Source of the DNA: Burkholderia sp. 9120
GTDB lineage: Bacteria; Pseudomonadota; Gammaproteobacteria; Burkholderiales; Burkholderiaceae
Length of the DNA stretch: 64,000 bases
Reading direction: 5' to 3'
Assembly (NCBI RefSeq): GCF_000745015.1
Contig: NZ_JQNA01000002.1
Location: forward strand, 868,001 to 932,000
Shown: positions 1 through 64,000 of the stretch, piece after piece
Numbering within the stretch: the first letter of the stretch is position 1
Layout: every line of letters starts with the position of its first letter
Position numbers and translations under genes: made by a program
The notes under the pieces: model-generated
Databases searched by the model: none
What the model was told of the DNA's origin: nothing
Seen by the model: the letters and a program-made list of their open reading frames with translations, nothing else

Positions 1-214
1 GCTCCTGCATCATCGACAACTGGATGGTGTCACCACACCCGCACGGGCACTTCAGCGCTGCAAGCCAGTAATGGCCGCCCTCACCGACTGCATACACTGT
101 CTTTGATACAAGCAGGTCCGGCAGTTCTTCGACAGCAACTACGCGGTAACGGCCGCGCATCGAATCGTAATATGCGACCGCCTTCTTCCACAGGCCCTCG
201 AAAAGATTCGCCAT
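1..214 (-). CDS. DUF6527-type protein, C-terminus cut by window edge
   Basis: The first 71 codons are visible and reading continues past base 1. The start is the ATG at 214, 3 nt after the stop of the JAB-E1 gene, so it is probably the third gene of the cassette. The visible protein has a basic and aromatic N-terminus and a Cys-rich CPCGCG motif near residues 57-62. That motif is typical of the DUF6527 proteins usually found beside multiubiquitin and ThiF genes. The cysteines suggest metal binding. The biochemical role in the cassette is unknown. Family assignment is from motif and context memory. Confidence 0.7.
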   Translation of the reverse strand, partial: MANLFEGLWKKAVAYYDSMRGRYRVVAVEELPDLLVSKTVYAVGEGGHYWLAALKCPCGCGDTIQLSMMQE

Positions 215-217
215 CGT

Positions 218-1624
218 TTAAAGTCCCATGATTCCGAGAAGTGGTTCCGCTGTGCCATACCCGACGCGTTTCGCAAAAGCTGGGCAGGCTTCGCCGTCCC
301 CTTCATTGCTACTAGCCAGTGGGTCGGAAAGGCTGATGCGACGCTGGGCAAACGTTGAGTTCGGGTCGGCACGATACAGCGTCAGACGCGCAAGCATCTC
401 ATTGACCGCGTATGCAGCCACCAGCATGTTCAAAGAAATTACCGCCGGGCGGTCCACGTTCACGCCACGAACGTATCCAGCCTTTGCCATTTCCTTATAC
501 CGCTCTGGTTCCTGCTTTTTCATGAACGCAGCATCAAGGTCGGCTTGCGAGTACACGCCACGACTGATGAGACTTGAGCCGCCGGGGAGCACGGTGTGAA
601 CCGCCCCGCAGACCTGGTCGACGCCGCCCTTCCCGTCCGCATCGATTCGAACACCAAGGTCGATGAGCGGAATCAGGAAGTGCGTAGCAATCTTGTTAAC
701 GATATGGCGACCGTCAACTGAATCTACGCATCCGAAGAGGATGTCGCATTCGGACAAGGCGAGGATTGCTTCGCGTTCGCCAATGTCTTTTTCCAACGGG
801 GAGACCGTCGTGCCCAGCTCCATCGCAAGAATGGCTTCGCGCGCGCGGTCGACTTTGCTGCGACCTGCCGCAGCATCACAACCGCGTGAGTTCAGAATGC
901 GATTAAGGTTTTTCCGCTCAAGATGGTCGGGGTCGACAGGTACGACTTCACCCACGCAGTTTCGTGCAAGTTGTTCAAGAACGATGCTGCCGGTGCCAGA
1001 TGCGCCGACCACGCCGATACGCAACTGACGCAGCGTCCGATACGTGCCTTCGCCGAATGTCTGGATGAGTCGCACAGCGTGCTCCGGCACCTGCTCCCCG
1101 TCGCGAGGCACGTCGCAGGGGCGTATGAATTCAAAATCATCGCCGGCGATGCGGAACATGTCGATTGGATTTCCCAGAATGCCGTCTTGGACGTTTCGCC
1201 CGAAGAATTGACTGTCCGGCAACATAACGACGCTGGCGCGCATGTCGCTATTGTCGAGCACATCGTCCACAGCTTTGAAGAAAGCTCGGTCGGAAGCATC
1301 GTCGTATTTCGAAAACTCCGGGTGGCCGCCGGGATGGCTATGAAACTTGACGACGGTGAGCTTCCGCTGCATGGCTCGATTGAGAGCCGGGAGCACCGAT
1401 TCGACGGACCACACCACTGCGTCAGGCTCGCGAACGCGGCACGCATCGTACGGGACTTCAATGATTTCATGCACGAGCAGCTGACTTCTGCTCGTACCAA
1501 CTGCCTGCCCGCACAATGCGATTGCAACCGCCTCCTTACCGTCACCGGGAAAGAGGTGACGGCGCAACTGGTCGCGGTGCTTCCCGGACAAGGCCAGTAC
1601 CGAGAGCAAGTCGCTGGTATTCAT
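218..1624 (-). CDS. JAB deubiquitinase-like / ThiF E1-like fusion protein
   Basis: 468 residues from the ATG at 1624, whose ATGA overlaps the stop of the upstream Ubl-E2 gene; longer in-frame starts lie inside that gene. The N-terminal JAB/MPN domain (about 25-165) has a complete JAMM motif: Glu31, His95-x-His97, Ser105 and Asp108. The C-terminal E1/ThiF domain (about 195-435) has a glycine-rich nucleotide loop at 207-212, an Asp231/Asp233/Glu236 and Asn-Arg cluster at 239-242, Lys257, and Asp301 and Asp322. Cys339 is a candidate thioester cysteine. By family the E1 half adenylates a Ubl C-terminus and the JAB half cleaves Ubl precursors or conjugates. Both halves appear intact. Confidence 0.9.
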   Translation of the reverse strand: MNTSDLLSVLALSGKHRDQLRRHLFPGDGKEAVAIALCGQAVGTSRSQLLVHEIIEVPYDACRVREPDAVVWSVESVLPALNRAMQRKLTVVKFHSHPGGHPEFSKYDDASDRAFFKAVDDVLDNSDMRASVVMLPDSQFFGRNVQDGILGNPIDMFRIAGDDFEFIRPCDVPRDGEQVPEHAVRLIQTFGEGTYRTLRQLRIGVVGASGTGSIVLEQLARNCVGEVVPVDPDHLERKNLNRILNSRGCDAAAGRSKVDRAREAILAMELGTTVSPLEKDIGEREAILALSECDILFGCVDSVDGRHIVNKIATHFLIPLIDLGVRIDADGKGGVDQVCGAVHTVLPGGSSLISRGVYSQADLDAAFMKKQEPERYKEMAKAGYVRGVNVDRPAVISLNMLVAAYAVNEMLARLTLYRADPNSTFAQRRISLSDPLASSNEGDGEACPAFAKRVGYGTAEPLLGIMGL

Positions 1625-2376
1625 TTCAGAATCTCCGCGCGAAGAAAATCGTCCACCAACATCAGATGGGTGCCGACGTTGTCGATTCCTTGGCGCCACG
1701 GGCTATTTGCAGTGCGATGCCGGGACCACCCCTGCCAGACCTTTCCTTCGAACGTATTGGTAATCAACGCTCGGATTTGCTTGCCGTCCGCGCGCGAAAG
1801 CAGCGGGTGGAAATACACCATATCAATCTGAGTGTCGGGATAGCCGGCCGGCAGAATCACGAACATGTCGACCACCGCTGGCGTGAATCCGGCCGGGGGC
1901 TGAAAACCACGCACTACGATGCGCTTCGCGTCGGGCTGGACGATGGCTTCCCAAACGTATCCCCGGCTGTCGAGGTACTCCCGGTCTTCATCCAGCACCG
2001 TGAAGTCGGCGCGCACGGGACCTTCGCCTTCCTGAACCTCTTTTGGAATCGTCGCAAAGCGCTCGACGCCATGCGCGGCGAAGTCCACAGTCTGATTAGG
2101 AGCAACGGGCCGCATCTGCCCGTGGACCTTTTCCGACAGCAACCAGCCGGTGCTGGATTTGCCGGCCAAGCCGAGAATCTGCTCCCCGGTCATATGCTGC
2201 ACATCGACCACGTAGTGCGCTTTGTCGATGCGAATCCGGTACTTGTGAGCGTGCGGCACCGGCTTCTTTTCGCGCACAAACATCTCAATATCAATGATTT
2301 CGAGGATTACCTCGCCGCTGCGGCCGACCGCCTCGACGATTACGACTTCTTCAATACGTTGCTCAGTTGCAGACAT
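1621..2376 (-). CDS. Ubiquitin-like domain fused to prokaryotic E2-like domain
   Basis: 251 residues, first gene of the cassette. Residues about 43-112 resemble a multiubiquitin-type beta-grasp Ubl domain. Residues about 121-248 resemble a prokaryotic E2/UBC fold: a Pro-Pro at 160-161, a GYP turn at 178-180, an HP pair at 190-191 and a WSRH motif at 217-220. The protein has no cysteine anywhere, so it cannot carry a classical E2 thioester. A QEGEG linker at 115-119 between the two domains could be a JAB processing site (inference). The ATGA overlap with the JAB-E1 gene implies coupled translation. It may act as Ubl substrate plus E2-like scaffold. Confidence 0.8.
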   Translation of the reverse strand: MSATEQRIEEVVIVEAVGRSGEVILEIIDIEMFVREKKPVPHAHKYRIRIDKAHYVVDVQHMTGEQILGLAGKSSTGWLLSEKVHGQMRPVAPNQTVDFAAHGVERFATIPKEVQEGEGPVRADFTVLDEDREYLDSRGYVWEAIVQPDAKRIVVRGFQPPAGFTPAVVDMFVILPAGYPDTQIDMVYFHPLLSRADGKQIRALITNTFEGKVWQGWSRHRTANSPWRQGIDNVGTHLMLVDDFLRAEILK

Positions 2377-2453
2377 TTTGGAACCCCGTTGTGTCGAAAG
2401 GACGGACGCCGGCTCGGCGATGTTGACTGGAGGCTAGTCAAGTGCCAGACTCC

Positions 2454-2523
2454 GTCTTACATGTGAAACAGTTTGGCACGACTCGTTTCTTCGGTCAAAC
2501 AGTTTTTGTCTCACACATAAGAC
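2454..2523. promoter_or_regulatory. Candidate operator between Ubl cassette and XRE gene
   Basis: The divergent intergenic region holds a near-perfect inverted repeat: GTCTTACATGTGA at 2454-2466 and TCACACATAAGAC at 2511-2523 (11 of 13 pairs). Inside it are two direct copies of (G/C)AAACAGTTT at 2465-2474 and 2496-2505, 31 bp apart, about three helical turns. The right arm touches the AGGAG ribosome site of the XRE gene. The layout suits autorepression by the XRE protein and control of the divergent Ubl operon. Binding is inferred. Confidence 0.55.
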
Positions 2524-2532
2524 AGGAGAAAA

Positions 2533-2868
2533 ATGGAACACGTGAAGATGGAACTTCTGGCCCAGCACATACTTCAGCGCCGAGATGGTCGGGGCATCCG
2601 CGAGGCAGCCAAGGAGGTCGGCATTAGCCCGGCCACACTCTCCCGAGTTGAAAACAGGAAGATTCCGGACCTCGAAACGTTTGGGAAAATATGCGCGTGG
2701 TTAGGAGAAGACCCCGCAGCCTTTCTCGGCTTGGTGCCTGCAACCTCGTCAGCGACGCGCGCCTTAGTTCATTTCAAGAAGGAAGTCGCGATAAAACCCG
2801 AGAGCGCAATGGCTCTGAGCGAGATGATTGTTCTGGCTCAGGCGGCGCTCCTAAAAGAAGAGGTCTGA
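2533..2868 (+). CDS. XRE-family HTH transcriptional regulator
   Basis: 111 residues with an N-terminal helix-turn-helix at about 20-60, containing the usual SPATLSRVE recognition-helix pattern. The C-terminal 45 residues are helical and may be a dimer or peptidase-recognition tail. AGGAG lies 4 nt before the ATG. It diverges from the Ubl cassette across an operator-like region and is followed after 7 nt by an ImmA/IrrE peptidase gene, so it is probably the repressor half of a repressor-peptidase switch, as CapH is with CapP in CBASS loci. The controlled target is inferred from position. Confidence 0.85.
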   Translation: MEHVKMELLAQHILQRRDGRGIREAAKEVGISPATLSRVENRKIPDLETFGKICAWLGEDPAAFLGLVPATSSATRALVHFKKEVAIKPESAMALSEMIVLAQAALLKEEV

Positions 2869-2875
2869 ACAGACT

Positions 2876-3439
2876 GTGCAGCGCGGATATAAAGCTTGGT
2901 GCGAGCGGTACTCAGCCGAAACTCGCCGGCAACTGGATTTACCAGCAACAGCTCCTCTGAACGGCCGATTGCTGGCGCAACACTTGGGAATCCGCGTGTG
3001 GACGCCTCACGACGTGCCTGGTCTTTCAGACGATGTGCGAGAGACATTGCTGCGCAACGACGGGACGCCAAGCTGTTGGTCAGCCGTGACGCTTGTGGTT
3101 GGGGAAAAGACGCTCGTTATTCTGAACTCGTCGCATTCTCCAGCGAGACAGGCGAGTGACCTCATGCATGAGTTGGCTCATCGAATTCGGGACCATGCGC
3201 CAGAAGAGATGAGCATCTCGCCGGAAGGGCTCATGCTCCTTAACGCGTACGACAAGGAGCAGGAGGAAGAGGCTGATTGGCTGGCCGGTACGCTTCTCCT
3301 GCCGCGCGAGGCTCTTGTCGACATCCGCCGTCAGGGCATGTCGGACGACGAGGTCACTGCGGAGTACGGTGTGAGCAAGAGGATGTACACATACCGCGTC
3401 TCGATGACGGGGCTCAACCGCCAGTTCCGCCAAAGGTGA
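2876..3439 (+). CDS. ImmA/IrrE-family zinc metallopeptidase
   Basis: 187 residues from a GTG start 7 nt after the XRE stop. The zinc site is clear: HELAH at 98-102, with a glutamate-rich EEEADWLAG stretch at 130-138 giving the third ligand. The following LLPREAL segment is typical of the family. ImmA/IrrE peptidases cleave partner HTH repressors, often in response to single-stranded DNA or damage. Here the partner is presumably the adjacent XRE protein, and cleavage would release the Ubl cassette. The signal sensed cannot be read from the sequence. Confidence 0.9.
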   Translation: MQRGYKAWCERYSAETRRQLDLPATAPLNGRLLAQHLGIRVWTPHDVPGLSDDVRETLLRNDGTPSCWSAVTLVVGEKTLVILNSSHSPARQASDLMHELAHRIRDHAPEEMSISPEGLMLLNAYDKEQEEEADWLAGTLLLPREALVDIRRQGMSDDEVTAEYGVSKRMYTYRVSMTGLNRQFRQR

Positions 3440-3452
3440 CAGCGGCCGGCGG

Positions 3453-3520
3453 TCAAACTGTTTTGATGAAGCCGAACCATGCGGTCAGTCTTGACTCGAC
3501 TTCGGCAATACTGTTTGAGT
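3453..3520. promoter_or_regulatory. Two inverted copies of the CAAACAGT motif after the peptidase gene
   Basis: TCAAACTGTTTTGA at 3453-3466 and ATACTGTTTGAGT at 3508-3520 are reverse-orientation copies of the AAACAGTTT motif found twice before the XRE gene. The regulator pair is thus bracketed by the same element. They could be extra operators, perhaps for the small gene at 3552, or recombination remnants. Confidence 0.35.
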
Positions 3521-3551
3521 AGCAGAAAAGGGGAAGCTAACGAACCAATCA

Positions 3552-3773
3552 TTGGAGCGCGATGAACTGGTTGCAATGGTCAACACGATTAAGAGCTGGT
3601 GCGAACTGCTCGCAATCGGTGCGCAGCGTGAGGCTAAATACGACGGTTTTGGCCGCAATTCTTTTCACAAGTCGCACGCTGGCCTGGCCGCAAACTATAA
3701 GCAGCAACTTGCCAGCATCGCTGATTACAAGCGATTTATCGACCAGCACGTTGCTGGGCACAAAGGATGGTAA
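3552..3773 (+). CDS. Small hypothetical protein
   Basis: 73 residues from a TTG, or 65 from the ATG at 3576. The composition looks like a real soluble protein: mixed helices, one Cys, several Lys, Tyr and His, with none of the Arg/Ser/Pro bias of shadow frames in GC-rich DNA. No recognisable domain or motif. It lies alone between the ImmA peptidase and the two-gene minus-strand operon, in the less GC-rich island. A competing frame starts at 3562 but looks less protein-like. No clear ribosome site, so existence and start are uncertain. Confidence 0.4.
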   Translation: MERDELVAMVNTIKSWCELLAIGAQREAKYDGFGRNSFHKSHAGLAANYKQQLASIADYKRFIDQHVAGHKGW

Positions 3774-3854
3774 GTGAGCGAACGAGGCGACTGGCCGTCA
3801 GCGGGTATCGGTCGAACGCTCGCAACGCTAACGCAATAGTTCTCACCAGTCTTT

Positions 3855-4784
3855 CTACGGACGGTTTTTGCTAGAACCAGAAGCTAACCCTCTGCGTCTC
3901 GCCGACTCTTCCAATCCGAATAGCTTTGCAACATAGGCCTTATCCGGGTCAGGTACGTTTTCGACCTCATCCAACGCACGCAACCAGCGTACTAGAGGAG
4001 TAACCGAGCTGAATCTCTTAAGCTCAATGTTGCTTTCGCTAGCGGCCGACACGACCACATTAAGATAGCTCACCTCTTCCGTGTGTGTCGGGTCACCGAC
4101 GATAGCGACATGTGACACAGTTTCGAAACGGTCGAGAATCGCACGCCGGAACCATCGCCTGCGATTGTCCGGCGAAATCCCTTCGACCCACTGCATCAGT
4201 TTGCTGAGCGTGAGAACATTGATGTCTCCCACCTGTTTTGAGGACTTACGCAGGTGCGCGATGTCGGCCGGGCTTAATTCATGAGCGACGATGACGTCTA
4301 TACGCAATGCACCACGAATTTTCCGAGGGAGTCGCATCAGGTTCGCCCGGGTAACTCTGGCACTCCTTGCAACCAGGTCGTCCAAAAGTCCTTTCGACGC
4401 GCTCTCAGTCTGCGAGCCTTTGAAAAACTCTAGATAAAAGTCGGCGGCCTCTGTTAACACGTAGGGACTTTTCGCCAATCTGGTCTTGTTCTCCAACAGG
4501 TACTGGGCCATGGAGACCTCCCGAGCGCAATACCATTCTGTCTCGGAGAATGCGAAGCCGAATAGTTGCGGTGTCCTTGTTCGAGCTGTGATGTCGGACC
4601 GTGTCGCAACCAGTTCGTTATGCTCCAGAACCATAGCAAATGCGGTGACTTCGGAATCTGTAACAACCTGCGCCCAAACCCCTTCCTTACCGGGCAGACG
4701 AAAGGCCGGAACAACAAAGGCTGGATACGACGGCACGGTTCTGAGGAAACCAACTACCTGGCCAACGAGTTCAGTTGACATCAC
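3855..4784 (-). CDS. Hypothetical protein, second gene of a coupled pair
   Basis: 309 residues. The start is a GTG at 4784 whose GTGA overlaps the upstream stop, or the ATG directly after it at 4781. I do not recognise a family. The N-terminal 110 residues look like mixed alpha/beta with aromatic residues. The middle (about 150-230) has basic and hydrophobic helices including an RRRWFRRA patch, and the C-terminus ends in a basic tail with Arg-Arg-Arg. No membrane segment or signal peptide. Strict coupling to the 4781-5578 gene suggests the two products act together. Base composition is clearly lower in GC than the pel region, consistent with an acquired island. Confidence 0.7.
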   Translation of the reverse strand: MMSTELVGQVVGFLRTVPSYPAFVVPAFRLPGKEGVWAQVVTDSEVTAFAMVLEHNELVATRSDITARTRTPQLFGFAFSETEWYCAREVSMAQYLLENKTRLAKSPYVLTEAADFYLEFFKGSQTESASKGLLDDLVARSARVTRANLMRLPRKIRGALRIDVIVAHELSPADIAHLRKSSKQVGDINVLTLSKLMQWVEGISPDNRRRWFRRAILDRFETVSHVAIVGDPTHTEEVSYLNVVVSAASESNIELKRFSSVTPLVRWLRALDEVENVPDPDKAYVAKLFGLEESARRRGLASGSSKNRP

Positions 4785-5578
4785 AGTGCTCCCAGCAACA
4801 CGTGAAATTCCTCGATTTTATTTTCGAGCAAGGCTTGGTACTCGATGGCCGGCTTGTTCTTGTTTGAACGATACTCGAAGACGTGCAAACCCAAATCATT
4901 CTTGAATTTTTCAACAAAACCGGCATCTGCAAGGGATGTCGGTATCAACATCGCCTCAACATACTCCGCAGTCATTGGAATGTCTTCTTTTATAACGAGC
5001 TCGATGGACAGACGGCGGTCGTCGGCCTCTTCTCCAGACGTCGTGTCTTGAATCATTGACTGGACAGCCTCGACCTCGAACTCTCCCGCAATGCCTTTCA
5101 GTTCGATTCCGTCACCGTTCCAGTAATTGTCGTTTTCTCCGTAAAAAGCCGATACGTGTCTTCCCTGCATGTCGCCGTTCGCAGGATATTCGAACGATTC
5201 AAGTGACATCTGTTCGAGGACCCATTTCTTGTAGCGACCACCGCCGAACGCTCCAGTGTCGAACGGGAAAAGCCGGCAGGCGTGAGCAAGCACTTTCTCA
5301 CTAAAAACCAGTACTACGGGTGCAGAAAAACTATGCTGCATAGACACGCGCCCCTTAAACCTGTAGGCGGGTCTTCCATAGAACATGTAGGTCAGTCGTT
5401 CATCGAAGACAGGACAGAGCTGAGGCGTCAGCACCCTCGAAGTCAAAATGTCGCGAAGTGCGAAAGCGTTAGTCGTATGAACCCACCGGAGGCTTTTCGC
5501 TGGGGGCTCAAACTGCTTGACCCATTCATAGAGCGGATACTCAGGCAGCTTTGATGAGCCTGCAATGAAAGAAGACAC
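4781..5578 (-). CDS. Hypothetical protein, possible ADP-ribosyltransferase-like fold
   Basis: 265 residues from a GTG start. A WVHTT motif (about 32-36), then a DIL...L.P pattern, a YMFYGRPAYR stretch near 64-73, a PFDTGAFGGGRY stretch near 104-115 and a later RRLSIE motif are the conspicuous features. The spacing of a His-Thr, an aromatic Tyr and a downstream Glu loosely recalls the H-Y-E layout of ADP-ribosyltransferases such as DarT relatives. That is a guess from motif spacing only. It is the first gene of a two-gene operon in the island beside the Ubl cassette. No signal peptide or membrane span. An effector or toxin role is possible but unsupported. Confidence 0.65.
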   Translation of the reverse strand: MSSFIAGSSKLPEYPLYEWVKQFEPPAKSLRWVHTTNAFALRDILTSRVLTPQLCPVFDERLTYMFYGRPAYRFKGRVSMQHSFSAPVVLVFSEKVLAHACRLFPFDTGAFGGGRYKKWVLEQMSLESFEYPANGDMQGRHVSAFYGENDNYWNGDGIELKGIAGEFEVEAVQSMIQDTTSGEEADDRRLSIELVIKEDIPMTAEYVEAMLIPTSLADAGFVEKFKNDLGLHVFEYRSNKNKPAIEYQALLENKIEEFHVLLGAL

Positions 5579-5923
5579 GCGACAGTCTCTTATGATAGTT
5601 AGCCACTTCGAAATGCGTCAGCCGAAATCCAGCATTCAAGACCGCAATATTAACAAGAAATGGTTGGCCTAGTGGAACCACGCGACGGATGTTCTTCGCC
5701 TTGGAGTCGGCGTTTGGACGGAGCTACGCGCCAAATCGTCTGCGTAAGGCCGTCCTTCGTGACGCGGAAGTGAGCTTTGAGCGCCGTCGAAGCCGCCCGT
5801 ACCTGTCGAACGACTTCGCCTGGAGGCGCGAAAACCTGACGACTGTGCGCCAATCGCGAAAAGCCCCCGAAGTTGTACTGCGTCGCTTCGCTCAATCGTA
5901 TAAACCCCGCGACTACAGGGTAG
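5579..5923. other. 345-bp gap with only doubtful ORFs
   Basis: No confident gene. A minus-strand frame (stop near 5650, TTG start at 5895, open upstream to about 5943) encodes about 81 residues of plausible composition, including FGGFSRLAHSRQVFAPPGEV. A plus-strand Arg-rich frame covers 5689-5931. They overlap, so at most one is real. No tRNA, transposase or attachment site was seen. Confidence 0.4.
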
Positions 5924-6283
5924 ATGGATGAGTCATCTGTCTACACCGATGCGGGTCGCGTGCCCGCCGCAATCTCGAAACCACAGCCCGGACCGCTCTT
6001 AGCGCTTCTGCTATCAGACGCTGCGACCGACATCGAGGTCGTCACGCGAGAACTCGACCTGCGAGACGAAATGCGCGAGCGACTTCGACGTGCACTCGAC
6101 AGGGTGGCTTGCGCGCAGGCCGTGTTGGAAACAATGAGGGTGGAAAGCGTGGGGGCGAGCGACGAGAAAACAGCGCTGCGGGTGCGGATGCGGGAGGCGG
6201 TGGATTTGCTGGCAAGGGAGTGGCCGGAAGACTATCCGTCCGGCGCGATGGAGCGGCTTTTGTTGCAGTTGTCACCGCGTTAG
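5924..6283 (+). CDS. Hypothetical protein, helical
   Basis: 119 residues from an ATG with a weak purine-rich site upstream. The sequence is predicted mainly helical, rich in Glu, Arg, Leu and Ala, with heptad-like spacing around residues 37-75, so a short coiled coil is possible. No motif I can name. The antisense frame is Ser/Pro/Arg-rich and is rejected as a shadow. It is the last gene before the glmS 3' end, facing it tail to tail across about 300 bp, and marks the right edge of the accessory block. Confidence 0.55.
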   Translation: MDESSVYTDAGRVPAAISKPQPGPLLALLLSDAATDIEVVTRELDLRDEMRERLRRALDRVACAQAVLETMRVESVGASDEKTALRVRMREAVDLLAREWPEDYPSGAMERLLLQLSPR

Positions 6284-6590
6284 GGAGCGCTTGAGCAATT
6301 CGACCCCGCCGCGGAGCGGCGAGAGCCGATTGGCCGATTGCTGACTAAGACGCACGGGCCGCGGAGAGCCGCTCTCAAAACCGACGGCGGTCTCCGCTTG
6401 TGCATCATTCCGAGTGGCTTTTCGCGAAATTTGCCCACCAAATCGGCAAAATTTCGACCTCGTAGTTAGAAGCGTTTACGCTTTGCAAACAAGGTCGTGT
6501 CGACAAAAAGCTGGGCGGGAACAGATAGAAGCGTTTATGTGTAAACGCTTCTATTTCTGTTTAGCATCCTCCCACTCGGAAACGCCCCCC
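6284..6590. terminator. Tail-to-tail region with stem-loops after glmS
   Basis: Two palindromes fill this gap. One is CGAAATTTGCC / GGCAAAATTTCG at 6425-6435 and 6445-6456. The other is a perfect 13-bp stem ATAGAAGCGTTTA / TAAACGCTTCTAT at 6525-6537 and 6542-6554 with a TGTG loop. TAGAAGCGTTTA also occurs directly at 6467-6478. The strong stem lies 36 nt after the glmS stop and probably ends that transcript, although no long U-tract follows in the glmS direction. The sequence TAAACGCTT is also operator-like. Confidence 0.5.
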
Positions 6591-8408
6591 TCACTCCACC
6601 GTCACCGACTTCGCCAGATTCCTCGGCTTATCCACATCCGTCCCCCGCGCACAAGCCGTGTGATAAGCCAGCAACTGCAGCGGCACCACATGCAGAATCG
6701 GCGACAGCGGCCCATAGTGTTCCGGCATCCGGATCACATGAATCCCCGCCTCGCTACTAATCCGCGTATCCGCATCGGCAAACACATAAAGCTCCCCACC
6801 TCGCGCCTTCACTTCCTGCAGATTCGACTTCAGCTTCTCAAGCAGCGCATCATTCGGCGCAATCGTCACCACCGGCATCGCATCGGTAACCAGCGCGAGC
6901 GGCCCATGCTTAAGCTCCCCAGCCGGATAAGCCTCGGCATGAATATAGGAGATCTCCTTAAGCTTAAGCGCCCCTTCCAACGCGATCGGATAATGCACAC
7001 CGCGTCCGAGAAACAGCGCACTCTCCTTGGCAGCAAACTTCTCCGCCCACCCGATAATCTGCGGCTCCAGCGCGAGCACCGCATTCAACGCCGCCGGCAG
7101 ATGACGCAACTGACGCACGTAATCAGTCTCATCGCTCGCGCTCACCGCACCGCGAATCTTCCCCAACGTAACGGCGAGCACGAACAAAGCCACCAACTGC
7201 GTAGTAAACGCCTTGGTCGACGCCACCCCAATCTCACGTCCCGCGTGCGTATGAAACGACAACGACGTCAGCCGCACCATCGCACTCGTCGCCACATTGC
7301 ACACCGACAGCGTATGCGTATGCCCAAGCGACTGCGCATGCTTCAACGCAGCCAGCGTATCCGCTGTCTCACCGGATTGCGAAATCACCACCACCAGCGC
7401 CTTCGGATTCGGCACCGACTCACGGTAACGGTATTCGCTGGCAATCTCGACCTGAGTCGGAATCTTCGCGATCGACTCAAGCCAATATTTCGCGGTCAGC
7501 CCCGAGTAATAGCTCGTGCCGCACGCCAGAATCAACAAACTGTCGATGCCAGCAAACTCAGCCGCCGCCCGCTCGCCGAACAGCGCCGCATCGAACGAAT
7601 CGCCTTGCGGAACCGTGTCGGCAATCGCGCGCGGCTGCTCGAAGATTTCCTTCTGCATGAAGTGACGGTACGGCCCGAGTTCAACCCCACCGCCATACGC
7701 TGTCACCACGCGCACTTCGCGCTGCGCATCGGCACCGTCGCGGCCGATAATCCGCACACCCGCCAGCGTCAACTCACAGACATCGCCCTCTTCGAGGAAG
7801 ATGAAACGCTCGGTCGTGCCGGCCAGCGCGAGCGCGTCGGAAGCGAGAAAATTCTCGCCGTCGCCCAGCCCAACCACCAGCGGCGACCCCTGGCGCGCGC
7901 CGACCACGAGCGACGGATGATCCTTGTGCTCCACCGCAATCGCGTAAGCGCCTTCCAGGTGCGTCACCGCCTCGCGAACCGCTGCGAACAGGTTGCCGCG
8001 ATAAAGGCTATGCACGAGATGCGCGACCACTTCGGTATCGGTCTGTGAAACGAAAACATAGCCCTTACCACGCAGCATCTCGCGCAACGGCTCATAGTTT
8101 TCGATGATGCCGTTATGCACCAGCGCCAACTCGTCCTTCGAGAAAATCGGATGCGCGTTGTCCGTCACCGGCGCGCCGTGCGTCGCCCAGCGCGTATGTG
8201 CAACGCCCGTGCCGCCTTCGAGCTGCGTGTCGAGCGTTTGCGTTTCGAGGTCGGCGACGCGCGCGGTGCTGCGCGCGCGACGCGGACCGCCATCGGCCAG
8301 CACGGCGACACCGCAGGAGTCGTAGCCGCGATATTCGAGGCGTCGCAGTCCTTCGATCAGGACCGGTACGATGTTACGTTGCGCTACCGCGCCGACAATG
8401 CCGCACAT
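6591..8408 (-). CDS. glmS: Glutamine-fructose-6-phosphate aminotransferase (isomerizing)
   Basis: 605 residues, normal length. It makes glucosamine-6-phosphate from fructose-6-phosphate and glutamine, the first step to UDP-GlcNAc. The N-terminal Ntn amidotransferase domain starts with MCGIVG, with Cys2 as nucleophile, followed by the HTRWATHG loop. Two SIS sugar-isomerase domains follow ([11 protein letters not shown] and [10 protein letters not shown] motifs), and the C-terminus ends in the diagnostic LAKSVTVE. It lies 64 bp after galE on the same strand, so it may be the last gene of the pel transcript and feed UDP-GalNAc supply. Whether it is the only glmS in the genome cannot be seen here. 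Confidence 0.97.
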
Positions 8409-8472
8409 AGTGTTTGCTTTCCTACTTCAGGATGATGGGGATGAAGCGAACCGCTTCGAATCGATTCAGGTT

Positions 8473-9495
8473 TCAGGCGTAACCGGCGGGATTGGTCGAC
8501 TGCCAGCGCCAGTGGTCGGCGCACATACGTTCGATACCGTATTGCGCGCGCCAGCCGAGCAGCCGCTCGGCGGCGGCCGGATCGGCGAAACAGGAGGCGA
8601 CATCGCCCGGACGGCGCGCCACGATCTCGTAAGGCACCGGCTTGCCGGAAGCCTTCTCGAACGAGCGCACCACGTCCAGCACGCTATAGCCCTGCCCCGT
8701 GCCGAGATTCACAACGAAGCTCGCATCGCGCTGCACGAGCGCATCGAGCGCGGCCAGGTGGCCGCGCGCCAGGTCGACCACGTGAATGTAATCGCGCACG
8801 CCGGTGCCATCCGGCGTGTCGTAGTCGCCCCCGAATACGCGCAGCTTCTCGAGCTTGCCGACCGCGACTTGCGCGACATACGGCATCAGGTTGTTCGGAA
8901 TGCCGCCCGGATCTTCACCGATCAACCCGCTTTCATGCGCGCCGACCGGATTGAAGTAACGCAGCGTAGCGATCCGCCACGACGCATCCGCTAGCTGCAG
9001 ATCGCGCAGCACCTGTTCGGCGATCAGCTTCGATTGACCGTACGGATTGGTCGCGGACAGCGGGAACGACTCATCGATCGGCGAGGTTTCCGGCACGCCG
9101 TACACCGTGGCCGACGAACTGAACACGAACTGCTTCACGTTGCGGTCTCGCATCACGCCGAGCAACGTCAGCAAACTGCCGAGGTTGTTGTCGTAGTACT
9201 CGAGCGGTTTGCTGACCGACTCGCCCACCGCTTTCAATGCCGCGAAGTGGATCGCACCCGTGATCGGATGCGTGTCGAAAATACGCTGCAACACGGCCTT
9301 GTCGCGCGAATCGTTCTCGTAGAACGCCACGCGCTTGCCGGTGATCTGTTCGACCCGCGCGAGCGACTCGCGGTTACTGTTGACGAGGTTATCGACCACC
9401 ACCACAGCGTAGCCGCCGTTCAACAATTCCACGCACGTATGCGAGCCGATAAAGCCCGCGCCGCCGGTTACCAGAATCGTGCCTTTCATGACCAT
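8473..9495 (-). CDS. galE: UDP-glucose/UDP-GlcNAc 4-epimerase (GalE/PelX-like)
   Basis: 340 residues of extended SDR fold. The NAD loop TGGAGFIGSHT is at the N-terminus, SSSATVYG is the catalytic Ser/Thr region and YGQSK holds the Tyr-x3-Lys pair. The ATG at 9495 is preferred because GGGGAG lies upstream at good spacing; a second ATG follows two codons later. It interconverts UDP-Glc/UDP-Gal or UDP-GlcNAc/UDP-GalNAc. Since the Pel polymer is rich in GalNAc and the gene sits between Pel hydrolases and glmS, a PelX-like role making UDP-GalNAc is likely. Substrate preference is inferred from context. Confidence 0.93.
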   Translation of the reverse strand: MVMKGTILVTGGAGFIGSHTCVELLNGGYAVVVVDNLVNSNRESLARVEQITGKRVAFYENDSRDKAVLQRIFDTHPITGAIHFAALKAVGESVSKPLEYYDNNLGSLLTLLGVMRDRNVKQFVFSSSATVYGVPETSPIDESFPLSATNPYGQSKLIAEQVLRDLQLADASWRIATLRYFNPVGAHESGLIGEDPGGIPNNLMPYVAQVAVGKLEKLRVFGGDYDTPDGTGVRDYIHVVDLARGHLAALDALVQRDASFVVNLGTGQGYSVLDVVRSFEKASGKPVPYEIVARRPGDVASCFADPAAAERLLGWRAQYGIERMCADHWRWQSTNPAGYA

Positions 9496-9558
9496 GTCCC
9501 ACTCCCCGTTTTCAGATGATTTGAGCTACCGGCCGGCGTGCGCCTGACGCCCGCGCGG

Positions 9559-10458
9559 TCACGGCTGTTCGGCCGGACCCACGCCGACCGTGGCGAGATC
9601 GCCGTCGGTGACGTACGGCACGATCCCGTCCGCCGCGATACGCGCCGCCGTGGCGGGTCCGCATGCGGTGTCGGCGGGATCGCAATAGTCGATCGACAGC
9701 ACCGGCAGCCGGTATTGCTCGCGGATCGTCGCGGCCTTCCCGAGCAGCCAGTCGCGGTCGGCTTGCGGCACCTCGGTATAAGCCTGCTTGCTCGCGTCCC
9801 AGCCGCGATACAGCGACTCGAACGCGACCACGTAGGCGAGATCGTGGACCTGCGGCAAGATCTCGAAACCGCGGTTGAAAATGAGCCTGGCTTTCGGATA
9901 ACGCGACTTGATCGCGCGGATCACGCGGATCATGCCGGCTTCCTGCGCGGCGCGCGCGGTGTCGGTTTTAGCGATCAGCTGATAGGAGTCGAGCGTGTCG
10001 AGGAAGAAGCCGCGATAGCCCTTTTTCCACAACGGCGCGATCACCTTGTCGACGAAAAACGCGGGCCACTCGGGCGCCGTCTGGTCGACCACGTGCGAAG
10101 CCCACGCCTCGTTGACTGCCGGCAGCCACGTGCTCGGCATCGCGCTTAAATAAGTGCGATCCGGGTTCACCTCGCCGACGCTGACATAGGCGAACCACGC
10201 GGGATGCGTTTTCCGATGAGCGCGCGGATCGAACCGCGCATCGGGCTCGACCACGACCACATCGAAGCGCGCCAATTCATCGACCGGCGGATTCGCGCCA
10301 TAGAACAGCGCGATCGAAGGCCCCGCCGGCGTGCTCACCGCGTCTTGCGCATGCGCCACCGACGCCAGCGCGCCGAACGCGGCCATGCGTGCGAAGCGGC
10401 TAATCAGGCCTAGTAAGTGGCGCAATGAAAAGCGCCGGTCGTCATCGTGCTGAGCCAA
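9559..10458 (-). CDS. Secreted stand-alone PelA-type polygalactosaminidase
   Basis: 299 residues from a TTG start with GAGGG upstream. A signal peptide ends near AHAQDA (residues 35-40). The TIM-barrel domain matches the hydrolase domain of the PelA in this locus along its length (FYGANPPV, GYRGFF, ESLYRG, PYVT), so it is a paralogue of that domain. Candidate catalytic acids are present: Glu96 in SVGE, Asp154 and Asp157 in FFLDTLD, and Glu214 in FESLYRGWD. Expected activity is endo-cleavage of alpha-1,4 GalN/GalNAc polymer in the periplasm or outside. It lies 63 bp upstream of galE in the pel direction. The family is the GH114/GH166-like group. Confidence 0.88.
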   Translation of the reverse strand: MAQHDDDRRFSLRHLLGLISRFARMAAFGALASVAHAQDAVSTPAGPSIALFYGANPPVDELARFDVVVVEPDARFDPRAHRKTHPAWFAYVSVGEVNPDRTYLSAMPSTWLPAVNEAWASHVVDQTAPEWPAFFVDKVIAPLWKKGYRGFFLDTLDSYQLIAKTDTARAAQEAGMIRVIRAIKSRYPKARLIFNRGFEILPQVHDLAYVVAFESLYRGWDASKQAYTEVPQADRDWLLGKAATIREQYRLPVLSIDYCDPADTACGPATAARIAADGIVPYVTDGDLATVGVGPAEQP

Positions 10459-10534
10459 ACCCCGTCCCTCTTAAATATTTTCGAGCGAATCCGCCCGCCT
10501 TGCGCGTGCTGTGCGCGCCTCGCCGCCTTAGCTA

Positions 10535-11674
10535 CTAGCTACCGGAAGTCAGAAACGACCACCAGCAGATACTGTCCAGCGCCTCGGTCGAAATCGACGG
10601 ACTAAACCCCGCCTGACGCGCCGCCGTCCACGCGGTTTGCGCGCTCGACGACGCCGTGCATGACGACGTGTAGTCGAGCGAGCCGACGAAAAAACCGCTG
10701 CGCCCGAGGTTCTGCTCCGTGCTTTGCCACGACTGCAACTGCTGCACGAGCGACGTGCTCACCGACGGCAGATAGACCTGCTCCGCGAGCACACCGTCGA
10801 TCAGCCACGGAAACGCCACCCCACCGCTGCTCCCGTTGATGACCTGCACCGGCGCCGCGTTAGGCACCAACGCCAGATTCGGGAAACGGTCGCGCAGTTG
10901 CTTGACGAGATCGAGGCCGCCTTGCGCGCAGGTGGCGTCGCACGGACCGGCCGACGTATTGGTGCCGTGTCCGACGATCTCGAAGTTATCCAGCATGAAG
11001 CCGTCCACGCCGGTGGCCGCGAGACGCGGCGCGACGTAATTCACGATCAGGTTCTGATAGTCGGCGTTGGCGGGATTCATCCAGTACTCCGGGAAGCCCG
11101 AATATTTGCCGAGTTGCGCGGCGGTATTCGCGCCGCACGACACGAAACCGGACGGCACCGTGCTCCAGTAGGTGCGCGATTTCTCGCAGGCGCCGAGATT
11201 CAGGTAGCTCAACACTTTCGCGCCGTTAGCCTTCAATGCCGCGATCTGCGCGGCGGAGAACGCCGGCGTGCCGGTGCCGGGGTCCGCGTCGATCACGATC
11301 AGCTTGAAGGTCGACGCCACCTGGCTGAGGGTGAGCCCGCTCGCATCGCCGTAATACACGGCCCAAACCGGCGCGACCGGCAGCGTACGCGCCGCCGCGA
11401 TCACGGGCGCGGGCGTGGCCGGTGTGTTGATCGAGGCAGGGGGCGTCGGCGTAGCGGTGCTGCCGCCGGAAGGCGTCGCCGACCCGGCGGTCGCGGCGCC
11501 CGACGCGGCCCCGCCCGAACCGCCGCCACCGCCGCCGCACGCGGCCAGCAAACCCGCCGCAACGACAACCACCGCGCCGCGCCAACGCAACCTGCGACAA
11601 CCCGCGCGACGCAGCTCGATGGCAAGACACGCGCGGGCAGCCCGGCGCAAGGGGCCAAGGAAAAGCTGAAACAT
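10535..11674 (-). CDS. Endo-alpha-1,4-polygalactosaminidase lipoprotein (GH114-like)
   Basis: 379 residues from the ATG at 11674. A hydrophobic signal ends in the lipobox LLAAC, followed by six glycines and a Ser/Thr/Pro/Ala-rich linker of about 60 residues, so the enzyme is probably tethered to the outer membrane. The catalytic barrel follows (VWAVYYG, SYLNLGACEKSR, GFMLDNFE, ending in WW), with several cysteines that could form disulfides. The family hydrolyses GalN/GalNAc polymers, fitting its place 134 bp downstream of pelG. It is not closely related to the 9559 enzyme, so the locus has two hydrolase types here. Confidence 0.85.
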   Translation of the reverse strand: MFQLFLGPLRRAARACLAIELRRAGCRRLRWRGAVVVVAAGLLAACGGGGGGSGGAASGAATAGSATPSGGSTATPTPPASINTPATPAPVIAAARTLPVAPVWAVYYGDASGLTLSQVASTFKLIVIDADPGTGTPAFSAAQIAALKANGAKVLSYLNLGACEKSRTYWSTVPSGFVSCGANTAAQLGKYSGFPEYWMNPANADYQNLIVNYVAPRLAATGVDGFMLDNFEIVGHGTNTSAGPCDATCAQGGLDLVKQLRDRFPNLALVPNAAPVQVINGSSGGVAFPWLIDGVLAEQVYLPSVSTSLVQQLQSWQSTEQNLGRSGFFVGSLDYTSSCTASSSAQTAWTAARQAGFSPSISTEALDSICWWSFLTSGS

Positions 11675-11808
11675 ATTGGAATCCGGAGTCGAACGATACA
11701 AGGGCAAGGCGCAGACACGCCGCTTCGATTCACACAACGCGTCTGGCTCTCACCGTATGAACGGCAGGCCAGCCACGATCTTGAATCGAAAACGGCAGCG
11801 CCGCTCCT

Positions 11809-13182
11809 TCAACCCCGCAACATATACGTTTCGTATTCCAATGACATGAATTTTCTATCGAGCACTTTCACGGAAGCCACCACCACGACCAGCAACGCGA
11901 GCGCGAAACCGTAGCCGTAGTAGTCGGGACCGAGCCTGAGCGTGATGCCGGTGAACAGTCCGTTCAGCAGCACGAACCCGGCGGTGAGCCGCAGCACCAT
12001 GCGCCGTCCGTCCAGATAGAAGAACACGTTGAGCAGTCCGAGCAGCAGCACCTGCAGACTCGCCGATACCACGTCGACGACGAGCAGCGGCAGATACAGC
12101 GGCGAAATGCCGAGCGAAGCCAGCACGCGCTCGCCGAAGGCGATGATCAGCAACAGCACGATAGTCTGCACCTTGATGATCTCGTACAGGCCGGCGCGCA
12201 CGCTGCCGACCATCATGTCGCGCATTTCGTTGATATGGCGCAGCGTAGCGCCGCTGCGCACCGCGTTGTAGAACGCGTCGTAATACTCGACGAAATCCGC
12301 TTCGATCCGCACGAGGAAGGTCGCCATGCCCGGCATCACGCACACATACGCGATAAAAATCGGAATGTCGTAAATCACCGACGCATGCAGCGGCCCGATC
12401 ACGCGGGTGCCCGTGCCCGGCGAATACCAGAACATGAACTTGTCGAGCCACACGCCGATATTGAACAGCAGCCCGACCAGCGCCAGACTCGGATAGGCGA
12501 AACGGCGCTCGAACACTTCGAACGAAATGAACCGCTCGGAGCGGTAGTTGCGATAGATCAGCCCCGACAGGCCGGCCAGCAGCACGATATGCCCCGCCAC
12601 GAATCCGCCGAGCAGACCGACCAGCCCATAGCCGTTCAACGCCAGCGCGAGACACACCACGCACGCATAGCCGACGAAGAACACCAGCAGAATCTGCCGG
12701 TACTGCTTCACGCTGGACAGGAAAATGACGGCGATCCAGATATTGCTGACCACCACGAAGCCCGTGATCATCAACAGACGGTAGATCAGCGGCTCGCTGC
12801 GAAACCCGACCAGCATCGCGATCACGGCGACCGCGGCCGCCAGCAGCGACGACACCAGCACCACGCCGTTATAGTTCGACAGCACCAGATCGTCGCGCTT
12901 CTCGAACAGCCGGTCCGAAATGAAGCGCGTGAACGACAGTTGCAACGGCCCGGTCAGGATCAGGCTCAACGCGATCAGATACGTAACCGACACCTGGAAC
13001 TGCACGATCGCGAAGGTCGGTATCACCGACGTCAGACTGATCAAACCGATAATCAGAATGCCGAAGATCGACAGAATCAGCGGCCCTGAGCTGATCAAGC
13101 CCGCGTAGGCATAAGCGCGCGCCACGCCCATCAGCGTGTCGCGGCGCATGATCTTGCGCAATTCGAAGCCAATCCCCGCCAT
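11809..13182 (-). CDS. pelG: Pel polysaccharide transport membrane protein PelG
   Basis: 457 residues, usual length, with about 12 hydrophobic helices of the flippase/MATE-like PST fold. The N-terminus MAGIGFELRKIM is characteristic of PelG. It is thought to work with PelD, PelE and PelF to move the nascent GalNAc polymer across the inner membrane. The start overlaps the last base of the pelF stop (TAATG), so translation is coupled. It is the last canonical pel gene before the accessory hydrolases. Confidence 0.95.
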   Translation of the reverse strand: MAGIGFELRKIMRRDTLMGVARAYAYAGLISSGPLILSIFGILIIGLISLTSVIPTFAIVQFQVSVTYLIALSLILTGPLQLSFTRFISDRLFEKRDDLVLSNYNGVVLVSSLLAAAVAVIAMLVGFRSEPLIYRLLMITGFVVVSNIWIAVIFLSSVKQYRQILLVFFVGYACVVCLALALNGYGLVGLLGGFVAGHIVLLAGLSGLIYRNYRSERFISFEVFERRFAYPSLALVGLLFNIGVWLDKFMFWYSPGTGTRVIGPLHASVIYDIPIFIAYVCVMPGMATFLVRIEADFVEYYDAFYNAVRSGATLRHINEMRDMMVGSVRAGLYEIIKVQTIVLLLIIAFGERVLASLGISPLYLPLLVVDVVSASLQVLLLGLLNVFFYLDGRRMVLRLTAGFVLLNGLFTGITLRLGPDYYGYGFALALLVVVVASVKVLDRKFMSLEYETYMLRG

Positions 13183-14840
13183 TAGCGTGTCTCCTGCGAT
13201 TGAACGGACGCCGCGGTCTGCGCACGCGCGCCCGCTCCGTTCGATTGAGTGCCATGGTTCACCGGGCAGCGCGCGGCGTCGCCGCCCGCAGCGTTCGCCT
13301 TACGATCCGGCAGCGCGGCCAGACGCTCGTACAGCACCCGATAGCGATCGATCATCTGCGTCTTCGTGTAGTAGCGGCGCACGCGAGCCAGGCCCGCCTG
13401 CTGCGCGGCCAGCCAGCGCGCGTCGTCGGCGAGCAGCGACAGCACCGCCTGGGCGAACGCCGCCGGGTCCGCGAGCTGCACCACCATGCCGGCCGAGCCA
13501 AGCGCGCGGTCTTCTTCGTCGACGCCTTCGATCAGTTGGCGGCACGAACCCACGTCGGTCGTGATGGCGGGCACGCCAGCGGCGAAGCCCTCCAGCACCA
13601 CCAGCGGCAACGCCTCGCTGATCGAGGTCAGCGCGATCACGTCGACCTGCGGCAGCATCTCGTCGATACGCTGGAAGCCGAGGAATTTCACATTCCGGCC
13701 GAGCCCGAGACTTTCCACCAGCGCACGGCATTCGAGCGCATAGGCGGGATCTTCCTCTTCCGGCCCGATGATCCAGCCCTCCAGATCGGGCAGACTGCGC
13801 GACGCGATAAAGATCGAGCGAATGAAGGTCTTGATGTCCTTGATCGGCACCACCCGGCCGATCAGCGCCACCACACGATGCGCGCGCGGTTTGCGCTGCG
13901 CCACCAGCGGCGCGAGACCGTCGACGTCGATGCCGTTCGGAATGCATTGCGTGCGTTCGGCACGCGCGCCGTCGGTAATCTGGCGCTGACGGTTGGTCTC
14001 GTACAACGCGACGATGTCGTCGGCGGCGTCATAGGCGAGCTTGCCGATCGCCTCGAAGAAGCGCACCCACAGCTCGCGGAAATAGCTGACGCGCGAGATA
14101 TCGCGCTCGAACACGCCGCGGTTGTCGCGAATCCACTGGCTTTGCAGCAGGTCGATCTTGCGTTCTTTCGTATAGATGCCGTGTTCCGAAATCAGCAACG
14201 GCCGGCCGGTGCGGTAATGCATCAGCGCGCCGAGGAAGCCGCCGTAACCGGTCGACACCGTGTGGTACACCCGCGCCGGCAACAGCTTTTCGGCGACGCG
14301 GGCAAGTTGCCACAACGGCTTGTGCATGATCCGCACGGTCCAGAAATAATCGGTGAACGACGGATCGGTGCAGTACTTCTGGTACTGATCGACGATCGTG
14401 TCCCACGCCGCGCGGCTCGACAGAAACTCCGCCTCGTTCAGCGCGCCTTTCTCGCCCAGCATCGGAATCATGCTGGCCATCAGCGCGCCGGCGTCCACGC
14501 CGCTGCGCGTGTCGCGCAGCGCATCGTGCAATTCCTGCGAGCGCGCGAAGGCCGCGGCGTCGCCGGCGACCGCGCGCGGCTGCGGCAGGTCGGCCCGCTC
14601 CGACTCGTACAGGAAGTGCGTTTCGATATGCACGACGTTATCCGGCAACGCGTACGCAACGCCCGAATAGTCCTGCAGGCGGCTGCCGATGAACACGATC
14701 GCGAAACGGGTCGTCGGATAAGAGCGGATCATTTCATTGACCCAGCTCGACACCCCGCCGCGCACGAACGGGAACGTGCCTTCGAGCAGCAGGCAGACAT
14801 CGGCGTCGGCGGCGCGACGTACAGGAAGTTCTTTGATCAT
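13182..14840 (-). CDS. pelF: Pel polymerising glycosyltransferase PelF
   Basis: 552 residues, GT4-type GT-B enzyme. The N-terminal EGTFPFVRGGVSSWV glycine-rich acceptor region, a SEHGIYTKE motif, the central GRVVPIKD segment and the C-terminal ALPLVVLEGFAAGVP nucleotide-sugar motif are intact. It polymerises UDP-GalNAc/GlcNAc in the cytoplasm at the PelDEG complex. The last 40 or so residues form a low-complexity Ala/Gln/Ser tail beyond the catalytic domain. It overlaps pelE by 4 nt and pelG by 1 nt. Confidence 0.96.
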   Translation of the reverse strand: MIKELPVRRAADADVCLLLEGTFPFVRGGVSSWVNEMIRSYPTTRFAIVFIGSRLQDYSGVAYALPDNVVHIETHFLYESERADLPQPRAVAGDAAAFARSQELHDALRDTRSGVDAGALMASMIPMLGEKGALNEAEFLSSRAAWDTIVDQYQKYCTDPSFTDYFWTVRIMHKPLWQLARVAEKLLPARVYHTVSTGYGGFLGALMHYRTGRPLLISEHGIYTKERKIDLLQSQWIRDNRGVFERDISRVSYFRELWVRFFEAIGKLAYDAADDIVALYETNRQRQITDGARAERTQCIPNGIDVDGLAPLVAQRKPRAHRVVALIGRVVPIKDIKTFIRSIFIASRSLPDLEGWIIGPEEEDPAYALECRALVESLGLGRNVKFLGFQRIDEMLPQVDVIALTSISEALPLVVLEGFAAGVPAITTDVGSCRQLIEGVDEEDRALGSAGMVVQLADPAAFAQAVLSLLADDARWLAAQQAGLARVRRYYTKTQMIDRYRVLYERLAALPDRKANAAGGDAARCPVNHGTQSNGAGARAQTAASVQSQETR

Positions 14841-15847
14841 GACCAGTACTTCACCACCGGTTTGAGTGTGGGCAACGCGGCCGCGTTACCCAGCGAGCCG
14901 AGCAGTTGCGACACGCTGGCATAGTGGCCGCGCAGGAAATCCGCCTCCGCCAGCCACGGCACCAGCCGTTCGCGCGGGAAGCCCAGATCCAGCGCCCGCG
15001 CAATATGTTCGTGAGCGGCATCCGGCAGACCGTTCGCCAGTGCGAGACGGCCGCGAATCAGCCACAGCGCCGCGTCGCTCTGATCGGTTTCGAGCGCCGC
15101 CTGCGCGTAGCGGTCGGCCTGTTGCAGCGTGTGACGGTAGACCGCGCCCTGCACCAGGTTCTGGTACACGAGTTCGAAATAGAGTTCGGCCAGCAGACGG
15201 TTGAGCGCGTGGCGCTCGGCGTCGCTATGGGTGGCTTCCAGCGCTTTGCCGGTGCGGAAGATCTTCTGCATGATTTCGTTCTCGGCATGGTCCAGCGTGC
15301 CGTACGCAATCAGGCGAATGTCTTCCAGCGGATCGGCGAGCAGTTCGCGCAGCAAGGTGCCCGTAGTGCGGGTCGGCATGCTCTGGATCGCCACGAGGGC
15401 CGACAAACGGTCAGTGGCCGACACCTGGGTATTCGCGAGACGCGCCTGCAGGCGCGCGCCGCCGCCGTGCGACACCCGCGACACCAGATAGGTGACGAAT
15501 TCCGGACGCGGCACGTCGGTAAGCTGATCGCTTTCCTTGCGGCCGGGGAACAGCGCGGCCCAGATGCAACTGATCAGCACCACGACGCCGCCGAACAGCG
15601 GCACGAAGGTGCACGCCGCCCACAGGAACAGCAGCGACATCGCGCGCGGTTCGCGATAGTTCGGCGGCAGCCAGCAGCGCAAGGCGATCGCCTCGGCCAG
15701 CCCGGCCACGGCCTGCAGCGCGAGAAAGCGCAGCAGCGGGTCGATCGCGCCAGCCGGCGTCAGCAGGCTCACGACCGCCAGATACTGGAGGACCGCCGCC
15801 ACCAGCGCGACCAGCACGCTCACGATGAGGGACAGGGGCTTAGACAT
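14837..15847 (-). CDS. pelE: Pel inner-membrane TPR protein PelE
   Basis: 336 residues. Two hydrophobic segments lie at about 6-30 and 70-100 with charged loops between. A soluble region with TPR-like helical repeats follows from about 150 to the end (alternating Ala/Leu/Tyr positions, as in ALWLIRGRLALANG). PelE is part of the PelDEFG synthase complex and probably a scaffold for PelF. It overlaps pelD by 8 nt and pelF by 4 nt, indicating tight coupling. Identity rests on topology, length and position. Confidence 0.9.
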   Translation of the reverse strand: MSKPLSLIVSVLVALVAAVLQYLAVVSLLTPAGAIDPLLRFLALQAVAGLAEAIALRCWLPPNYREPRAMSLLFLWAACTFVPLFGGVVVLISCIWAALFPGRKESDQLTDVPRPEFVTYLVSRVSHGGGARLQARLANTQVSATDRLSALVAIQSMPTRTTGTLLRELLADPLEDIRLIAYGTLDHAENEIMQKIFRTGKALEATHSDAERHALNRLLAELYFELVYQNLVQGAVYRHTLQQADRYAQAALETDQSDAALWLIRGRLALANGLPDAAHEHIARALDLGFPRERLVPWLAEADFLRGHYASVSQLLGSLGNAAALPTLKPVVKYWS

Positions 15848-17258
15848 CGAGGCCGCTTCGTTTGAGAAGACGCAGCAACGCCGCGCCCGGCTCGTCGCCC
15901 TCGAGGTGCAGCGTATGAACGCCGACGCGCGAATGTTCCAGATCCGAGTTGAACTGGGCCGTCAGGCTGGCCTCGATCCGCGCCAGATAGCCTTCGATCC
16001 CGGTGGTGTCGGTCGCCGGCATCAGGTTCACCAGCACCGATTGTTTGGCGGTCTGCACCGGCCACATCACGTCGAGCGAACGACGGCGGCGCATGACGTG
16101 TTCGAACAGCGAATCGCCCTCTTCGTCGCGCGGGAACGCCAGCGCCACCAGCGACGACGCCACGCCCGCCTTCTGCTGCAGACGCGTCAACCGGCTCAGG
16201 TCGAGCGCGAATTCGTACGGGCAGTTCGGCACGCTGTCGAGAATGCGCTGCACGAACGCCGAATGCTCGACGCCGTCGGCGTAGTAACCGAGCAGCACCA
16301 GCAACAGTTGCAGGTTGTCGAAATTGAGCGACAGGAACGGCATGCGCTTGACGATCAGCAGCGCGCGCAATTCGCCGTCGGCCGAGACCAGCGGCGCGCA
16401 GACCAGATACTGGCTGACCGGTACCATGGTGTCTTCGTTCTTCAGATGCGCGACGCTCAGCGTGGTGAGCGCGTGCGTGACGAGTTCGTCGTTCGCTTCG
16501 AGTTCGAACGCGTCGCCGATCTGCGCGATGGCCTGGGTGCCGAGCTTGCCGTCGCGCACCGGGTACAAGGCCGCCACTTCGATCTGGCAGGCCTGCGCGA
16601 CGAATTCGAGCAAACCGCTCGCGCCCGTCAGCGTGTCGCCCGGCGCAGCGGCGGCCGGCACGGCCAGCGCCGTGTCCGTCGCCACGGAAAGGCGGCGCAA
16701 TTCGGTGATCGAATCGCGCAGCGTGGTCGGCCGGGACAACAGGTCTTTCTCGAGCCGCTCGTGCGAGAGGCGCATCAGATAGTGACTGTTGGTCAGCGCG
16801 ACGAGCCGGTCGTTCAGGTAATCGTTCAGCGACGACGCCCGCTCGGCGCGGGTGCCCCACGTGTCGCCGAAATGCCCGGCGAGAATGGTCTGGATCAGGC
16901 CGCCCGCAAAAAACATCGCGGGGAACGCGTTGCCGTGCGGATAAAAGAAGGACCATGCGCCAAGCATAATCACGCCGGACAGCAGACCGAGCAGACTGCC
17001 GTAGCGCAGCGCCACCAGCAGCGACACCAGCCACACCCACGGGTAGCCGGCGTGCAGCAGCAACGGGTCTTCGGGATGAAACCAGTGCGTCAGGGCCAGC
17101 ACGACCACCACGAGCGCGATGGTTTCCACGATCGCGAACGGCCGCGCCACCGCGGGCGCCAGAAAGCGGCGCACACGTCCGAGATTGCCGAACGGATGCG
17201 CATGGCGCGGCTTCGAGGCGCCTGGGTTGTTTTCCACGGCTGCGGTATTCACGGCCAT
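15840..17258 (-). CDS. pelD: c-di-GMP receptor of Pel synthase, PelD
   Basis: 472 residues. Four transmembrane helices lie at about 40-140, then a short coiled linker, a GAF domain (about 195-335) and a degenerate GGDEF-like domain lacking a GGDEF motif. An RxxD inhibitory-site motif survives as Arg393-Ser-Leu-Asp396, with a further Arg427 about 34 residues on, matching the spacing of the ligand-binding residues known in Pseudomonas PelD. It should therefore bind c-di-GMP and switch on PelF post-translationally. A 76-nt gap separates it from pelC and an 8-nt overlap joins it to pelE. Confidence 0.95.
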   Translation of the reverse strand: MAVNTAAVENNPGASKPRHAHPFGNLGRVRRFLAPAVARPFAIVETIALVVVVLALTHWFHPEDPLLLHAGYPWVWLVSLLVALRYGSLLGLLSGVIMLGAWSFFYPHGNAFPAMFFAGGLIQTILAGHFGDTWGTRAERASSLNDYLNDRLVALTNSHYLMRLSHERLEKDLLSRPTTLRDSITELRRLSVATDTALAVPAAAAPGDTLTGASGLLEFVAQACQIEVAALYPVRDGKLGTQAIAQIGDAFELEANDELVTHALTTLSVAHLKNEDTMVPVSQYLVCAPLVSADGELRALLIVKRMPFLSLNFDNLQLLLVLLGYYADGVEHSAFVQRILDSVPNCPYEFALDLSRLTRLQQKAGVASSLVALAFPRDEEGDSLFEHVMRRRRSLDVMWPVQTAKQSVLVNLMPATDTTGIEGYLARIEASLTAQFNSDLEHSRVGVHTLHLEGDEPGAALLRLLKRSGLDV

Positions 17259-17334
17259 TTCCTTTTCACTTGTCGTATCGGGTTCCGGTGCGCGGTCCGC
17301 GCTTCACGCGCCAGCCGGCCACCCGGGGATAAGC

Positions 17335-17886
17335 TTACTGACGCGCCTGCAACGGCGACAGCACCTTGGCGATCAGCGAGCTGGCCACGCTCGACAGACC
17401 CGAGCGGCTCCAGCCGGTACGCGTACCCGTTGCGCTCCACACCACGGCGCCGTTCGATACGTCGATCAGTTCGAACGTCACGCCGACCACCGGCTCGCCG
17501 TCCACGCCGGTCTTGTAACGCCATTCTTCGACGGCGCCCGAGAGCACGTAACGGGCATTCTGCGAGCGCGCCCAGTCGAGCGCCTTGTCGCCGTCGCCGC
17601 GTTGCGTCGTGTCGAACATCGCGTTGCGGCTGGCATCGGCCGGCGCAATACGCACGTCCGCAATGCCGCCGACGCGCAGCGTGTTGGCCGCGATCGACTC
17701 GGCGCTGTGACCGGCGTCCGGCGTTTCAGTGTAGTTGGCGATCGACACCACCGCCACTTTGTCGCCGCGCGAAAGCGTCGGACCCGAGGTCTGGCGGACC
17801 GTGCCGCAGGCGCTCACGATCAGGGCCAGCGTGGTTGCCGCGACACACCAGGCGCTGGTTCGAGCCAATTGTTTGATGCCGTACAT
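17335..17886 (-). CDS. pelC: Pel outer-membrane lipoprotein PelC
   Basis: 183 residues. The signal peptide ends in a clear lipobox LIVSAC, so Cys27 should be acylated and the protein anchored in the outer membrane facing the periplasm. The mature domain is the alpha/beta fold of PelC, which forms a ring that guides polymer to the PelB porin. A C-terminal WSRSGLSSVASSLIAK helix is typical. ATG start with GGAGAA upstream. It lies 35 nt after pelB. Confidence 0.93.
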   Translation of the reverse strand: MYGIKQLARTSAWCVAATTLALIVSACGTVRQTSGPTLSRGDKVAVVSIANYTETPDAGHSAESIAANTLRVGGIADVRIAPADASRNAMFDTTQRGDGDKALDWARSQNARYVLSGAVEEWRYKTGVDGEPVVGVTFELIDVSNGAVVWSATGTRTGWSRSGLSSVASSLIAKVLSPLQARQ

Positions 17887-17921
17887 GAAGAATTCTCCTT
17901 GGATGGATTCGAAACCGGGAT

Positions 17922-20900
17922 TCAGTAAAACCAGCTATAACGCGCGCCGATCTGGGTCACAGGCGTGCCGAGACGCGACACACGCTGATGTGAGAAAAAG
18001 ACTGCCGCATGGTCGCCGCCGAACACGGTGCCCGCGAGCCCCAGGCTGACTTCCGGCCCCCAGCCCTGGAGCGTGTCGTGCAGCATGCCGACGTCGAGAA
18101 ACGGCCGCCACGCGCGCGTGTACTGATCGATCAGATCGTTGCCGAAACCGAAGAACAGCCCGTATTGCGAGTACGTCTGCGGGACGAACGACGCCGCGGT
18201 GGCGGGACCGGCGGCCACCGGAATCAGCCGCGAAATCAGGCCGTCGGCCGCACCGCTGGCGCTGTAGTCGCCGTGCGCGCCGATCAGCCGTATCGTGTAG
18301 TCGGGATAGTTGGTGCGGATCCGATAGCCGATTTCCCCCGTCGACAGCACGCCGCTGCCGAGGTAGTGACGCGCCTGGCTATAGAAGCGGTCGGCTTCGA
18401 CGGTGCCGGTTGCATACAGGTGCTGCGTGGCGTGATAGGTGACCGTGCCGATCACGTTGTCTTTCATGCCGCCGATCTGCAGCGCCTGCGATTCCAACGC
18501 CGTCTGGTTACGGCCGGCCTTGAGCTCGAACGACAGCGGCGAGTTTCTGCCCCACTCCGCGCCCACCGCGACGGTGTAGAAGCTGTCGAGTGCCTCGCGG
18601 CGCCCCGCGCTCACCTGGAAGGCCGTGTCGTAGGTTTGCCGGCGGGCGAAAAACTCCACCGAGCGATCGATTGCCGGCACCTCGGTGAGCTGCGAGGTAT
18701 CGGTCGAATGCTGGAAGCGCTGGACACCCGTCACGCCGACCATGTACAGATCGGCCACCTTGATGCTGCCCGCGAGCGTTTGTTCGATGTAGTCGAGCGG
18801 ATGCTCGACATAGCTCGTGACCGTGGCATCGAGCGATTGCGGCCAGGTCAACGCGGTCTGCTGCAGGCGGGTATGCATTTCCGAATCGTCAGGGGCGCCT
18901 TCGAGTCCCTGAAACGAGAGATCTTCGGCCGCGCCCGGACGGTCCACCTCGATCGACGCGTCGATCCGGTTGTAGAGCGGCAAGTGCGAGCCTTGCTGAT
19001 CCAGCAGACGCTCCATGGCGGGCTTGTCGTTCTCGGCGAGCGCGATCGCGATCAGTTGCTCCGAAGGCTGCAACAGCACGGACGCGTACTGGCGAGCCAG
19101 CCAGCGCTTTGCCAGCGGATTCGCTTCCTGAGACATCGCCCAGGCCAGCGCCACATCGCGCGCCACCGACGAAGTCAGACGCCCCTGATCCGGCGCCGCC
19201 GTCGCGGCTTTTGCCGGCTTGAGTTGCGCGGGCGGCAGGCCCGGCGTATCGCCGAGCAGCGTGCGGCGCACCTCGGTGTGGTCGTTGCGACCGGCGTCGG
19301 AGGCGAGCAGATCAGTCAGGAACGCCTTCGACACATCGCCGTTTTCGAAGATCGAGGCGAGCGTCACGCGGCGGCCGAGCAACTGCTCCCGCACATCCCC
19401 GCCCTGCGACGTCCGCGTGCGCAGCGCGACCTGACCCGCCGCGTTGTTGGCGCGGATGTCGGCGCCTTCCTGCTGCATCTGGCGCCAGACATTGCGCCGG
19501 ATCGACCACGCGCGATCGCCGCGGCCGGCCATCTCCTGCGCTTCCGCGTAGGTCAGTTGCCAGAGCGGATCGCGTGACATGGAAGCCGACTGCAGGCGCA
19601 GATACCTAAGCGCCGCTTCCGGCCGGTTCAGACGCATCAGCGCGGCGGCCAGCGGCCCCCACAAGGCGGGCGCCTGGGCGGGCGCGTCGCGCCACTCGGC
19701 CACCGCGTCGCGCAGTTGCGCTCCGCTGCCGTAGTCGACCAGCGTCCACAGCAACGCGGCGCGCAACTCGAGCGTGGCGCCGGGCAATGTCGAGGCGGCC
19801 TGCAGGTCGTGCAGCGCGTCGTACGGACGGTCGACCTCGAGATAATATTCGGCCCGCGCCTGCAGGAAAGCCGGATCGCGTTCGGCCGCGCTCAGTTGCG
19901 CGGGCGACAGGCTTGCCAGCAACTGCGCGACGCGATCGAACTGCTCCGCGATGGTGTAATAGTGAATCACCCCCTGCAGCGCGAGTAGCGACTGGTCGCG
20001 ACGGAATTGCAGTTCGGACGTGCGAGCCGCATCGATCGGATACGCGTCGTAGAAGTACGTCATCGCGCTCAGGTCTTCGGGTGTCGCCTGATTGCTTGCC
20101 AACAGATGCTTGTACGCGTCGTTCGCCATGTCGTCGCGTTGCAGAAGACGGGCGAGTTGCGCGGCATTGCGCCAGAACAGCACGTCGTTGTCTTTCGCAC
20201 CCTTGCGAGCCGCGAGGAGTGCATTGAGCGCACCTTTATAGTCGCCGTGACGATACAGCATGCTCGCCGTGCGCAGCGCGTATTGCGTGTTGTCCGGATA
20301 GAGCTGATTCAGCTTGCGGTAATAGGTCAGCGCTTCGTCGTCGTGACCGGAGCGCTCGGCGAGCAGCCCCAGGCGGGAATCGATCGCTTCGGCCGGCGAA
20401 TTGTGTTGACGGCCGCGCAGGAAAGTCAGCGCGTCGTCAGGACGACCGAGACGCTCGTAGGTCGCGACCACCGAATCGAGCAGCTTCAGATCGCCGGGCG
20501 CCGCATTCGACGCCTGAATCAACGCCGCCAGATAGGCGTTGTCGTCGTTGAGCATCGGCGCGAGGCGCATCACGTTTTTCCAGCCGTCCGGATCCTGCGT
20601 GATCTGCGCGTAGGCGAGCCACATCTGCAACGCGAGCGGCGACGCATGATTCCATTCGGCGACCTGAGCAAGACGTTTAGCCCACACCGCCGAGCCCGGA
20701 TTCTTCTGGACCTGTTCGGTCGCCACGCGCTGCGCGTTCGGCAAATCGTTCGATTCGAGGAAAGACTGATACAGCAGGCCCTGGACGTCGGTCCCCGACG
20801 CGGCGGCGGAGCTCGACGCGGAGGCTGCCGGCGCAGCGGATGCCACGCTCGTGCCCGATGCCGCCGACACGGCCGCGGCACCCGATGCCGCCGCGACCGA

Positions 20901-21944
20901 CGAAGCACCCGCAGCATTCACCGCTGCGGCCACCCGCACAACGTGCGCGTCACCCCGGCCGTGCGTGCCGATCCGCATCACCCGGCCGGAACCGGCTTGC
21001 GGACCGTCCATATAAGCGTACGGCTGTTGCGAGCCGTCAAGCTGCTCGCGCTCGCGGATAAACGCGACCAGCCGCAGCGCACCGCCGTTGTCCGGCTGAG
21101 CTTGCGCATAGCCGGCCAGCGCCTTCGCGTAACGATCGACCAGATCCGGCCGATGCGCCGCGCGCGCCAGGTTCAGCAACACGATCAGCGTCTCGTGATC
21201 GTGCGCGAAAGCCGCGCCGTGCTGGTCGGCGGCAGCGAGCGCGTCGTCGAGCAGATTGCCGCCCTGCAGCGCCCGGATGCCTTCGATAAAACAGTGCCGC
21301 TGCGCGTCGAACGTCGCCGCGTTCGCCTGCAGACGGAACCAGCCGTCGGCCGCACCGCGATAGTCGCCGCCGTACATCGCAAAGCGCACCACTTCGCGGT
21401 TCCAGCGCGTTTGCTGCACCGGGTCCTGGACCGCGAGGCGCGCATACAGTTGCTCCGCGAGTTGTTGCGCACTCACCGATGCGGCCATCTCGGCCAGCAC
21501 CTGCAGGTCGGCGGTCGACCACGACGACGCGGCCGCATTCGCGAGCTGCGCGCGCAGACGCACCAGCGCAGCGTCGCGCGCCGGGTCGTTGACGGGCAGC
21601 GCAAAAATCTCGCGCGTATCGACGGTCAGACGCAGCAACTGCGCCGAGCGGCGCATCGCCTCGGACGGCATGGCCGCCATGCGCACGGCGATCCGCCTCG
21701 CGTCTTCGTTGCGGCCCAGCTGCACGTATTGCGTGCCGAGCACCGACAGAATCTCGGCGTTATCGGGCTGCACGCGCAGCCAGGCTTCCAGATAAGCAAT
21801 GCTCAGGTCGCTCGGCGCGTCGGTCGAGGTCATCCGGCTACGCAGACCACCGCGCGGATGCACGAGGTACAGCGTCATCAGCACGACACCCGCGAGCAGC
21901 AGGACGAGCCAGGTCGGCGCGATGCGAGGGCGGGTATCAACCAC
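17922..21944 (-). CDS. pelB: Pel outer-membrane export protein PelB
   Basis: 1340 residues. One N-terminal membrane helix (about 12-28) is followed by a very long TPR superhelix (about 45-960) and a C-terminal 16-strand-type beta-barrel (about 1010-1340) ending in the aromatic YSWFY. An Ala/Ser/Val-rich low-complexity insert of about 45 residues lies near 335-385, between TPR blocks. By family the TPR part holds PelA in the periplasm and the barrel exports the polymer. The start overlaps the pelA stop by 8 nt. Length is somewhat greater than the Pseudomonas protein, mainly through the linker. Confidence 0.95.
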   Translation of the reverse strand: MVDTRPRIAPTWLVLLLAGVVLMTLYLVHPRGGLRSRMTSTDAPSDLSIAYLEAWLRVQPDNAEILSVLGTQYVQLGRNEDARRIAVRMAAMPSEAMRRSAQLLRLTVDTREIFALPVNDPARDAALVRLRAQLANAAASSWSTADLQVLAEMAASVSAQQLAEQLYARLAVQDPVQQTRWNREVVRFAMYGGDYRGAADGWFRLQANAATFDAQRHCFIEGIRALQGGNLLDDALAAADQHGAAFAHDHETLIVLLNLARAAHRPDLVDRYAKALAGYAQAQPDNGGALRLVAFIREREQLDGSQQPYAYMDGPQAGSGRVMRIGTHGRGDAHVVRVAAAVNAAGASSVAAASGAAAVSAASGTSVASAAPAASASSSAAASGTDVQGLLYQSFLESNDLPNAQRVATEQVQKNPGSAVWAKRLAQVAEWNHASPLALQMWLAYAQITQDPDGWKNVMRLAPMLNDDNAYLAALIQASNAAPGDLKLLDSVVATYERLGRPDDALTFLRGRQHNSPAEAIDSRLGLLAERSGHDDEALTYYRKLNQLYPDNTQYALRTASMLYRHGDYKGALNALLAARKGAKDNDVLFWRNAAQLARLLQRDDMANDAYKHLLASNQATPEDLSAMTYFYDAYPIDAARTSELQFRRDQSLLALQGVIHYYTIAEQFDRVAQLLASLSPAQLSAAERDPAFLQARAEYYLEVDRPYDALHDLQAASTLPGATLELRAALLWTLVDYGSGAQLRDAVAEWRDAPAQAPALWGPLAAALMRLNRPEAALRYLRLQSASMSRDPLWQLTYAEAQEMAGRGDRAWSIRRNVWRQMQQEGADIRANNAAGQVALRTRTSQGGDVREQLLGRRVTLASIFENGDVSKAFLTDLLASDAGRNDHTEVRRTLLGDTPGLPPAQLKPAKAATAAPDQGRLTSSVARDVALAWAMSQEANPLAKRWLARQYASVLLQPSEQLIAIALAENDKPAMERLLDQQGSHLPLYNRIDASIEVDRPGAAEDLSFQGLEGAPDDSEMHTRLQQTALTWPQSLDATVTSYVEHPLDYIEQTLAGSIKVADLYMVGVTGVQRFQHSTDTSQLTEVPAIDRSVEFFARRQTYDTAFQVSAGRREALDSFYTVAVGAEWGRNSPLSFELKAGRNQTALESQALQIGGMKDNVIGTVTYHATQHLYATGTVEADRFYSQARHYLGSGVLSTGEIGYRIRTNYPDYTIRLIGAHGDYSASGAADGLISRLIPVAAGPATAASFVPQTYSQYGLFFGFGNDLIDQYTRAWRPFLDVGMLHDTLQGWGPEVSLGLAGTVFGGDHAAVFFSHQRVSRLGTPVTQIGARYSWFY

Positions 21945-24705
21945 AGGCGGCCTCGACTGACAGATAGTTCAGTTTCGTGCCGATGTCGGCCGGCGTGTCG
22001 AAACGCAGGAAATCACCGTCGCGACGGGCCGCAACCGGCTGGTTGTTGATGCTGATCCTGCACGACTGCGCGTTTGCCAGCTTGACGAACGGCAGATAGT
22101 GACCGGCAAATTCAAAATGCATACCCTGCGGCGTGCGGCGGAAATTGCGCACGAAACCGTTGGCTTCGGCGATATACGGCACGCTCGCCGCGCCGCCGAG
22201 CGCGAAGCGCGCACTGCCGTCGTCGATATGGATATAGGTGCCGTCGGGACCGTTAGAGAAACCGGTCACGCCCTGCGCCGCATCCAGCGACGGTCTGGCG
22301 GTCTGCGGCCAATGCAGCTCGCGCACCGAGCCGTCGCCACGCACCACCCAGCCGCCTTGCGGGCCCACCTCTTTCGCCACGGCAAAAGTGCGCCAGTCCA
22401 GCACCTTGCGGATGTACTCGGTCACATACACCGGCAGCACCGGCTGCTTGAGCACCGTCGAGAAGATCTGGTCGAGCGCGCGCAACGACGCCACCTTGGT
22501 GCCGCTATACATGTGGTAGTAGACGTCGATCGGCTTGAAACGCAGCGGACGGTCCGTCATCGCGTAGGTTTCGAGTACGCGCGTAAAGCCATAGAACGGG
22601 CCTTGCCAGTCGTTCGTGTAGACGTTCTCGTCCTGGTTCGGCGCATACACCTGGTAGGCGCCCGGACCTTTGTCGACGCCGATCGGCGCGATATTGGTCC
22701 AGCTGTTGGCCGACTTCGTGATAACGGTGTCGCCGCCGTTGAAGTTATAGACGCCGGCTTCATACACCTTGCGCACGACGAAAGCGGGCGGCTGGCAATC
22801 GCCGGACCATTGCAGCATCACGGTCTTCTTGCCGGGCGGCGCGAGACGCGAGTTGATATAGTCGATCGAACCGGTGATCTCACGGTCGATATTGAATTTA
22901 TATCCCGGAATATTCAGCGAGAACGCCGCATCGCCGCCGCCAACGTCCACCTGGGCGCCGGTCTTGTTGTCGACATGTTCCCATTGGAAAGGATGCGAAT
23001 ACGTGTGCGTGCCGATCTCGACGTTCGGCAGCGCGAACATCTTGCGGGCGATCTCTTCGAGACGCGGCGAGATGTCCGCATGCAGTCCCTTCGCGCCGAC
23101 CTCGCCTTCAATGACCGACAGCGTCATCGGCACCTTGTAGCGGCTGAAAATCTGCTGGTACAGCGCCTCGCCCGAATAATCGGGACCCGGGAATTCGGCG
23201 CGCGACGCAAAGCCGTCGCCGTCGACATGCGACATGAACAGGCGGCGGCCGTTTTCGGTCGTGACGCTCGGCGACGGAAGGTCTTGCAGATGCAGCGCGG
23301 CTTTCATGAAAGCCATCGGCTGAATCGCCCAGCGTTCCTGCTCGATGCTGTCGAGCGAGGCCACGGTGTAAGGGCTCAGCGCGTAACCGCCCCACGGGGT
23401 GAGCGCGATCTGGTCGACCAGCACGCCATTGGCCGAGATGCGCAGCAGCGACTGGCTGTGCGGTCCGACACGCACACCCAGCAAATCGCGCGGCTCGGGT
23501 TTCGGATTGATTTCGAAGCCGACCATGGGATCGCTCTTGACCACCGAGACCGGCGCGGACAGCGTGCCGCTCACGTCCTGCAGATCGAGCGCCGCGCCGG
23601 CCGAACCGGCGGCGTCGAAACCGAACTGACCAAGAAACGCGACCGGCACGTGATCCGCCACGCGGGCGGCGACCCAGCGTTGCCAGGCTTCGGGGTCCGG
23701 CGCCGCGCCGCGCTGGATCCACGCGACCACGCCGGCATAGCGATCCGGCGAAATGTTGTCAGGCAGACGCGACGAGAAATCGGCGTACTCGACGTCGTAG
23801 CCCATGTAATTGAGCGGCGTGGCCAGATCGCGCACACCGGCGCTCAAGTCGAGCGGTTCTTTGGTGTCGCGGTCCTGAACGACGAGAATCTTGCGCGGTA
23901 ACACTTCGATCCTGCCGATGCCGACCACGTCGCGCGCGCGGCTGGTCACGTACGGCAGCATGCCGGCCGCCACCACGCGAGCCGCGGTTTCGCGGGCGCA
24001 CTGACGGTCGTTGCGCGTGCAGTACTCGACCGAGACGACCGGCACACCGGTCTGCTGGGTGAATGCACGCGCCTTCGCGAGGCGATCCGCGCGCTGCGCT
24101 TCGGGCACCTCGACCGGCCGGCCGCTATCGTCCAGTCCACGAACGAGCGACTCCCCGACCACCGCGTACAGCGATTTCGCATACGGCAGCGCGGCCTGCG
24201 TGACGTCGGCGCCACCGGCGACCAGTCGCGCATCCGGATGCATCTCGCGAATGCGCGCGGCCGCGGCGATCGCGACCGGCGTTTCAAGCAGGAACCCGCG
24301 ATAGCCGCGCCGCCACAACGGCTCGACCTGACTGGCGATAAACGCTTCGGCGGTGTCACCGGGCTGGCCGGCGGTCGTGCGCGCGATCCACGTGGTATGG
24401 CGCAGCGGATGAGCCAGCGGCTCGAATCCCGTGGCGGGATCGACCACCACGGCGTCGAAAGCCTGCAGTTCGCCGACCGGCGGATTGGCCGCGTAGAAGA
24501 AAGCGAGATTCGGCGGGGCTGTGGCAACGCCATTCGCGGCCGATGCCGACGGCAACGGCGCGGCCTGGAGGTGAACGCCAAGCGGGGCAACGGCGCTCGA
24601 ACCCAGCAGCACTGCAATCAAGGTGCGCTGGAAAAACCGTTTGCCGGTTCGTTCAGCTACCTTGCGAGAATTCCCGCCGGCCCGTGTCCCGGTCCGCTTC
24701 TTCAT
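21937..24705 (-). CDS. pelA: Pel deacetylase/hydrolase PelA with decayed hydrolase domain
   Basis: 922 residues from the ATG at 24705, chosen because a basic n-region and signal peptide (RTLIAVLLGSSAVAP) follow. Residues about 70-265 are the hydrolase-like domain. Compared with the paralogue at 9559-10458 it lacks about 32 and 15 residues, SVGE is replaced by TTAG, and LDTLD by LETP (Glu141). Only the GES glutamate (Glu185) remains, so this domain is probably inactive or altered. The polysaccharide deacetylase domain looks intact: SHVDGDG near 489 and THTYSHPF near 567. It should deacetylate GalNAc in the periplasm. It is the first gene of pelABCDEFG. Confidence 0.95.
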   Translation of the reverse strand: MKKRTGTRAGGNSRKVAERTGKRFFQRTLIAVLLGSSAVAPLGVHLQAAPLPSASAANGVATAPPNLAFFYAANPPVGELQAFDAVVVDPATGFEPLAHPLRHTTWIARTTAGQPGDTAEAFIASQVEPLWRRGYRGFLLETPVAIAAAARIREMHPDARLVAGGADVTQAALPYAKSLYAVVGESLVRGLDDSGRPVEVPEAQRADRLAKARAFTQQTGVPVVSVEYCTRNDRQCARETAARVVAAGMLPYVTSRARDVVGIGRIEVLPRKILVVQDRDTKEPLDLSAGVRDLATPLNYMGYDVEYADFSSRLPDNISPDRYAGVVAWIQRGAAPDPEAWQRWVAARVADHVPVAFLGQFGFDAAGSAGAALDLQDVSGTLSAPVSVVKSDPMVGFEINPKPEPRDLLGVRVGPHSQSLLRISANGVLVDQIALTPWGGYALSPYTVASLDSIEQERWAIQPMAFMKAALHLQDLPSPSVTTENGRRLFMSHVDGDGFASRAEFPGPDYSGEALYQQIFSRYKVPMTLSVIEGEVGAKGLHADISPRLEEIARKMFALPNVEIGTHTYSHPFQWEHVDNKTGAQVDVGGGDAAFSLNIPGYKFNIDREITGSIDYINSRLAPPGKKTVMLQWSGDCQPPAFVVRKVYEAGVYNFNGGDTVITKSANSWTNIAPIGVDKGPGAYQVYAPNQDENVYTNDWQGPFYGFTRVLETYAMTDRPLRFKPIDVYYHMYSGTKVASLRALDQIFSTVLKQPVLPVYVTEYIRKVLDWRTFAVAKEVGPQGGWVVRGDGSVRELHWPQTARPSLDAAQGVTGFSNGPDGTYIHIDDGSARFALGGAASVPYIAEANGFVRNFRRTPQGMHFEFAGHYLPFVKLANAQSCRISINNQPVAARRDGDFLRFDTPADIGTKLNYLSVEAACG

Positions 24706-25410
24706 AGCCAAAATCTTTTCCCCGTTCTCTGCTGACTGAACACGAGCGGCGATATCTCCACAGGGAGAAAATTTCCGCTTGCTGATTTTTGAGCCGGCCT
24801 GTTTGGCATTAATTACGCAACCCAATGCGGCGTCGCGCCGGATGCGAAACCGGCCTGTGTTTGTTTCTTGTTAAGGCCGTGGAAGATAGCACATGAGTTG
24901 AGTCGTCTCAAGCTAGCTTCAGCCATTGTTGACATTCCCGCGGCTGAATACAACGCAATGCATCTGCTTGAATCTCAAGGCAAACGATTGCGCGGCAAAT
25001 CCCCTGTCCGGCAAAGCCTGGCCTGATGTGTTGGGAATACGCCGCACTCAAACCCGAGTCACCATGAACACGCTCAAATCATCTGATCAATAATTGGGTA
25101 AAAACTGCACCACCGTTCGTTTTTCAAATAAGCTTTAGCGATTTTTTTACATCGTTTCGCAAAAGCCAATTCTCCTTAATTTGCAAAAGGCGAACTTTCC
25201 CCAATGCCGGACCCAGCAAGTAATAAATCGTAATACCAGACGAAAATCGATTTCATCCATCGCACGCGCCACACCGGAAGAAAAAATCTCGGCGAATCGG
25301 GAAGACCCTGGTCTCAGCCGCTCCGCCGCAGCCGACGGCGGGTCCGAAGACAGGATCGGCGCGGCGGCATCGTATGCAAGATGATTTATCGGCCAAGCCC
25401 CTAAAGGAAT
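24706..25410. promoter_or_regulatory. Divergent leader region between pelA and the spherulin-4 gene
   Basis: About 700 bp without a convincing gene. It is markedly AT-richer than its surroundings, especially 25080-25215, with T-runs and A-runs around 25130-25160, so promoters of both divergent units probably lie here. A minus-strand frame continues the pelA ORF up to 24825 but lacks a better start. I searched both strands for a second GACGCAAA-type riboswitch core on the pelA side and saw none. Confidence 0.5.
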
Positions 25411-25524
25411 CGGCGGGCATTGCCGTTAGCGCAGTTGGCAAACCCGGAGTGATCCGGCGACGCAAAACTATAGGGACTCCCTTGGGGAGTTTGCCAGTTG
25501 CCCGCCGTAACCGCGGCGGGCCAA
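25411..25524 (+). ncRNA. c-di-GMP-I-like (GEMM) riboswitch with switching stems
   Basis: The conserved core is readable. GGCAA at 25437-25441 pairs with TTGCC at 25498-25502 (P1). P2 is a CCGGA/TCCGG stem with a GTGA GNRA tetraloop, followed by the hallmark GACGCAAA at 25459-25466. P3 is ACTCCC/GGGAGT with a short loop, and the aptamer closes with GCCAGTTGCC. The G before CAAACC is the c-di-GMP-type base. The P1 3' strand can instead pair with CGGCGGGCA at 25411-25419 or with CGGCGGG at 25514-25520, giving an expression platform. AGGAGG at 25553-25558 precedes the downstream ATG. No U-tract follows, so control may be translational. Confidence 0.82.
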
Positions 25525-25562
25525 TCGACAACGGTCATCGACAGACCGGGTCAGGAGGCCAG

Positions 25563-26423
25563 ATGAAAAAAATCCAGGGGTTGGGTACGCTCGGCGTTGC
25601 TGTTCATAAATCCAACGAAACGAAGCGCCGCGCGACCCGCGCCGGCAAAGCGCTGAAACGGGCCACGCTGATGGCCTGCATGCTGGCCGGTTGTCTGCAC
25701 GGCACGGCGTTCGCGGGCACCACGGCCGCGCTCAGTCTGGTGGTGCCTTCCTACTTCAATGCGACAAAAAGCGTGGCCGACTGGAACAGCATGGTCACCT
25801 CGGCTCATCAGGTATCGACCACCGCCATCCTGAATCCGGACAACGGCCCCGGCACCACCACCGACCCGAACTACGCGGCCGCGACGGCCAGGGTTCGCGC
25901 GGCGGGCGGCAAGGTGGTCGGCTATGTGCACACGTCGTATGGCAAGCGCTCGCTCTCCACAGTCGTGGCCGAAATCAATGCGTATGTAGCGCTTTACAAG
26001 GTTGACGGCTTCTTTATCGACGAGATGTCGAACGACAGCAAAATCGCGCACATCCAGTACTACCAGTCGCTCTACAACTACATCAAAGGCCTGAACGCGA
26101 CGTACTCGGTGACCGCCAATCCGGGCACCAACATTCCGGAGCTGTACGCGAGCTTGCCGACGGCGGACACCTTCGTCGTTTTCGAAAGCACCGCCAAGGC
26201 TTATGCGAAATACGAGCCGTTGAGCTGGCAGGCGGCGTATCCGAAGACCCGCTTCATCCACATGGTGTATAGCGCGACGGCCGCGCAAATGCCGGGCATC
26301 GTGCAATACGCGAGCACGCACGGCGCGGGCGGCGTGTACGTGACCTCGCTGGGCGGCTCCAATCCTTATAAGGCCTTGCCGCCCTACTGGAGCGCCGAAG
26401 TCACGAACGCAATCACGCCTTGA
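25563..26423 (+). CDS. Secreted spherulin-4-family glycoside hydrolase (GH135-like)
   Basis: 286 residues from the ATG at 25563, which has AGGAGG 5 nt upstream; longer frames run through the riboswitch and are rejected. A long basic n-region precedes a signal ending TAFAGTT (about residues 35-57). The TIM barrel has the family pattern (LVVPSYFN, KVVGYVHTSYG, VDGFFIDEMSND, ANPGT, FVVFEST, GGVYVTSL). The spherulin-4 group includes Sph3, which cuts GalNAc/GalN polymers, so Pel is the likely substrate. It diverges from pelA and is preceded by a c-di-GMP-type riboswitch, so expression should track the same signal that activates PelD. Confidence 0.9.
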   Translation: MKKIQGLGTLGVAVHKSNETKRRATRAGKALKRATLMACMLAGCLHGTAFAGTTAALSLVVPSYFNATKSVADWNSMVTSAHQVSTTAILNPDNGPGTTTDPNYAAATARVRAAGGKVVGYVHTSYGKRSLSTVVAEINAYVALYKVDGFFIDEMSNDSKIAHIQYYQSLYNYIKGLNATYSVTANPGTNIPELYASLPTADTFVVFESTAKAYAKYEPLSWQAAYPKTRFIHMVYSATAAQMPGIVQYASTHGAGGVYVTSLGGSNPYKALPPYWSAEVTNAITP

Positions 26424-26570
26424 CCACGCGAACAGCAGGTCGATAGGTTGATAGGTCGAGATGTCGATACCCTGCCGCACCGGCCACGCCGGTCGCGGCG
26501 GATTGACCCGCTGAATGAGCGGCTTGCATCCACGATGCCTGCCGCTCTTTTCGTAGCGCCGCCGCGTGAT

Positions 26571-27422
26571 CTAGAACACGCCCATCAGCCCGGACAACTG
26601 CGAGACATATGCCCCATAGCGCGGATCGCTCTTGACCTGCTCCGGCTGGCGCGGACGCGGCAAATCGATTTTGACGTCGTGGATCACGCGACCCGGTCGT
26701 TCCGACATGACCAGCACCCGGTCCGACAGAAACACCGCCTCGTGGATGCTGTGCGTGACCAGCAACACCGTGAGCGTGCTCTGCTGCCAGATTCTCAGCA
26801 GCTCGACGTTCAGGCGGTCGCGGGTCAGCGCATCCAACGCGCCGAACGGTTCGTCCATCAGCATCACGCGCGGCTGCAGCAGCAGAATCTGGCCGATCGC
26901 CGCGCGCTGGCGCATGCCGCCCGACAACTCGTGCGGATAGCGATCGGCGAACGCCGTCAGACCGAGCGTTTCCAGCAGCGCGGGCAAGCGCGCCTCGACC
27001 TGCCCGCGCGGCAGATTGCGCAGCTTCGCGCCAAGCCGGATATTGGCCCCGACCGTCAGCCACGGCAGCAGATTACTGGTCTGAAACACCACGCCGATAT
27101 CCGGCACCGGTTTGTTGATCGGCTCGTCGCCGAGCAGAATCCGGCCGGCGTCGCACGGCACGAGGCCCGCCACCATGCGCAGTAACGTGCTCTTGCCGCA
27201 GCCGCTCGGGCCGAGGATCGACACGAACTCGCCCTGGCGAATCTGCATCGAGACGTCGTCGAGCGCGCTGAAGGCCTGCGCGCCGCCGCGCGCGGCGAAG
27301 CGCTTGCCCACCTGCTCCACCGCGATCAGCGCGGGCGCCGTGCCGTCGCGCGGCAACGCTTGAACCGACGCGCCGCTTGCCGGGGCGCGCTCCACGATAC
27401 GCAACTTGTCGACCATCGCCAT
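26571..27422 (-). CDS. ABC transporter ATP-binding protein (nitrate/sulfonate/taurine type)
   Basis: 283 residues from the ATG at 27422, which shares one base with the permease stop (TGATG). Longer in-frame extensions lie inside the permease gene and are rejected. Walker A GPSGCGKST, Q-loop FQTSNLLPW, signature LSGGMRQRA, Walker B VMLMDEPFGALD and the switch His in LVTHSI are all present. It belongs to the SsuB/TauB class that energises uptake of small organic anions. Partner permease and binding protein are in the same operon (27422-28165 and 28906-30036). Confidence 0.93.
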   Translation of the reverse strand: MAMVDKLRIVERAPASGASVQALPRDGTAPALIAVEQVGKRFAARGGAQAFSALDDVSMQIRQGEFVSILGPSGCGKSTLLRMVAGLVPCDAGRILLGDEPINKPVPDIGVVFQTSNLLPWLTVGANIRLGAKLRNLPRGQVEARLPALLETLGLTAFADRYPHELSGGMRQRAAIGQILLLQPRVMLMDEPFGALDALTRDRLNVELLRIWQQSTLTVLLVTHSIHEAVFLSDRVLVMSERPGRVIHDVKIDLPRPRQPEQVKSDPRYGAYVSQLSGLMGVF

Positions 27423-28165
27423 CAGACTGTCACTCCTCTCCACCACACGCCGCGCGACACCAGTTCGACGGCCCAGTAAAACAGCATGGCCAACCCGGTC
27501 ACCATCAGGATCGCCGCGAACGACAACGCCGTCTGCGCATTCGACGTCGCGAATACGATCAGATGGCCAAGCCCCGACTCCGAGCCGATGAATTCGCCGA
27601 CGATCGCACCGATCACCGCCAGCGGCATCGCGATCTTCAACCCGTCGATCAATGCGGGCAGCGCGGCCGGTAAGCGCAAGTGCCAGAAGGTCTTCGCCGG
27701 CGACGCGCCGAGCGCACGGAAATGCTCGTCGAGATTGCGCGGCACACCGGCGAGTCCGCCCATCGTCGCGATCACGATCGGGAAGAACGCGAACAGCACG
27801 GCCGCCGCCAGCTTCGACGCGAAGCCGTAGCCGAACCAGACGATCAGCAACGGCGCGAGCGCGATCTTCGGCATGCTTTGCAATGCGGTGACGAGCGGAA
27901 ACAGGGTGCGCCGCGCGATGCTCGACATGCTGGCGAGCAAGCCGATCGCGAGACCGCCGACCAGCGCCAGCGCGAAACCGGCGAGCACTTCCCAGGCGGT
28001 CGTGAGCGTGTCCGACAGCAGCTGCCCGCGCATTTCCCAACCGGCCGCGAACACTTGCGAGAGCGCCGGCAGCACGTAGTCGCGCGTGCCGGTCCAGCGC
28101 ACGCCGAATTCCCAGATCAGGCCGATCACGACCCAGAACGAGACGGTTTCGATCAATCGCTTCAT
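27422..28165 (-). CDS. ABC transporter permease (SsuC/TauC type)
   Basis: 247 residues with about six transmembrane helices. The EAA loop is visible around EHFRALGASPAKTFWHLRLPA (about 145-165), the contact site for the ATPase. ATG start. It overlaps the ATPase gene by one base and follows the VOC gene by 22 bp, so a dioxygenase-like enzyme is embedded in the transporter operon, suggesting that the imported compound is its substrate or precursor. Confidence 0.92.
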   Translation of the reverse strand: MKRLIETVSFWVVIGLIWEFGVRWTGTRDYVLPALSQVFAAGWEMRGQLLSDTLTTAWEVLAGFALALVGGLAIGLLASMSSIARRTLFPLVTALQSMPKIALAPLLIVWFGYGFASKLAAAVLFAFFPIVIATMGGLAGVPRNLDEHFRALGASPAKTFWHLRLPAALPALIDGLKIAMPLAVIGAIVGEFIGSESGLGHLIVFATSNAQTALSFAAILMVTGLAMLFYWAVELVSRGVWWRGVTV

Positions 28166-28187
28166 GAGGGTTCCGAAGGGTTTCGAA

Positions 28188-28811
28188 TTACGGATGAGCG
28201 GACGGATCGCGCGGTGCGCGGTCGGCGGCAGGGTCGGTTGAACCCGCTTCCTGTGCCTCGTTCTGCGCCGACGCCTGCGCCTGCTTCTGCGCCACCAGAT
28301 GCGGCGGCGGCGGTACGACGAAACGCTCGAAGCGATACTGATCGAACGATTCGATCGTGCGCTCCCACACTTGCGGTTCGTGCGCGTCGCGCTCGCCGAT
28401 CTGCGTCATCTCGCAGTACACCTCGACGTTATTACCGTCCGGATCCTTGAACACGAGGAACAGGTTATTGCCCGGACCATGCCGGCCGATGCCGCGCACG
28501 ATCTCCACGCCATGCTCCTGCAACACCTTCACCGAGCGCTCCATTTCCTCGTAGCTGTCGATCAGATACGAGAAGTGCTCCAGACCCGGTCGCGAGTAAC
28601 GCGGCAGATCGTCGAAGTCGGCGGAATCTTTCGGTAGCTGGGCGAGCGCGAGATCGTGATGATCGCTGCCGGCGCGCAGAAACACCATCTGATCACCGAT
28701 CCAGTCGGACACTTTGAGGCCCAGCACGTCGGTATAAAACCGCGCGGACTTCTGGATGTCGCGCACCATCAGCACCATGTGTCCAATTCGCTTCGGACGC
28801 AAACTGTTCAT
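28188..28811 (-). CDS. VOC-superfamily extradiol dioxygenase-like protein
   Basis: 207 residues. Two beta-alpha-beta-beta-beta modules span about 8-135. The likely metal ligands are His11 (GHMVLMV), a second His in LEHFSYL, and the Glu in NNVEVYCEM, the 2-His-1-Glu set of extradiol ring-cleavage dioxygenases and relatives. The last 50 residues are a Gln/Ala/Pro-rich tail of low complexity, unusual for the family. It is encoded between the binding-protein and permease genes of an ABC transporter. The substrate, perhaps a catecholic compound, is not evident. Confidence 0.85.
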   Translation of the reverse strand: MNSLRPKRIGHMVLMVRDIQKSARFYTDVLGLKVSDWIGDQMVFLRAGSDHHDLALAQLPKDSADFDDLPRYSRPGLEHFSYLIDSYEEMERSVKVLQEHGVEIVRGIGRHGPGNNLFLVFKDPDGNNVEVYCEMTQIGERDAHEPQVWERTIESFDQYRFERFVVPPPPHLVAQKQAQASAQNEAQEAGSTDPAADRAPRDPSAHP

Positions 28812-28905
28812 TGCCTGTCTCCATTGCGCTCACGCTCCGCGCGAGCTGGTTGGAAGACGTGCCGCCCATCTGATGCCCGAGCGAAGCACACCCTCCCGAT
28901 CGGGT

Positions 28906-30036
28906 TCATTCGACGAATCGGTTCGTATAAAGATCGACCGCCTTCACCTTCGCGCCAGTGCCGAACGCGCGCGACACGAAGGCCGCCGTCGACTCCATGC
29001 GCGCCGGACGCAGCCAGCCGGTCTTGTGGTCGGCGGGGTCGTCGGTAATCAGGCCGTTGGTCTCGACGATCTGTTGCAGCAGGATCGTCTTGTCGAGCAC
29101 CGGATACTGCGCGGCGATCGCATCCGCCGCTTCCTGCGGATGCTCGCGCATCAGCGCATAACCGCGATAGGTCGCGGCGACGAAACGCTTGACCACGTCG
29201 GGATGCTGGGCCACGAAGGTATCGGTGGTCACGAGGCCGTTGCCCATCATATCCAGACCAAAATCACGATAGAACACGCGGCCGAGTTGTTGACCGGCGC
29301 GCTTCGCCAGCGCCGCCTGCACCGGCAGGCTCGCGCCCTCCCAACACTCCGACAGATCGATACGCTTTTGCAGCAGCGCCGTGTTGATCACGGCCGGGTC
29401 GAGCCGCACGGTCTTGATCGCGTCCGGTGCGAGGCCGTTCTGTTTGAGCCACGCCGGCATGATGTTCTGCACCGGCGACGCCCCACCGCCGCCGAGCGTC
29501 AGCCCCGACAGATCCTTCGGCGAATTTACCTTGAAGCCGGGCCGTTCGAGATAACACATCGCCCCCGGCCAGCGCGTGTTGATCGCGCCAACCATCACCG
29601 CATGGCCGCCATGCGCGCGGTTCAGCATCACGCTCACCGGATCGCCGTAGCCGAACTCGAACAGACCGCCATCCACTTCATTGACGGTGCGCTGGCCGCC
29701 GTAGCCGCGCATCACGCTGACGTCGAGCCCCGCCTCGCGGTAATAGCCCTTCGATTGCGCGAGCAGAATGCCGCCGGTGCTGCCCTGCGGCAGCCACGCG
29801 AGATTGACGCGCACGGCGTCGGCGGCTTGCGCCTGGGCGCTTGCCAACAGCGCGACGGCAGCGAGCGCTGCCGCGCTCGCTGCGATACGCCGCGCGGACC
29901 GCGCCGGCCGCACGGCATGTGGCACGAGCCGCGCCGAAGTCCGCTTCGCTACCGGCTGCGGCATCTCCTGCATGAGCGGCCGAATCGGCCGCTGCATGAT
30001 CCGCTGCAAAAACGCGCGCCGTATCCGCTGCAACAT
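28906..30036 (-). CDS. ABC transporter substrate-binding protein (NMT1/THI5-like)
   Basis: 376 residues from the ATG at 30036, with GGGGA upstream. An unusually long basic n-region (about 45 residues with many Arg) precedes the hydrophobic signal AALAAVALLASAQAQA. The mature protein starts VRVNLAWLPQGSTGG and has the GGASPVQN loop of the NMT1/SsuA-type fold. It should capture a small organic ligand in the periplasm for the neighbouring permease and ATPase. Ligand unknown. It lies between an FAH-fold gene and the VOC gene on the same strand. Confidence 0.88.
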   Translation of the reverse strand: MLQRIRRAFLQRIMQRPIRPLMQEMPQPVAKRTSARLVPHAVRPARSARRIAASAAALAAVALLASAQAQAADAVRVNLAWLPQGSTGGILLAQSKGYYREAGLDVSVMRGYGGQRTVNEVDGGLFEFGYGDPVSVMLNRAHGGHAVMVGAINTRWPGAMCYLERPGFKVNSPKDLSGLTLGGGGASPVQNIMPAWLKQNGLAPDAIKTVRLDPAVINTALLQKRIDLSECWEGASLPVQAALAKRAGQQLGRVFYRDFGLDMMGNGLVTTDTFVAQHPDVVKRFVAATYRGYALMREHPQEAADAIAAQYPVLDKTILLQQIVETNGLITDDPADHKTGWLRPARMESTAAFVSRAFGTGAKVKAVDLYTNRFVE

Positions 30037-30093
30037 GTCGTGTCCCCGTTCAGGAATGGAGTGAAAAAAGAAGCGCGGCAAGCGAGACGCCGC

Positions 30094-31023
30094 TCAGCCC
30101 GCTACCAGTGGATTTTCAATCGAGCCGATACCATCGATCGAGGCGACCATCACGTCGCCCGCCTTCAGATAAATGCCGCGGCCCATGCCGACGCCGGTCG
30201 GCGTGCCCGTGGCGATCAGATCGCCGGGTTGCAGCGTGAGGATCGTCGATAAATATTCGATCTGCTCGGCGATGTTGAAAATCATCCCGGACGTATTGCC
30301 GTCCTGCATCATCTCGCCGTTCACCGCGAGGCGCATGCGCAGATTCTGCGGCTCGGCGATACACGCGCGCGGCACGAACCACGGCCCGAGTGGACCAAAG
30401 GTATCGAAACTCTTGCCGCGAAACCAGTCGTGTTTGAACGGATAGTCGGTGCGCCGATTCAGGTCGCGCGCGCTGACGTCGTTCAGAATCGTGTAGCCGG
30501 CGATGTAGTCGTACGCGTCCTGCTGCGCGATATGGCGGCCGGTTTTGCCGATCACCACCGCCAGCTCGACCTCCCAGTCGACCCGCTCCGCGTGCGGCGG
30601 AATCACCACGTTGGCGAGCGTCGGCACCACGCTCGTTTCGGCCTTCATGAACATGTACGGCGTGCTTTCCTCGCGCGGCGCCAGCTCCGTGCCCATTTCC
30701 AGCGCGTGCTCGTAATAGTTCGATGCTGCCGCGAAAATCCGCCGCGGCTGGTACGGCACGCACAGCGTGTGGCCGCTGAGCGGGGCGAGATCGAGCGTGC
30801 CGGCTTCGATCGCGCGGGCCGCGTTGCCGAACCGTTCGACGATCGCCGCGCCGTCGCTTTCCCATCCGGCGATCAGGCTGCCGACATCGTCGATGCCCAC
30901 GCCGGATGCATTCGGCGCGCTTTGCTTCAACGCCGCCTGCGCATCGTACAGCGCGTCGCCGACTGCCAGACCAGTGGCGCGGCGGCCATTCGATTCATAA
31001 GTTGCGATACCAAACCAGGTCAC
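30094..31023 (-). CDS. Fumarylacetoacetate hydrolase family protein
   Basis: 309 residues. The C-terminal FAH domain (about 95-305) has the metal-binding Glu cluster (DWEVELAVVIG), a YTILNDVSARD segment, KSFDTFGPLGPW and the TGTPTGVGMGRG loop. Such enzymes hydrolyse or decarboxylate acylpyruvates and meta-cleavage products. It is the first gene of the transporter/VOC operon, so a ring-cleavage product is a reasonable substrate. Two GTATAC boxes lie upstream, suggesting control by the divergent GntR regulator. Confidence 0.9.
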   Translation of the reverse strand: MTWFGIATYESNGRRATGLAVGDALYDAQAALKQSAPNASGVGIDDVGSLIAGWESDGAAIVERFGNAARAIEAGTLDLAPLSGHTLCVPYQPRRIFAAASNYYEHALEMGTELAPREESTPYMFMKAETSVVPTLANVVIPPHAERVDWEVELAVVIGKTGRHIAQQDAYDYIAGYTILNDVSARDLNRRTDYPFKHDWFRGKSFDTFGPLGPWFVPRACIAEPQNLRMRLAVNGEMMQDGNTSGMIFNIAEQIEYLSTILTLQPGDLIATGTPTGVGMGRGIYLKAGDVMVASIDGIGSIENPLVAG

Positions 31024-31098
31024 GTGTTGCCTCGCTTTTTTTACGTTTGTAGGGAGTCAGTCAGTTGCCGAGGAACTCATCAGTGCACTGAACAATTC

Positions 31099-31144
31099 GT
31101 ATACATTCAGTCACTCATGTATTCTTATTAAAATCCTCGTATAC
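31099..31144. promoter_or_regulatory. GTATAC operator pair between FAH operon and GntR gene
   Basis: GTATAC palindromes at 31099-31104 and 31139-31144 (both as TCGTATACA), 40 bp apart, in the divergent intergenic region. FCD-type GntR regulators commonly bind TNGTATACNA-like sites. The same core is found at two more intergenic regions of this cluster. Assignment to the regulator encoded at 31290 is by context. Confidence 0.6.
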
Positions 31145-31289
31145 ACTTATCGGGGCGTGAACACGTTCGCGCGTACACTGCATGGGCTTGCACAGGCCGG
31201 ATATGCGCGGTGGCGATTGAGGCGGTTGGGTCGCTGGCGCATAATGAGGGCCACCTGCCCACGGTTTCGCTCAACCCACGACCATCACG

Positions 31290-31949
31290 ATGACCACGCT
31301 CTCCTCCAGGATTTACCGTTTGCTGTGCGACGAGATCATCGACGGCACACTCGAACCCGGCCAGAAGCTCGAAGAAGCGGCGCTCGCCGAACGCTTCAAC
31401 GCGTCGCGCACACCGATCCGCGAAGCGCTGCGCGAGCTCGCCGCGCGCGGCATGGTCGAGCTGACGCCGCGCAAAGGCGTGGTGGTCGCGCAGTTCAGCA
31501 TCGACGAACTGGCCGACATGCTCGAGGCGATGTGCGAACTCGAAGCGCTGTGCTGCCGTCTGAGCGCGCAGCGCATGAGCCTCGTCGAGAAGAAGCAGCT
31601 CGAAGAACTGCAAACCGAAATGAACGCCGCGATCGCGCGCGGCGATGAAGCGGAGTACTTCGAACTCAATCGCGACTTCCACGAACTGATCTGCAAGGGC
31701 GCGCAAAGCAAGTCGCTGGCGTCGATCATGGCGGTGCAGCGGCAACGGCTGGCGGGCTTTCGCGCCGCGCAACCGGCTTCGCCGTCGCGCTTCGAGTCGG
31801 CCACCGACGAGCATCGCGAGATCGTCTCCGCAATCCTCAACTCCGAACCGGAACGCGCGTACAACGCCATGCGCGATCACACCGCGCGGCTGTCGATCGT
31901 CGTGCTGGGCCGCCTCAAACGGCAACGCGCGGAACGCGAGAACGCCTGA
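31290..31949 (+). CDS. GntR-family (FCD domain) transcriptional regulator
   Basis: 219 residues. The winged HTH at about 5-70 has the RTPIREALRELAARGMV recognition region. The all-helical FCD domain (about 80-205) has candidate metal and ligand residues in ELNRDFHELI and the later DEHREIV and RDHTARL motifs. These proteins are usually repressors released by a pathway intermediate. It diverges from the FAH/transporter operon, and its presumed GTATAC sites precede that operon, the VOC/dehydrogenase operon and the second porin, so it probably controls the whole catabolic cluster. Confidence 0.92.
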   Translation: MTTLSSRIYRLLCDEIIDGTLEPGQKLEEAALAERFNASRTPIREALRELAARGMVELTPRKGVVVAQFSIDELADMLEAMCELEALCCRLSAQRMSLVEKKQLEELQTEMNAAIARGDEAEYFELNRDFHELICKGAQSKSLASIMAVQRQRLAGFRAAQPASPSRFESATDEHREIVSAILNSEPERAYNAMRDHTARLSIVVLGRLKRQRAERENA

Positions 31950-32071
31950 GTTTCGGCTCGCTGCGCAGGCCGGCTCAAGCGTCGACTTGCTCCCTGCGAG
32001 AGCGCTCGGCATGGAGTCAGGCATTGAGCCGCTGAACACCACGCGGCCACCCGGCGACCGCCACATCATGC

Positions 32072-33043
32072 TCACGCGGCCACCGCCGCGAGCGCTGCCA
32101 TCGACGGCATCGAAAACGCCAACGCCTGCAACTGCTGCAATAGCGCGCCGGACTGCGCCGGGTTCATCGGCGTGAGCGGCGGGCGCACGCGATTCCATGC
32201 GGCGTCGTTCGCGAAGTGCGCGACGATGCTCTTCAGCGCCGGAATCATCGGTTGCGCCTGCACGGCCAGCCGCACCGTCGCCACCTTGCCTTCCCACTGC
32301 GTTCTCTCTTCCTGCGTCGCCGCGTTCAGCAGACTCGCAATCGCATGCGGCTGAATATTCGCGGTTGCCGAAATGCAGCCGGCCGCGCCAAGCGGCAGCG
32401 CTTTACCGAGCAACGCCTCGGACGCGGGAAACACCGCGAAGCCGGGAAACTTCTCCAGCATGGCCGCCGTGTTGGCCCAATCGCCCGAACTGTCCTTGAT
32501 ACCCACCACCGTGCGCGGATACGCGGCGATCAGCCGTTCGATCAGCGTGTGCGTGATCGGCACGCCCGTGAACTGCGGGATGTGATACAGCAGCACGCGC
32601 AAGCGGTCCGAGCCGACCGCTTCGATCACATCGGCGTAGTACGCGAACAGGCCGTCGTCGCTGACGCCCTGGTAGAAGAACGGCGGCAGCATCAACGCGC
32701 CCGCGCAACCGGCTTCGTTCGCGTGACGCGTCAACGCGATCGCATCGGGCAGCGCGCAGGCGCCGGTGCCCGGCAACATCTGCGCGGGGTCGATGCCGGC
32801 GTCGATCACGTCGTCCAGCAACGCGTGCCGTTCGGCAAGACTCAGCGAATTGGCTTCGCTGTTGGTGCCGAATAGCGCGAGCCCCGCGCCCTGCCCGACC
32901 AGCCAGCGACAGAACGCGACGAAGCGCGGCGCGTCGACGGTGGAGTCCGCGGTGAACGGCGTGATGACCGGTGCGAATACGCGCGGTGTCGCGAACGGGG
33001 ATGCGGATGCAGATGCGTGGTTCGGGGACGTGCTGCGGGACAT
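32072..33043 (-). CDS. Dihydrodipicolinate synthase-family lyase
   Basis: 323 residues from the ATG at 33043, with AAGGAGA upstream. Class I aldolase TIM barrel. The Schiff-base Lys is in VVGIKDSSGD and the catalytic Tyr in LLYHIPQ; the substrate loop GTNSEANSL replaces the usual GTTGE. Relatives include lyases and dehydratases for 2-keto acids and hydratase-aldolases of aromatic side chains. Its place among catabolic genes and away from lysine synthesis favours a catabolic aldolase. The exact reaction is unknown. Confidence 0.88.
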   Translation of the reverse strand: MSRSTSPNHASASASPFATPRVFAPVITPFTADSTVDAPRFVAFCRWLVGQGAGLALFGTNSEANSLSLAERHALLDDVIDAGIDPAQMLPGTGACALPDAIALTRHANEAGCAGALMLPPFFYQGVSDDGLFAYYADVIEAVGSDRLRVLLYHIPQFTGVPITHTLIERLIAAYPRTVVGIKDSSGDWANTAAMLEKFPGFAVFPASEALLGKALPLGAAGCISATANIQPHAIASLLNAATQEERTQWEGKVATVRLAVQAQPMIPALKSIVAHFANDAAWNRVRPPLTPMNPAQSGALLQQLQALAFSMPSMAALAAVAA

Positions 33044-33104
33044 GCGGGTCTCCTTGTGAGTCGTGCGGACAGTGGCGGCGGATCGGCGCGGTAGCGCGCC
33101 CCAC

Positions 33105-34067
33105 CTACCCACGAAAAAAATCAAGCATCGCGTCCCCCAACAACGTCTCGCCCGAATCGAAATGCGCGACCACCGACGTATGGTTATGCCGCAGCATCTG
33201 CATGAAACGCGGCGCGCGTTTCGCTCGCGCGTCGCCGGCGCGTTGACGCGCCCACAGCACGCGCTCGAAAAAAGCCGCGCCGTAGGCATCCAGATAAGGG
33301 TTCTCGTATTCGGCGACCACCACCATGAGCGGTGTATCGAAGTGTTCGGCGTAGGTCAGCGGCGAGCGCGCGGCGTAGCGTGATTCGTCCACACCGAAAT
33401 AGGCGCGCACGCCGGCGGCATTCGGGTTATCCGCGAAAACATCGGCCGCGAGCCGCGCGCTGATCAGCACCGCGCCCGCCACAGCCTGCGCGTTTTCGAC
33501 GTGACGCACCCCGGCAAACAGCGGATCGCACAGATAGCTGGCGACGTGTGCGCCGCCCGCCGAATGGCCGACTAAATAGATCCGGCGCGGATCGCCGCCG
33601 AACTCGACGACATGCGCATGCGCCCACGCCAACGCGGCGGCGACATCGTCAGCGCCTGCGGGATACGACGCTTCGGGCGCGAGGCGGTACTCGACATTGA
33701 GCGCAACACAGCCCTGCCGCGCGAACCAGCGCGAGACGTTGTCGTAGATCAGTCCGTTGAAACTCTTGCTGCCGCGCAGAAAAGCGCCGCCGTGGACGAA
33801 CAGCACCACATCGGCATTGCCCTTGCGTCGCGTCTCTTCTGATGCGAACACATCGAGCCGCTGCCGTTCATGACTGCCGTACGGAACGTCGCGCGCCGCC
33901 TCGAACGATGCGCCCGCATCGCGCGCCGCGGCCACCAACGGCGAATACGCGTCGATCACCAGATCGCGGTGCGCGTTGATATCGCTCGCCCATACCGGCC
34001 CGATCTGCGCGAAGCGCTGCCTGAGCGTGGCGGACAGACTGCCTAACGGTTCCTGCGAGGTCTGCAT
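33105..34067 (-). CDS. Alpha/beta hydrolase, HSL-like
   Basis: 320 residues from the ATG at 34067, preferred over the ATG at 34085 because GAAGGA lies 6 nt upstream. The oxyanion HGGAF motif, the nucleophile elbow GHSAGG, an Asp region near PLMVVVAEYENP and a catalytic His in the LRHNHTSVVAHF segment are visible. It resembles kynurenine-formamidase-like and hormone-sensitive-lipase-type esterases. It probably hydrolyses an ester or amide feeding the pathway. It is 61 bp before the DapA-type gene on the same strand and diverges from the VOC gene at 34302 across GTATAC boxes. Confidence 0.85.
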   Translation of the reverse strand: MQTSQEPLGSLSATLRQRFAQIGPVWASDINAHRDLVIDAYSPLVAAARDAGASFEAARDVPYGSHERQRLDVFASEETRRKGNADVVLFVHGGAFLRGSKSFNGLIYDNVSRWFARQGCVALNVEYRLAPEASYPAGADDVAAALAWAHAHVVEFGGDPRRIYLVGHSAGGAHVASYLCDPLFAGVRHVENAQAVAGAVLISARLAADVFADNPNAAGVRAYFGVDESRYAARSPLTYAEHFDTPLMVVVAEYENPYLDAYGAAFFERVLWARQRAGDARAKRAPRFMQMLRHNHTSVVAHFDSGETLLGDAMLDFFRG

Positions 34068-34182
34068 CGGGGGTCCTTCATACATCGCGGCGATTCAGCG
34101 GGCTGCTGAAGCAAAGCCGCCTAAGCGGAGCTAGCCCCGATCAGCGTATGAAGACCATTCTGGTATATCAATTTGTTTTTGT

Positions 34183-34208
34183 GTATACATTTGTTATCCG
34201 TAGTATAC
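34183..34208. promoter_or_regulatory. GTATAC operator pair before the VOC/dehydrogenase operon
   Basis: GTGTATACATTT (core 34183-34188) and TAGTATACCTG (core 34203-34208) lie 20 bp apart, two helical turns, between the divergent alpha/beta hydrolase and VOC genes. They match the boxes next to the GntR gene and suggest joint control of both units. Confidence 0.6.
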
Positions 34209-34301
34209 CTGGTGAAGTTGCGGACACACTTGATTCACAGTCACGACAACCCTCCCTTCGCCTGCGGGCGATTCATCGTCAGGACAACCCAAGGACATCT
34301 C

Positions 34302-34754
34302 ATGGACAAGCTCCGTCATATCGCGCTCTCGGTGGAAGATCCCGAAGCCGCCGCGCAATTTTTCGAGCAGGCGTTCGGCATGCGCCGCGCGGGCAACGCG
34401 ATGCGCGGCATCTATATGACCGACGGCACGATGAACGTGGCGCTGCTCAACTTCAAGGACGAAACCGTGCCCGGCTACGCGGGCCTGAAGGACGTGCGCG
34501 GCGTGATCCACTTCGGCATGTGGGTGGATAACGTCGACGACACCGCCGCGCGTGTGGTCGCGGCCGGCGGCACGTATCTGACGGGCCGCCATGAAAAAGA
34601 TCCGAACGTGTTCTACGAAGTGAAGTACCGGATGCCCGACGGCACCGTGTTCGACATCACCGAGAACGGCTGGAAAGGCGCGGTGAAGGAAGTGGCGCCG
34701 ACGGTTGCGTCAGCTGTTGTGCCGACCGTTGCGCCGTCCACCGATTCGCAATGA
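34302..34754 (+). CDS. VOC-family protein (glyoxalase/dioxygenase fold)
   Basis: 150 residues from the ATG at 34302, with AAGGA 6 nt upstream. A single VOC unit with His5 (LRHIALS) and a His in RGVIHFGMWV. The usual final Glu ligand is replaced by Asp (GTVFDITENG), so metal binding may differ. The last 25 residues are a Val/Thr/Pro/Ala tail. Function unknown; epimerase, isomerase or lyase roles are possible. It overlaps the dehydrogenase start by 4 nt. Confidence 0.85.
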   Translation: MDKLRHIALSVEDPEAAAQFFEQAFGMRRAGNAMRGIYMTDGTMNVALLNFKDETVPGYAGLKDVRGVIHFGMWVDNVDDTAARVVAAGGTYLTGRHEKDPNVFYEVKYRMPDGTVFDITENGWKGAVKEVAPTVASAVVPTVAPSTDSQ

Positions 34755-35728
34755 GCGCGGGCCTGAGCATGGGCATGGGCTTGAGCGGTACGCATGTGCT
34801 GGCGTTGATCGCGCTGCCCGACGCGACGCTCGATGCGCTGCAGCACGATTACATGCTGCACTACCACCCGGATAATTTAAACACCGAGGCACTGTCGTCG
34901 CGCATTGAACTGGCGAACGTGCGCGCGGTAGTGACCAACGGTTCAACCGGTTTGTCGGACGCGCAGATGGCCGCGCTGCCCGCGCTCGAGATCGTCAGCG
35001 CGTTCGGTGCCGGTTACGAGAACGTCGATGTCGCCGCCGCCACGCGACGCGGCATCGTCGTCACGCATGCGCCGGGCGCGAATGCGGCGACCGTCGCCGA
35101 TCATGCAATCGGTCTGCTGCTCGCGCTCGCGCGCGGCTACGCGCCGCTTACCGACGCGGTGCGCGCCGGCCATTGGCGCACCTCGCGCGCCGAGCGGCCG
35201 ACGCTGACGGGCGCGCGCTTAGGTCTCGTCGGCATGGGTCGGATCGGCCGGTTGATCGCCGCGCGCGCGCAGGGCTTCGACGTCACGCTCGGTTATCACG
35301 GACGTCAGCCACATGCCGACGCGCCCGGCCGCTACTACGGCAACCTCGTCGAACTCGCGCGGGATAGCGAGTTTCTGGTGATCGCCTGCAACGGTGGACC
35401 AGCGACGAAACATCTGATCGATCGTGACGTGCTGCGGGCGCTCGGGCCGCACGGCTACGTGGTGAACGTGTCGCGCGGTTCGGTGCTGGACACGCAGGCG
35501 CTGATCGACGCGCTCGCCGACGGCGTGCTCGCGGGCGCGGGGCTCGACGTGATCGACAGCGAACCCGAGGTGCCGCGCGCGCTGCTCGATCATCCCGGCG
35601 TGCTGATTACGCCGCATATCGCGGGGCGTTCGCCGGCTTCATGGATCGCGCAGCGCGACGCGTTGCTCGCCAGTCTGTCGCAGCACTTCGCCCAGGCACC
35701 GATCGAATTCGCGGTGCGCACTGCCTGA
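34751..35728 (+). CDS. D-isomer-specific 2-hydroxyacid dehydrogenase
   Basis: 325 residues, with the start in an ATGA overlap. The NAD(P)-binding Rossmann loop GLVGMGRIGRLIA, the Arg in VSRGSVLD, the Glu in IDSEPEVP and the catalytic His in ITPHIAGRS are all present. It resembles GhrB/hydroxypyruvate reductase-type enzymes and reduces a 2-keto acid or oxidises a D-2-hydroxy acid. Coupling to the VOC protein suggests consecutive steps. The substrate is not evident. Confidence 0.92.
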   Translation: MSAGLSMGMGLSGTHVLALIALPDATLDALQHDYMLHYHPDNLNTEALSSRIELANVRAVVTNGSTGLSDAQMAALPALEIVSAFGAGYENVDVAAATRRGIVVTHAPGANAATVADHAIGLLLALARGYAPLTDAVRAGHWRTSRAERPTLTGARLGLVGMGRIGRLIAARAQGFDVTLGYHGRQPHADAPGRYYGNLVELARDSEFLVIACNGGPATKHLIDRDVLRALGPHGYVVNVSRGSVLDTQALIDALADGVLAGAGLDVIDSEPEVPRALLDHPGVLITPHIAGRSPASWIAQRDALLASLSQHFAQAPIEFAVRTA

Positions 35729-35731
35729 AAC

Positions 35732-35757
35732 AGGGCGGCGCAGCATCACGCCGCCCT
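35732..35757 (+). terminator. Stem-loop after the dehydrogenase gene
   Basis: AGGGCGGCG at 35732-35740 and CGCCGCCCT at 35749-35757 form a perfect 9-bp GC-rich stem with an 8-nt loop, 4 nt after the stop codon. A short pyrimidine stretch follows but no T-run, so termination is probable rather than certain. Confidence 0.55.
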
Positions 35758-35769
35758 CTCCGTCGTCCG

Positions 35770-35850
35770 CTGTTCCCGCTGTTCCCGCTGTTCCCGCTGT
35801 TCCCGCTGTTCCCGCTGTTCCCGCTGTTCCCGCTGTTCCCGCTGTTCCCA
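35770..35850. repeat. Nine-copy 9-bp tandem repeat (CTGTTCCCG)n upstream of a porin
   Basis: The unit CTGTTCCCG is repeated eight times perfectly, and a ninth copy ends in A. The array sits between the terminator of the dehydrogenase operon and the porin ATG at 35871, ending 20 nt before it, so it lies in the promoter or 5' leader. Copy-number change would alter spacing without affecting any reading frame. Confidence 0.95.
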
Positions 35851-35870
35851 ACCGCACCAGAGGATCCGCC

Positions 35871-36896
35871 ATGAACGTTCGATCGTTGGGCGCGCTCGCG
35901 CTCAGTTGCGTCACTGCATGGGGACTCGCGTCCCGCGTGGTTCATGCACAGACGTCTGTCACGCTGTACGGACTCGTCGGCCTCGATATCGCCGACACCA
36001 AACGCAGCAACGGCCCGCCCGCCGCGATCGCCGAACAAAGCCCCGGGCTCACGGCGCCGTACTGGGGCATCCGCGTCAACGAGGAACTCGGCGCCGGCTA
36101 TCGCGCGATCGCCGTGCTCGAAAGCTTCTTCCAGCCGACCAACGGCGGCGTCGGCCGCACGTCCGCCGATCCGTTCTGGGGCCGCAACTCGTACGTCGGC
36201 ATTGCCGGGCCGTTCGGCCGCGTCACGCTCGGGCGGCACACCAACCTGCTCTACCTCGCCGAACAGGCGGTCAATCCGTTTCAGGCGTCGATCCTGTTTT
36301 CGCCGCTGGTGATGCAGACCTTCACCGCGCCGTACGGCGGTAGCATCGCGGGCGATACCGTGTGGAACAACGGCATTCAGTACACCAGTCCGAATCTGAA
36401 CGGCCTGACCACCACGGCCGTGTATGCGCCCGGCGGCTTCGCGGGCGCGAACGGCGTCTACAACGCCGCGTTATCCACCACCTATGCCGGCGGTTCGCTC
36501 ACCGCTGTCGCGACCGTGCAACGCACGCGCGTGGTGGCCGGTGTCGCATCGCCGACACAGAACGCGTACCTCGTCGGCGGTGCGTACGATTTTTCGCTGT
36601 TCAAACTGTACGGCGCATTGCAAGGACTGCGCACCGATTCGACCGGCGTCGGCGCGCACACCTTCGAAGCGGGCCTGTTCGTGCCGCTCACCGCGCAACT
36701 CAGCGCGCTCGCCGAATGGGCCTACACGCGCCGCAGCGCGCCGAAAAACGCCGTCAGCGGGCGCAACACGGGCTCCGCCGGGCTCGACTACTTCCTCTCC
36801 AAACGCACCGATCTGTACCTGCTGACCGTCTACGACCGGCTTTCCGGTTACGGCACAGCCATGACTTATGCGACCGGAATCCGGCATCTGTTTTGA
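35871..36896 (+). CDS. Gram-negative general porin (trimeric, OmpC-like)
   Basis: 341 residues. The signal peptide ends VVHAQTS and the mature protein starts SVTLYGLVGLDI, the standard Burkholderiales porin opening. The sequence alternates as expected for 16 beta-strands and ends in a C-terminal Phe (GIRHLF), the outer-membrane assembly signal. It gives diffusion of small hydrophilic solutes. The upstream 9-bp array may influence expression. Neighbouring catabolic genes suggest a role in uptake of their substrate. Confidence 0.93.
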   Translation: MNVRSLGALALSCVTAWGLASRVVHAQTSVTLYGLVGLDIADTKRSNGPPAAIAEQSPGLTAPYWGIRVNEELGAGYRAIAVLESFFQPTNGGVGRTSADPFWGRNSYVGIAGPFGRVTLGRHTNLLYLAEQAVNPFQASILFSPLVMQTFTAPYGGSIAGDTVWNNGIQYTSPNLNGLTTTAVYAPGGFAGANGVYNAALSTTYAGGSLTAVATVQRTRVVAGVASPTQNAYLVGGAYDFSLFKLYGALQGLRTDSTGVGAHTFEAGLFVPLTAQLSALAEWAYTRRSAPKNAVSGRNTGSAGLDYFLSKRTDLYLLTVYDRLSGYGTAMTYATGIRHLF

Positions 36897-36984
36897 CGCG
36901 CTAGGCCATTCGGGTCAACCCGCTATAACTAAACCGCTGTTTTGTATAAAAAAATAAAGCTCGGAATCCAAATTTTGCCGTGGG

Positions 36985-37010
36985 TATAATTTTTTCCAGT
37001 TTGTGTATAC
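36985..37010 (+). promoter_or_regulatory. Promoter -10 box and GTATAC operator before the second porin
   Basis: A perfect TATAAT at 36985-36990 is followed by TGTGTATACAC with core 37005-37010, just downstream of the expected start site, an arrangement suited to repression. The -35 box is poor. The GTATAC core matches those beside the GntR gene and the VOC operon. Confidence 0.55.
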
Positions 37011-37099
37011 ACGACAGAAAAGGAAGGCACCGCGGCTGTCGCGCGCGACGACAGCACTCTCAACAACACGAAAAGAACGACGATTTGTTTGGAGATGGA

Positions 37100-38140
37100 A
37101 TGAAAAAGAAGACTCTCGTGTCAGGCGCCATGATGCTTGCATGCGCCGGGGCACATGCTCAGTCGAGCGTCTGGCTGTCCGGTTATGTCGACCTGAACAT
37201 CGAACATCTGATCTCATCCGGCTCGGGCGGCAACGTCACGCGCATGTCGAGCGGCGGGTTGAACAACTCGCGTTTCAACCTGAGCGGCGTCGAGGATCTG
37301 GGCGGCGGCAACAAGGCCGTGTTCACCGTCGAGCCGATGTTCTCCGCGAACACCGGCGTGCAGTCGACGCAGTTCCGCCAATCGTTCGTCGGTCTCAAGG
37401 GCAACTGGGGTGAAGTGACCATGGGGCGTCAGTTCACGCCGTCGTACTGGATTGCGGGCTACGCCGATCCGAGCTGGGCGGCCGATTTCAGTATGGTCAA
37501 CAACATGGAGTTCTTCTACGCGTCGTATCGCGTGGATAACGCGATCCAGTACAAGACGCCGAGTTTCTACGGCTTCACCGGCCGCATCATGGCCACGACC
37601 GGCGTGGGCGACAGCACCCGCGCGGGACGCTTCCTGAGCACCAGCCTCGACTATCGCCACGGGCCGATCTTCATCGGCGCGGTGAGCGAGTTGCAGTACA
37701 CGCGGGACATCTTCAAGTCGTCGCAGATTCATTCGTCGCGCGATAACTACTTTGCCGCTGTCTACAAGTTCGGCGGCTTCGAGCCGACCCTGATCTATCA
37801 CACGTACAACGGCTATTACGCTTATCCGCCGTACGTTGCGTTCAATTCGCAAGGCTGGGACGCGCAGGTCGGCGCGCGCTGGAATATCGACGGCCGCAGC
37901 CGCGTGTATGTCAGCGTGGTGCATCGTCACGACGACAACAACAAGAGCATTTCCAGCGCGACCGGCGGCGTGATCGGCTACCTGTACGGTTTGTCGAAAC
38001 GCACCGACCTGTATGCGACGTTCGCTCACGTGAAGAGCCAGAACAACGTGCCGGTTGCGTATCCGGTGACGTTCCAGGTCTATCCGAACGCGGGACAGAA
38101 TCCGAGCGGCTTCCAGTTCGGTATTCGTCACGCGTTCTAA
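37100..38140 (+). CDS. Porin, Gram-negative type
   Basis: 346 residues from the ATG at 37100, with GGAG upstream. The signal peptide MKKKTLVSGAMMLACAGAHA is followed by QSSVWLSGYVDLNIEHL. It is a beta-barrel rich in Tyr, Ser and Gly ending in GIRHAF, again with a terminal Phe. It is divergent in sequence from the porin at 35871. A GntR-type box in its promoter and a 19-bp gap to the LVIVD gene suggest it belongs to the catabolic regulon, probably as substrate-specific porin. Confidence 0.93.
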   Translation: MKKKTLVSGAMMLACAGAHAQSSVWLSGYVDLNIEHLISSGSGGNVTRMSSGGLNNSRFNLSGVEDLGGGNKAVFTVEPMFSANTGVQSTQFRQSFVGLKGNWGEVTMGRQFTPSYWIAGYADPSWAADFSMVNNMEFFYASYRVDNAIQYKTPSFYGFTGRIMATTGVGDSTRAGRFLSTSLDYRHGPIFIGAVSELQYTRDIFKSSQIHSSRDNYFAAVYKFGGFEPTLIYHTYNGYYAYPPYVAFNSQGWDAQVGARWNIDGRSRVYVSVVHRHDDNNKSISSATGGVIGYLYGLSKRTDLYATFAHVKSQNNVPVAYPVTFQVYPNAGQNPSGFQFGIRHAF

Positions 38141-38159
38141 TACAAAAAGGAGGAAGCCC

Positions 38160-39962
38160 ATGCTTCGCACAAGCCATCTGAAATCCACTCTCGCAACCGG
38201 CGCGCTGCTGGCGTTCATGTCGGCCGCCGCGTACGCGAGCGGCGATGCGGCGCAACCTGTGGCGGCGGCCTCGGACGCGGCCGCAACCGCTGCGGCGGCA
38301 TCGGCGACGCCCGGCACGCCCGCGGTCAAAGACCCGTACCTCGCCGCGTGGCTGCGCCTGACGCCGAATCGCCCGCCGCTGCCGCTCAAGCCCGGCGTCG
38401 ACTACGGCATGGACCCGGCGACCGGCCAGTTCGTGTGGCCGAAAGCGACGCCCGAAGTTCACCAGGGGCAGCGCTTCCCCGGTGAAATGACCACGTGGGA
38501 CAAGAAGAGTTACGCGAAGGACGTGAAGGTGCTGGCCTTCTATCCGCTCGTCGATTCGCCCTTTCACGCCTGGAACAATATCGCCGACTTCGACGGTCAC
38601 CGTTACCTCTACATTCACGACCGCGACTATCTGCGGATCATGGACGTGACCGATCCCGCCAACGGCAAGGTGGTGTTTTCGCAAGGCGGCACGTGGGGTC
38701 CGAAAGGACCGACCGAGCACTTCGATCCGAACAACGTCCACAACTATCTGGGCGGCGCCACCATCGTGTGGAGCAAGAAGCTTGGCAAGCCAGTGCTGGT
38801 GGCGTCGTTTGAAATTGGCCGTTATGGGCTGATGACGGACAAGAGCGAGCAGCCGGACAAGGTCGAGGCGCAACGTCACTACAACTCGCTGAAGGGCTTC
38901 AAGGTCTTCGAAATGGACGGCCCGCTGCCGAGCCAATGGAAGCTGATCGCGACGCGTACCACCGACTACAAGCATCCCGATGCGCCGGTCGGCCAGCAAC
39001 AGGGTTCGGGTTCGCTCGATGCGCCGGAGTACTACGGCGGCAAGTACATGATTCTGTCGGCCGCGCCGGATGACAGCTACGGATTGACCGAGTACCCGAA
39101 CTATCTGTATTCGCCGGGCTATCAGGTGTGGGACATGTCGGATCCGGCCGATCCGAAGTTCGTTTCGCAGATCTCGGTGCCGGGGCAGATTCTCGGTAAT
39201 GACGCCCATGAGCAGGCTTATCTGCAGAATCCGCGTGCGGGGAATCGTACTTCGTGGATGGGGTCGCGAATTCCCATCTTCTTGCCGAAGCCTTTGGAAC
39301 AAGGCGGCAAGATTGGCTTTGGCGCGATGGGCGGGCTGGGCTTGTACTCGTTCGATCTGTCGAATCCGGCTAAGCCGAAGGTACTCGGCAATGTGAATAC
39401 GGCGCCGAGTTTCGCGGGCACCGAGTACGACAATGCCGATGTCAGTCAGTACGAGCGCACAGGCTTCGTACTGACGAGCGGTTATCCGATGAATCGCGAT
39501 TGCTATGAGCCGTATAAGGATATCTTTGTCGTCGATGCGCGCGATCCTTCGCATCTGAAGGTAGCAGCGAAGTTGCCTCAGCCTACGCCGCCTGAGGGCG
39601 CGCCTTTCACCAGCTTCTGCCAGCGTGGGGGGAACTTTGGGCCGAAGCGTTCCAATGCTATTGGGCAACCTGGTGGGTCGCGGCAAGGGGTGATTCCTTA
39701 CTCGTTCTATAACGCCGGTGTGCAGATCTTCGATGTGCGGAATCCGGAGAAGCCGACTATTGCTGGGTATTTTGTGCCTGCTCTGGCGGATGAAAGTGAG
39801 TTGCCGAGTTATACGCTTGGGAAGGGTGTGCTGGCGATTTATACCGAGTACGACCGCAATATCATCTGGGCCTTTACTGAGAATGGCGCGTATGCGTTGT
39901 CGACGCCGTTGTTGGGCAAGCCGGTGATTGGCGCACCGGCTAAGCCTTGGCCGCCGCGGTGA
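38160..39962 (+). CDS. Secreted LVIVD-repeat protein
   Basis: 600 residues. The signal peptide is TLATGALLAFMSAAAYA, followed by an Ala-rich segment to about residue 55. The rest is built of beta-propeller-like repeats with the recurring pattern hydrophobic-x-DV-x-(D/N)P-x-x-P-K, for example IMDVTDPANGK, VWDMSDPADPK, SFDLSNPAKPK and IFDVRNPEKP, the LVIVD-repeat signature. It is probably periplasmic or extracellular. Function unknown; it may bind a ligand or partner with a redox protein, since a cytochrome c gene follows 125 bp downstream. Ribosome site AGGAGG precedes the ATG. Codon use becomes less GC-biased toward the 3' end. Confidence 0.88.
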   Translation: MLRTSHLKSTLATGALLAFMSAAAYASGDAAQPVAAASDAAATAAAASATPGTPAVKDPYLAAWLRLTPNRPPLPLKPGVDYGMDPATGQFVWPKATPEVHQGQRFPGEMTTWDKKSYAKDVKVLAFYPLVDSPFHAWNNIADFDGHRYLYIHDRDYLRIMDVTDPANGKVVFSQGGTWGPKGPTEHFDPNNVHNYLGGATIVWSKKLGKPVLVASFEIGRYGLMTDKSEQPDKVEAQRHYNSLKGFKVFEMDGPLPSQWKLIATRTTDYKHPDAPVGQQQGSGSLDAPEYYGGKYMILSAAPDDSYGLTEYPNYLYSPGYQVWDMSDPADPKFVSQISVPGQILGNDAHEQAYLQNPRAGNRTSWMGSRIPIFLPKPLEQGGKIGFGAMGGLGLYSFDLSNPAKPKVLGNVNTAPSFAGTEYDNADVSQYERTGFVLTSGYPMNRDCYEPYKDIFVVDARDPSHLKVAAKLPQPTPPEGAPFTSFCQRGGNFGPKRSNAIGQPGGSRQGVIPYSFYNAGVQIFDVRNPEKPTIAGYFVPALADESELPSYTLGKGVLAIYTEYDRNIIWAFTENGAYALSTPLLGKPVIGAPAKPWPPR

Positions 39963-40087
39963 GCGGTTTGGGTTTTTGTTGTTCCATGCTGTTGGATTGA
40001 GCGCTTTGCTTTTTGCCCTGCCGGCGGTTTCGTTCGGTGGGGCTTTTTGTTTTTTGTTCTTTTGTTCTTTTTGTCTGGAGTGTGATT

Positions 40088-40447
40088 GTGAAATGGATTC
40101 GGGTCTTTTGGGTTCTTGTGGGTGTGGCTGGAGGGACTCTTGGTGCTGGTGCCTTTGGTGCTACGGCTGCGGCTACGGCCGGAGATGCTGCGAATGCCGC
40201 TCACTCGAGCTCGGCCAGCGAGCAGACTTGCCGCGCTTGTCATTCCATCGATACCACTAAAGTCGGGCCGCCCTTTCGGGCTATCTCCGAACGCTATCGC
40301 GGTGATCCTGATGCGGTTGCGAAGCTTGTGAAAAGTATGCTTGAGGGGAGCTCGGGGAAGTGGAATACCGGGGCGAGTATGCCGGCTAATGCGATTTCTC
40401 ATGCTGATGCTGAGAGGTTTGCTCGGTGGGTTCTTGGGGTTAAGTAG
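40088..40447 (+). CDS. Small monohaem cytochrome c
   Basis: 119 residues from a GTG at 40088 with GGAG 8 nt upstream. A signal segment (IRVFWVLVGVAGGTLGAGAFG) leads to a c-type domain with the haem motif CRACH, a KVGPPF stretch and a Met ligand in GASMPAN, as in cytochrome c551/c552. It should carry electrons in the periplasm. It follows the LVIVD gene, so the two may form a redox pair. Codon use is noticeably less GC-rich than the catabolic genes, like the 3' end of the LVIVD gene. Confidence 0.9.
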   Translation: MKWIRVFWVLVGVAGGTLGAGAFGATAAATAGDAANAAHSSSASEQTCRACHSIDTTKVGPPFRAISERYRGDPDAVAKLVKSMLEGSSGKWNTGASMPANAISHADAERFARWVLGVK

Positions 40448-40491
40448 TGGGGGGGTGCCGGTTGGCTGGGGTTTGGTGTGCTCTTTGGGTG

Positions 40492-40872
40492 TTGGCCTTT
40501 CCTTGTGTTCTTTGTGGTCTATTAGTGATCCCCCTGTGCGGGGGGCACCTACTTTTCTTTGCCTGCCGCAAAGAAAAGTAGGCAAAAGAAAGCGGCTCAC
40601 ACCGCTAACCATTAAGCGGGTCCCCCGCGCAGTTGCGGTAGTGGTGCATCTGGAATCCGTGCTCTCGCACATTCCGCGCTCGTGACAAAGGCGTCATTCT
40701 TCCGGCGGCGCTTCGCGCGCCGCGGCGGTCGTTCAAGCACGGCCGCTGCTAAGCGGGTCTCCCGCACAGTTGCGGTAGTGGCTCATCTGGAATCCGTGCT
40801 CTAGCACATTCCGAGCTCGTGACTAAGGCGTCATTCTTCCGGCGGCGCTGCGCGCGCCGTCGCGGTCGTCCG
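40492..40872. repeat. Left arm of a long inverted repeat
   Basis: This segment recurs in reverse complement at 42641-43014 with only scattered differences. It starts GGCCTTTCCTTG and contains a perfect 14-bp hairpin CTACTTTTCTTTGC / GCAAAGAAAAGTAG (40549-40562 and 40568-40581). Two tandem units of about 137 bp then begin at AAGCGGGTC (40614 and 40751), each ending in a CCGGCGGCGC / GCGCGCCG stem. There is no coding capacity. The hairpin type is common in Burkholderiales intergenic DNA (from memory). Confidence 0.9.
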
Positions 40873-41306
40873 TAAGTCACTCGCTTTTTTGCGGTCTCCA
40901 GCGCACTTCTGGCATCGTGCTCGGCCGCCCTACATCGCTTCCTACCCCAGAAAGTGGAGCATCTGGATTCCTCGCCCTCGCACAGTCATTGTCTGCGACA
41001 CACGCCCTTGGCTCTCTCCTTCCGTCTCGCGCTCGTCGGCGTTCTCGGCGTCGAGCCAATCGTCGGTGGTGCTGGATTCAGCATCGCCTCGCTCGTGCGT
41101 CCGTCTAATGATTATTTTTATCTGCTTCGAACATTTGGCGGCAGGTGGGCTTGGGTTTCGATTGCGGGGTGGAATAAAACGGCGGGAGGATGTGTTTAAC
41201 CACCTGTAGCCCATCCTGCGGCGCTGAGCGGTCGATGAACAACGTGCTGGTGTACGTCGGGATGGATTCTGTGCCCAGATAGTGCTAAATCGATGCCGGT
41301 CATGAC
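40873..41306. other. 434-bp gap between repeat arm and response regulator
   Basis: No convincing gene; short frames on both strands are Arg/Ser-rich shadows. The stretch around 41105-41190 is AT-richer and may hold the promoter of the response regulator. I see no IS element or attachment site. Confidence 0.5.
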
Positions 41307-41984
41307 ATGTGGAACATCTTGATCATTGAAGACGACCCGTGTGTCGCGCAGAAAATCGCCCGCACGCTCAACGCGGGCGGCATCTCCGTCGACGTGACAG
41401 ACAGCGGCCGCAAAGGCATCAGGCGCTTGATGAGCACGGATTACGACGCCGTGATCCTTAGCCGGACACCGCCGGATCTCGACGGGCAGAGCGTTCTGGC
41501 GACGCTGCGCGGCATTGGCGCGCAATCGCCGATTCTGATGGTGAGTCCCGTGGCCGATGTGCATGAACGCATCGAAGGCCTGCGTGCCGGCGCGGATGAC
41601 TATATGTCCATGCCGTTCTCGTTCGACGAAATGCTCGCCCGCATCGAAGTGCTGCTACGAACACGGCCGTCGCTCAAGAAAGAAGCGCAACCGATGTTGC
41701 GCGTCGACTCATTGCGGCTCGACCTCGTGAAGCGAACGCTCATGTTCCGGCAGGACAAACTCTGTCTGCAACCGACCGAGTTCCGCCTACTCGAATTCAT
41801 GATGCGGCACGCGGGCCAGGTACTGACACGCAGCATGATCTTCGAAGCCGTATGGGACCGCCATTTCGATCCCGACACGAACCTGATCGACGTCCATGTC
41901 GCCCGCCTGCGCAAAAAGGTCGGCGAGCTCGGCGCGCAACAGATGATCCGGACAGTGCGCGGCTCCGGTTATCGATTCGGCTAG
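41307..41984 (+). CDS. OmpR-type response regulator with degenerate receiver
   Basis: 225 residues. The receiver (1-115) keeps the acidic Asp9/Asp10 and Ser80, but the phosphoacceptor Asp is Ser52 (ILSRTPP where its paralogue has TLDRMLP) and the conserved Lys is Met102 (SMPF for TKPF). It can therefore not be phosphorylated in the usual way. The winged-helix DNA-binding domain (about 128-225) is intact (LQPTEFRLLEFMMRH, NLIDVHVARLRKKV, IRTVRGSGYRFG). No histidine kinase is nearby. It is a clear paralogue of the intact regulator at 61403. It lies inside the inverted-repeat-bounded segment. Its targets are unknown. Confidence 0.93.
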   Translation: MWNILIIEDDPCVAQKIARTLNAGGISVDVTDSGRKGIRRLMSTDYDAVILSRTPPDLDGQSVLATLRGIGAQSPILMVSPVADVHERIEGLRAGADDYMSMPFSFDEMLARIEVLLRTRPSLKKEAQPMLRVDSLRLDLVKRTLMFRQDKLCLQPTEFRLLEFMMRHAGQVLTRSMIFEAVWDRHFDPDTNLIDVHVARLRKKVGELGAQQMIRTVRGSGYRFG

Positions 41985-42219
41985 CAACGTCAGCGAGGGA
42001 CACCAGAACAAACGGCAACAGGCAACAGTTGAATGAACGAAGCGTGACGGAGCGCAAGAATTCACGGAGTACTTTCGAATGTATCGCCACATTGGTCTTC
42101 GTATTACTCCTTGAACACCCAATGGATGATGGCATCACTATTCTTCGAGACGTTCGAACCCGGTCTACCGGAAGTTTTTTCGGTGCGGGAGTAAGAACAT
42201 CACTCAAGAGGAAGAGAGC

Positions 42220-42576
42220 ATGTTTACACACAAGATCTCAGCTCACGGCGCGCCCTTCATGGCCGAAAAGCGTCTGGAGTCCAACGATTGTGCGAGTGGT
42301 TACACGGCGGCAAAGAGTTGGGCGAAGGACGTCCCCTTCGACACCAAACGCGTCGAGTTGCAATCTTGCTACGGCGCCACGGGGGGACCGTTCTCGAACG
42401 CTCAAATGTTATCCAACAGAACGGGGCTACCGGTAATAGGCTACGCCGGAAAGGTCAGCAACATGAAGGGCGAACCGGAGTGGTTCAAACCCCAGTCTTC
42501 CGGAGTCGCGGCTTTTACAGGCAAGGTAAACGACGCGATCGGTTCGGCCAAAACATGGGGAAGAACAAGTCCGTAA
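42220..42576 (+). CDS. Orphan small protein with SCYGATGG motif
   Basis: 118 residues from an ATG preceded by GAGGAAGAGAG. It contains VELQSCYGATGGPFSNAQ followed by a GLPVIGYAGKV segment. This pattern recalls stand-alone pieces of large secreted proteins in which a beta-strand ending in Ser-Cys is followed by an Ala-Gln-helix and a PV-strand, as in some Rhs/toxin C-termini and caspase-fold proteins. That likeness is from pattern memory only. No signal peptide. It may be a regulator target, a small effector or a fragment. It lies between the degenerate response regulator and the right repeat arm. Confidence 0.6.
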   Translation: MFTHKISAHGAPFMAEKRLESNDCASGYTAAKSWAKDVPFDTKRVELQSCYGATGGPFSNAQMLSNRTGLPVIGYAGKVSNMKGEPEWFKPQSSGVAAFTGKVNDAIGSAKTWGRTSP

Positions 42577-42640
42577 GAGAGTCCCGCCAGGGTGAAATGC
42601 AAAAGCGGCGAAGAACCAACCCCAAAGCCACGGCGCAAGA

Positions 42641-43014
42641 CCGACCCCGGCGGCGCGCGAAGCGCCGCCGGAAGAATGACACCTTGCCACGAGCACGGAA
42701 TGCGCGAGAACACAGATTCCAGATGCACCACCACCGCAACTGCGCGGGAGACCCGCTTAGCAGCGGCCGTGCTTGAACGACCGCGACGGCGCGCGCAGCG
42801 CCGCCGGAAGAATGACGCCTTGCCACGAGCGCGGAATGTGCGAGAGCACGGATTCCAGATGCACCACTACCGCAATTGTGCGGGGGACCCGCTTAATGGT
42901 TAGCGGTGTGAGCCGCTTTCTTTTGCCTACTTTTCTTTGCGGCAGGCAAAGAAAAGTAGGTGCTCCCCCGCACAGGGGGATCACTAATAGACCACAACCA
43001 AATCAAGGAAAGGC
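42641..43014. repeat. Right arm of the long inverted repeat
   Basis: Reverse complement of the 40492-40872 segment, with the same order of parts: two units of about 136 bp, the 14-bp hairpin at 42927-42940/42946-42959, the CCCCCGCACAGGGGG element and CAAGGAAAGGCC at the end. The arms bracket about 1.77 kb. Small differences between the arms show they are not very recent copies. Confidence 0.9.
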
Positions 43015-43066
43015 CAAAAAACCCAAAAAACCCAAAAAACCCAAAAAACCCAAAAAACCCAAAAAA
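43013..43066. repeat. 9-bp tandem repeat (CCCAAAAAA)n
   Basis: About six copies of CCCAAAAAA in a row, the first as GCCAAAAAA, followed by a decaying CCCAAACCC. It abuts the right inverted-repeat arm and lies just beyond the 3' end of the permease gene (stop at 43080). It reads as TTTTTTGGG in the transcript direction, so it could add a U-rich termination stretch. Slippage-prone. Confidence 0.9.
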
Positions 43067-43079
43067 CCCAAACCCTACC

Positions 43080-44480
43080 TCAAGCCACCTCAACCCCGGC
43101 AGCCCGCCCACCCCTCTTCCGATACCAAACAAAATAAACAACAAGCAACCCAACAACAAACGGCACCCCAATCACAAGCGTCAACCGAAACTCCTTCGTA
43201 AACCACGTAGTAACAAGCGCCCCAAGCATAAGCCCAGCCCCGAGAAGCGAAGTAAAAGGAAACCCCCACATCCTGAACGCCAGCGCCGCCCGCGCATGTT
43301 CGCGCCGAAAGAACAGATGAGTAACAAAAATCATGAACCAGGTAAACATCGCCCCGAACATGGAGACGGACATCATCAAAACAAACGAAGCATCGGGATA
43401 AACGACATTCAGCACAGCAGCCAAAGCGATCCCAACAGTAGAAAGCCACAACGCCGCCACAGGCACACCCTTAGAACTCAGCACCCCCAACCGCCCAGGC
43501 GCATACCCTGCCCGCGAAAGACTGAACATCATCCGCGTAGTGATATAGAGCTGACTATTCATCGCCGACAAAGCGGCAATAAGAATCACAAAATTAATAA
43601 CTCCAGCGGCTCCCGGCACATGCGTAGCCGCCATCACCCGCACGAAGGGACTCTCATCGGTCCCAGCCGCATTCCAGGGCACGATAGCCAGCATCAAAGC
43701 CAGCGTCAGCAGATAGAAAAACACCAACCGGAACATCGTCGCGCGAAACGCCTGCGTAATAGCCTTCTGCGGATTTCGAGCCTCCCCCGCCGCAACAGCA
43801 ATCATCTCGATGCTCAGATAACTAAAGATCGAAACGATCACCGCAACCCACATCCCCCACACGCCCTTCGGAAAGAACCCGCCATGCGACGTGTAATTCG
43901 AAAACCCGATAGAAGACTGAGCCGGCGCCCCAAACACCACATAAGCGCCAAGCAGAATAAAGCCGACAATCGCCACGATCTTCAGCATCGAGAAAACATA
44001 CTCGACCGCGCCGAAGACCTTCACGCTCACCGAGTTGATCCCAATCAGCGCAGCGGAAAAACCGACAATCCAATACCACCCAGGCACAGCAGGAAACCAG
44101 TACTTCATATACACGGCAATCGCCGTCACCTCGGTGCCGACCGCAAAAACAATCGACGACCAGTACGCATATCGCACCAGAAACCCGGCCCACGGCGCGA
44201 TATAGTGCTCCGCATAAGCCCCGAACGACCCCGAAGTAGGATGCGCGACGGTCATCTCCGCCAGACACCCCATCAATAGCAGCGCGATCAGCGCACCGAT
44301 CGCATAACTCACCAGCACGCTCGGTCCGGCAAACCCGATCGCAAATCCGCTGCCGAGAAACAGACCCGTACCGATCGCACCACCAATCGCAATCATCGAC
44401 AATTGCCCGGTCGACAGTCCGCGGTGCAATCCCTTTTCGCGTTCGACAATCGTGTCGAAGCCTCGCTGCTCTTGCGTCAT
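43080..44480 (-). CDS. Amino acid permease (APC superfamily, AAT type)
   Basis: 466 residues from the ATG at 44480, with AGGAGGAG upstream. Twelve hydrophobic helices. The N-terminal LSMIAIGGAIGTGLFLGSG is the signature of AAT/LysP/AroP-type proton symporters. A central GEARNPQKAI motif is also typical. It imports an amino acid across the inner membrane. Its position directly after kynureninase suggests tryptophan, kynurenine or another aromatic amino acid, which is inference. A 12-bp hairpin lies just before its ribosome site. Confidence 0.92.
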   Translation of the reverse strand: MTQEQRGFDTIVEREKGLHRGLSTGQLSMIAIGGAIGTGLFLGSGFAIGFAGPSVLVSYAIGALIALLLMGCLAEMTVAHPTSGSFGAYAEHYIAPWAGFLVRYAYWSSIVFAVGTEVTAIAVYMKYWFPAVPGWYWIVGFSAALIGINSVSVKVFGAVEYVFSMLKIVAIVGFILLGAYVVFGAPAQSSIGFSNYTSHGGFFPKGVWGMWVAVIVSIFSYLSIEMIAVAAGEARNPQKAITQAFRATMFRLVFFYLLTLALMLAIVPWNAAGTDESPFVRVMAATHVPGAAGVINFVILIAALSAMNSQLYITTRMMFSLSRAGYAPGRLGVLSSKGVPVAALWLSTVGIALAAVLNVVYPDASFVLMMSVSMFGAMFTWFMIFVTHLFFRREHARAALAFRMWGFPFTSLLGAGLMLGALVTTWFTKEFRLTLVIGVPFVVGLLVVYFVWYRKRGGRAAGVEVA

Positions 44481-44500
44481 CTTTATGTCTCCTCCTGGAT

Positions 44501-44527
44501 GCGGTTGCGTGCGTCGCACGCAACCGC
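44501..44527 (-). terminator. Intercistronic hairpin between kynU and the permease
   Basis: GCGGTTGCGTGC / GCACGCAACCGC form a perfect 12-bp stem with a 3-nt loop, 5 nt upstream of the permease ribosome site in the direction of transcription. No T-run follows. It may be an attenuator, an RNA-stability element or a processing site separating permease from kynU expression. Confidence 0.5.
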
Positions 44528-44627
44528 CGGTGCCGCGCTGTCGTCTTACTCGCTTGCTCTATTACGCTCTTGTCCGACTCTTTATGGCTCGCATCGCGGC
44601 GCTTGCCTGCTCATTGCACAACCGCGC

Positions 44628-45857
44628 TCAGGTCACCGACTTGCGCGCCTTGAACTCGTCGGTATTCCACGCATCGGTGGAGATGATGTCCTTGAGTTGC
44701 GCGATCGTGTCCCAGATGTCCACGTAGCGCACGTACAGCGGCGCAAAACCGAAGCGCAAAATATCCGGCGCACGGAAGTCGCCGATCACATTGCGTGCAA
44801 TCAGCGCCTGCATGATCGCGTACCCTTCGGCATGTCCGAGCGACACCTGGCTGCCGCGCTGCTCCGCATCGCGCGGCGACGCCAGCGTACAACCCAGTCC
44901 CTTCAATTCCTGATCGCTCAACTCGATAAACAGATTGCCGAGCGCCACGCTCTTCTCGCGCAACACGTCGAGATCGACGCCGTCGAACGCTTCGAGCGCG
45001 CTCTCCAGCGCAATCACGCCGAGCTGCGGCGCGGTCCCCGTCAGCATGCGGTCAATGCCCGGATGCGGCGCGTAGTCGTGCGTGAATTCAAACGGCTTCG
45101 AATGACCGTGCCAGCCGGTCAGCGGCTGACGCATCGCTTCGATATGGCGCGACGCGACGAACACGAATGCCGGTGCGCCCGGACCGCCGTTCAGATACTT
45201 GTAGCCGCAACCCACCGCGAAATCGACGTCGCAACGGTTCAGACCGACCGGCATCGCGCCCGCCGAGTGGCACAGATCCCACACGATCAGCGCGCCGGCC
45301 TCGTGCGCCTGACGCGTCACCGCCTCCATGTCGTAGCGTTTGCCGGTCTTGTAGTTGACCTGCGTGAGCGAGACGATCGCCACGCTGTCATCGATCGCCG
45401 CGACGATCTCGTCGGGATCGACGCAGCGCAATTCGCAACCGGTCATCTCCGCGACGCTCGACGCGATATACACGTCGGTCGGAAAATTAGTGCGCTCGGC
45501 CAGAATCACGTTGCGGCCGGGCCGCATGCGCGTGGCCGCTACCAGCACCTTGAACAGATTCACCGAGGTCGAATCGGCAACGATCACTTCGTGCTGCCCC
45601 GCGCCGATCAGCTTCGCGATCTTGTTGCCGGTGCGCTGCGGCGCCGGATACCAGTCGGCGTCGTTCCACGAACGGATCAGGCCGTGCGCCCATTCCTGTT
45701 TCAACGCCTGCTCGATCCGTGCGGGCACATTGGAGGGCATCGCGCCGAGCGAATTGCCGTCGAGGTAAATCGTGTCGGCGGGCAGATCGAAGCGCGCGCG
45801 ACAGTGGGCCAAGGTATCGGCCGCATCGAGCGCGGCGCAGTGTTCCCGGGTGATCAT
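44628..45857 (-). CDS. kynU: Kynureninase
   Basis: 409 residues from the ATG at 45857; the longer frame upstream is a shadow of the decarboxylase gene. PLP fold type I. The catalytic Lys is in GCGYKYLNGGPGAP; the cofactor-binding Asp is in VWDLCHSAG, and the N-terminal YLDGNSLGAMP is diagnostic. It cleaves kynurenine or 3-hydroxykynurenine to anthranilate or 3-hydroxyanthranilate plus alanine. As last gene of the 3-hydroxyanthranilate operon it supplies the ring substrate. No kynA, kynB or kmo is seen in the window. Confidence 0.96.
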   Translation of the reverse strand: MITREHCAALDAADTLAHCRARFDLPADTIYLDGNSLGAMPSNVPARIEQALKQEWAHGLIRSWNDADWYPAPQRTGNKIAKLIGAGQHEVIVADSTSVNLFKVLVAATRMRPGRNVILAERTNFPTDVYIASSVAEMTGCELRCVDPDEIVAAIDDSVAIVSLTQVNYKTGKRYDMEAVTRQAHEAGALIVWDLCHSAGAMPVGLNRCDVDFAVGCGYKYLNGGPGAPAFVFVASRHIEAMRQPLTGWHGHSKPFEFTHDYAPHPGIDRMLTGTAPQLGVIALESALEAFDGVDLDVLREKSVALGNLFIELSDQELKGLGCTLASPRDAEQRGSQVSLGHAEGYAIMQALIARNVIGDFRAPDILRFGFAPLYVRYVDIWDTIAQLKDIISTDAWNTDEFKARKSVT

Positions 45858-45934
45858 CTGGCTTGTTTCCTGTGATTTCTTATTGCAATGACTGGACTGA
45901 CGCAACGCAATGGAGCTGCGTTGCCGGAGTCGGT

Positions 45935-46957
45935 TTAAACGGTGTGCGCGACGTCCACCGGCAAATCGAAGAAACGCCGCGCATTGGCGCCGAGAATCTT
46001 CGCTTTGGCCGTGTCGCTCAATTGCGGGTGATGCGCGACGAGATCGCCGATCTTCTGCTCGCCGAGCGGAAACGGATAGTCGGAACCGAGCAGCACGTGA
46101 TCCTCGCCCATCGTGTCGACCAGCAGACGCAACGCGCCCTGGTCGAACACCGCACTGTCCACGTGAAAGCGATCGAGATACGACACCGGCGGATTCGGGC
46201 AATCCTCGCGCACGATATCGCGCTGCTCCCACGCGTTCTGCACGCGGCCGAGCAGGAACGCGAAGCTGCCGCCGCCGTGCGCGAAGCACAGCTTGAGCGA
46301 CTTCGGAATCCGCTCGAATGCCCCCGACAAAATCAGCGACACCATGCTCAATTGCGTTTCCGCCGGCATCGCCACGAGCCACGGCAACATCCACTTTTTC
46401 ATGCGACCGTCGGTCATCATGTCCCACGGATGCACCAGCACCGGAATGCCGTCGTTCGCGCAATGCGTGAGGAAGGTGACGAGATGTTCGTCGTCGAGAT
46501 CGCGCGGGCCGAGGTGATTGCCGATCTGCACGCCGCGGTGGCCGGCGCGATGCGCGCGCGTCGCCTCGCGGCACGCCAGATCGATATCCTGCAAGGGCAC
46601 TTGCGCGAGCGCCATCAAACGTTGCGGTGCGTACGCGCAGAGTTCGAGCGCCTGGTCGTTCATGCGCGCGGCCCACGCGTGCGCGGCGCCAGCGTCGTAG
46701 CGATAGCCGAACATCACGGGCGTCGCGCACATCAGTTGAATATCCACGCCGAGCGCGTCCATCTCCGCAATGCGCAGCGCCGGGTCCCACAGCGCCCGAT
46801 ACACCGGGCGAAAGCTCTTGTCGCCGGTCATGATCATGCCGCGCTCACCGTCCGCGTCGATCTTCAGCCACGGCGCGTGGTCCGCGTCGAGGCGCGCGGC
46901 CTCCTCCCGCGTGATCGGCGGAAAGAAGTGGGAATGCATGTCGATTCGAAGTGTCAT
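45935..46957 (-). CDS. nbaD: 2-amino-3-carboxymuconate-6-semialdehyde decarboxylase (ACMSD)
   Basis: 340 residues, amidohydrolase superfamily TIM barrel. Metal ligands are visible: HSH in [11 protein letters not shown], a His in [13 protein letters not shown] in [11 protein letters not shown] and the Asp in LLGSDYPFP. It decarboxylates ACMS, the ring-cleavage product of 3-hydroxyanthranilate, to 2-aminomuconate semialdehyde. ATG at 46957; longer frames are shadows. It follows the dioxygenase gene by 26 bp. Confidence 0.95.
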
Positions 46958-46983
46958 CGTGATTCTGTCGGGTATCGTTTGAG

Positions 46984-47541
<558 letters not shown>

Positions 47542-47970
47542 CTAGCGTTTCGGTGCGTACGCCACCGCCTTCATCTCGATCAGCAGATGCGGATGAGGCA
47601 ATTGATGCACGGCGACCGTGGTGCGGGTCGGGCCGGTTTCGTCGAAGTACTCGCCATACACGGCGTTGTAGCCACCGAAGTCGTTCATGTTGACGAGAAA
47701 CGACGAGATCTCGACGAGGTTCGACAGATCCGCACCTTCGCTCTGAAGAATATCGCGAATGTTCTCGATCACCACGCGCGTTTGCTCGCGAATGTCGAGT
47801 TGCACGGTGCCGAGCTCGTCGGCGCTGGCGCCCGCAATCGTATTGTCCGGCCGGCGCGAGCTGGTGCCGGAGACGAACAGGAAGTCGCCGGCCCGCGTCA
47901 CATGCGGGAAACGGCCACGCGGTTTCGCTTTGCCGGGCACCACGCGCCCTTGAATGGTCGGTTCGGTCAT
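47542..47970 (-). CDS. 2-aminomuconate deaminase (RidA/YjgF family)
   Basis: 142 residues from the ATG at 47970, within an ATGA overlap of the upstream decarboxylase stop. RidA-fold trimer-type protein with the [13 protein letters not shown] segment and the ligand Arg in [11 protein letters not shown]. In 2-nitrobenzoate and 3-hydroxyanthranilate operons this family member (NbaF/AmnD-like) hydrolyses 2-aminomuconate to 4-oxalocrotonate and ammonia. Reaction assigned by operon context. Confidence 0.88.
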
Positions 47971-48743
47971 TGGGAGAGTCGATAGGTAGTGAATTCGGTA
48001 CTGCCGAGGCCATTGACGACGCAATGCACATGCGCGTCGACCGGCAACGGATGAGCGGCAGTCGCAGCGCCCGCCATGATCAGCGAACCCGCGGGCAGCA
48101 CGAGCCCGCTTTGCGAAATCAGACGCGAGGCCTGCACGACCGAGCGCAACGGATCGCCGAGAATCGCGGCGGTGGAGCCGGCCTGCACGACACGGCCGTC
48201 GACGCGCATCGTCACGCCCGCATTGCGCAAACCGTCGAAGCTGCGGGTCCACGGGCCGATCACCAGGCCTGCGGACGAACAGTTGTCCGCCACCACGTCT
48301 TCGAGCGAAAACTTGAAGTCGCGGTAGCGCGAGTCGATGATCTCCATGGCCGGGGCCACGGCTTCGAGGTAACGCGAGGCTTCGAGCAGGGTCAGCGGTC
48401 GATCGATTTCGCGGCTCGTCAAAAAGCAGACTTCAGGCTCGACACGCGGATGAATGAAGCGGTCGAGCGCCACGCGGCCGCCGTCTTCGTCGAGCATGGC
48501 GTCGGTGAGCCAGCCCCAGATCAGGCTATCCACGCCCATCTGGATCATTTTCGCGCGGCTCGTAAAGCCGAGCTTCACGCCGACCATGCTTTCGCCGCGA
48601 TGAATGCGCCGTTCAATCGAGGCGCGTTGAATGCCGTACGCCTCGTCGAGCGAAAACGGTGTGGCCGTGGTGAGTTGCGCGATCGGGTCCGCGTGGCGCG
48701 CGGCGTTGTCGATGCGCTCGGCCATCGCGTCCAGCGAGATCAT
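47967..48743 (-). CDS. 4-oxalocrotonate (2-oxo-3-hexenedioate) decarboxylase
   Basis: 258 residues from the ATG at 48743. FAH-like hydratase/decarboxylase family: [12 protein letters not shown], metal-binding RVEPEVCF and [13 protein letters not shown] motifs. It converts 4-oxalocrotonate to 2-oxopent-4-enoate, usually in complex with the hydratase encoded at 50770. ATGA overlaps join it to both neighbours, a sign of one tightly coupled mRNA. NbaG/DmpH equivalent by position. Confidence 0.9.
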
Positions 48744-49777
48744 GCGGCCTCCTTCGCCAGCTCGCGCGCCTTGAGCATATCGAGCGCGACGTCGACGATC
48801 ATGTCCTCCTGGCCGCCGACCATGCGGCGCTTGCCGAGTTCGACCATGATCTCGAAAGCGGACAGGCCGTATTTCGCCGCCGCCGCTTCCGTGTGACGCA
48901 GAAAGCTCGAATACACGCCGGCATATCCGAGCGCGAGCGTTTCCCGGTCCACACGTACCGGCCGTTCCTGCAGCGGACGCACGATATCTTCCGCGGCGTC
49001 GATCAGCTTTTTCACGTCGCAGCCGTGATTCAGCTTCATGCGATCCACCGCCGCGATAAACACTTCGAGCGGCGCATTGCCCGCGCCCGCGCCCATGCCG
49101 GTGAGCGACGCATCGATGCGGTCGCAACCATGTTCGAGCGCGACGATCGAATTCGCCACGCCCAGCGACAGATTGTGATGCGCGTGCATGCCGGTTTGCG
49201 TCGCCGGATCGAGCACGGCCTTGAACGCGTCGAAACGCTCGCCGACGTCGCGCATATTCAGCGCGCCGCCCGAATCGACCACATATACGCACTGCGCGCC
49301 GTAGCTTTCCATCAGCTTCGCCTGCTTCGCCAGCGCATCCGGCAAGGTCATGTGCGACATCATCAGAAAGCCGACCGTGTCCATGCCGAGCGAACGCGCG
49401 TACTCGATATGCTGCTTCGAAATATCGGCTTCGGTACAGTGCGTGGCGATCCGCACGATGCGCGCGCCGGCGTCATAAGCCGCGCGCAGATCGTGGACGG
49501 TGCCGATACCGGGCAGCAGCAGCGTGGCCACTTTTGCGCGCTTCACGGTCGCCGCGACGGCTTCGATCCATTCGAGATCGGTATGCGCGCCGAAACCGTA
49601 GTTGAAGCTGGAACCCGACAAGCCGTCGCCATGCGCGACCTCGATACTGTCGACGCCCGCGTCATCCAGCGCCTGCGCGATCGCGACCGCGTGGTCGATC
49701 GAGTACTGATGGCGGATCGCGTGCATGCCGTCGCGCAGCGTCACATCCGAAACGTAAATCTTGTTGCTATCGGTCAT
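48740..49777 (-). CDS. mhpE: 4-hydroxy-2-oxovalerate aldolase
   Basis: 345 residues. HMGL-type TIM barrel with the [14 protein letters not shown] catalytic opening (Arg and Asp), a metal-binding HAHHN motif and a C-terminal communication domain. It splits 4-hydroxy-2-oxovalerate to pyruvate and acetaldehyde, passing acetaldehyde by channel to the dehydrogenase encoded just upstream. It is 30 nt after that gene. NbaI/DmpG equivalent. Confidence 0.96.
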
Positions 49778-49807
49778 TGCGTTTGTCCTCGTGTCTTCGC
49801 CGTCACG

Positions 49808-50773
49808 TCACGCCGCCACGCGGCTGGCCGCGATCTGCTCGGCCGCGGCCAGCGCCGCCGAGGTCATGATGTCCAGATTCCCCGCATACGAAGGCAGGTA
49901 ATGCGCGGCGCCCTCCACTTCGAGGAACACGCTCACTTTCAGGCCCGCGCGGCGCTCGTTCGCATGCAGTGCCAGCGGATTCGCCGCGGTATAGCGGTCG
50001 AACTGCACGGCCTGCTTCAGCCGGTAGCCGGGTACGTAGCTCGCCACCGCGGCGACCATCGCGTGAATCGAACTTTCTATTTCGTCGGTGTCGGCGTCTT
50101 CTTCGGTCAGGCAGTAGACGGTGTCGCGCATCATCAGCGGCGGCTCGGCCGGATTCATCACGATGATCGCCTTGCCGCGCGTCGCGCCGCCGACCGTTTC
50201 GATCGCTTTCGAGGTGGTCTCGGTGAACTCGTCGATATTGGCGCGCGTTCCCGGCCCGGCCGAACGGCTCGCAATCGATGCGACGATTTCCGCATAGCGC
50301 ACCGGCGCGACGCGCGACACCGCATGCACGATAGGAATCGTCGCCTGGCCGCCGCACGTGACCATGTTCAGGTTCGGTGCGTCGAGATGCGCGAACAGAT
50401 TGACCACCGGCACCACGAACGGCCCGATCGCGGCCGGCGTCAGATCGATCACGGTCACGCCGTGCTCGCGCAGTACGGCTGCGTGGCGATGATGCGCGCC
50501 GGCCGAGGTGGCGTCGAACGCGATGCGGATATCGCTGAAATTACGCATGGCGACGAGGCCGTCGATTCCGTTCGCGGTGGTCGGCACACCGAGCCGTTCG
50601 GCGCGCGCGAGGCCGTCCGAAGCCGGATCGATACCGACCATCGCGCCCATTTTCAGGTGCTTCGCGTTTCGCAGCACCTTGATCATCAGATCGGTGCCGA
50701 TGTTGCCGGAGCCGATAATGGCGACGGCCTGCTTGTCCTGCTGAAGTTGATCGTGCATGGCGTTCCCGTTCAC
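49808..50773 (-). CDS. mhpF: Acetaldehyde dehydrogenase (acetylating)
   Basis: 321 residues from a GTG at 50773 in a GTGA overlap with the hydratase stop; an ATG at 50758 is the alternative. NAD loop [12 protein letters not shown] and the catalytic Cys in [12 protein letters not shown] are clear. It converts acetaldehyde and CoA to acetyl-CoA, in complex with the aldolase. NbaJ/DmpF equivalent. Confidence 0.96.
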
Positions 50774-51591
50774 GACGTGGAGTCAGGGTGATGGGCAAAG
50801 CTCGCGCTAACGGAGCCGAGCCCTTCGATATGGGCGGTGAAAACGTCGCCGGCATTCACTGCCACCATGGGCCCAAGCGCGCCGGTCAGCACGATGTCGC
50901 CGGCCCGCAGCGGCGCGCCGACGCGCGTCATCGTATTGGCGAGCCACACGGCCGCGTAGAGCGGATTGCCGAGGCAGGCCGCGCCGACGCCGACGCTCAC
51001 CTGATCGCCGCGCCGCTCCATCACCATGCCGCACTGGATCGCGTCGAACGCGTCGAGTTTGACCGGGCGGTTGCCGAGCACGAACAGACCGCTGGAGGCG
51101 TTGTCGGCCACCGTATCGGTCAGACGGATATCCCAGTTGGCAATCCGGCTGCCGACAATTTCGATCGCGGGCAACGCGTAAGCCGTCGCGCCGATCAGAT
51201 CGGCGATCGTGTGGCGTTCGTGCGGCAGATCGCGAGCGAGCACCAGCGCGATTTCCGCTTCCACTTTCGGCTGCTGCGTGCGCGACAGCGCGATCTCCTC
51301 ACCGTCGGCAATCGACATATCGTCGAACAGCATGCCGAAGTCCGGTTGATCGACGCCGAGTTGCGCCTGCACGGCTTTCGACGTCAGGCCGATTTTGCGA
51401 CCCACCAGCCGATCGCCGTTCGCGAGCTTGCGCTCGGTGTTCAGACGCTGCACCGCGTACGCGGCGTCGAGCGCGTCGCCGCCGAGCGCGGCAATAGCTG
51501 CGCGCTGCGGTGCGATGGGGGCGCCGTTCTGCTGCGCTTGCCACAGCGCATCGGCAAGCAGTCGTGCGGCGTTCAGGTCGATGGCGCTCAT
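50770..51591 (-). CDS. mhpD: 2-keto-4-pentenoate hydratase
   Basis: 273 residues from the ATG at 51591, within an ATGA overlap. FAH-like hydratase fold with [13 protein letters not shown], the metal site [11 protein letters not shown] and [11 protein letters not shown]. It hydrates 2-oxopent-4-enoate to 4-hydroxy-2-oxovalerate. It is a paralogue of the decarboxylase at 47967 and likely forms a complex with it. NbaH equivalent by order. Confidence 0.93.
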
Positions 51592-53087
51592 GCGATCCTC
51601 ACGCAAACGTTGGTCAGTTCCGAATAGAAATCGAGCGAATGACGGCCCCCTTCGCGGCCGATGCCCGACAGCTTCGTGCCGCCGAACGGTGTGCGCAGAT
51701 CGCGCACGAACCACGCGTTGACCCACACGATGCCGGTTTCGATCTGCCGCGCGACGCGGTGGCCGCGCGCCAGGTGCGTCGTCCAGATACTGGCGGCGAG
51801 ACCGTACGCGCTATCGTTCACGCGGCCGATCACCTCGTCTTCGCTATCGAACGGCGCAATGTGGCACACCGGTCCGAAGATTTCTTCTTTCACGCAGCGG
51901 GCGTTATCGGCGAGGCCGGTCCAGATGGTCGGCATCACGAATGCGCCCTGATCGCGCGCGTCGCCGAATTGCGGCACCGTGCCGCCCGTCACGACCGTGG
52001 CGCCCTCTTCGACCGCCAGCCGGAAATACGACAGCACTTTCTCGCGATGCCCGCGCGAAATCAGCGGGCCCATGGTTGTCACTGGATCGTCCGGTGCACC
52101 GATTCGCAGCGCTTCGGTCTTTTCCTTCAGCGCCGCGACGAAGCGCTCGAAAATCGGCCGCTCGACGTACACGCGCTCGCTGCACAGACACACCTGGCCC
52201 GCATTCGTGAAGCTCGACTTCAGCACGCCCGCCACGGCTTCATCGAAGTCCGCATCGGCGAACACCACGGCCGCGTTTTTACCGCCGAGTTCGAACGAGA
52301 TTTCCTTCACGCCGTCGGCAACCGTTTTCATGATCGTGCTGCCGGTGCGCGATTCGCCGGTGAACGTGATCGCGCTGATCTCCGGATGACGCGTCAGGAA
52401 TTCCCCCGCCGCATTCGGCCCATGACCGTGAATCAGATTGAACACGCCAGGCGGCAGACCAATGTCGTGCATCACTTCGGCCAGCAACGTGGCCGAAGTC
52501 GGCGTTTCCTCCGAAGGCTTGGCGACGACGCAATTACCCATGGCGAGCGCCGGCGCGACTTTCCACGTGAACAGCAGCAACGGCAGATTCCACGGCGAAA
52601 TAATGCCGACCACGCCGAGCGGTTTGCGCGTCACGTAGTTGATCAGTTCGCTGCCGTCGGCGGCGTGGGTTTCGAAGAACTCGCTATGGGCGGTGCGGAT
52701 CAGATCGGCAAACGTGCGGAAGTTCGCGATGCCGCGCGCGATATCGAGCTTGCGAGCCTGTTCGAGCGGACGGCCGGTGTCGGCGACTTCGGCGGCGACG
52801 AAGTCGTCGAAACGCGCCTGGATACCGTCGGCAATCTTGTGTAGCCAGTCGGCGCGCTGCGCCGGCGTGGTGTTGCGCCAGCCGGCGCGTTGCGCGGCGA
52901 CGGCGGCACGCACGGCGGCGTCGACCGTGGCGGCGTCGGCCTCGCAGACCTGCGCGAGTTCGCGGCCGTCGACCGGACTGATGTTAGGAAAAGTGCTTGC
53001 GGTGGCGACGAATTCGCCATTCACGTAATGGCGAAGTAACGCACCTGAAGATTGAGCGCGCTGCGCGGCGGCCGGGGTGAAGGTCAC
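51588..53087 (-). CDS. 2-aminomuconate/2-hydroxymuconate semialdehyde dehydrogenase
   Basis: 499 residues from a GTG at 53087, with AGGAGA upstream. NAD aldehyde dehydrogenase: [13 protein letters not shown], the GESRTGS nucleotide loop, the Glu in [12 protein letters not shown] and the catalytic Cys in [12 protein letters not shown]. In this operon it oxidises 2-aminomuconate semialdehyde to 2-aminomuconate (NbaE/AmnC type). It is the first structural gene of the run, so the promoter should lie in the 124-bp gap to the LysR gene. Confidence 0.93.
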
Positions 53088-53211
53088 AACGTCTCCTGCT
53101 CGATTGAAGTATTGGCAGGAGTCTAAGGTCGAGGCCTCGCGCGGCGGTAATCAAAGATTGGGTGGTGGGTATGCTAAAGGGGAATACCAGAAACAGGCCG
53201 TTCAGGCCGGC

Positions 53212-54189
53212 TCAAACCGCCGCATCGGCCACGGGCGCGGCCACGCTGACGGCCTCGCGCAGGCATTCCACGAAGGCCTGACAGGCGGCGCTCTGCTCCT
53301 TGTGCGAGCGCACCGAGAAGCCGACCGTGCCGAATGCGCCGCTCTCCGGCAGATCGAGAATCCGCAGCAAACCGGCGTCTTCGAACTGCTGCGCCGCAAC
53401 GCGCGGCATCAGCGCGATACGCGGCGTGTCGAGCAGCAGACCGATGTTCGTCAACAGCGACAGCGACTCGACGATATCGGTCGGCAACGGCAAGCCGGCC
53501 GCGCGAAACAGATGTTCCGCCGACAGCCGCGCGGGCGAATCGGGCGTGGGCAGAATCCACGGCGAGCCGACCAGCGCCGCCAGATGCGTGACGCCCGCCG
53601 GCGCCGGGCCATAGCCCTTGCCGACCACCACGCACAGGGATTCGTCGAACAGCGCCTCGTGCGTCAGCGGAAACGCGCTGGCAATCGGCAATTCACGCTC
53701 GGGCAGGCGGCCGACCACGATATCGAGGTCGCCGGTGGCCAATGCCGGGAACAGATGCGCGGTAGTGCCTTCGCGCACTGTTATCAGCACGTTCGGCGTG
53801 CGCGCCTTCAGCATTGCGATGGCGGTGGGCAAGAGCCGCGCCGACGCCGAAATCAGTGTGCCGACGATCACATGACCACTGGTGCCGAGGCGAAAATCGT
53901 TCAGCTCGTCGGTCATATAGCGCAGTTCTGCCATCAGCGATTTGACGCGCCGCCCGAGCAGCAGGCCGAGATCGGTGGGCACCACGCCGCGATTCGAGCG
54001 CGCGAACAACGCGCCGTCGAAACAGGACTCGAGTTCGTGAATGACCTTGGTGACGGCTGGTTGCGTCAGGCGCATTTCATTGGCCGCACGCACGACGGAA
54101 CGCGTTTCCAGCACACGTTCGAAGATCATGAGCTGATTGAGCTTCAGCTTGCGGATCAGGGAAATCTCGCTGAGCGGATTGGATTGCAT
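53212..54189 (-). CDS. LysR-type regulator, probably of the 3-hydroxyanthranilate operon
   Basis: 325 residues. An N-terminal winged HTH (about 14-75; [14 protein letters not shown]) is followed by a LysR substrate-binding domain (about 100-305) of the GbpR/PcaQ-like branch. It lies on the same strand as the operon, 124 bp upstream of its first gene, rather than divergently. It probably senses a pathway intermediate and activates the operon, but no operator is obvious in the gap. Confidence 0.9.
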
Positions 54190-54393
54190 GGCGAAGGAGC
54201 GCGGAAATCGACGATCCGCGATGGTAACAGCACAAAACCACGCGGCCGATCCGGGGCAGCCCCTGGTTCGACAACGCTGGGCACATCTATTGCTCTATTC
54301 CGCTCGCCGGCACACACCCCGTCAAAGCACGTCGTGCCCACAACGCGTGGCCGTTTTCGAGTTCAATCCAGCAATCCATCGGTGGGAGGCCCC

Positions 54394-54555
54394 ATGCTTC
54401 GATACGCTGTCATCTTCTTCATCATCGCCATCATCGCCGCAGTGTTCGGTTTCGGCGGCATTGCCGCCGGCGCCACGGAAATTGCCAAGGTGCTGTTCTT
54501 CATCTTCGTGGTGATCTTCCTCGTCACCTTGCTGATGGGCGTGATGCGGCGCTGA
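54394..54555 (+). CDS. DUF1328 small membrane protein
   Basis: 53 residues, with GGGAGG before the ATG. Two hydrophobic helices (about 3-22 and 28-49) are separated by a [14 protein letters not shown] loop, the hallmark of the YtjA/DUF1328 family. It is an inner-membrane protein of unknown function, often stress-related. It stands alone between the LysR gene and a repeat element. Confidence 0.93.
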
Positions 54556-54602
54556 GCGCCCTTAGCCCATCGGCGTCCGACTCTTCAGGTCGGATGACCC
54601 CG

Positions 54603-54686
54603 CCCCGGTGCGCGCGTCAGCGCTCGTTGCGGCTTCATTGCAATAATTGCCACACGGTATTGCAATAGTTGCTGCGCGCACCGGGG
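54603..54686. repeat. Inverted repeat enclosing two ATTGCAATA direct repeats
   Basis: CCCCGGTGCGCGC at 54603-54615 and GCGCGCACCGGGG at 54674-54686 are perfect 13-bp inverted repeats. They enclose ATTGCAATAATTGC (54637-54650) and ATTGCAATAGTTGC (54659-54672), 22 bp apart. It lies between the convergent ends of the DUF1328 and GNAT genes and could be a bidirectional terminator or a small mobile remnant. Confidence 0.7.
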
Positions 54687-54708
54687 CTTATTCTTTTCAG
54701 CGCATCGT

Positions 54709-55347
54709 TCAAGCGGCGCGCGCGACCGGCGCCGGCACACTCAATCGATGCGACCAGTTAGCCAGCGTACGCGTCGCCACCGGCGGCTTGCTCAGGATCG
54801 CGCTGTCGTACTGCTTGCCGTCGAAGCGCACGAAATCGACGATCCGAAACCCCTGCCCACGATAGAACGCGATCAGATGCGCGGCCGGCTGCGGCGTATC
54901 GAGCGCGAGCTCCGCATAACCGCGCGTCGCGGCCCAATGATCGGCGAACGCAATCAGCAAGGTGCCGATACCGCGCGCCTGCCACGCGGGTTCCACGGCG
55001 AACTGCCGCAAGCTGGCGATATCGTCGCGCCGGTAGAGCTCGCAGGAAGATTCACGCTCCGGCGCATAGAGCGTCATCGTGCCGACGAGGCGGCCCTCGC
55101 ACACCGCGACGTAGCAGTCGCCGCGCGTGGCGCGCGAGCGGGTGGTGTCGACCGTCTGGTTTACACAGGTGCAATTGAGACCGGCCTGGCCTAGCGGTGC
55201 AAAGGCGCGATGCAGCAACGCCGTCAACGCGACAAATGAATCGCGCGCCGGATCGAAGCGGCGCAATTCGACACGGCCGACGCCGTGATACACGTAGTCG
55301 ATACGAACGGATTGCTGCTGCGTTGCACGTCGCTTCACGGTGAGCAC
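54709..55347 (-). CDS. GNAT-family N-acetyltransferase
   Basis: 212 residues. The acetyl-CoA motif A is readable as LRQFAVEPAWQARGIGTLLI, with the Q/R-x-x-G-x-G/A core, followed by an aromatic C-terminal strand region. The N-terminal 30 residues are basic and may start later. Substrate unknown; no operon partner. It converges with DUF1328 across a repeat element. Confidence 0.88.
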   Translation of the reverse strand: MLTVKRRATQQQSVRIDYVYHGVGRVELRRFDPARDSFVALTALLHRAFAPLGQAGLNCTCVNQTVDTTRSRATRGDCYVAVCEGRLVGTMTLYAPERESSCELYRRDDIASLRQFAVEPAWQARGIGTLLIAFADHWAATRGYAELALDTPQPAAHLIAFYRGQGFRIVDFVRFDGKQYDSAILSKPPVATRTLANWSHRLSVPAPVARAA

Positions 55348-55418
55348 CTCAGGCTTGTCAGGATGCTCGAAGTGTAGATTTGGGGTAGCAGCGTCTCAAG
55401 AAAAAATGTCGTAAAAAC

Positions 55419-56291
55419 TCACTGAGGACCGAGATGCAACTCCTCGCATAGAAACGTGTGCAAGGTTTGAACCGCGGCCGCATGCTTGCCCGGCACTTGC
55501 CGCATGAAGAGCCCAAAGTCCGCCGTGGGCGCATCGGGCAAACCGTCGGCCTGACCGAGCACGCGCATCGACTCCGGCCGGATATTGCCGTCGAGCAGCA
55601 CCGACACGCCCAGCCCCGCCTCCACCGCCGACTGCACCGCGGGCAAACTGGTGCTGGTGCAGACAATGCGCCACGCGATCCCCGCGCGCCGCAGCGCGGT
55701 CAGCACCAGTTGCTGCCACAGACATGTGCCACCAAACGCCACCACCGGCAACAGCGCGTCCGGCTCGCGACTGAAGCCGCGCGCACCGACCCAGAAGAGC
55801 GGCTGGGTCCACGTGAGCAGCGGCGTCGCATCGATCAGCGCGGGATCGCCGACCACCACGTCGAGACCGCCCTCGCCGAGCCGGTTCGACAACGCCTCGC
55901 TACTGTCGACGACAATCTCCAGCGCCACCTGCGGATACGCCGTCGAAAAGCGCCGCAACGCGCGCGGCAGACGTCCGACCGCGATGTCTTCAAGCATGCC
56001 GAGGCGCACGCTGCCGGAGACTTGCCCCGCACTCAACGCGCGCCGTGCATCGGCGCCCGCCCCGAGGATGGTATGCGCGTACGGCAACAACACATGCCCG
56101 GCCTCGGTGAGTTGCACGCCACGCGGCGAGCGGTCGAGCAAACGCTGCCCAAGCTCCTCCTCCAGCCGTTTCAACTGCATGCTGACGGCCGCCTGGGTGC
56201 GCGCGAGACGTGCGGCCGCCACGCCCACCGCGCCGGTTTCCGCCACGGTCACAAACGCGCGCAGCAGACTGCTGTCCAGATCTCGGGTCAT
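55419..56291 (-). CDS. LysR-type regulator divergent from EamA transporter
   Basis: 290 residues from the ATG at 56291, chosen for AGGAAA upstream. The HTH at about 5-62 (ARTQAAVSMQLKRLEEELGQRLLDR) is followed by a substrate-binding domain to the end. It belongs to the branch often divergent from small-molecule exporters. The 108-bp gap to the EamA gene probably holds the shared operator. Confidence 0.92.
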   Translation of the reverse strand: MTRDLDSSLLRAFVTVAETGAVGVAAARLARTQAAVSMQLKRLEEELGQRLLDRSPRGVQLTEAGHVLLPYAHTILGAGADARRALSAGQVSGSVRLGMLEDIAVGRLPRALRRFSTAYPQVALEIVVDSSEALSNRLGEGGLDVVVGDPALIDATPLLTWTQPLFWVGARGFSREPDALLPVVAFGGTCLWQQLVLTALRRAGIAWRIVCTSTSLPAVQSAVEAGLGVSVLLDGNIRPESMRVLGQADGLPDAPTADFGLFMRQVPGKHAAAVQTLHTFLCEELHLGPQ

Positions 56292-56399
56292 CAGCTTTCC
56301 TGAAGTGGGCATAAGAAATATCAACTTATCTTAATACCCGCCACGCCGCTAAGATAGCGGCCACGAACCCGAACCAACGGCGATAAGCGACCTACGACG

Positions 56400-57287
56400 A
56401 TGCAGGACACCACCCTCCAACCGGCGCTGAGCCCCGCGCAGCCCGCGCTAAAACCCGCCGGCTCCCCGTGGGCCGCCTTGCTGTGCATGCTGTCGATGGC
56501 GAGCGTGCAGTTCGGCGCCGCGCTCTCCGCGCCGACCATGGCCGCCTACGGATCGCTCAGCACGACGTGGCTGCGACTGAGCTGGGCCGCCCTGGTGTTG
56601 GCTTTGCTGGTGCGCCCGCGCCTGCTGAGCTACTCGCGCGCGCACTGGTTCGCGGCCGGCGCGCTCGGCGCGGCGATGGCCGGCATGACCTTGTGTTTCT
56701 TCTCGGCATTGCAGCGCATTCCCTTGGGACTGGCGGTCGCGATCGACTTTCTCGGACCGCTCGCCGTCGCCACCTTCGCGGTGCGCCGCCTGCGGGCGCT
56801 GCTGTGGCCATTGCTGGCAATTGCCGGCGTGGTGCTGCTGTCGCGCGATCGCGGCGGCTGGATCGGCGAGCCGCTCGGCGTGCTGCTCGCCTTCGGCGCG
56901 GCGCTCGGCTGGGGCAGCTACATCGTGCTGATGAAGAAGACCGGCGCGTTATTCGCGGGACTAGAAGGACTGTCGGTGTCGCTGCTTGCCGCGGCGCTGA
57001 TCGCCACGCCGTTCGGCCTGGCGCAAAGCGGCGGCCACATCGCCGGCGCGCAGATCGCCGCCACGGCGGGGCTCGCGTTGCTGGTGCCGTTGCTGCCGTA
57101 CGCACTGGAAATGGTGGCGCTGCGGCGCATGCCCGCCGCGTCATTCGGCATCCTGATGAGCGTCGAACCGGCGATCGGCGCGGTGGCCGGCTTCGTCGTG
57201 CTGCATCAGCCGATGGGAGTCTTGCAGATCGCGGGGACGCTGCTGGTCGTCACCGCGAGTGTCGGGGCGGTGGTGGCCACGGGTTGA
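56400..57287 (+). CDS. EamA/RhtA-type DMT transporter
   Basis: 295 residues, with ten hydrophobic helices in two EamA repeats; the second begins near ALGWGSYIVLMKKTG and ends VEPAIGAVAGFVVLHQ, typical of RhtA-like exporters of amino acids or metabolites. It is divergent from the LysR gene, which likely regulates it. Substrate unknown. Confidence 0.92.
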   Translation: MQDTTLQPALSPAQPALKPAGSPWAALLCMLSMASVQFGAALSAPTMAAYGSLSTTWLRLSWAALVLALLVRPRLLSYSRAHWFAAGALGAAMAGMTLCFFSALQRIPLGLAVAIDFLGPLAVATFAVRRLRALLWPLLAIAGVVLLSRDRGGWIGEPLGVLLAFGAALGWGSYIVLMKKTGALFAGLEGLSVSLLAAALIATPFGLAQSGGHIAGAQIAATAGLALLVPLLPYALEMVALRRMPAASFGILMSVEPAIGAVAGFVVLHQPMGVLQIAGTLLVVTASVGAVVATG

Positions 57288-57335
57288 AGGTGAAGGCCTG
57301 TGCCGTCGCGGTCACGATCGCGGCTACATTCCCTT

Positions 57336-57887
57336 TCACGCGATGTTTTCCGCTTCATAAAGCCGCCGGCCCGCGGCGTCTTTCGTGCCTAGCGTCGGCG
57401 CGAAGTCGATCGGCCAGTCGATGCCGATATCCGGATCGTTCCACACGATGCAGCGCTCGAGTTCGGGAAACCAGTACTCCGTGGTCTTCCACAGACACTC
57501 CGCCGCCTGCGACAGCACCACGAAACCGTGCGCGAAGCCCGGCGGCACCCACATCTGCCGATGATTCGCCGCGCTCAGATACGCGCCAGTCCATTTGCCG
57601 AAGTTCGGCGAATTGAGCCGCACGTCGACGGCGACGTCGAACACCTCACCGACCGTCACGCGCATCAGGCGGCCTTGCGGACGCTGCACCTGATAGTGCA
57701 GTCCGCGCAACACGCCACGCACCGCGCGCGAATGCCGGTCCTGCACGAACGTGAAGCCGGGCGCGACGTCGTCGGTAAACTCGTCGGTGCTGAAGCTCTC
57801 GAAGCAGAAACCGAACTCGTCGCAAAACACTTCGGGCTCGATGAGCTTCACCTCCGGCAATGCCGTCGCGATGACCTTGTTGCCCAT
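57336..57887 (-). CDS. rfbC: dTDP-4-dehydrorhamnose 3,5-epimerase
   Basis: 183 residues, usual length. Cupin-like RmlC fold with the catalytic His in LRGLHYQVQ, RLMRVTVGEVFDVAVD, and the PGFAHGFVVLS motif. It makes dTDP-4-keto-L-rhamnose for cell-surface polysaccharide. It stands alone, without rfbA, rfbB or rfbD in the window, so it is either a stray second copy or acts with a distant operon. Confidence 0.95.
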   Translation of the reverse strand: MGNKVIATALPEVKLIEPEVFCDEFGFCFESFSTDEFTDDVAPGFTFVQDRHSRAVRGVLRGLHYQVQRPQGRLMRVTVGEVFDVAVDVRLNSPNFGKWTGAYLSAANHRQMWVPPGFAHGFVVLSQAAECLWKTTEYWFPELERCIVWNDPDIGIDWPIDFAPTLGTKDAAGRRLYEAENIA

Positions 57888-58007
57888 TGCCGCTGTACTC
57901 GTAAAAAGCCTGCCCGGCGCGATGACGACCGCCGTTGCGGCCGCGCCAACCGGTCATGAGGCGCACCGCCGGCGCGCCTACCCTCGCTTGCGCGAGTTGA
58001 AAGAACG

Positions 58008-59003
58008 CTAGACCTCCGACGCCACCCGGCTACGCGCGCGATATTCGGTCGGCGACAATGCCATCCGTTTGCGGAATATTTTGGCGAGGCGATCGCCGTT
58101 GCCGGTGCCGCTGCGCCGCGCGATCTTGTCGACCGGCAATTCGGTTTCGGTCAGGAAATTGCAGGCAATCCGTAGCCGCACCTGCAACAGATAGTCCGAC
58201 GGCGTGAGCTGCATTTCGTGCTTGAAGCGCCGCAGGAAATTGCGCTCGCTCATGGCGGCCACTTGCGCGGCATCCGCCACCGAGACCGGGCGATCGCAGT
58301 TCGCTTCCATCCAGCGCGCCGCCGCGCGGATCTTCTCGGCCACGCTGAGCGTGCCGCCTTCCGCGGGTAACGGCACCCACGTTGCGGCCATGCCGGGCAT
58401 GACGCGGTCGGCGACGCTGCGCGCCAGTTCCGCGCCCAGGTCGCGCTTGATGAACATCAGCGCGCTGCGGGCGCAGTCGTTACGATCACTGGAGGCGCCG
58501 AAGGCGCTGTCGGCCGACGCGCCCGCAGGGAAGCGATTGAGTTGCGGCCCGGTGGATTCGGTCGGCCCGGCGGCGTCCAGCACAAGCCGTCCTTCGCCGA
58601 TCGCTTCGATGGTCCGGGTACGCGTTTGCACCGAACGCAGCCAGCTGAGCAGCCGCTCGTCGTGCGCGGCCGTCTGCGCGCCCTGGCCACCGGCGATATA
58701 CAGCACGTCGAAGCCGCTGCCGTAGCGCGTGTCGATACGGTCGGTCCAGATCCGCACGGACGACGAACTGGCGACGCTGCCGCCGTCCATGGACAGAAAC
58801 TGCACCTCGTAGGGCGGCTCCTCGCCGGCTCGCGAACCCGCGAGTTCATTGGCGGTCTGGAACATTTCGATCACCGTGCCCGGCCCGAGCAGCCAGAAGC
58901 CGTTGAACAGCACCACGCCGATTCGCCGCGCCGCACTACGCACGTTCAATGTCGGCGTATGGAGCCAGGTGATCCTCGCGGTATCCAGGTGCATCTGCGG
59001 CAT
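58008..59003 (-). CDS. GlxA-family AraC-type regulator
   Basis: 331 residues from the ATG at 59003, with GGGGAAAG upstream. The N-terminal DJ-1/PfpI-like domain (about 25-200) has YIAGGQG, but no cysteine at the usual nucleophile position, so it is probably a ligand sensor. The C-terminal AraC HTH pair (about 220-320) includes SERNFLRRFKHEM and the PTEYRAR end. It is followed by rfbC 120 bp downstream on the same strand and may control it or the divergent 59764 gene. Effector unknown. Confidence 0.9.
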   Translation of the reverse strand: MPQMHLDTARITWLHTPTLNVRSAARRIGVVLFNGFWLLGPGTVIEMFQTANELAGSRAGEEPPYEVQFLSMDGGSVASSSSVRIWTDRIDTRYGSGFDVLYIAGGQGAQTAAHDERLLSWLRSVQTRTRTIEAIGEGRLVLDAAGPTESTGPQLNRFPAGASADSAFGASSDRNDCARSALMFIKRDLGAELARSVADRVMPGMAATWVPLPAEGGTLSVAEKIRAAARWMEANCDRPVSVADAAQVAAMSERNFLRRFKHEMQLTPSDYLLQVRLRIACNFLTETELPVDKIARRSGTGNGDRLAKIFRKRMALSPTEYRARSRVASEV

Positions 59004-59763
59004 GATCTTTCCCCAAACTAGCCTACGTTGTGGACCCCGATGCCCCGTTAGCGCCCATATCAGCAAAATGCGTTATTAAGATTGAAACCGCCGATAACGC
59101 CGCTTAACGGATTAAGCGTGATGTTAGCGGAATGCTTCGCTATAGTAAATTTGAAAAACAAATCCGTATCGAGAAACGCAAGGTATGAAGAAAAACATTA
59201 TCTGGCGTTTCATCCGGCAGACGGCCTGTCGCGGCGTGGTGGCGTGGCGAAATCCCGGTGCGATTTTGCCGTCTGCCTGCGCAGCCGCGTGCAGACTCGC
59301 ATTTCAGCCGCTTGGCCGCCGGCTGTACGCAAGCCAGCGTGGGTTTGATTTACCGTCCGGGGTGATTCACGATGCGGCGAAAAGTGTTTCAAACCTGAAC
59401 TCGACACTTCGCGAATAATGACAATCCAATCGCATTTTTATTCGCAAACCGGGAATTTATCTACGCTTCCATTGATACCGGCCCCGATATCATACGAATC
59501 CGTTCTTTAAGCATTTTTCAGTCCATTTCTTACCGACAGAAAATGTTTCGATATTGAAACATCCGGCGCCTTTACGTCTGACTTAAACGGCTTCCAATCC
59601 CCACGGCTCAAGAAAAAACCTCAGACGATTGAACCCTGCGGCGACGGGCAGGTCGTGCGGCGTTCTTAAACAAAGTTTCATGCCCCGATCGTGCACTTTA
59701 AGGATCGTCTAAGAATCGCGGGGCCATAATTTGGGCATCGTGATAGCCGCAAGGAGCAGAGCC
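59004..59763. other. 760-bp intergenic region, mostly AT-rich
   Basis: No supported gene. A 77-residue plus-strand frame at 59185-59418 is basic and lacks a ribosome site, so I do not call it. The stretches 59080-59170 and 59415-59560 are unusually AT-rich for this genome and probably hold promoters for the divergent AraC gene and the 59764 gene. AAGGAG before 59764 is a good ribosome site. Confidence 0.5.
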
Positions 59764-60138
59764 ATGACGCGCCCCATGAACATCGAAAGAGTCAACGAGT
59801 ATGGACAGCAGGCGATCCGCATCGACATTGAAGGTCGCGCGGTGCTGCTCGACGTGTCCGATCTGGACGCCATGATCGAACATCTCGGCGCACTGCGCGC
59901 GATGATGCGCCCGGAAGTGCCGAAAGAGCCGTTGCGCACACATCAATATGTGGTCGAGGTCGATCCCTGCTGGCACACCGAGAAGCATCCGCTGCACGAT
60001 GGCGCCGTGGTGTTCCTGCGTCATTCAGGACTCGGCTGGGCCGGCTTCGCGCTGCCGACCGACAGTCTCGCCAAGTTGCATCACGCGCTGACGCAACATC
60101 TGGAAGCCTCGCTCGAAGTACACGGCATGCTCAACTGA
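59764..60138 (+). CDS. Conserved-looking hypothetical protein
   Basis: 124 residues from the ATG at 59764, 7 nt after AAGGAG. A compact alpha/beta protein without signal peptide or membrane span, with an N-terminal strand-rich half and a C-terminal amphipathic helix (LAKLHHALTQHLEASLE). No domain I can name. A strong terminator-bearing element follows 60 nt downstream, so it is probably monocistronic. Confidence 0.75.
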   Translation: MTRPMNIERVNEYGQQAIRIDIEGRAVLLDVSDLDAMIEHLGALRAMMRPEVPKEPLRTHQYVVEVDPCWHTEKHPLHDGAVVFLRHSGLGWAGFALPTDSLAKLHHALTQHLEASLEVHGMLN

Positions 60139-60200
60139 ATATTGCGCTGCGCGCACAACAGCGTTTCAGAATGCGCGCGCAACGCGCCACCCATCCCACC

Positions 60201-60284
60201 TATACTGTGCCCAGCCGCGTGGCAGCGGCTACTTTCTTTCAAGTCTTTTTTCCGAAGCGCGGCTCCGTCCGCGCTCTTTTTTTG
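60201..60284 (+). terminator. Rho-independent terminator, possibly ending a small RNA
   Basis: AGCGCGG (60256-60262) and CCGCGCT (60269-60275) form a GC-rich stem followed by a C and seven T residues, a classic terminator. An earlier stem AGCCGC / GCGGCT lies at 60213-60230, and a -10-like TATACT at 60201-60206 precedes it. So a short RNA of about 70 nt starting near 60212 is possible. The rest of the gap to 60462 shows an AT-rich stretch near 60355-60395 and no gene. Confidence 0.75.
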
Positions 60285-60462
60285 TCCGCGCTTTCCCATT
60301 ACTTAGGTTTCCAGATGTTTTCACCCAGGCATGACGGTCCTGCGTAATCTGCATTGTTCATGAACATTTCATAAAATTAAAAAAGACTTAATCCACCTAG
60401 CTGTCCGGTTTTACTCGCCATCGCCGATGATGCATCCCATCGCCCTTCTCTACTGTTCCACT

Positions 60463-61386
60463 ATGAACCAGCTACAAGCGATGCGTGTCTTCACACGAGT
60501 AGTCGATCTCGCCAGCTTCAATCTTGCGGCAAGACAGTTAGGCATGTCCGCGGCCGCGGTCACACGCAGCGTCGGCACGCTGGAGGCGCATCTGAACATG
60601 CGTCTTCTGAATCGCACCACGCGCAGTCTGTCGCTGACCGACGTGGGCCGCGAGTATCTCGACGGTTGCCGCGCGATCATCGAAAAGCTCGACGAGATGG
60701 AATCGACGCTGCTGGAAACCACCCGCGACCCGCAAGGCACGCTGCGCATCGCGACGCCCATGACGTTCGCCAGCGCGGGCCTCGGCGCACTGCTGGCCTC
60801 GTATCGCACGCTGCATCCACGGGTGGACTTCGACGTCACGACGTTCGACACGCACATCGACCTGGTGGAAGGCGGTTTCGACGTCTGCTTCTCCGACGAC
60901 CGCCGGCTCACCAACTCCACGCTGGTGAGTCGATTGCTGACCAGCGTCGACGAAATCACGGTAGCGTCCCCCACGTATCTCGCGCGCAACGGCACGCCGC
61001 GCGATCCGGCCGCGTTGAACCGACATGGTCTGCTGACCGTGTCCGACGGTTCGTCGCGCACCTGGGAGTTCACCGACGCCGACGGCCTTTACCGCGTCAA
61101 CACCGGCAGCGCGCTCACCGCGACGAGCAGCGCGATGGTGCGCGTAGCGGCGTTAAACCATATGGGTATCGCGCTGCTGCCGTTGCCGATCATTGCCGAC
61201 GACCTCGCGCGCGGCGCGCTCGTGCCCGTGCTCGAACAGTTCGAGATCAACGGCGGACCTCGCCTGGTGTCGATTCTCTACTCCGGCCGCAACTATCTGT
61301 CGATGCGCGTGCGCAGCTTCATCGACTTCGCGGTCGGCCAGTATCGCGCGCCGGACCGTCAGGTCGCTTTGCGCGCGGTCGCCTGA
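60463..61386 (+). CDS. LysR-type regulator (CrgA/DsdC-like branch)
   Basis: 307 residues from the ATG at 60463, which gives the standard MNQLQAMRVFTRVVDLASF opening. The HTH (about 17-37, MSAAAVTRSVGTLE) is followed by a substrate-binding domain (90-295). It is 16 bp upstream of the response-regulator gene on the same strand, so the two are probably co-transcribed, an uncommon pairing. Effector unknown. Confidence 0.92.
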   Translation: MNQLQAMRVFTRVVDLASFNLAARQLGMSAAAVTRSVGTLEAHLNMRLLNRTTRSLSLTDVGREYLDGCRAIIEKLDEMESTLLETTRDPQGTLRIATPMTFASAGLGALLASYRTLHPRVDFDVTTFDTHIDLVEGGFDVCFSDDRRLTNSTLVSRLLTSVDEITVASPTYLARNGTPRDPAALNRHGLLTVSDGSSRTWEFTDADGLYRVNTGSALTATSSAMVRVAALNHMGIALLPLPIIADDLARGALVPVLEQFEINGGPRLVSILYSGRNYLSMRVRSFIDFAVGQYRAPDRQVALRAVA

Positions 61387-61402
61387 ACCGGGCTCGCGCA
61401 TC

Positions 61403-62077
61403 ATGCCCAAAATATTGACCATAGAAGATGACGAGCTGATCGCCCACGACATCGTGCGCACGCTCACCGCCAGCGGCTTTTCCGTCGAGGTGGCACGCAC
61501 TGGCCGCGAAGGCATGGCGAAGGTCATGGCGGGCGACTACGACGTCGTGACGCTCGACCGCATGCTGCCCGATCTCGACGGCCTGACGATCGTCGCGACC
61601 ATGCGCGGCGTCGGCATGGAAACGCCCGTGCTGGTGATGAGCGCCATGTCCGACGTCGATCAGCGCATTCAGGGTCTGCGTGCCGGCGGCGACGATTATC
61701 TGACCAAGCCCTTCTCGCCCGAAGAAATGTTCGCGCGCGTCGAAGTATTGTTGCGACGCCGCCCACGTCACGCGAAAGCCGAGACGCTGCTGCGCAGCGG
61801 CGCGCTGGAACTCGATCTGGTCCGCCGCAAAGTCATGCACCGGCAACGCGAACTCGACCTGCAACCCACTGAATTCCGCGTACTCGAATTCATGATGCGT
61901 CACACCGGCCAGGTGCTCACGCGAACGATGATTTTCGAAGCTGTGTGGGGCTGCCGTTTCGATCCCGGCACGAACCTGATCGACGTCCATGTAGGCCGCT
62001 TACGCAAGAAAGTGGACACGCCCGGCGAGCGTCCGTTGATCCGCACGATTCGCGGTTCGGGTTATCTGTTCGGCTGA
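61403..62077 (+). CDS. OmpR-family response regulator, intact receiver
   Basis: 224 residues. The receiver has acidic Asp9/Asp10, phosphoacceptor Asp52 (TLDRMLP), Ser80 and Lys102 (TKPF), all intact. The winged-helix domain (about 128-224) ends in the usual IRGSGYLFG. No sensor kinase gene lies next to it in the visible DNA, so the partner is unknown. It is the close paralogue of the degenerate regulator at 41307. It stands between a LysR gene and an RND transporter gene and may control the latter. Confidence 0.94.
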   Translation: MPKILTIEDDELIAHDIVRTLTASGFSVEVARTGREGMAKVMAGDYDVVTLDRMLPDLDGLTIVATMRGVGMETPVLVMSAMSDVDQRIQGLRAGGDDYLTKPFSPEEMFARVEVLLRRRPRHAKAETLLRSGALELDLVRRKVMHRQRELDLQPTEFRVLEFMMRHTGQVLTRTMIFEAVWGCRFDPGTNLIDVHVGRLRKKVDTPGERPLIRTIRGSGYLFG

Positions 62078-62104
62078 CGCATTCCAACCGTTGCGGTGAA
62101 CGAA

Positions 62105-62130
62105 CTTTAGCGCTGCCTGCAGCGCTAAAG
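62105..62130 (+). terminator. Strong stem-loop after the response regulator
   Basis: CTTTAGCGCTGC (62105-62116) and GCAGCGCTAAAG (62119-62130) make a perfect 12-bp palindrome 28 nt after the stop. No T-run follows, so it could be a terminator or a binding site before the RND gene. Confidence 0.5.
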
Positions 62131-62320
62131 TCGTTGCGGCACGCGTGCCGATGCGATGACGGACCACGCGCCGCTTCCTAAAACTAGTTTCATTTGATTA
62201 GTCCACGCCTGTTAGGCCCCGCTCTCCAGAATGCCGGTACCGGGTCGCGCCATCAGGGCGAGCCCCACTTGACACACGCCCGCGCAGATTCAATCGCGCC
62301 TCTGAACGGAGCAGCCTTCG

Positions 62321-64000
62321 ATGTTAAAAATAGTCCGGTTGGCTTTAACCCGGCCCTACACGTTCATCGTGCTGGCGCTGCTGATCCTGTTGATCGGCCC
62401 GCTTGCCGCGTTGCGCACGCCGACGGATATCTTTCCCGACATCCGCATTCCCGTGATCAGCGTGGTGTGGAACTACGCCGGCCTGCAACCGGACGACATG
62501 TCCGGGCGGATCGTCAGCTACTACGAACGCACGCTCGGCACGACCGTCAACGACGTCGCGCATATCGAGTCGCAATCGTTTCGCGGCTACGGCATCGTTA
62601 AGATTTTCTTCCAGCCGACCGTGGATATCCGCACCGCCACCGCGCAGGTCACCTCCGTGTCGCAGACGGTGCTCAAGCAGATGCCGCCCGGCACCACGCC
62701 GCCGCAAATTCTCAACTACAACGCGTCCACGGTGCCGGTGCTGCAACTGGCGCTCACCAGCAATACGCTCGACGAACAGAAACTCGCCGACTACGCGACC
62801 AACTTCATTCGTCCGCAATTGCTCAGCGTGCCGGGCGTGGCGATTCCGACGCCGTACGGCGGCAAGACCCGTGAAGTACAGATCGACCTCGATCCGCAGG
62901 CCTTGCAGGCGAAAAAGCTCTCGGCGAACGACGTTGCCACGGCGCTCGCGCAGCAGAACCAGATCATTCCCGCCGGCACCGAAAAGATCGGCCGCTTCGA
63001 ATACAACATCAAGCTGAACAACAGTCCGCTCGCGCTCGACGAGCTCAATGCGCTACCGATCAAGACCGTGGATGGCGCAACCATCTACATTCGCGATGTG
63101 GCGCACGTGCGCGACGGTTATCCGCCGCAAAGCAACGTGGTCCGCGTGGACGGGCATCGCGCGGTGCTGATGAGCATTCTGAAGAACGGCTCGGCGTCGA
63201 CGCTCGACATTATCGCGGGCGTCAAGGCGCAACTGCCGCGTATCGAAGCAACCTTGCCGCCGAGCCTGAAGCTCGTCACGATGGGCGATCAGTCCACCTT
63301 CGTGAAAGGCGCGGTCAGCGGCGTGGCGCGCGAAGGCGTGATCGCCGCCGCGCTGACCTCGCTGATGATTCTGCTGTTCCTCGGTAGCTGGCGCTCCACG
63401 GTGATTATCGCGGCGTCGATTCCGCTCGCGGTGCTGGCCGCGATTGCCGGCCTTGCCGCGATGGGCGAAACACTCAACGTGATGACGCTCGGCGGCCTCG
63501 CGCTGGCGGTCGGGATTCTGGTCGACGACGCCACCGTCACGATCGAGAACATCAACTGGCATCTGGAACAAGGCAAGGACGTGAGGAGCGCGATTCTGGA
63601 CGGCGCCGCGCAGATCGTCGCGCCTGCGTTCGTGTCGCTGCTGTGTATCTGTATCGTGTTCGTGCCGATGCTGCTGCTGAACGGCATTGCGCGTTTTCTA
63701 TTCGTGCCGATGGCCGAAGCCGTGATCTTTGCGATGATCGCGTCGTTCATTCTGTCGCGTACGTTTGTGCCGATGATGGCGCAATACCTGTTGCGTCCGC
63801 ATGCATCGGGCGGCCACGCGTCGGGCGAACTCGCCGCCGTGATGGACCCGCACGGCGGCCACTTCCACGCGCCGCCGTCGCGCAATCCGCTGGTGCGTTT
63901 CCAGCGCGGCTTCGAACATCGTTTCGAGCGCGTGCGTGGCGTGTACCGGATCGTGCTGGGTCTCGCGCTCACCCACCGCAAGCGCTTCGTGACGGGGTTT
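62321..64000 (+). CDS. RND-family efflux permease, cut by window edge
   Basis: 560 codons are open from the ATG at 62321 to the window end. The N-terminal helix (ALTRPYTFIVLALLILLIGP), a porter region (about 40-330) and the start of the transmembrane core are present. The GGLALAVGILVDDATVTIEN segment is the family helix-4 motif with the proton-relay Asp pair. It belongs to the HAE/AcrB-like or CusA-like group. No membrane-fusion gene precedes it; one may follow outside the window. It is probably an exporter, with substrate unknown. Confidence 0.94.
   Translation, partial: MLKIVRLALTRPYTFIVLALLILLIGPLAALRTPTDIFPDIRIPVISVVWNYAGLQPDDMSGRIVSYYERTLGTTVNDVAHIESQSFRGYGIVKIFFQPTVDIRTATAQVTSVSQTVLKQMPPGTTPPQILNYNASTVPVLQLALTSNTLDEQKLADYATNFIRPQLLSVPGVAIPTPYGGKTREVQIDLDPQALQAKKLSANDVATALAQQNQIIPAGTEKIGRFEYNIKLNNSPLALDELNALPIKTVDGATIYIRDVAHVRDGYPPQSNVVRVDGHRAVLMSILKNGSASTLDIIAGVKAQLPRIEATLPPSLKLVTMGDQSTFVKGAVSGVAREGVIAAALTSLMILLFLGSWRSTVIIAASIPLAVLAAIAGLAAMGETLNVMTLGGLALAVGILVDDATVTIENINWHLEQGKDVRSAILDGAAQIVAPAFVSLLCICIVFVPMLLLNGIARFLFVPMAEAVIFAMIASFILSRTFVPMMAQYLLRPHASGGHASGELAAVMDPHGGHFHAPPSRNPLVRFQRGFEHRFERVRGVYRIVLGLALTHRKRFVTGF

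Follow-up and report, generated by a model that had tools for sequence, protein, structure and literature searches.

A spherulin-4-type hydrolase gene transcribed away from a pel operon in Burkholderia sp. 9120 is preceded by an RNA that, by its covariance score, belongs to the c-di-GMP-I riboswitch class. We judge it somewhat probable that this RNA acts as a translational OFF switch on an exported, sigma-28-transcribed GH135 hydrolase that is made in motile cells with low c-di-GMP. The aptamer, the intact candidate catalytic residues, a conserved hairpin (H1) with a conserved GGC, the promoter motif and the co-occurrence with PelG are each supported computationally. In the proposed mechanism, the hydrolase mRNA would be transcribed from a sigma-28 (flagellar) promoter and would carry the class I c-di-GMP riboswitch at its very start. 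In the absence of c-di-GMP the ligand-contact cytosine would be paired in the base of H1 and the Shine-Dalgarno sequence would be open. Binding of c-di-GMP would capture this cytosine, open the base of H1 and free a GCC; the freed GCC would pair with the GGC overlapping the Shine-Dalgarno, extending the helix of a second hairpin (H2) around the site and lowering translation. A sigma-28-type promoter combined with an OFF riboswitch would place synthesis in motile, low-c-di-GMP cells, opposite to the polymer synthesis driven by PelD in biofilm-building, high-c-di-GMP cells, which would not make the enzyme. The cells that make the hydrolase are thus probably ones not engaged in biofilm building. 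The role of the enzyme would be to trim Pel, or a related polymer of N-acetylgalactosamine, or to release it.

An Rfam covariance search of the window (the whole 64,000-nucleotide stretch of DNA that was analysed) returned a single RF01051 match, with a score of 50.8 bits where the gathering score is 35 (E 5.4e-7 for the 64 kb window, 1.7e-8 for the genome), and this match was also the only one in the genome (two contigs, 8.46 Mb). The sequence-only reading had placed a GEMM-type (c-di-GMP-I) aptamer in the hydrolase leader and had suggested this covariance check; the score lies above the family cut-off and all of the motifs it had listed were found. These are GGCAAACC at 25437-25444, a P2 helix at 25444-25457 capped by a GNRA-type GUGA loop (25449-25452), GACGCAAA at 25459-25466 followed by P3, and then GCCAGTTGCC at 25493-25502. 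The ligand-contact positions G20, A47 and C92, whose roles in contacting c-di-GMP have been described (PMC3764141, PMC4744006), correspond by sequence to G25437, A25464 and C25501, with the numbering transferred. The RNA would be expected to bind c-di-GMP.

Table 1. Predicted features of the hydrolase leader, the hydrolase gene and the divergent pel locus (positions in the window)
Feature	Positions	Strand	Basis
Predicted sigma-28 -35 element, TAAAG	25402-25406	+	With the -10 element, 12/13 consensus positions; 0/300 shuffles of own upstream sequence
Predicted sigma-28 -10 element, GCCGTTAG	25422-25429	+	Sequence, promoter scoring
Predicted RNA start (approximate, to within a few bases)	25435	+	Placed 6 bp past the octamer, as in E. 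coli aer
c-di-GMP-I aptamer, Rfam match	25427-25505	+	RF01051, 50.8 bits
Hairpin H1, base formed by G25500 and C25501 (C92 equivalent)	25500-25521	+	Basal pairs in 48/49 and 49/49 leaders
GCC, predicted to be released on opening of the H1 base	25520-25522	+	Folding model, leader comparison
Hairpin H2, closed by GAC/GUC	25527-25552	+	Fold, leaders, sequence
Shine-Dalgarno, AGGAGG	25553-25558	+	Sequence
GGC overlapping the Shine-Dalgarno, partner of GCC 25520-25522 in the ligand-captured model	25557-25559	+	Folding model, leader comparison
Spherulin-4 (GH135/Sph3-type) hydrolase, 286 aa	25563-26423	+	PF12138, 154.5 bits; Sph3 entries; invariant residues
pelA-like gene	21937-24825	-	Position, length, deacetylase match below Pfam cut-off
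pelB	17922-21944	-	PF24604
pelC-like gene	17335-17886	-	PF13036 barely over cut-off, position
pelD, PelD_GGDEF c-di-GMP receptor domain	15840-17258	-	PF16963
pelE-like gene	14837-15847	-	Named by position and length; no Pfam match
pelF	13182-14840	-	DUF3492 and glycosyltransferase domains
pelG	11809-13182	-	PF16933
GH114-type hydrolase	10535-11737	-	PF03537
Second GH114-type hydrolase	9559-10458	-	PF03537
galE-like epimerase	8473-9495	-	PF01370, PF16363
glmS-like amidotransferase	6591-8408	-	PF01380, PF13522

The identity of the downstream gene product as a spherulin-4-type hydrolase, also proposed from the sequence, was borne out by a PF12138 match well above the Pfam cut-off (30.2 bits) that covers profile positions 2-236 of 239. 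Its likely start is the ATG at 25563, preceded by the AGGAGG listed in Table 1; a longer frame from 25374 would cross the aptamer. Only two solved structures matched the protein, the Sph3 (spherulin-4) entries 5c5g and 5d6t (E 1.9e-11). The catalytic residues of Sph3 are D166, E167 and E222, an Asp-Glu pair with a Glu 55 residues later (PMC10485009), and the aligned positions of the hydrolase hold the candidate catalytic residues D153, E154 and E208, which are invariant in 49/49 relatives. The nearest named relative, from Paraburkholderia bryophila, is 95% identical. By eye the N-terminus resembles an export signal and the enzyme would be exported; lipid anchoring is uncertain because a lipoprotein-type cysteine occurs in just 3 of the 12 N-termini inspected.

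The hydrolase gene diverges from the pel operon on the opposite strand, whose genes are separated by short gaps. Both the position opposite pelA and the presence of a PelD_GGDEF c-di-GMP receptor domain in the divergent operon agree with the sequence-only reading. The operon seems to extend across 6591-11737, which encodes the two GH114-type hydrolases and the galE-like and glmS-like genes, and the same genome contains a second PelG match (G000:C2:4686035-4687393) with one in-frame TGA, which points to a second, perhaps broken, pel locus. Pel or a related polymer would be the target of the hydrolase. As a point against this reading, fungal Sph3 breaks up Pel aggregates of Streptococcus intermedius and not the Pel biofilms of P. 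aeruginosa (PMC12345266), which makes acetylated stretches or a differently modified Pel the likelier substrate.

Directly upstream of the aptamer, TAAAG and GCCGTTAG agree with 12 of the 13 scored positions of the sigma-28 (FliA) consensus, which is that of E. coli (TAAAGTTT-N11-GCCGATAA); at E. coli aer, transcription begins 6 bp past the octamer (PMC2859248). The equivalent start in the window would fall about two bases before the G20 equivalent. Using the pattern TAAAG, 14-15 nt, GCCG(A/T)TAA with at least 11/13 positions, a sigma-28-type promoter was detected directly upstream of the aptamer in 34 of 49 distinct leaders, and for none of these did more than 2.7% of 300 shuffles attain the promoter score. 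Between the end of the octamer and GGCAAA there are 7-10 nt in 33 leaders and 21 nt in L003. A spacer of 14 between TAAAG and GCCG (N11 plus 3) is present in 31 of the 34 motif leaders and is 15 in the window, L013 and L091. The spacer of the window (25407-25421) is one nucleotide longer than that of the close relatives L010, L011 and L014, and its extra G contributes to the upstream match discussed below. In the same genome, fliC and flgK (named from their starts) have sigma-28-type sites at 11/13, and two 20-kb flagellar stretches contain six frames of at least 80 codons with a site of at least 11/13, these two genes among them. Genome-wide, the pattern is non-specific (283 matches versus 450 for a reversed control), and the promoter claim therefore rests on conservation beside the aptamer; inspection by eye of the genes downstream of 30 fetched pattern matches revealed no clear flagellar gene set. 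The motif was missing from 15/49 leaders, namely the Ralstonia-type leaders and L046. The motif-less leaders have another conserved upstream block in eleven inspected, less clearly in L054; in L047, L048, L050, L053, L055 and other Ralstonia-type leaders it lies around CCGTTTGCC and GGTAGAGT, with a small hairpin before the aptamer. The conserved motif, which at 13/13 also precedes the hydrolases of L142 and L035 (described below), suggests that sigma-28 would transcribe the hydrolase gene.

The 49 leaders derive from 52 distinct aptamer-hydrolase leaders, from which L025 (decayed hydrolase) and L059 and L060 (no recognised Shine-Dalgarno layout) were dropped. Three further RF01051 matches (L023, L042 and L061) were missed by the core pattern and hence lie outside the set of 52; L025 and L026 score under the Rfam cut-off, and the called start codon of L091 is doubtful. 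L059 and L060 are Oxalobacteraceae-like leaders that do not show the Shine-Dalgarno layout, which counts against the model.

Alignment of the leaders downstream of the aptamer was anchored for H1 on GGCC, taking the register with the most pairs, and GGC was sought at the leader end. The GGCC rule cost no leader, and the 49/49 counts for the GGCC and GGC letters are partly built in because these letters helped to set the register. H1 pairs 1-6 are present in 47-49 of the 49 leaders. Pair 4 is C-G in 43 leaders, U-A in three and U-G in three; pair 7 is C-G in 32, U-A in eight, U-G in three and unpaired in six. A C stands directly 3' of H1, H2 is closed by GAC/GUC or an equivalent across the leaders, and GGC overlaps the end of the Shine-Dalgarno while the Shine-Dalgarno itself varies (AGGAGG, CGGGGG, CAGGGG, CGAGGG).

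Ligand capture was mimicked by taking G91 and C92 out of the fold. The mean GCC:GGC pairing probability over the 49 leaders then rose from 0.12 to 0.95, and a full switch (from below 0.2 to above 0.8) occurred in 36/49 leaders compared with 2.0 with shuffled linkers. Pairing of the Shine-Dalgarno plus C increased by 0.26 on capture versus 0.01 in the shuffles. When 15 nt of coding sequence were added, GCC:GGC pairing changed from 0.11 to 0.82, the mean unpaired probability of the modelled Shine-Dalgarno fell from 0.54 to 0.43, and the site was less open in 39/49 leaders. For RNA beginning at the predicted start in the 34 sigma-28-type leaders, GCC:GGC pairing went from 0.05 to 0.75, the median cost being 4.8 kcal/mol, with Shine-Dalgarno pairing up in 23 leaders, down in seven and equal in four (mean 0.48 to 0.56). 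The predicted masking of the Shine-Dalgarno itself is thus modest, and its strength is uncertain because AGGA is part of an internal loop, which the model regards as unpaired. Some leaders, L034, L037, L043 and L103 among them, have a weak H1 and a weak switch. A GGCAA:UUGCC pairing considered for the unbound RNA had a mean probability of 0.00 in the 34 leaders and was rejected. Folded as a whole, the leader (25405-25600, which includes probably untranscribed bases) gave a z-score of -1.13, with 22/200 shuffles folding equally well or better.

The conserved layout speaks for c-di-GMP as a repressing signal, a direction that the sequence-only reading had left unnamed, and in the folding model OFF is the likelier direction of the switch. 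The reverse arrangement, in which c-di-GMP raises hydrolase synthesis and the enzyme acts alongside Pel synthesis, such as by processing the polymer or setting it free during its making, appears unlikely while remaining the strongest competitor. ON-type c-di-GMP riboswitches exist, the output of Vibrio cholerae Vc1 dropping with lowered c-di-GMP (PMC4744006); in the fungal system polymer synthesis needs Sph3 (PMC11356417); and the pel operon adjoins the hydrolase gene. Against an ON switch, modelled capture of C92 releases GCC for Shine-Dalgarno pairing in those 36 leaders, and a sigma-28-type promoter fits motile cells.

Control at the RNA level, with c-di-GMP altering Rho-dependent termination or RNA decay through H1 rather than translation initiation, is in our estimation quite improbable. 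Such control would be invisible to a pairing model, and the authors of the Vc1 work likewise found neither a terminator nor an anti-Shine-Dalgarno (PMC4744006); it would, however, leave the retention of GGC at the Shine-Dalgarno unexplained. An intrinsic terminator was rejected, as there is no U-tract after H1 and terminator-like matches in 24800-25700 are near the shuffle level (two versus 1.6 in shuffles), with none at H1.

Still less probable is the model of the sequence-only reading, in which a longer transcript would let CGGCGGGCA (25411-25419) and CGGCGGG (25514-25520) compete for the 3' strand of the aptamer. Both partners are present as letters and the downstream one is conserved across species, whereas the upstream one is unsupported. 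A sigma-70-like site further upstream (25065-25094) could supply the longer transcript, and in the six leaders that have the 9-bp upstream match, namely that of the window and five of one other clade, 0 to 7% of shuffles attain it. A search of all 49 leaders showed that the upstream P1 is not generally conserved, the match being short or absent in the other 43 (4, 6 and 6 bp in L010, L011 and L014), and its pairing would tie up the ligand-contact C. The upstream partner moreover lies in the spacer between the conserved promoter elements, 16-24 nt ahead of the predicted RNA start near 25435. No P1 helix would accordingly be expected, and if this start holds there is no space for one. P1 is a feature of the crystallised Vc2 RNA and lies outside the Rfam consensus structure; to our knowledge, a c-di-GMP-I riboswitch without it is unusual for the class.

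It is very improbable that the aptamer is a relic or of little effect and the hydrolase merely co-expressed with flagellar genes: although L142 keeps a 13/13 sigma-28-type promoter without a detectable riboswitch and L035 keeps a decayed aptamer (4962-5015, 24.9 bits, most of P3 missing) under another 13/13 promoter, aptamer core and platform are retained together in 49 distinct leaders from several genera.

To follow the distribution of the unit, 53 hydrolase loci were collected by a contig scan using the hydrolase of the window and every one was searched with Rfam. RF01051 was located upstream of the hydrolase in 31/53 loci, all 31 falling within the group of 35 closest loci (L027-L061, Burkholderiales), and in none of the remaining 18 (L062-L079). 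The four close loci without an RF01051 call in the Rfam search are L035, L038, L045 and L051, and in the last three neither riboswitch nor sigma-28 motif was found. Within the genus, 26 of 144 genomes have an RF01051 match, 24 of them over the cut-off; in all 24 the hydrolase gene adjoins the riboswitch, and in 14 a pelA match falls within the same 3-kb locus. PelG was detected in 24/24 riboswitch genomes versus 36/120 others (Fisher 2.7e-11). An even sample of the family (398 genomes) gave PelG in 34/34 riboswitch genomes versus 112/364 others (1.0e-16), and both probabilities are only indicative because the sampled genomes share ancestry. Since PelG occurs in all riboswitch genomes, the riboswitch-hydrolase unit accompanies Pel even where the two are not adjacent. 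A strong spherulin-4 match (E below 1e-40) was present in 39 of the 398 family genomes, all 39 with PelG and six lacking a riboswitch match, while three weak spherulin-4 genomes (G167, G262 and G473) were without PelG; the filters in these large searches were stricter and may miss weak matches.

Several individual loci depart from the common arrangement. Genome G160, which lacks spherulin-4, has two c-di-GMP-I riboswitches, and in its locus L146 the aptamer at 3592 precedes an HD-domain gene (3927-5099). In L025 (G142) a below-cut-off riboswitch is followed by hydrolase fragments beside pelA, and the unit seems to have decayed. RF02278, a Betaproteobacteria toxic small RNA, precedes the riboswitch by about 1.1 kb on the minus strand in L059 (3577-3639), L060 (3662-3724) and L061 (91-153).

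A broader form of the proposal, which we hold only tentatively, is that of a conserved Burkholderiaceae dispersal circuit. The hydrolase would be double-gated, by the flagellar sigma factor for transcription and by a P1-less aptamer that starts only a few nucleotides into the mRNA and blocks translation through a three-nucleotide exchange moving GCC from the ligand-contact hairpin to the Shine-Dalgarno; both gates would follow a single choice of lifestyle, and Pel producers would make it only when motile. The release of matrix-making cells from their own matrix is an open practical question. If true, the translational OFF switch proposed here would form a small circuit that connects swimming, c-di-GMP and an enzyme that cuts the matrix; the hydrolase and the Pel synthase would be predicted not to be on simultaneously, and the leader would represent a compact riboswitch architecture that lacks a closing helix. 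The aptamer class itself is known, and what is new to us is the platform, the promoter and the gene found under a c-di-GMP-I riboswitch. The literature searched, outside which most subscription papers fall, contained no account of a spherulin-4 gene preceded by a riboswitch ('riboswitch' with 'spherulin' returned 0 papers). A regulon survey counts 21 GEMM-controlled polysaccharide-degradation genes, which may include some of the present ones (PMC3766115).

Comparison with characterized systems places the leader among known c-di-GMP-I RNAs (RF01051, GEMM) while setting its output apart. It shares the aptamer core, the GNRA-capped P2 and the G20/A47/C92 contact positions with Vc2 and Vc1 of Vibrio cholerae; unlike in those RNAs, no P1 is expected here, the predicted platform exchanges a GCC at the Shine-Dalgarno and the RNA precedes a spherulin-4 hydrolase gene. 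The predicted OFF logic and the link to motility are shared with the Cd1 OFF riboswitch of the Clostridioides difficile flagellar operon (PMC4744006), although Cd1 precedes flagellar genes, whereas here the gene encodes a matrix hydrolase and the flagellar link would come through the promoter. The Bdellovibrio merRNA is likewise a c-di-GMP riboswitch RNA, massively expressed in a motile phase in which promoters are mostly of the sigma-28 type, but it has no downstream gene, and the table in that paper does not mark it as FliA-promoted (PMC3627812). The fungal galactosaminogalactan cluster, with Sph3 (GH135) and Ega3 (GH114), similarly brings together GH135, GH114, epimerase, synthase and deacetylase functions (PMC10485009, PMC11356417); in the window, by contrast, a bacterial pel operon supplies the synthesis genes, and the GH135 gene is separate from it, with its own predicted promoter and riboswitch.
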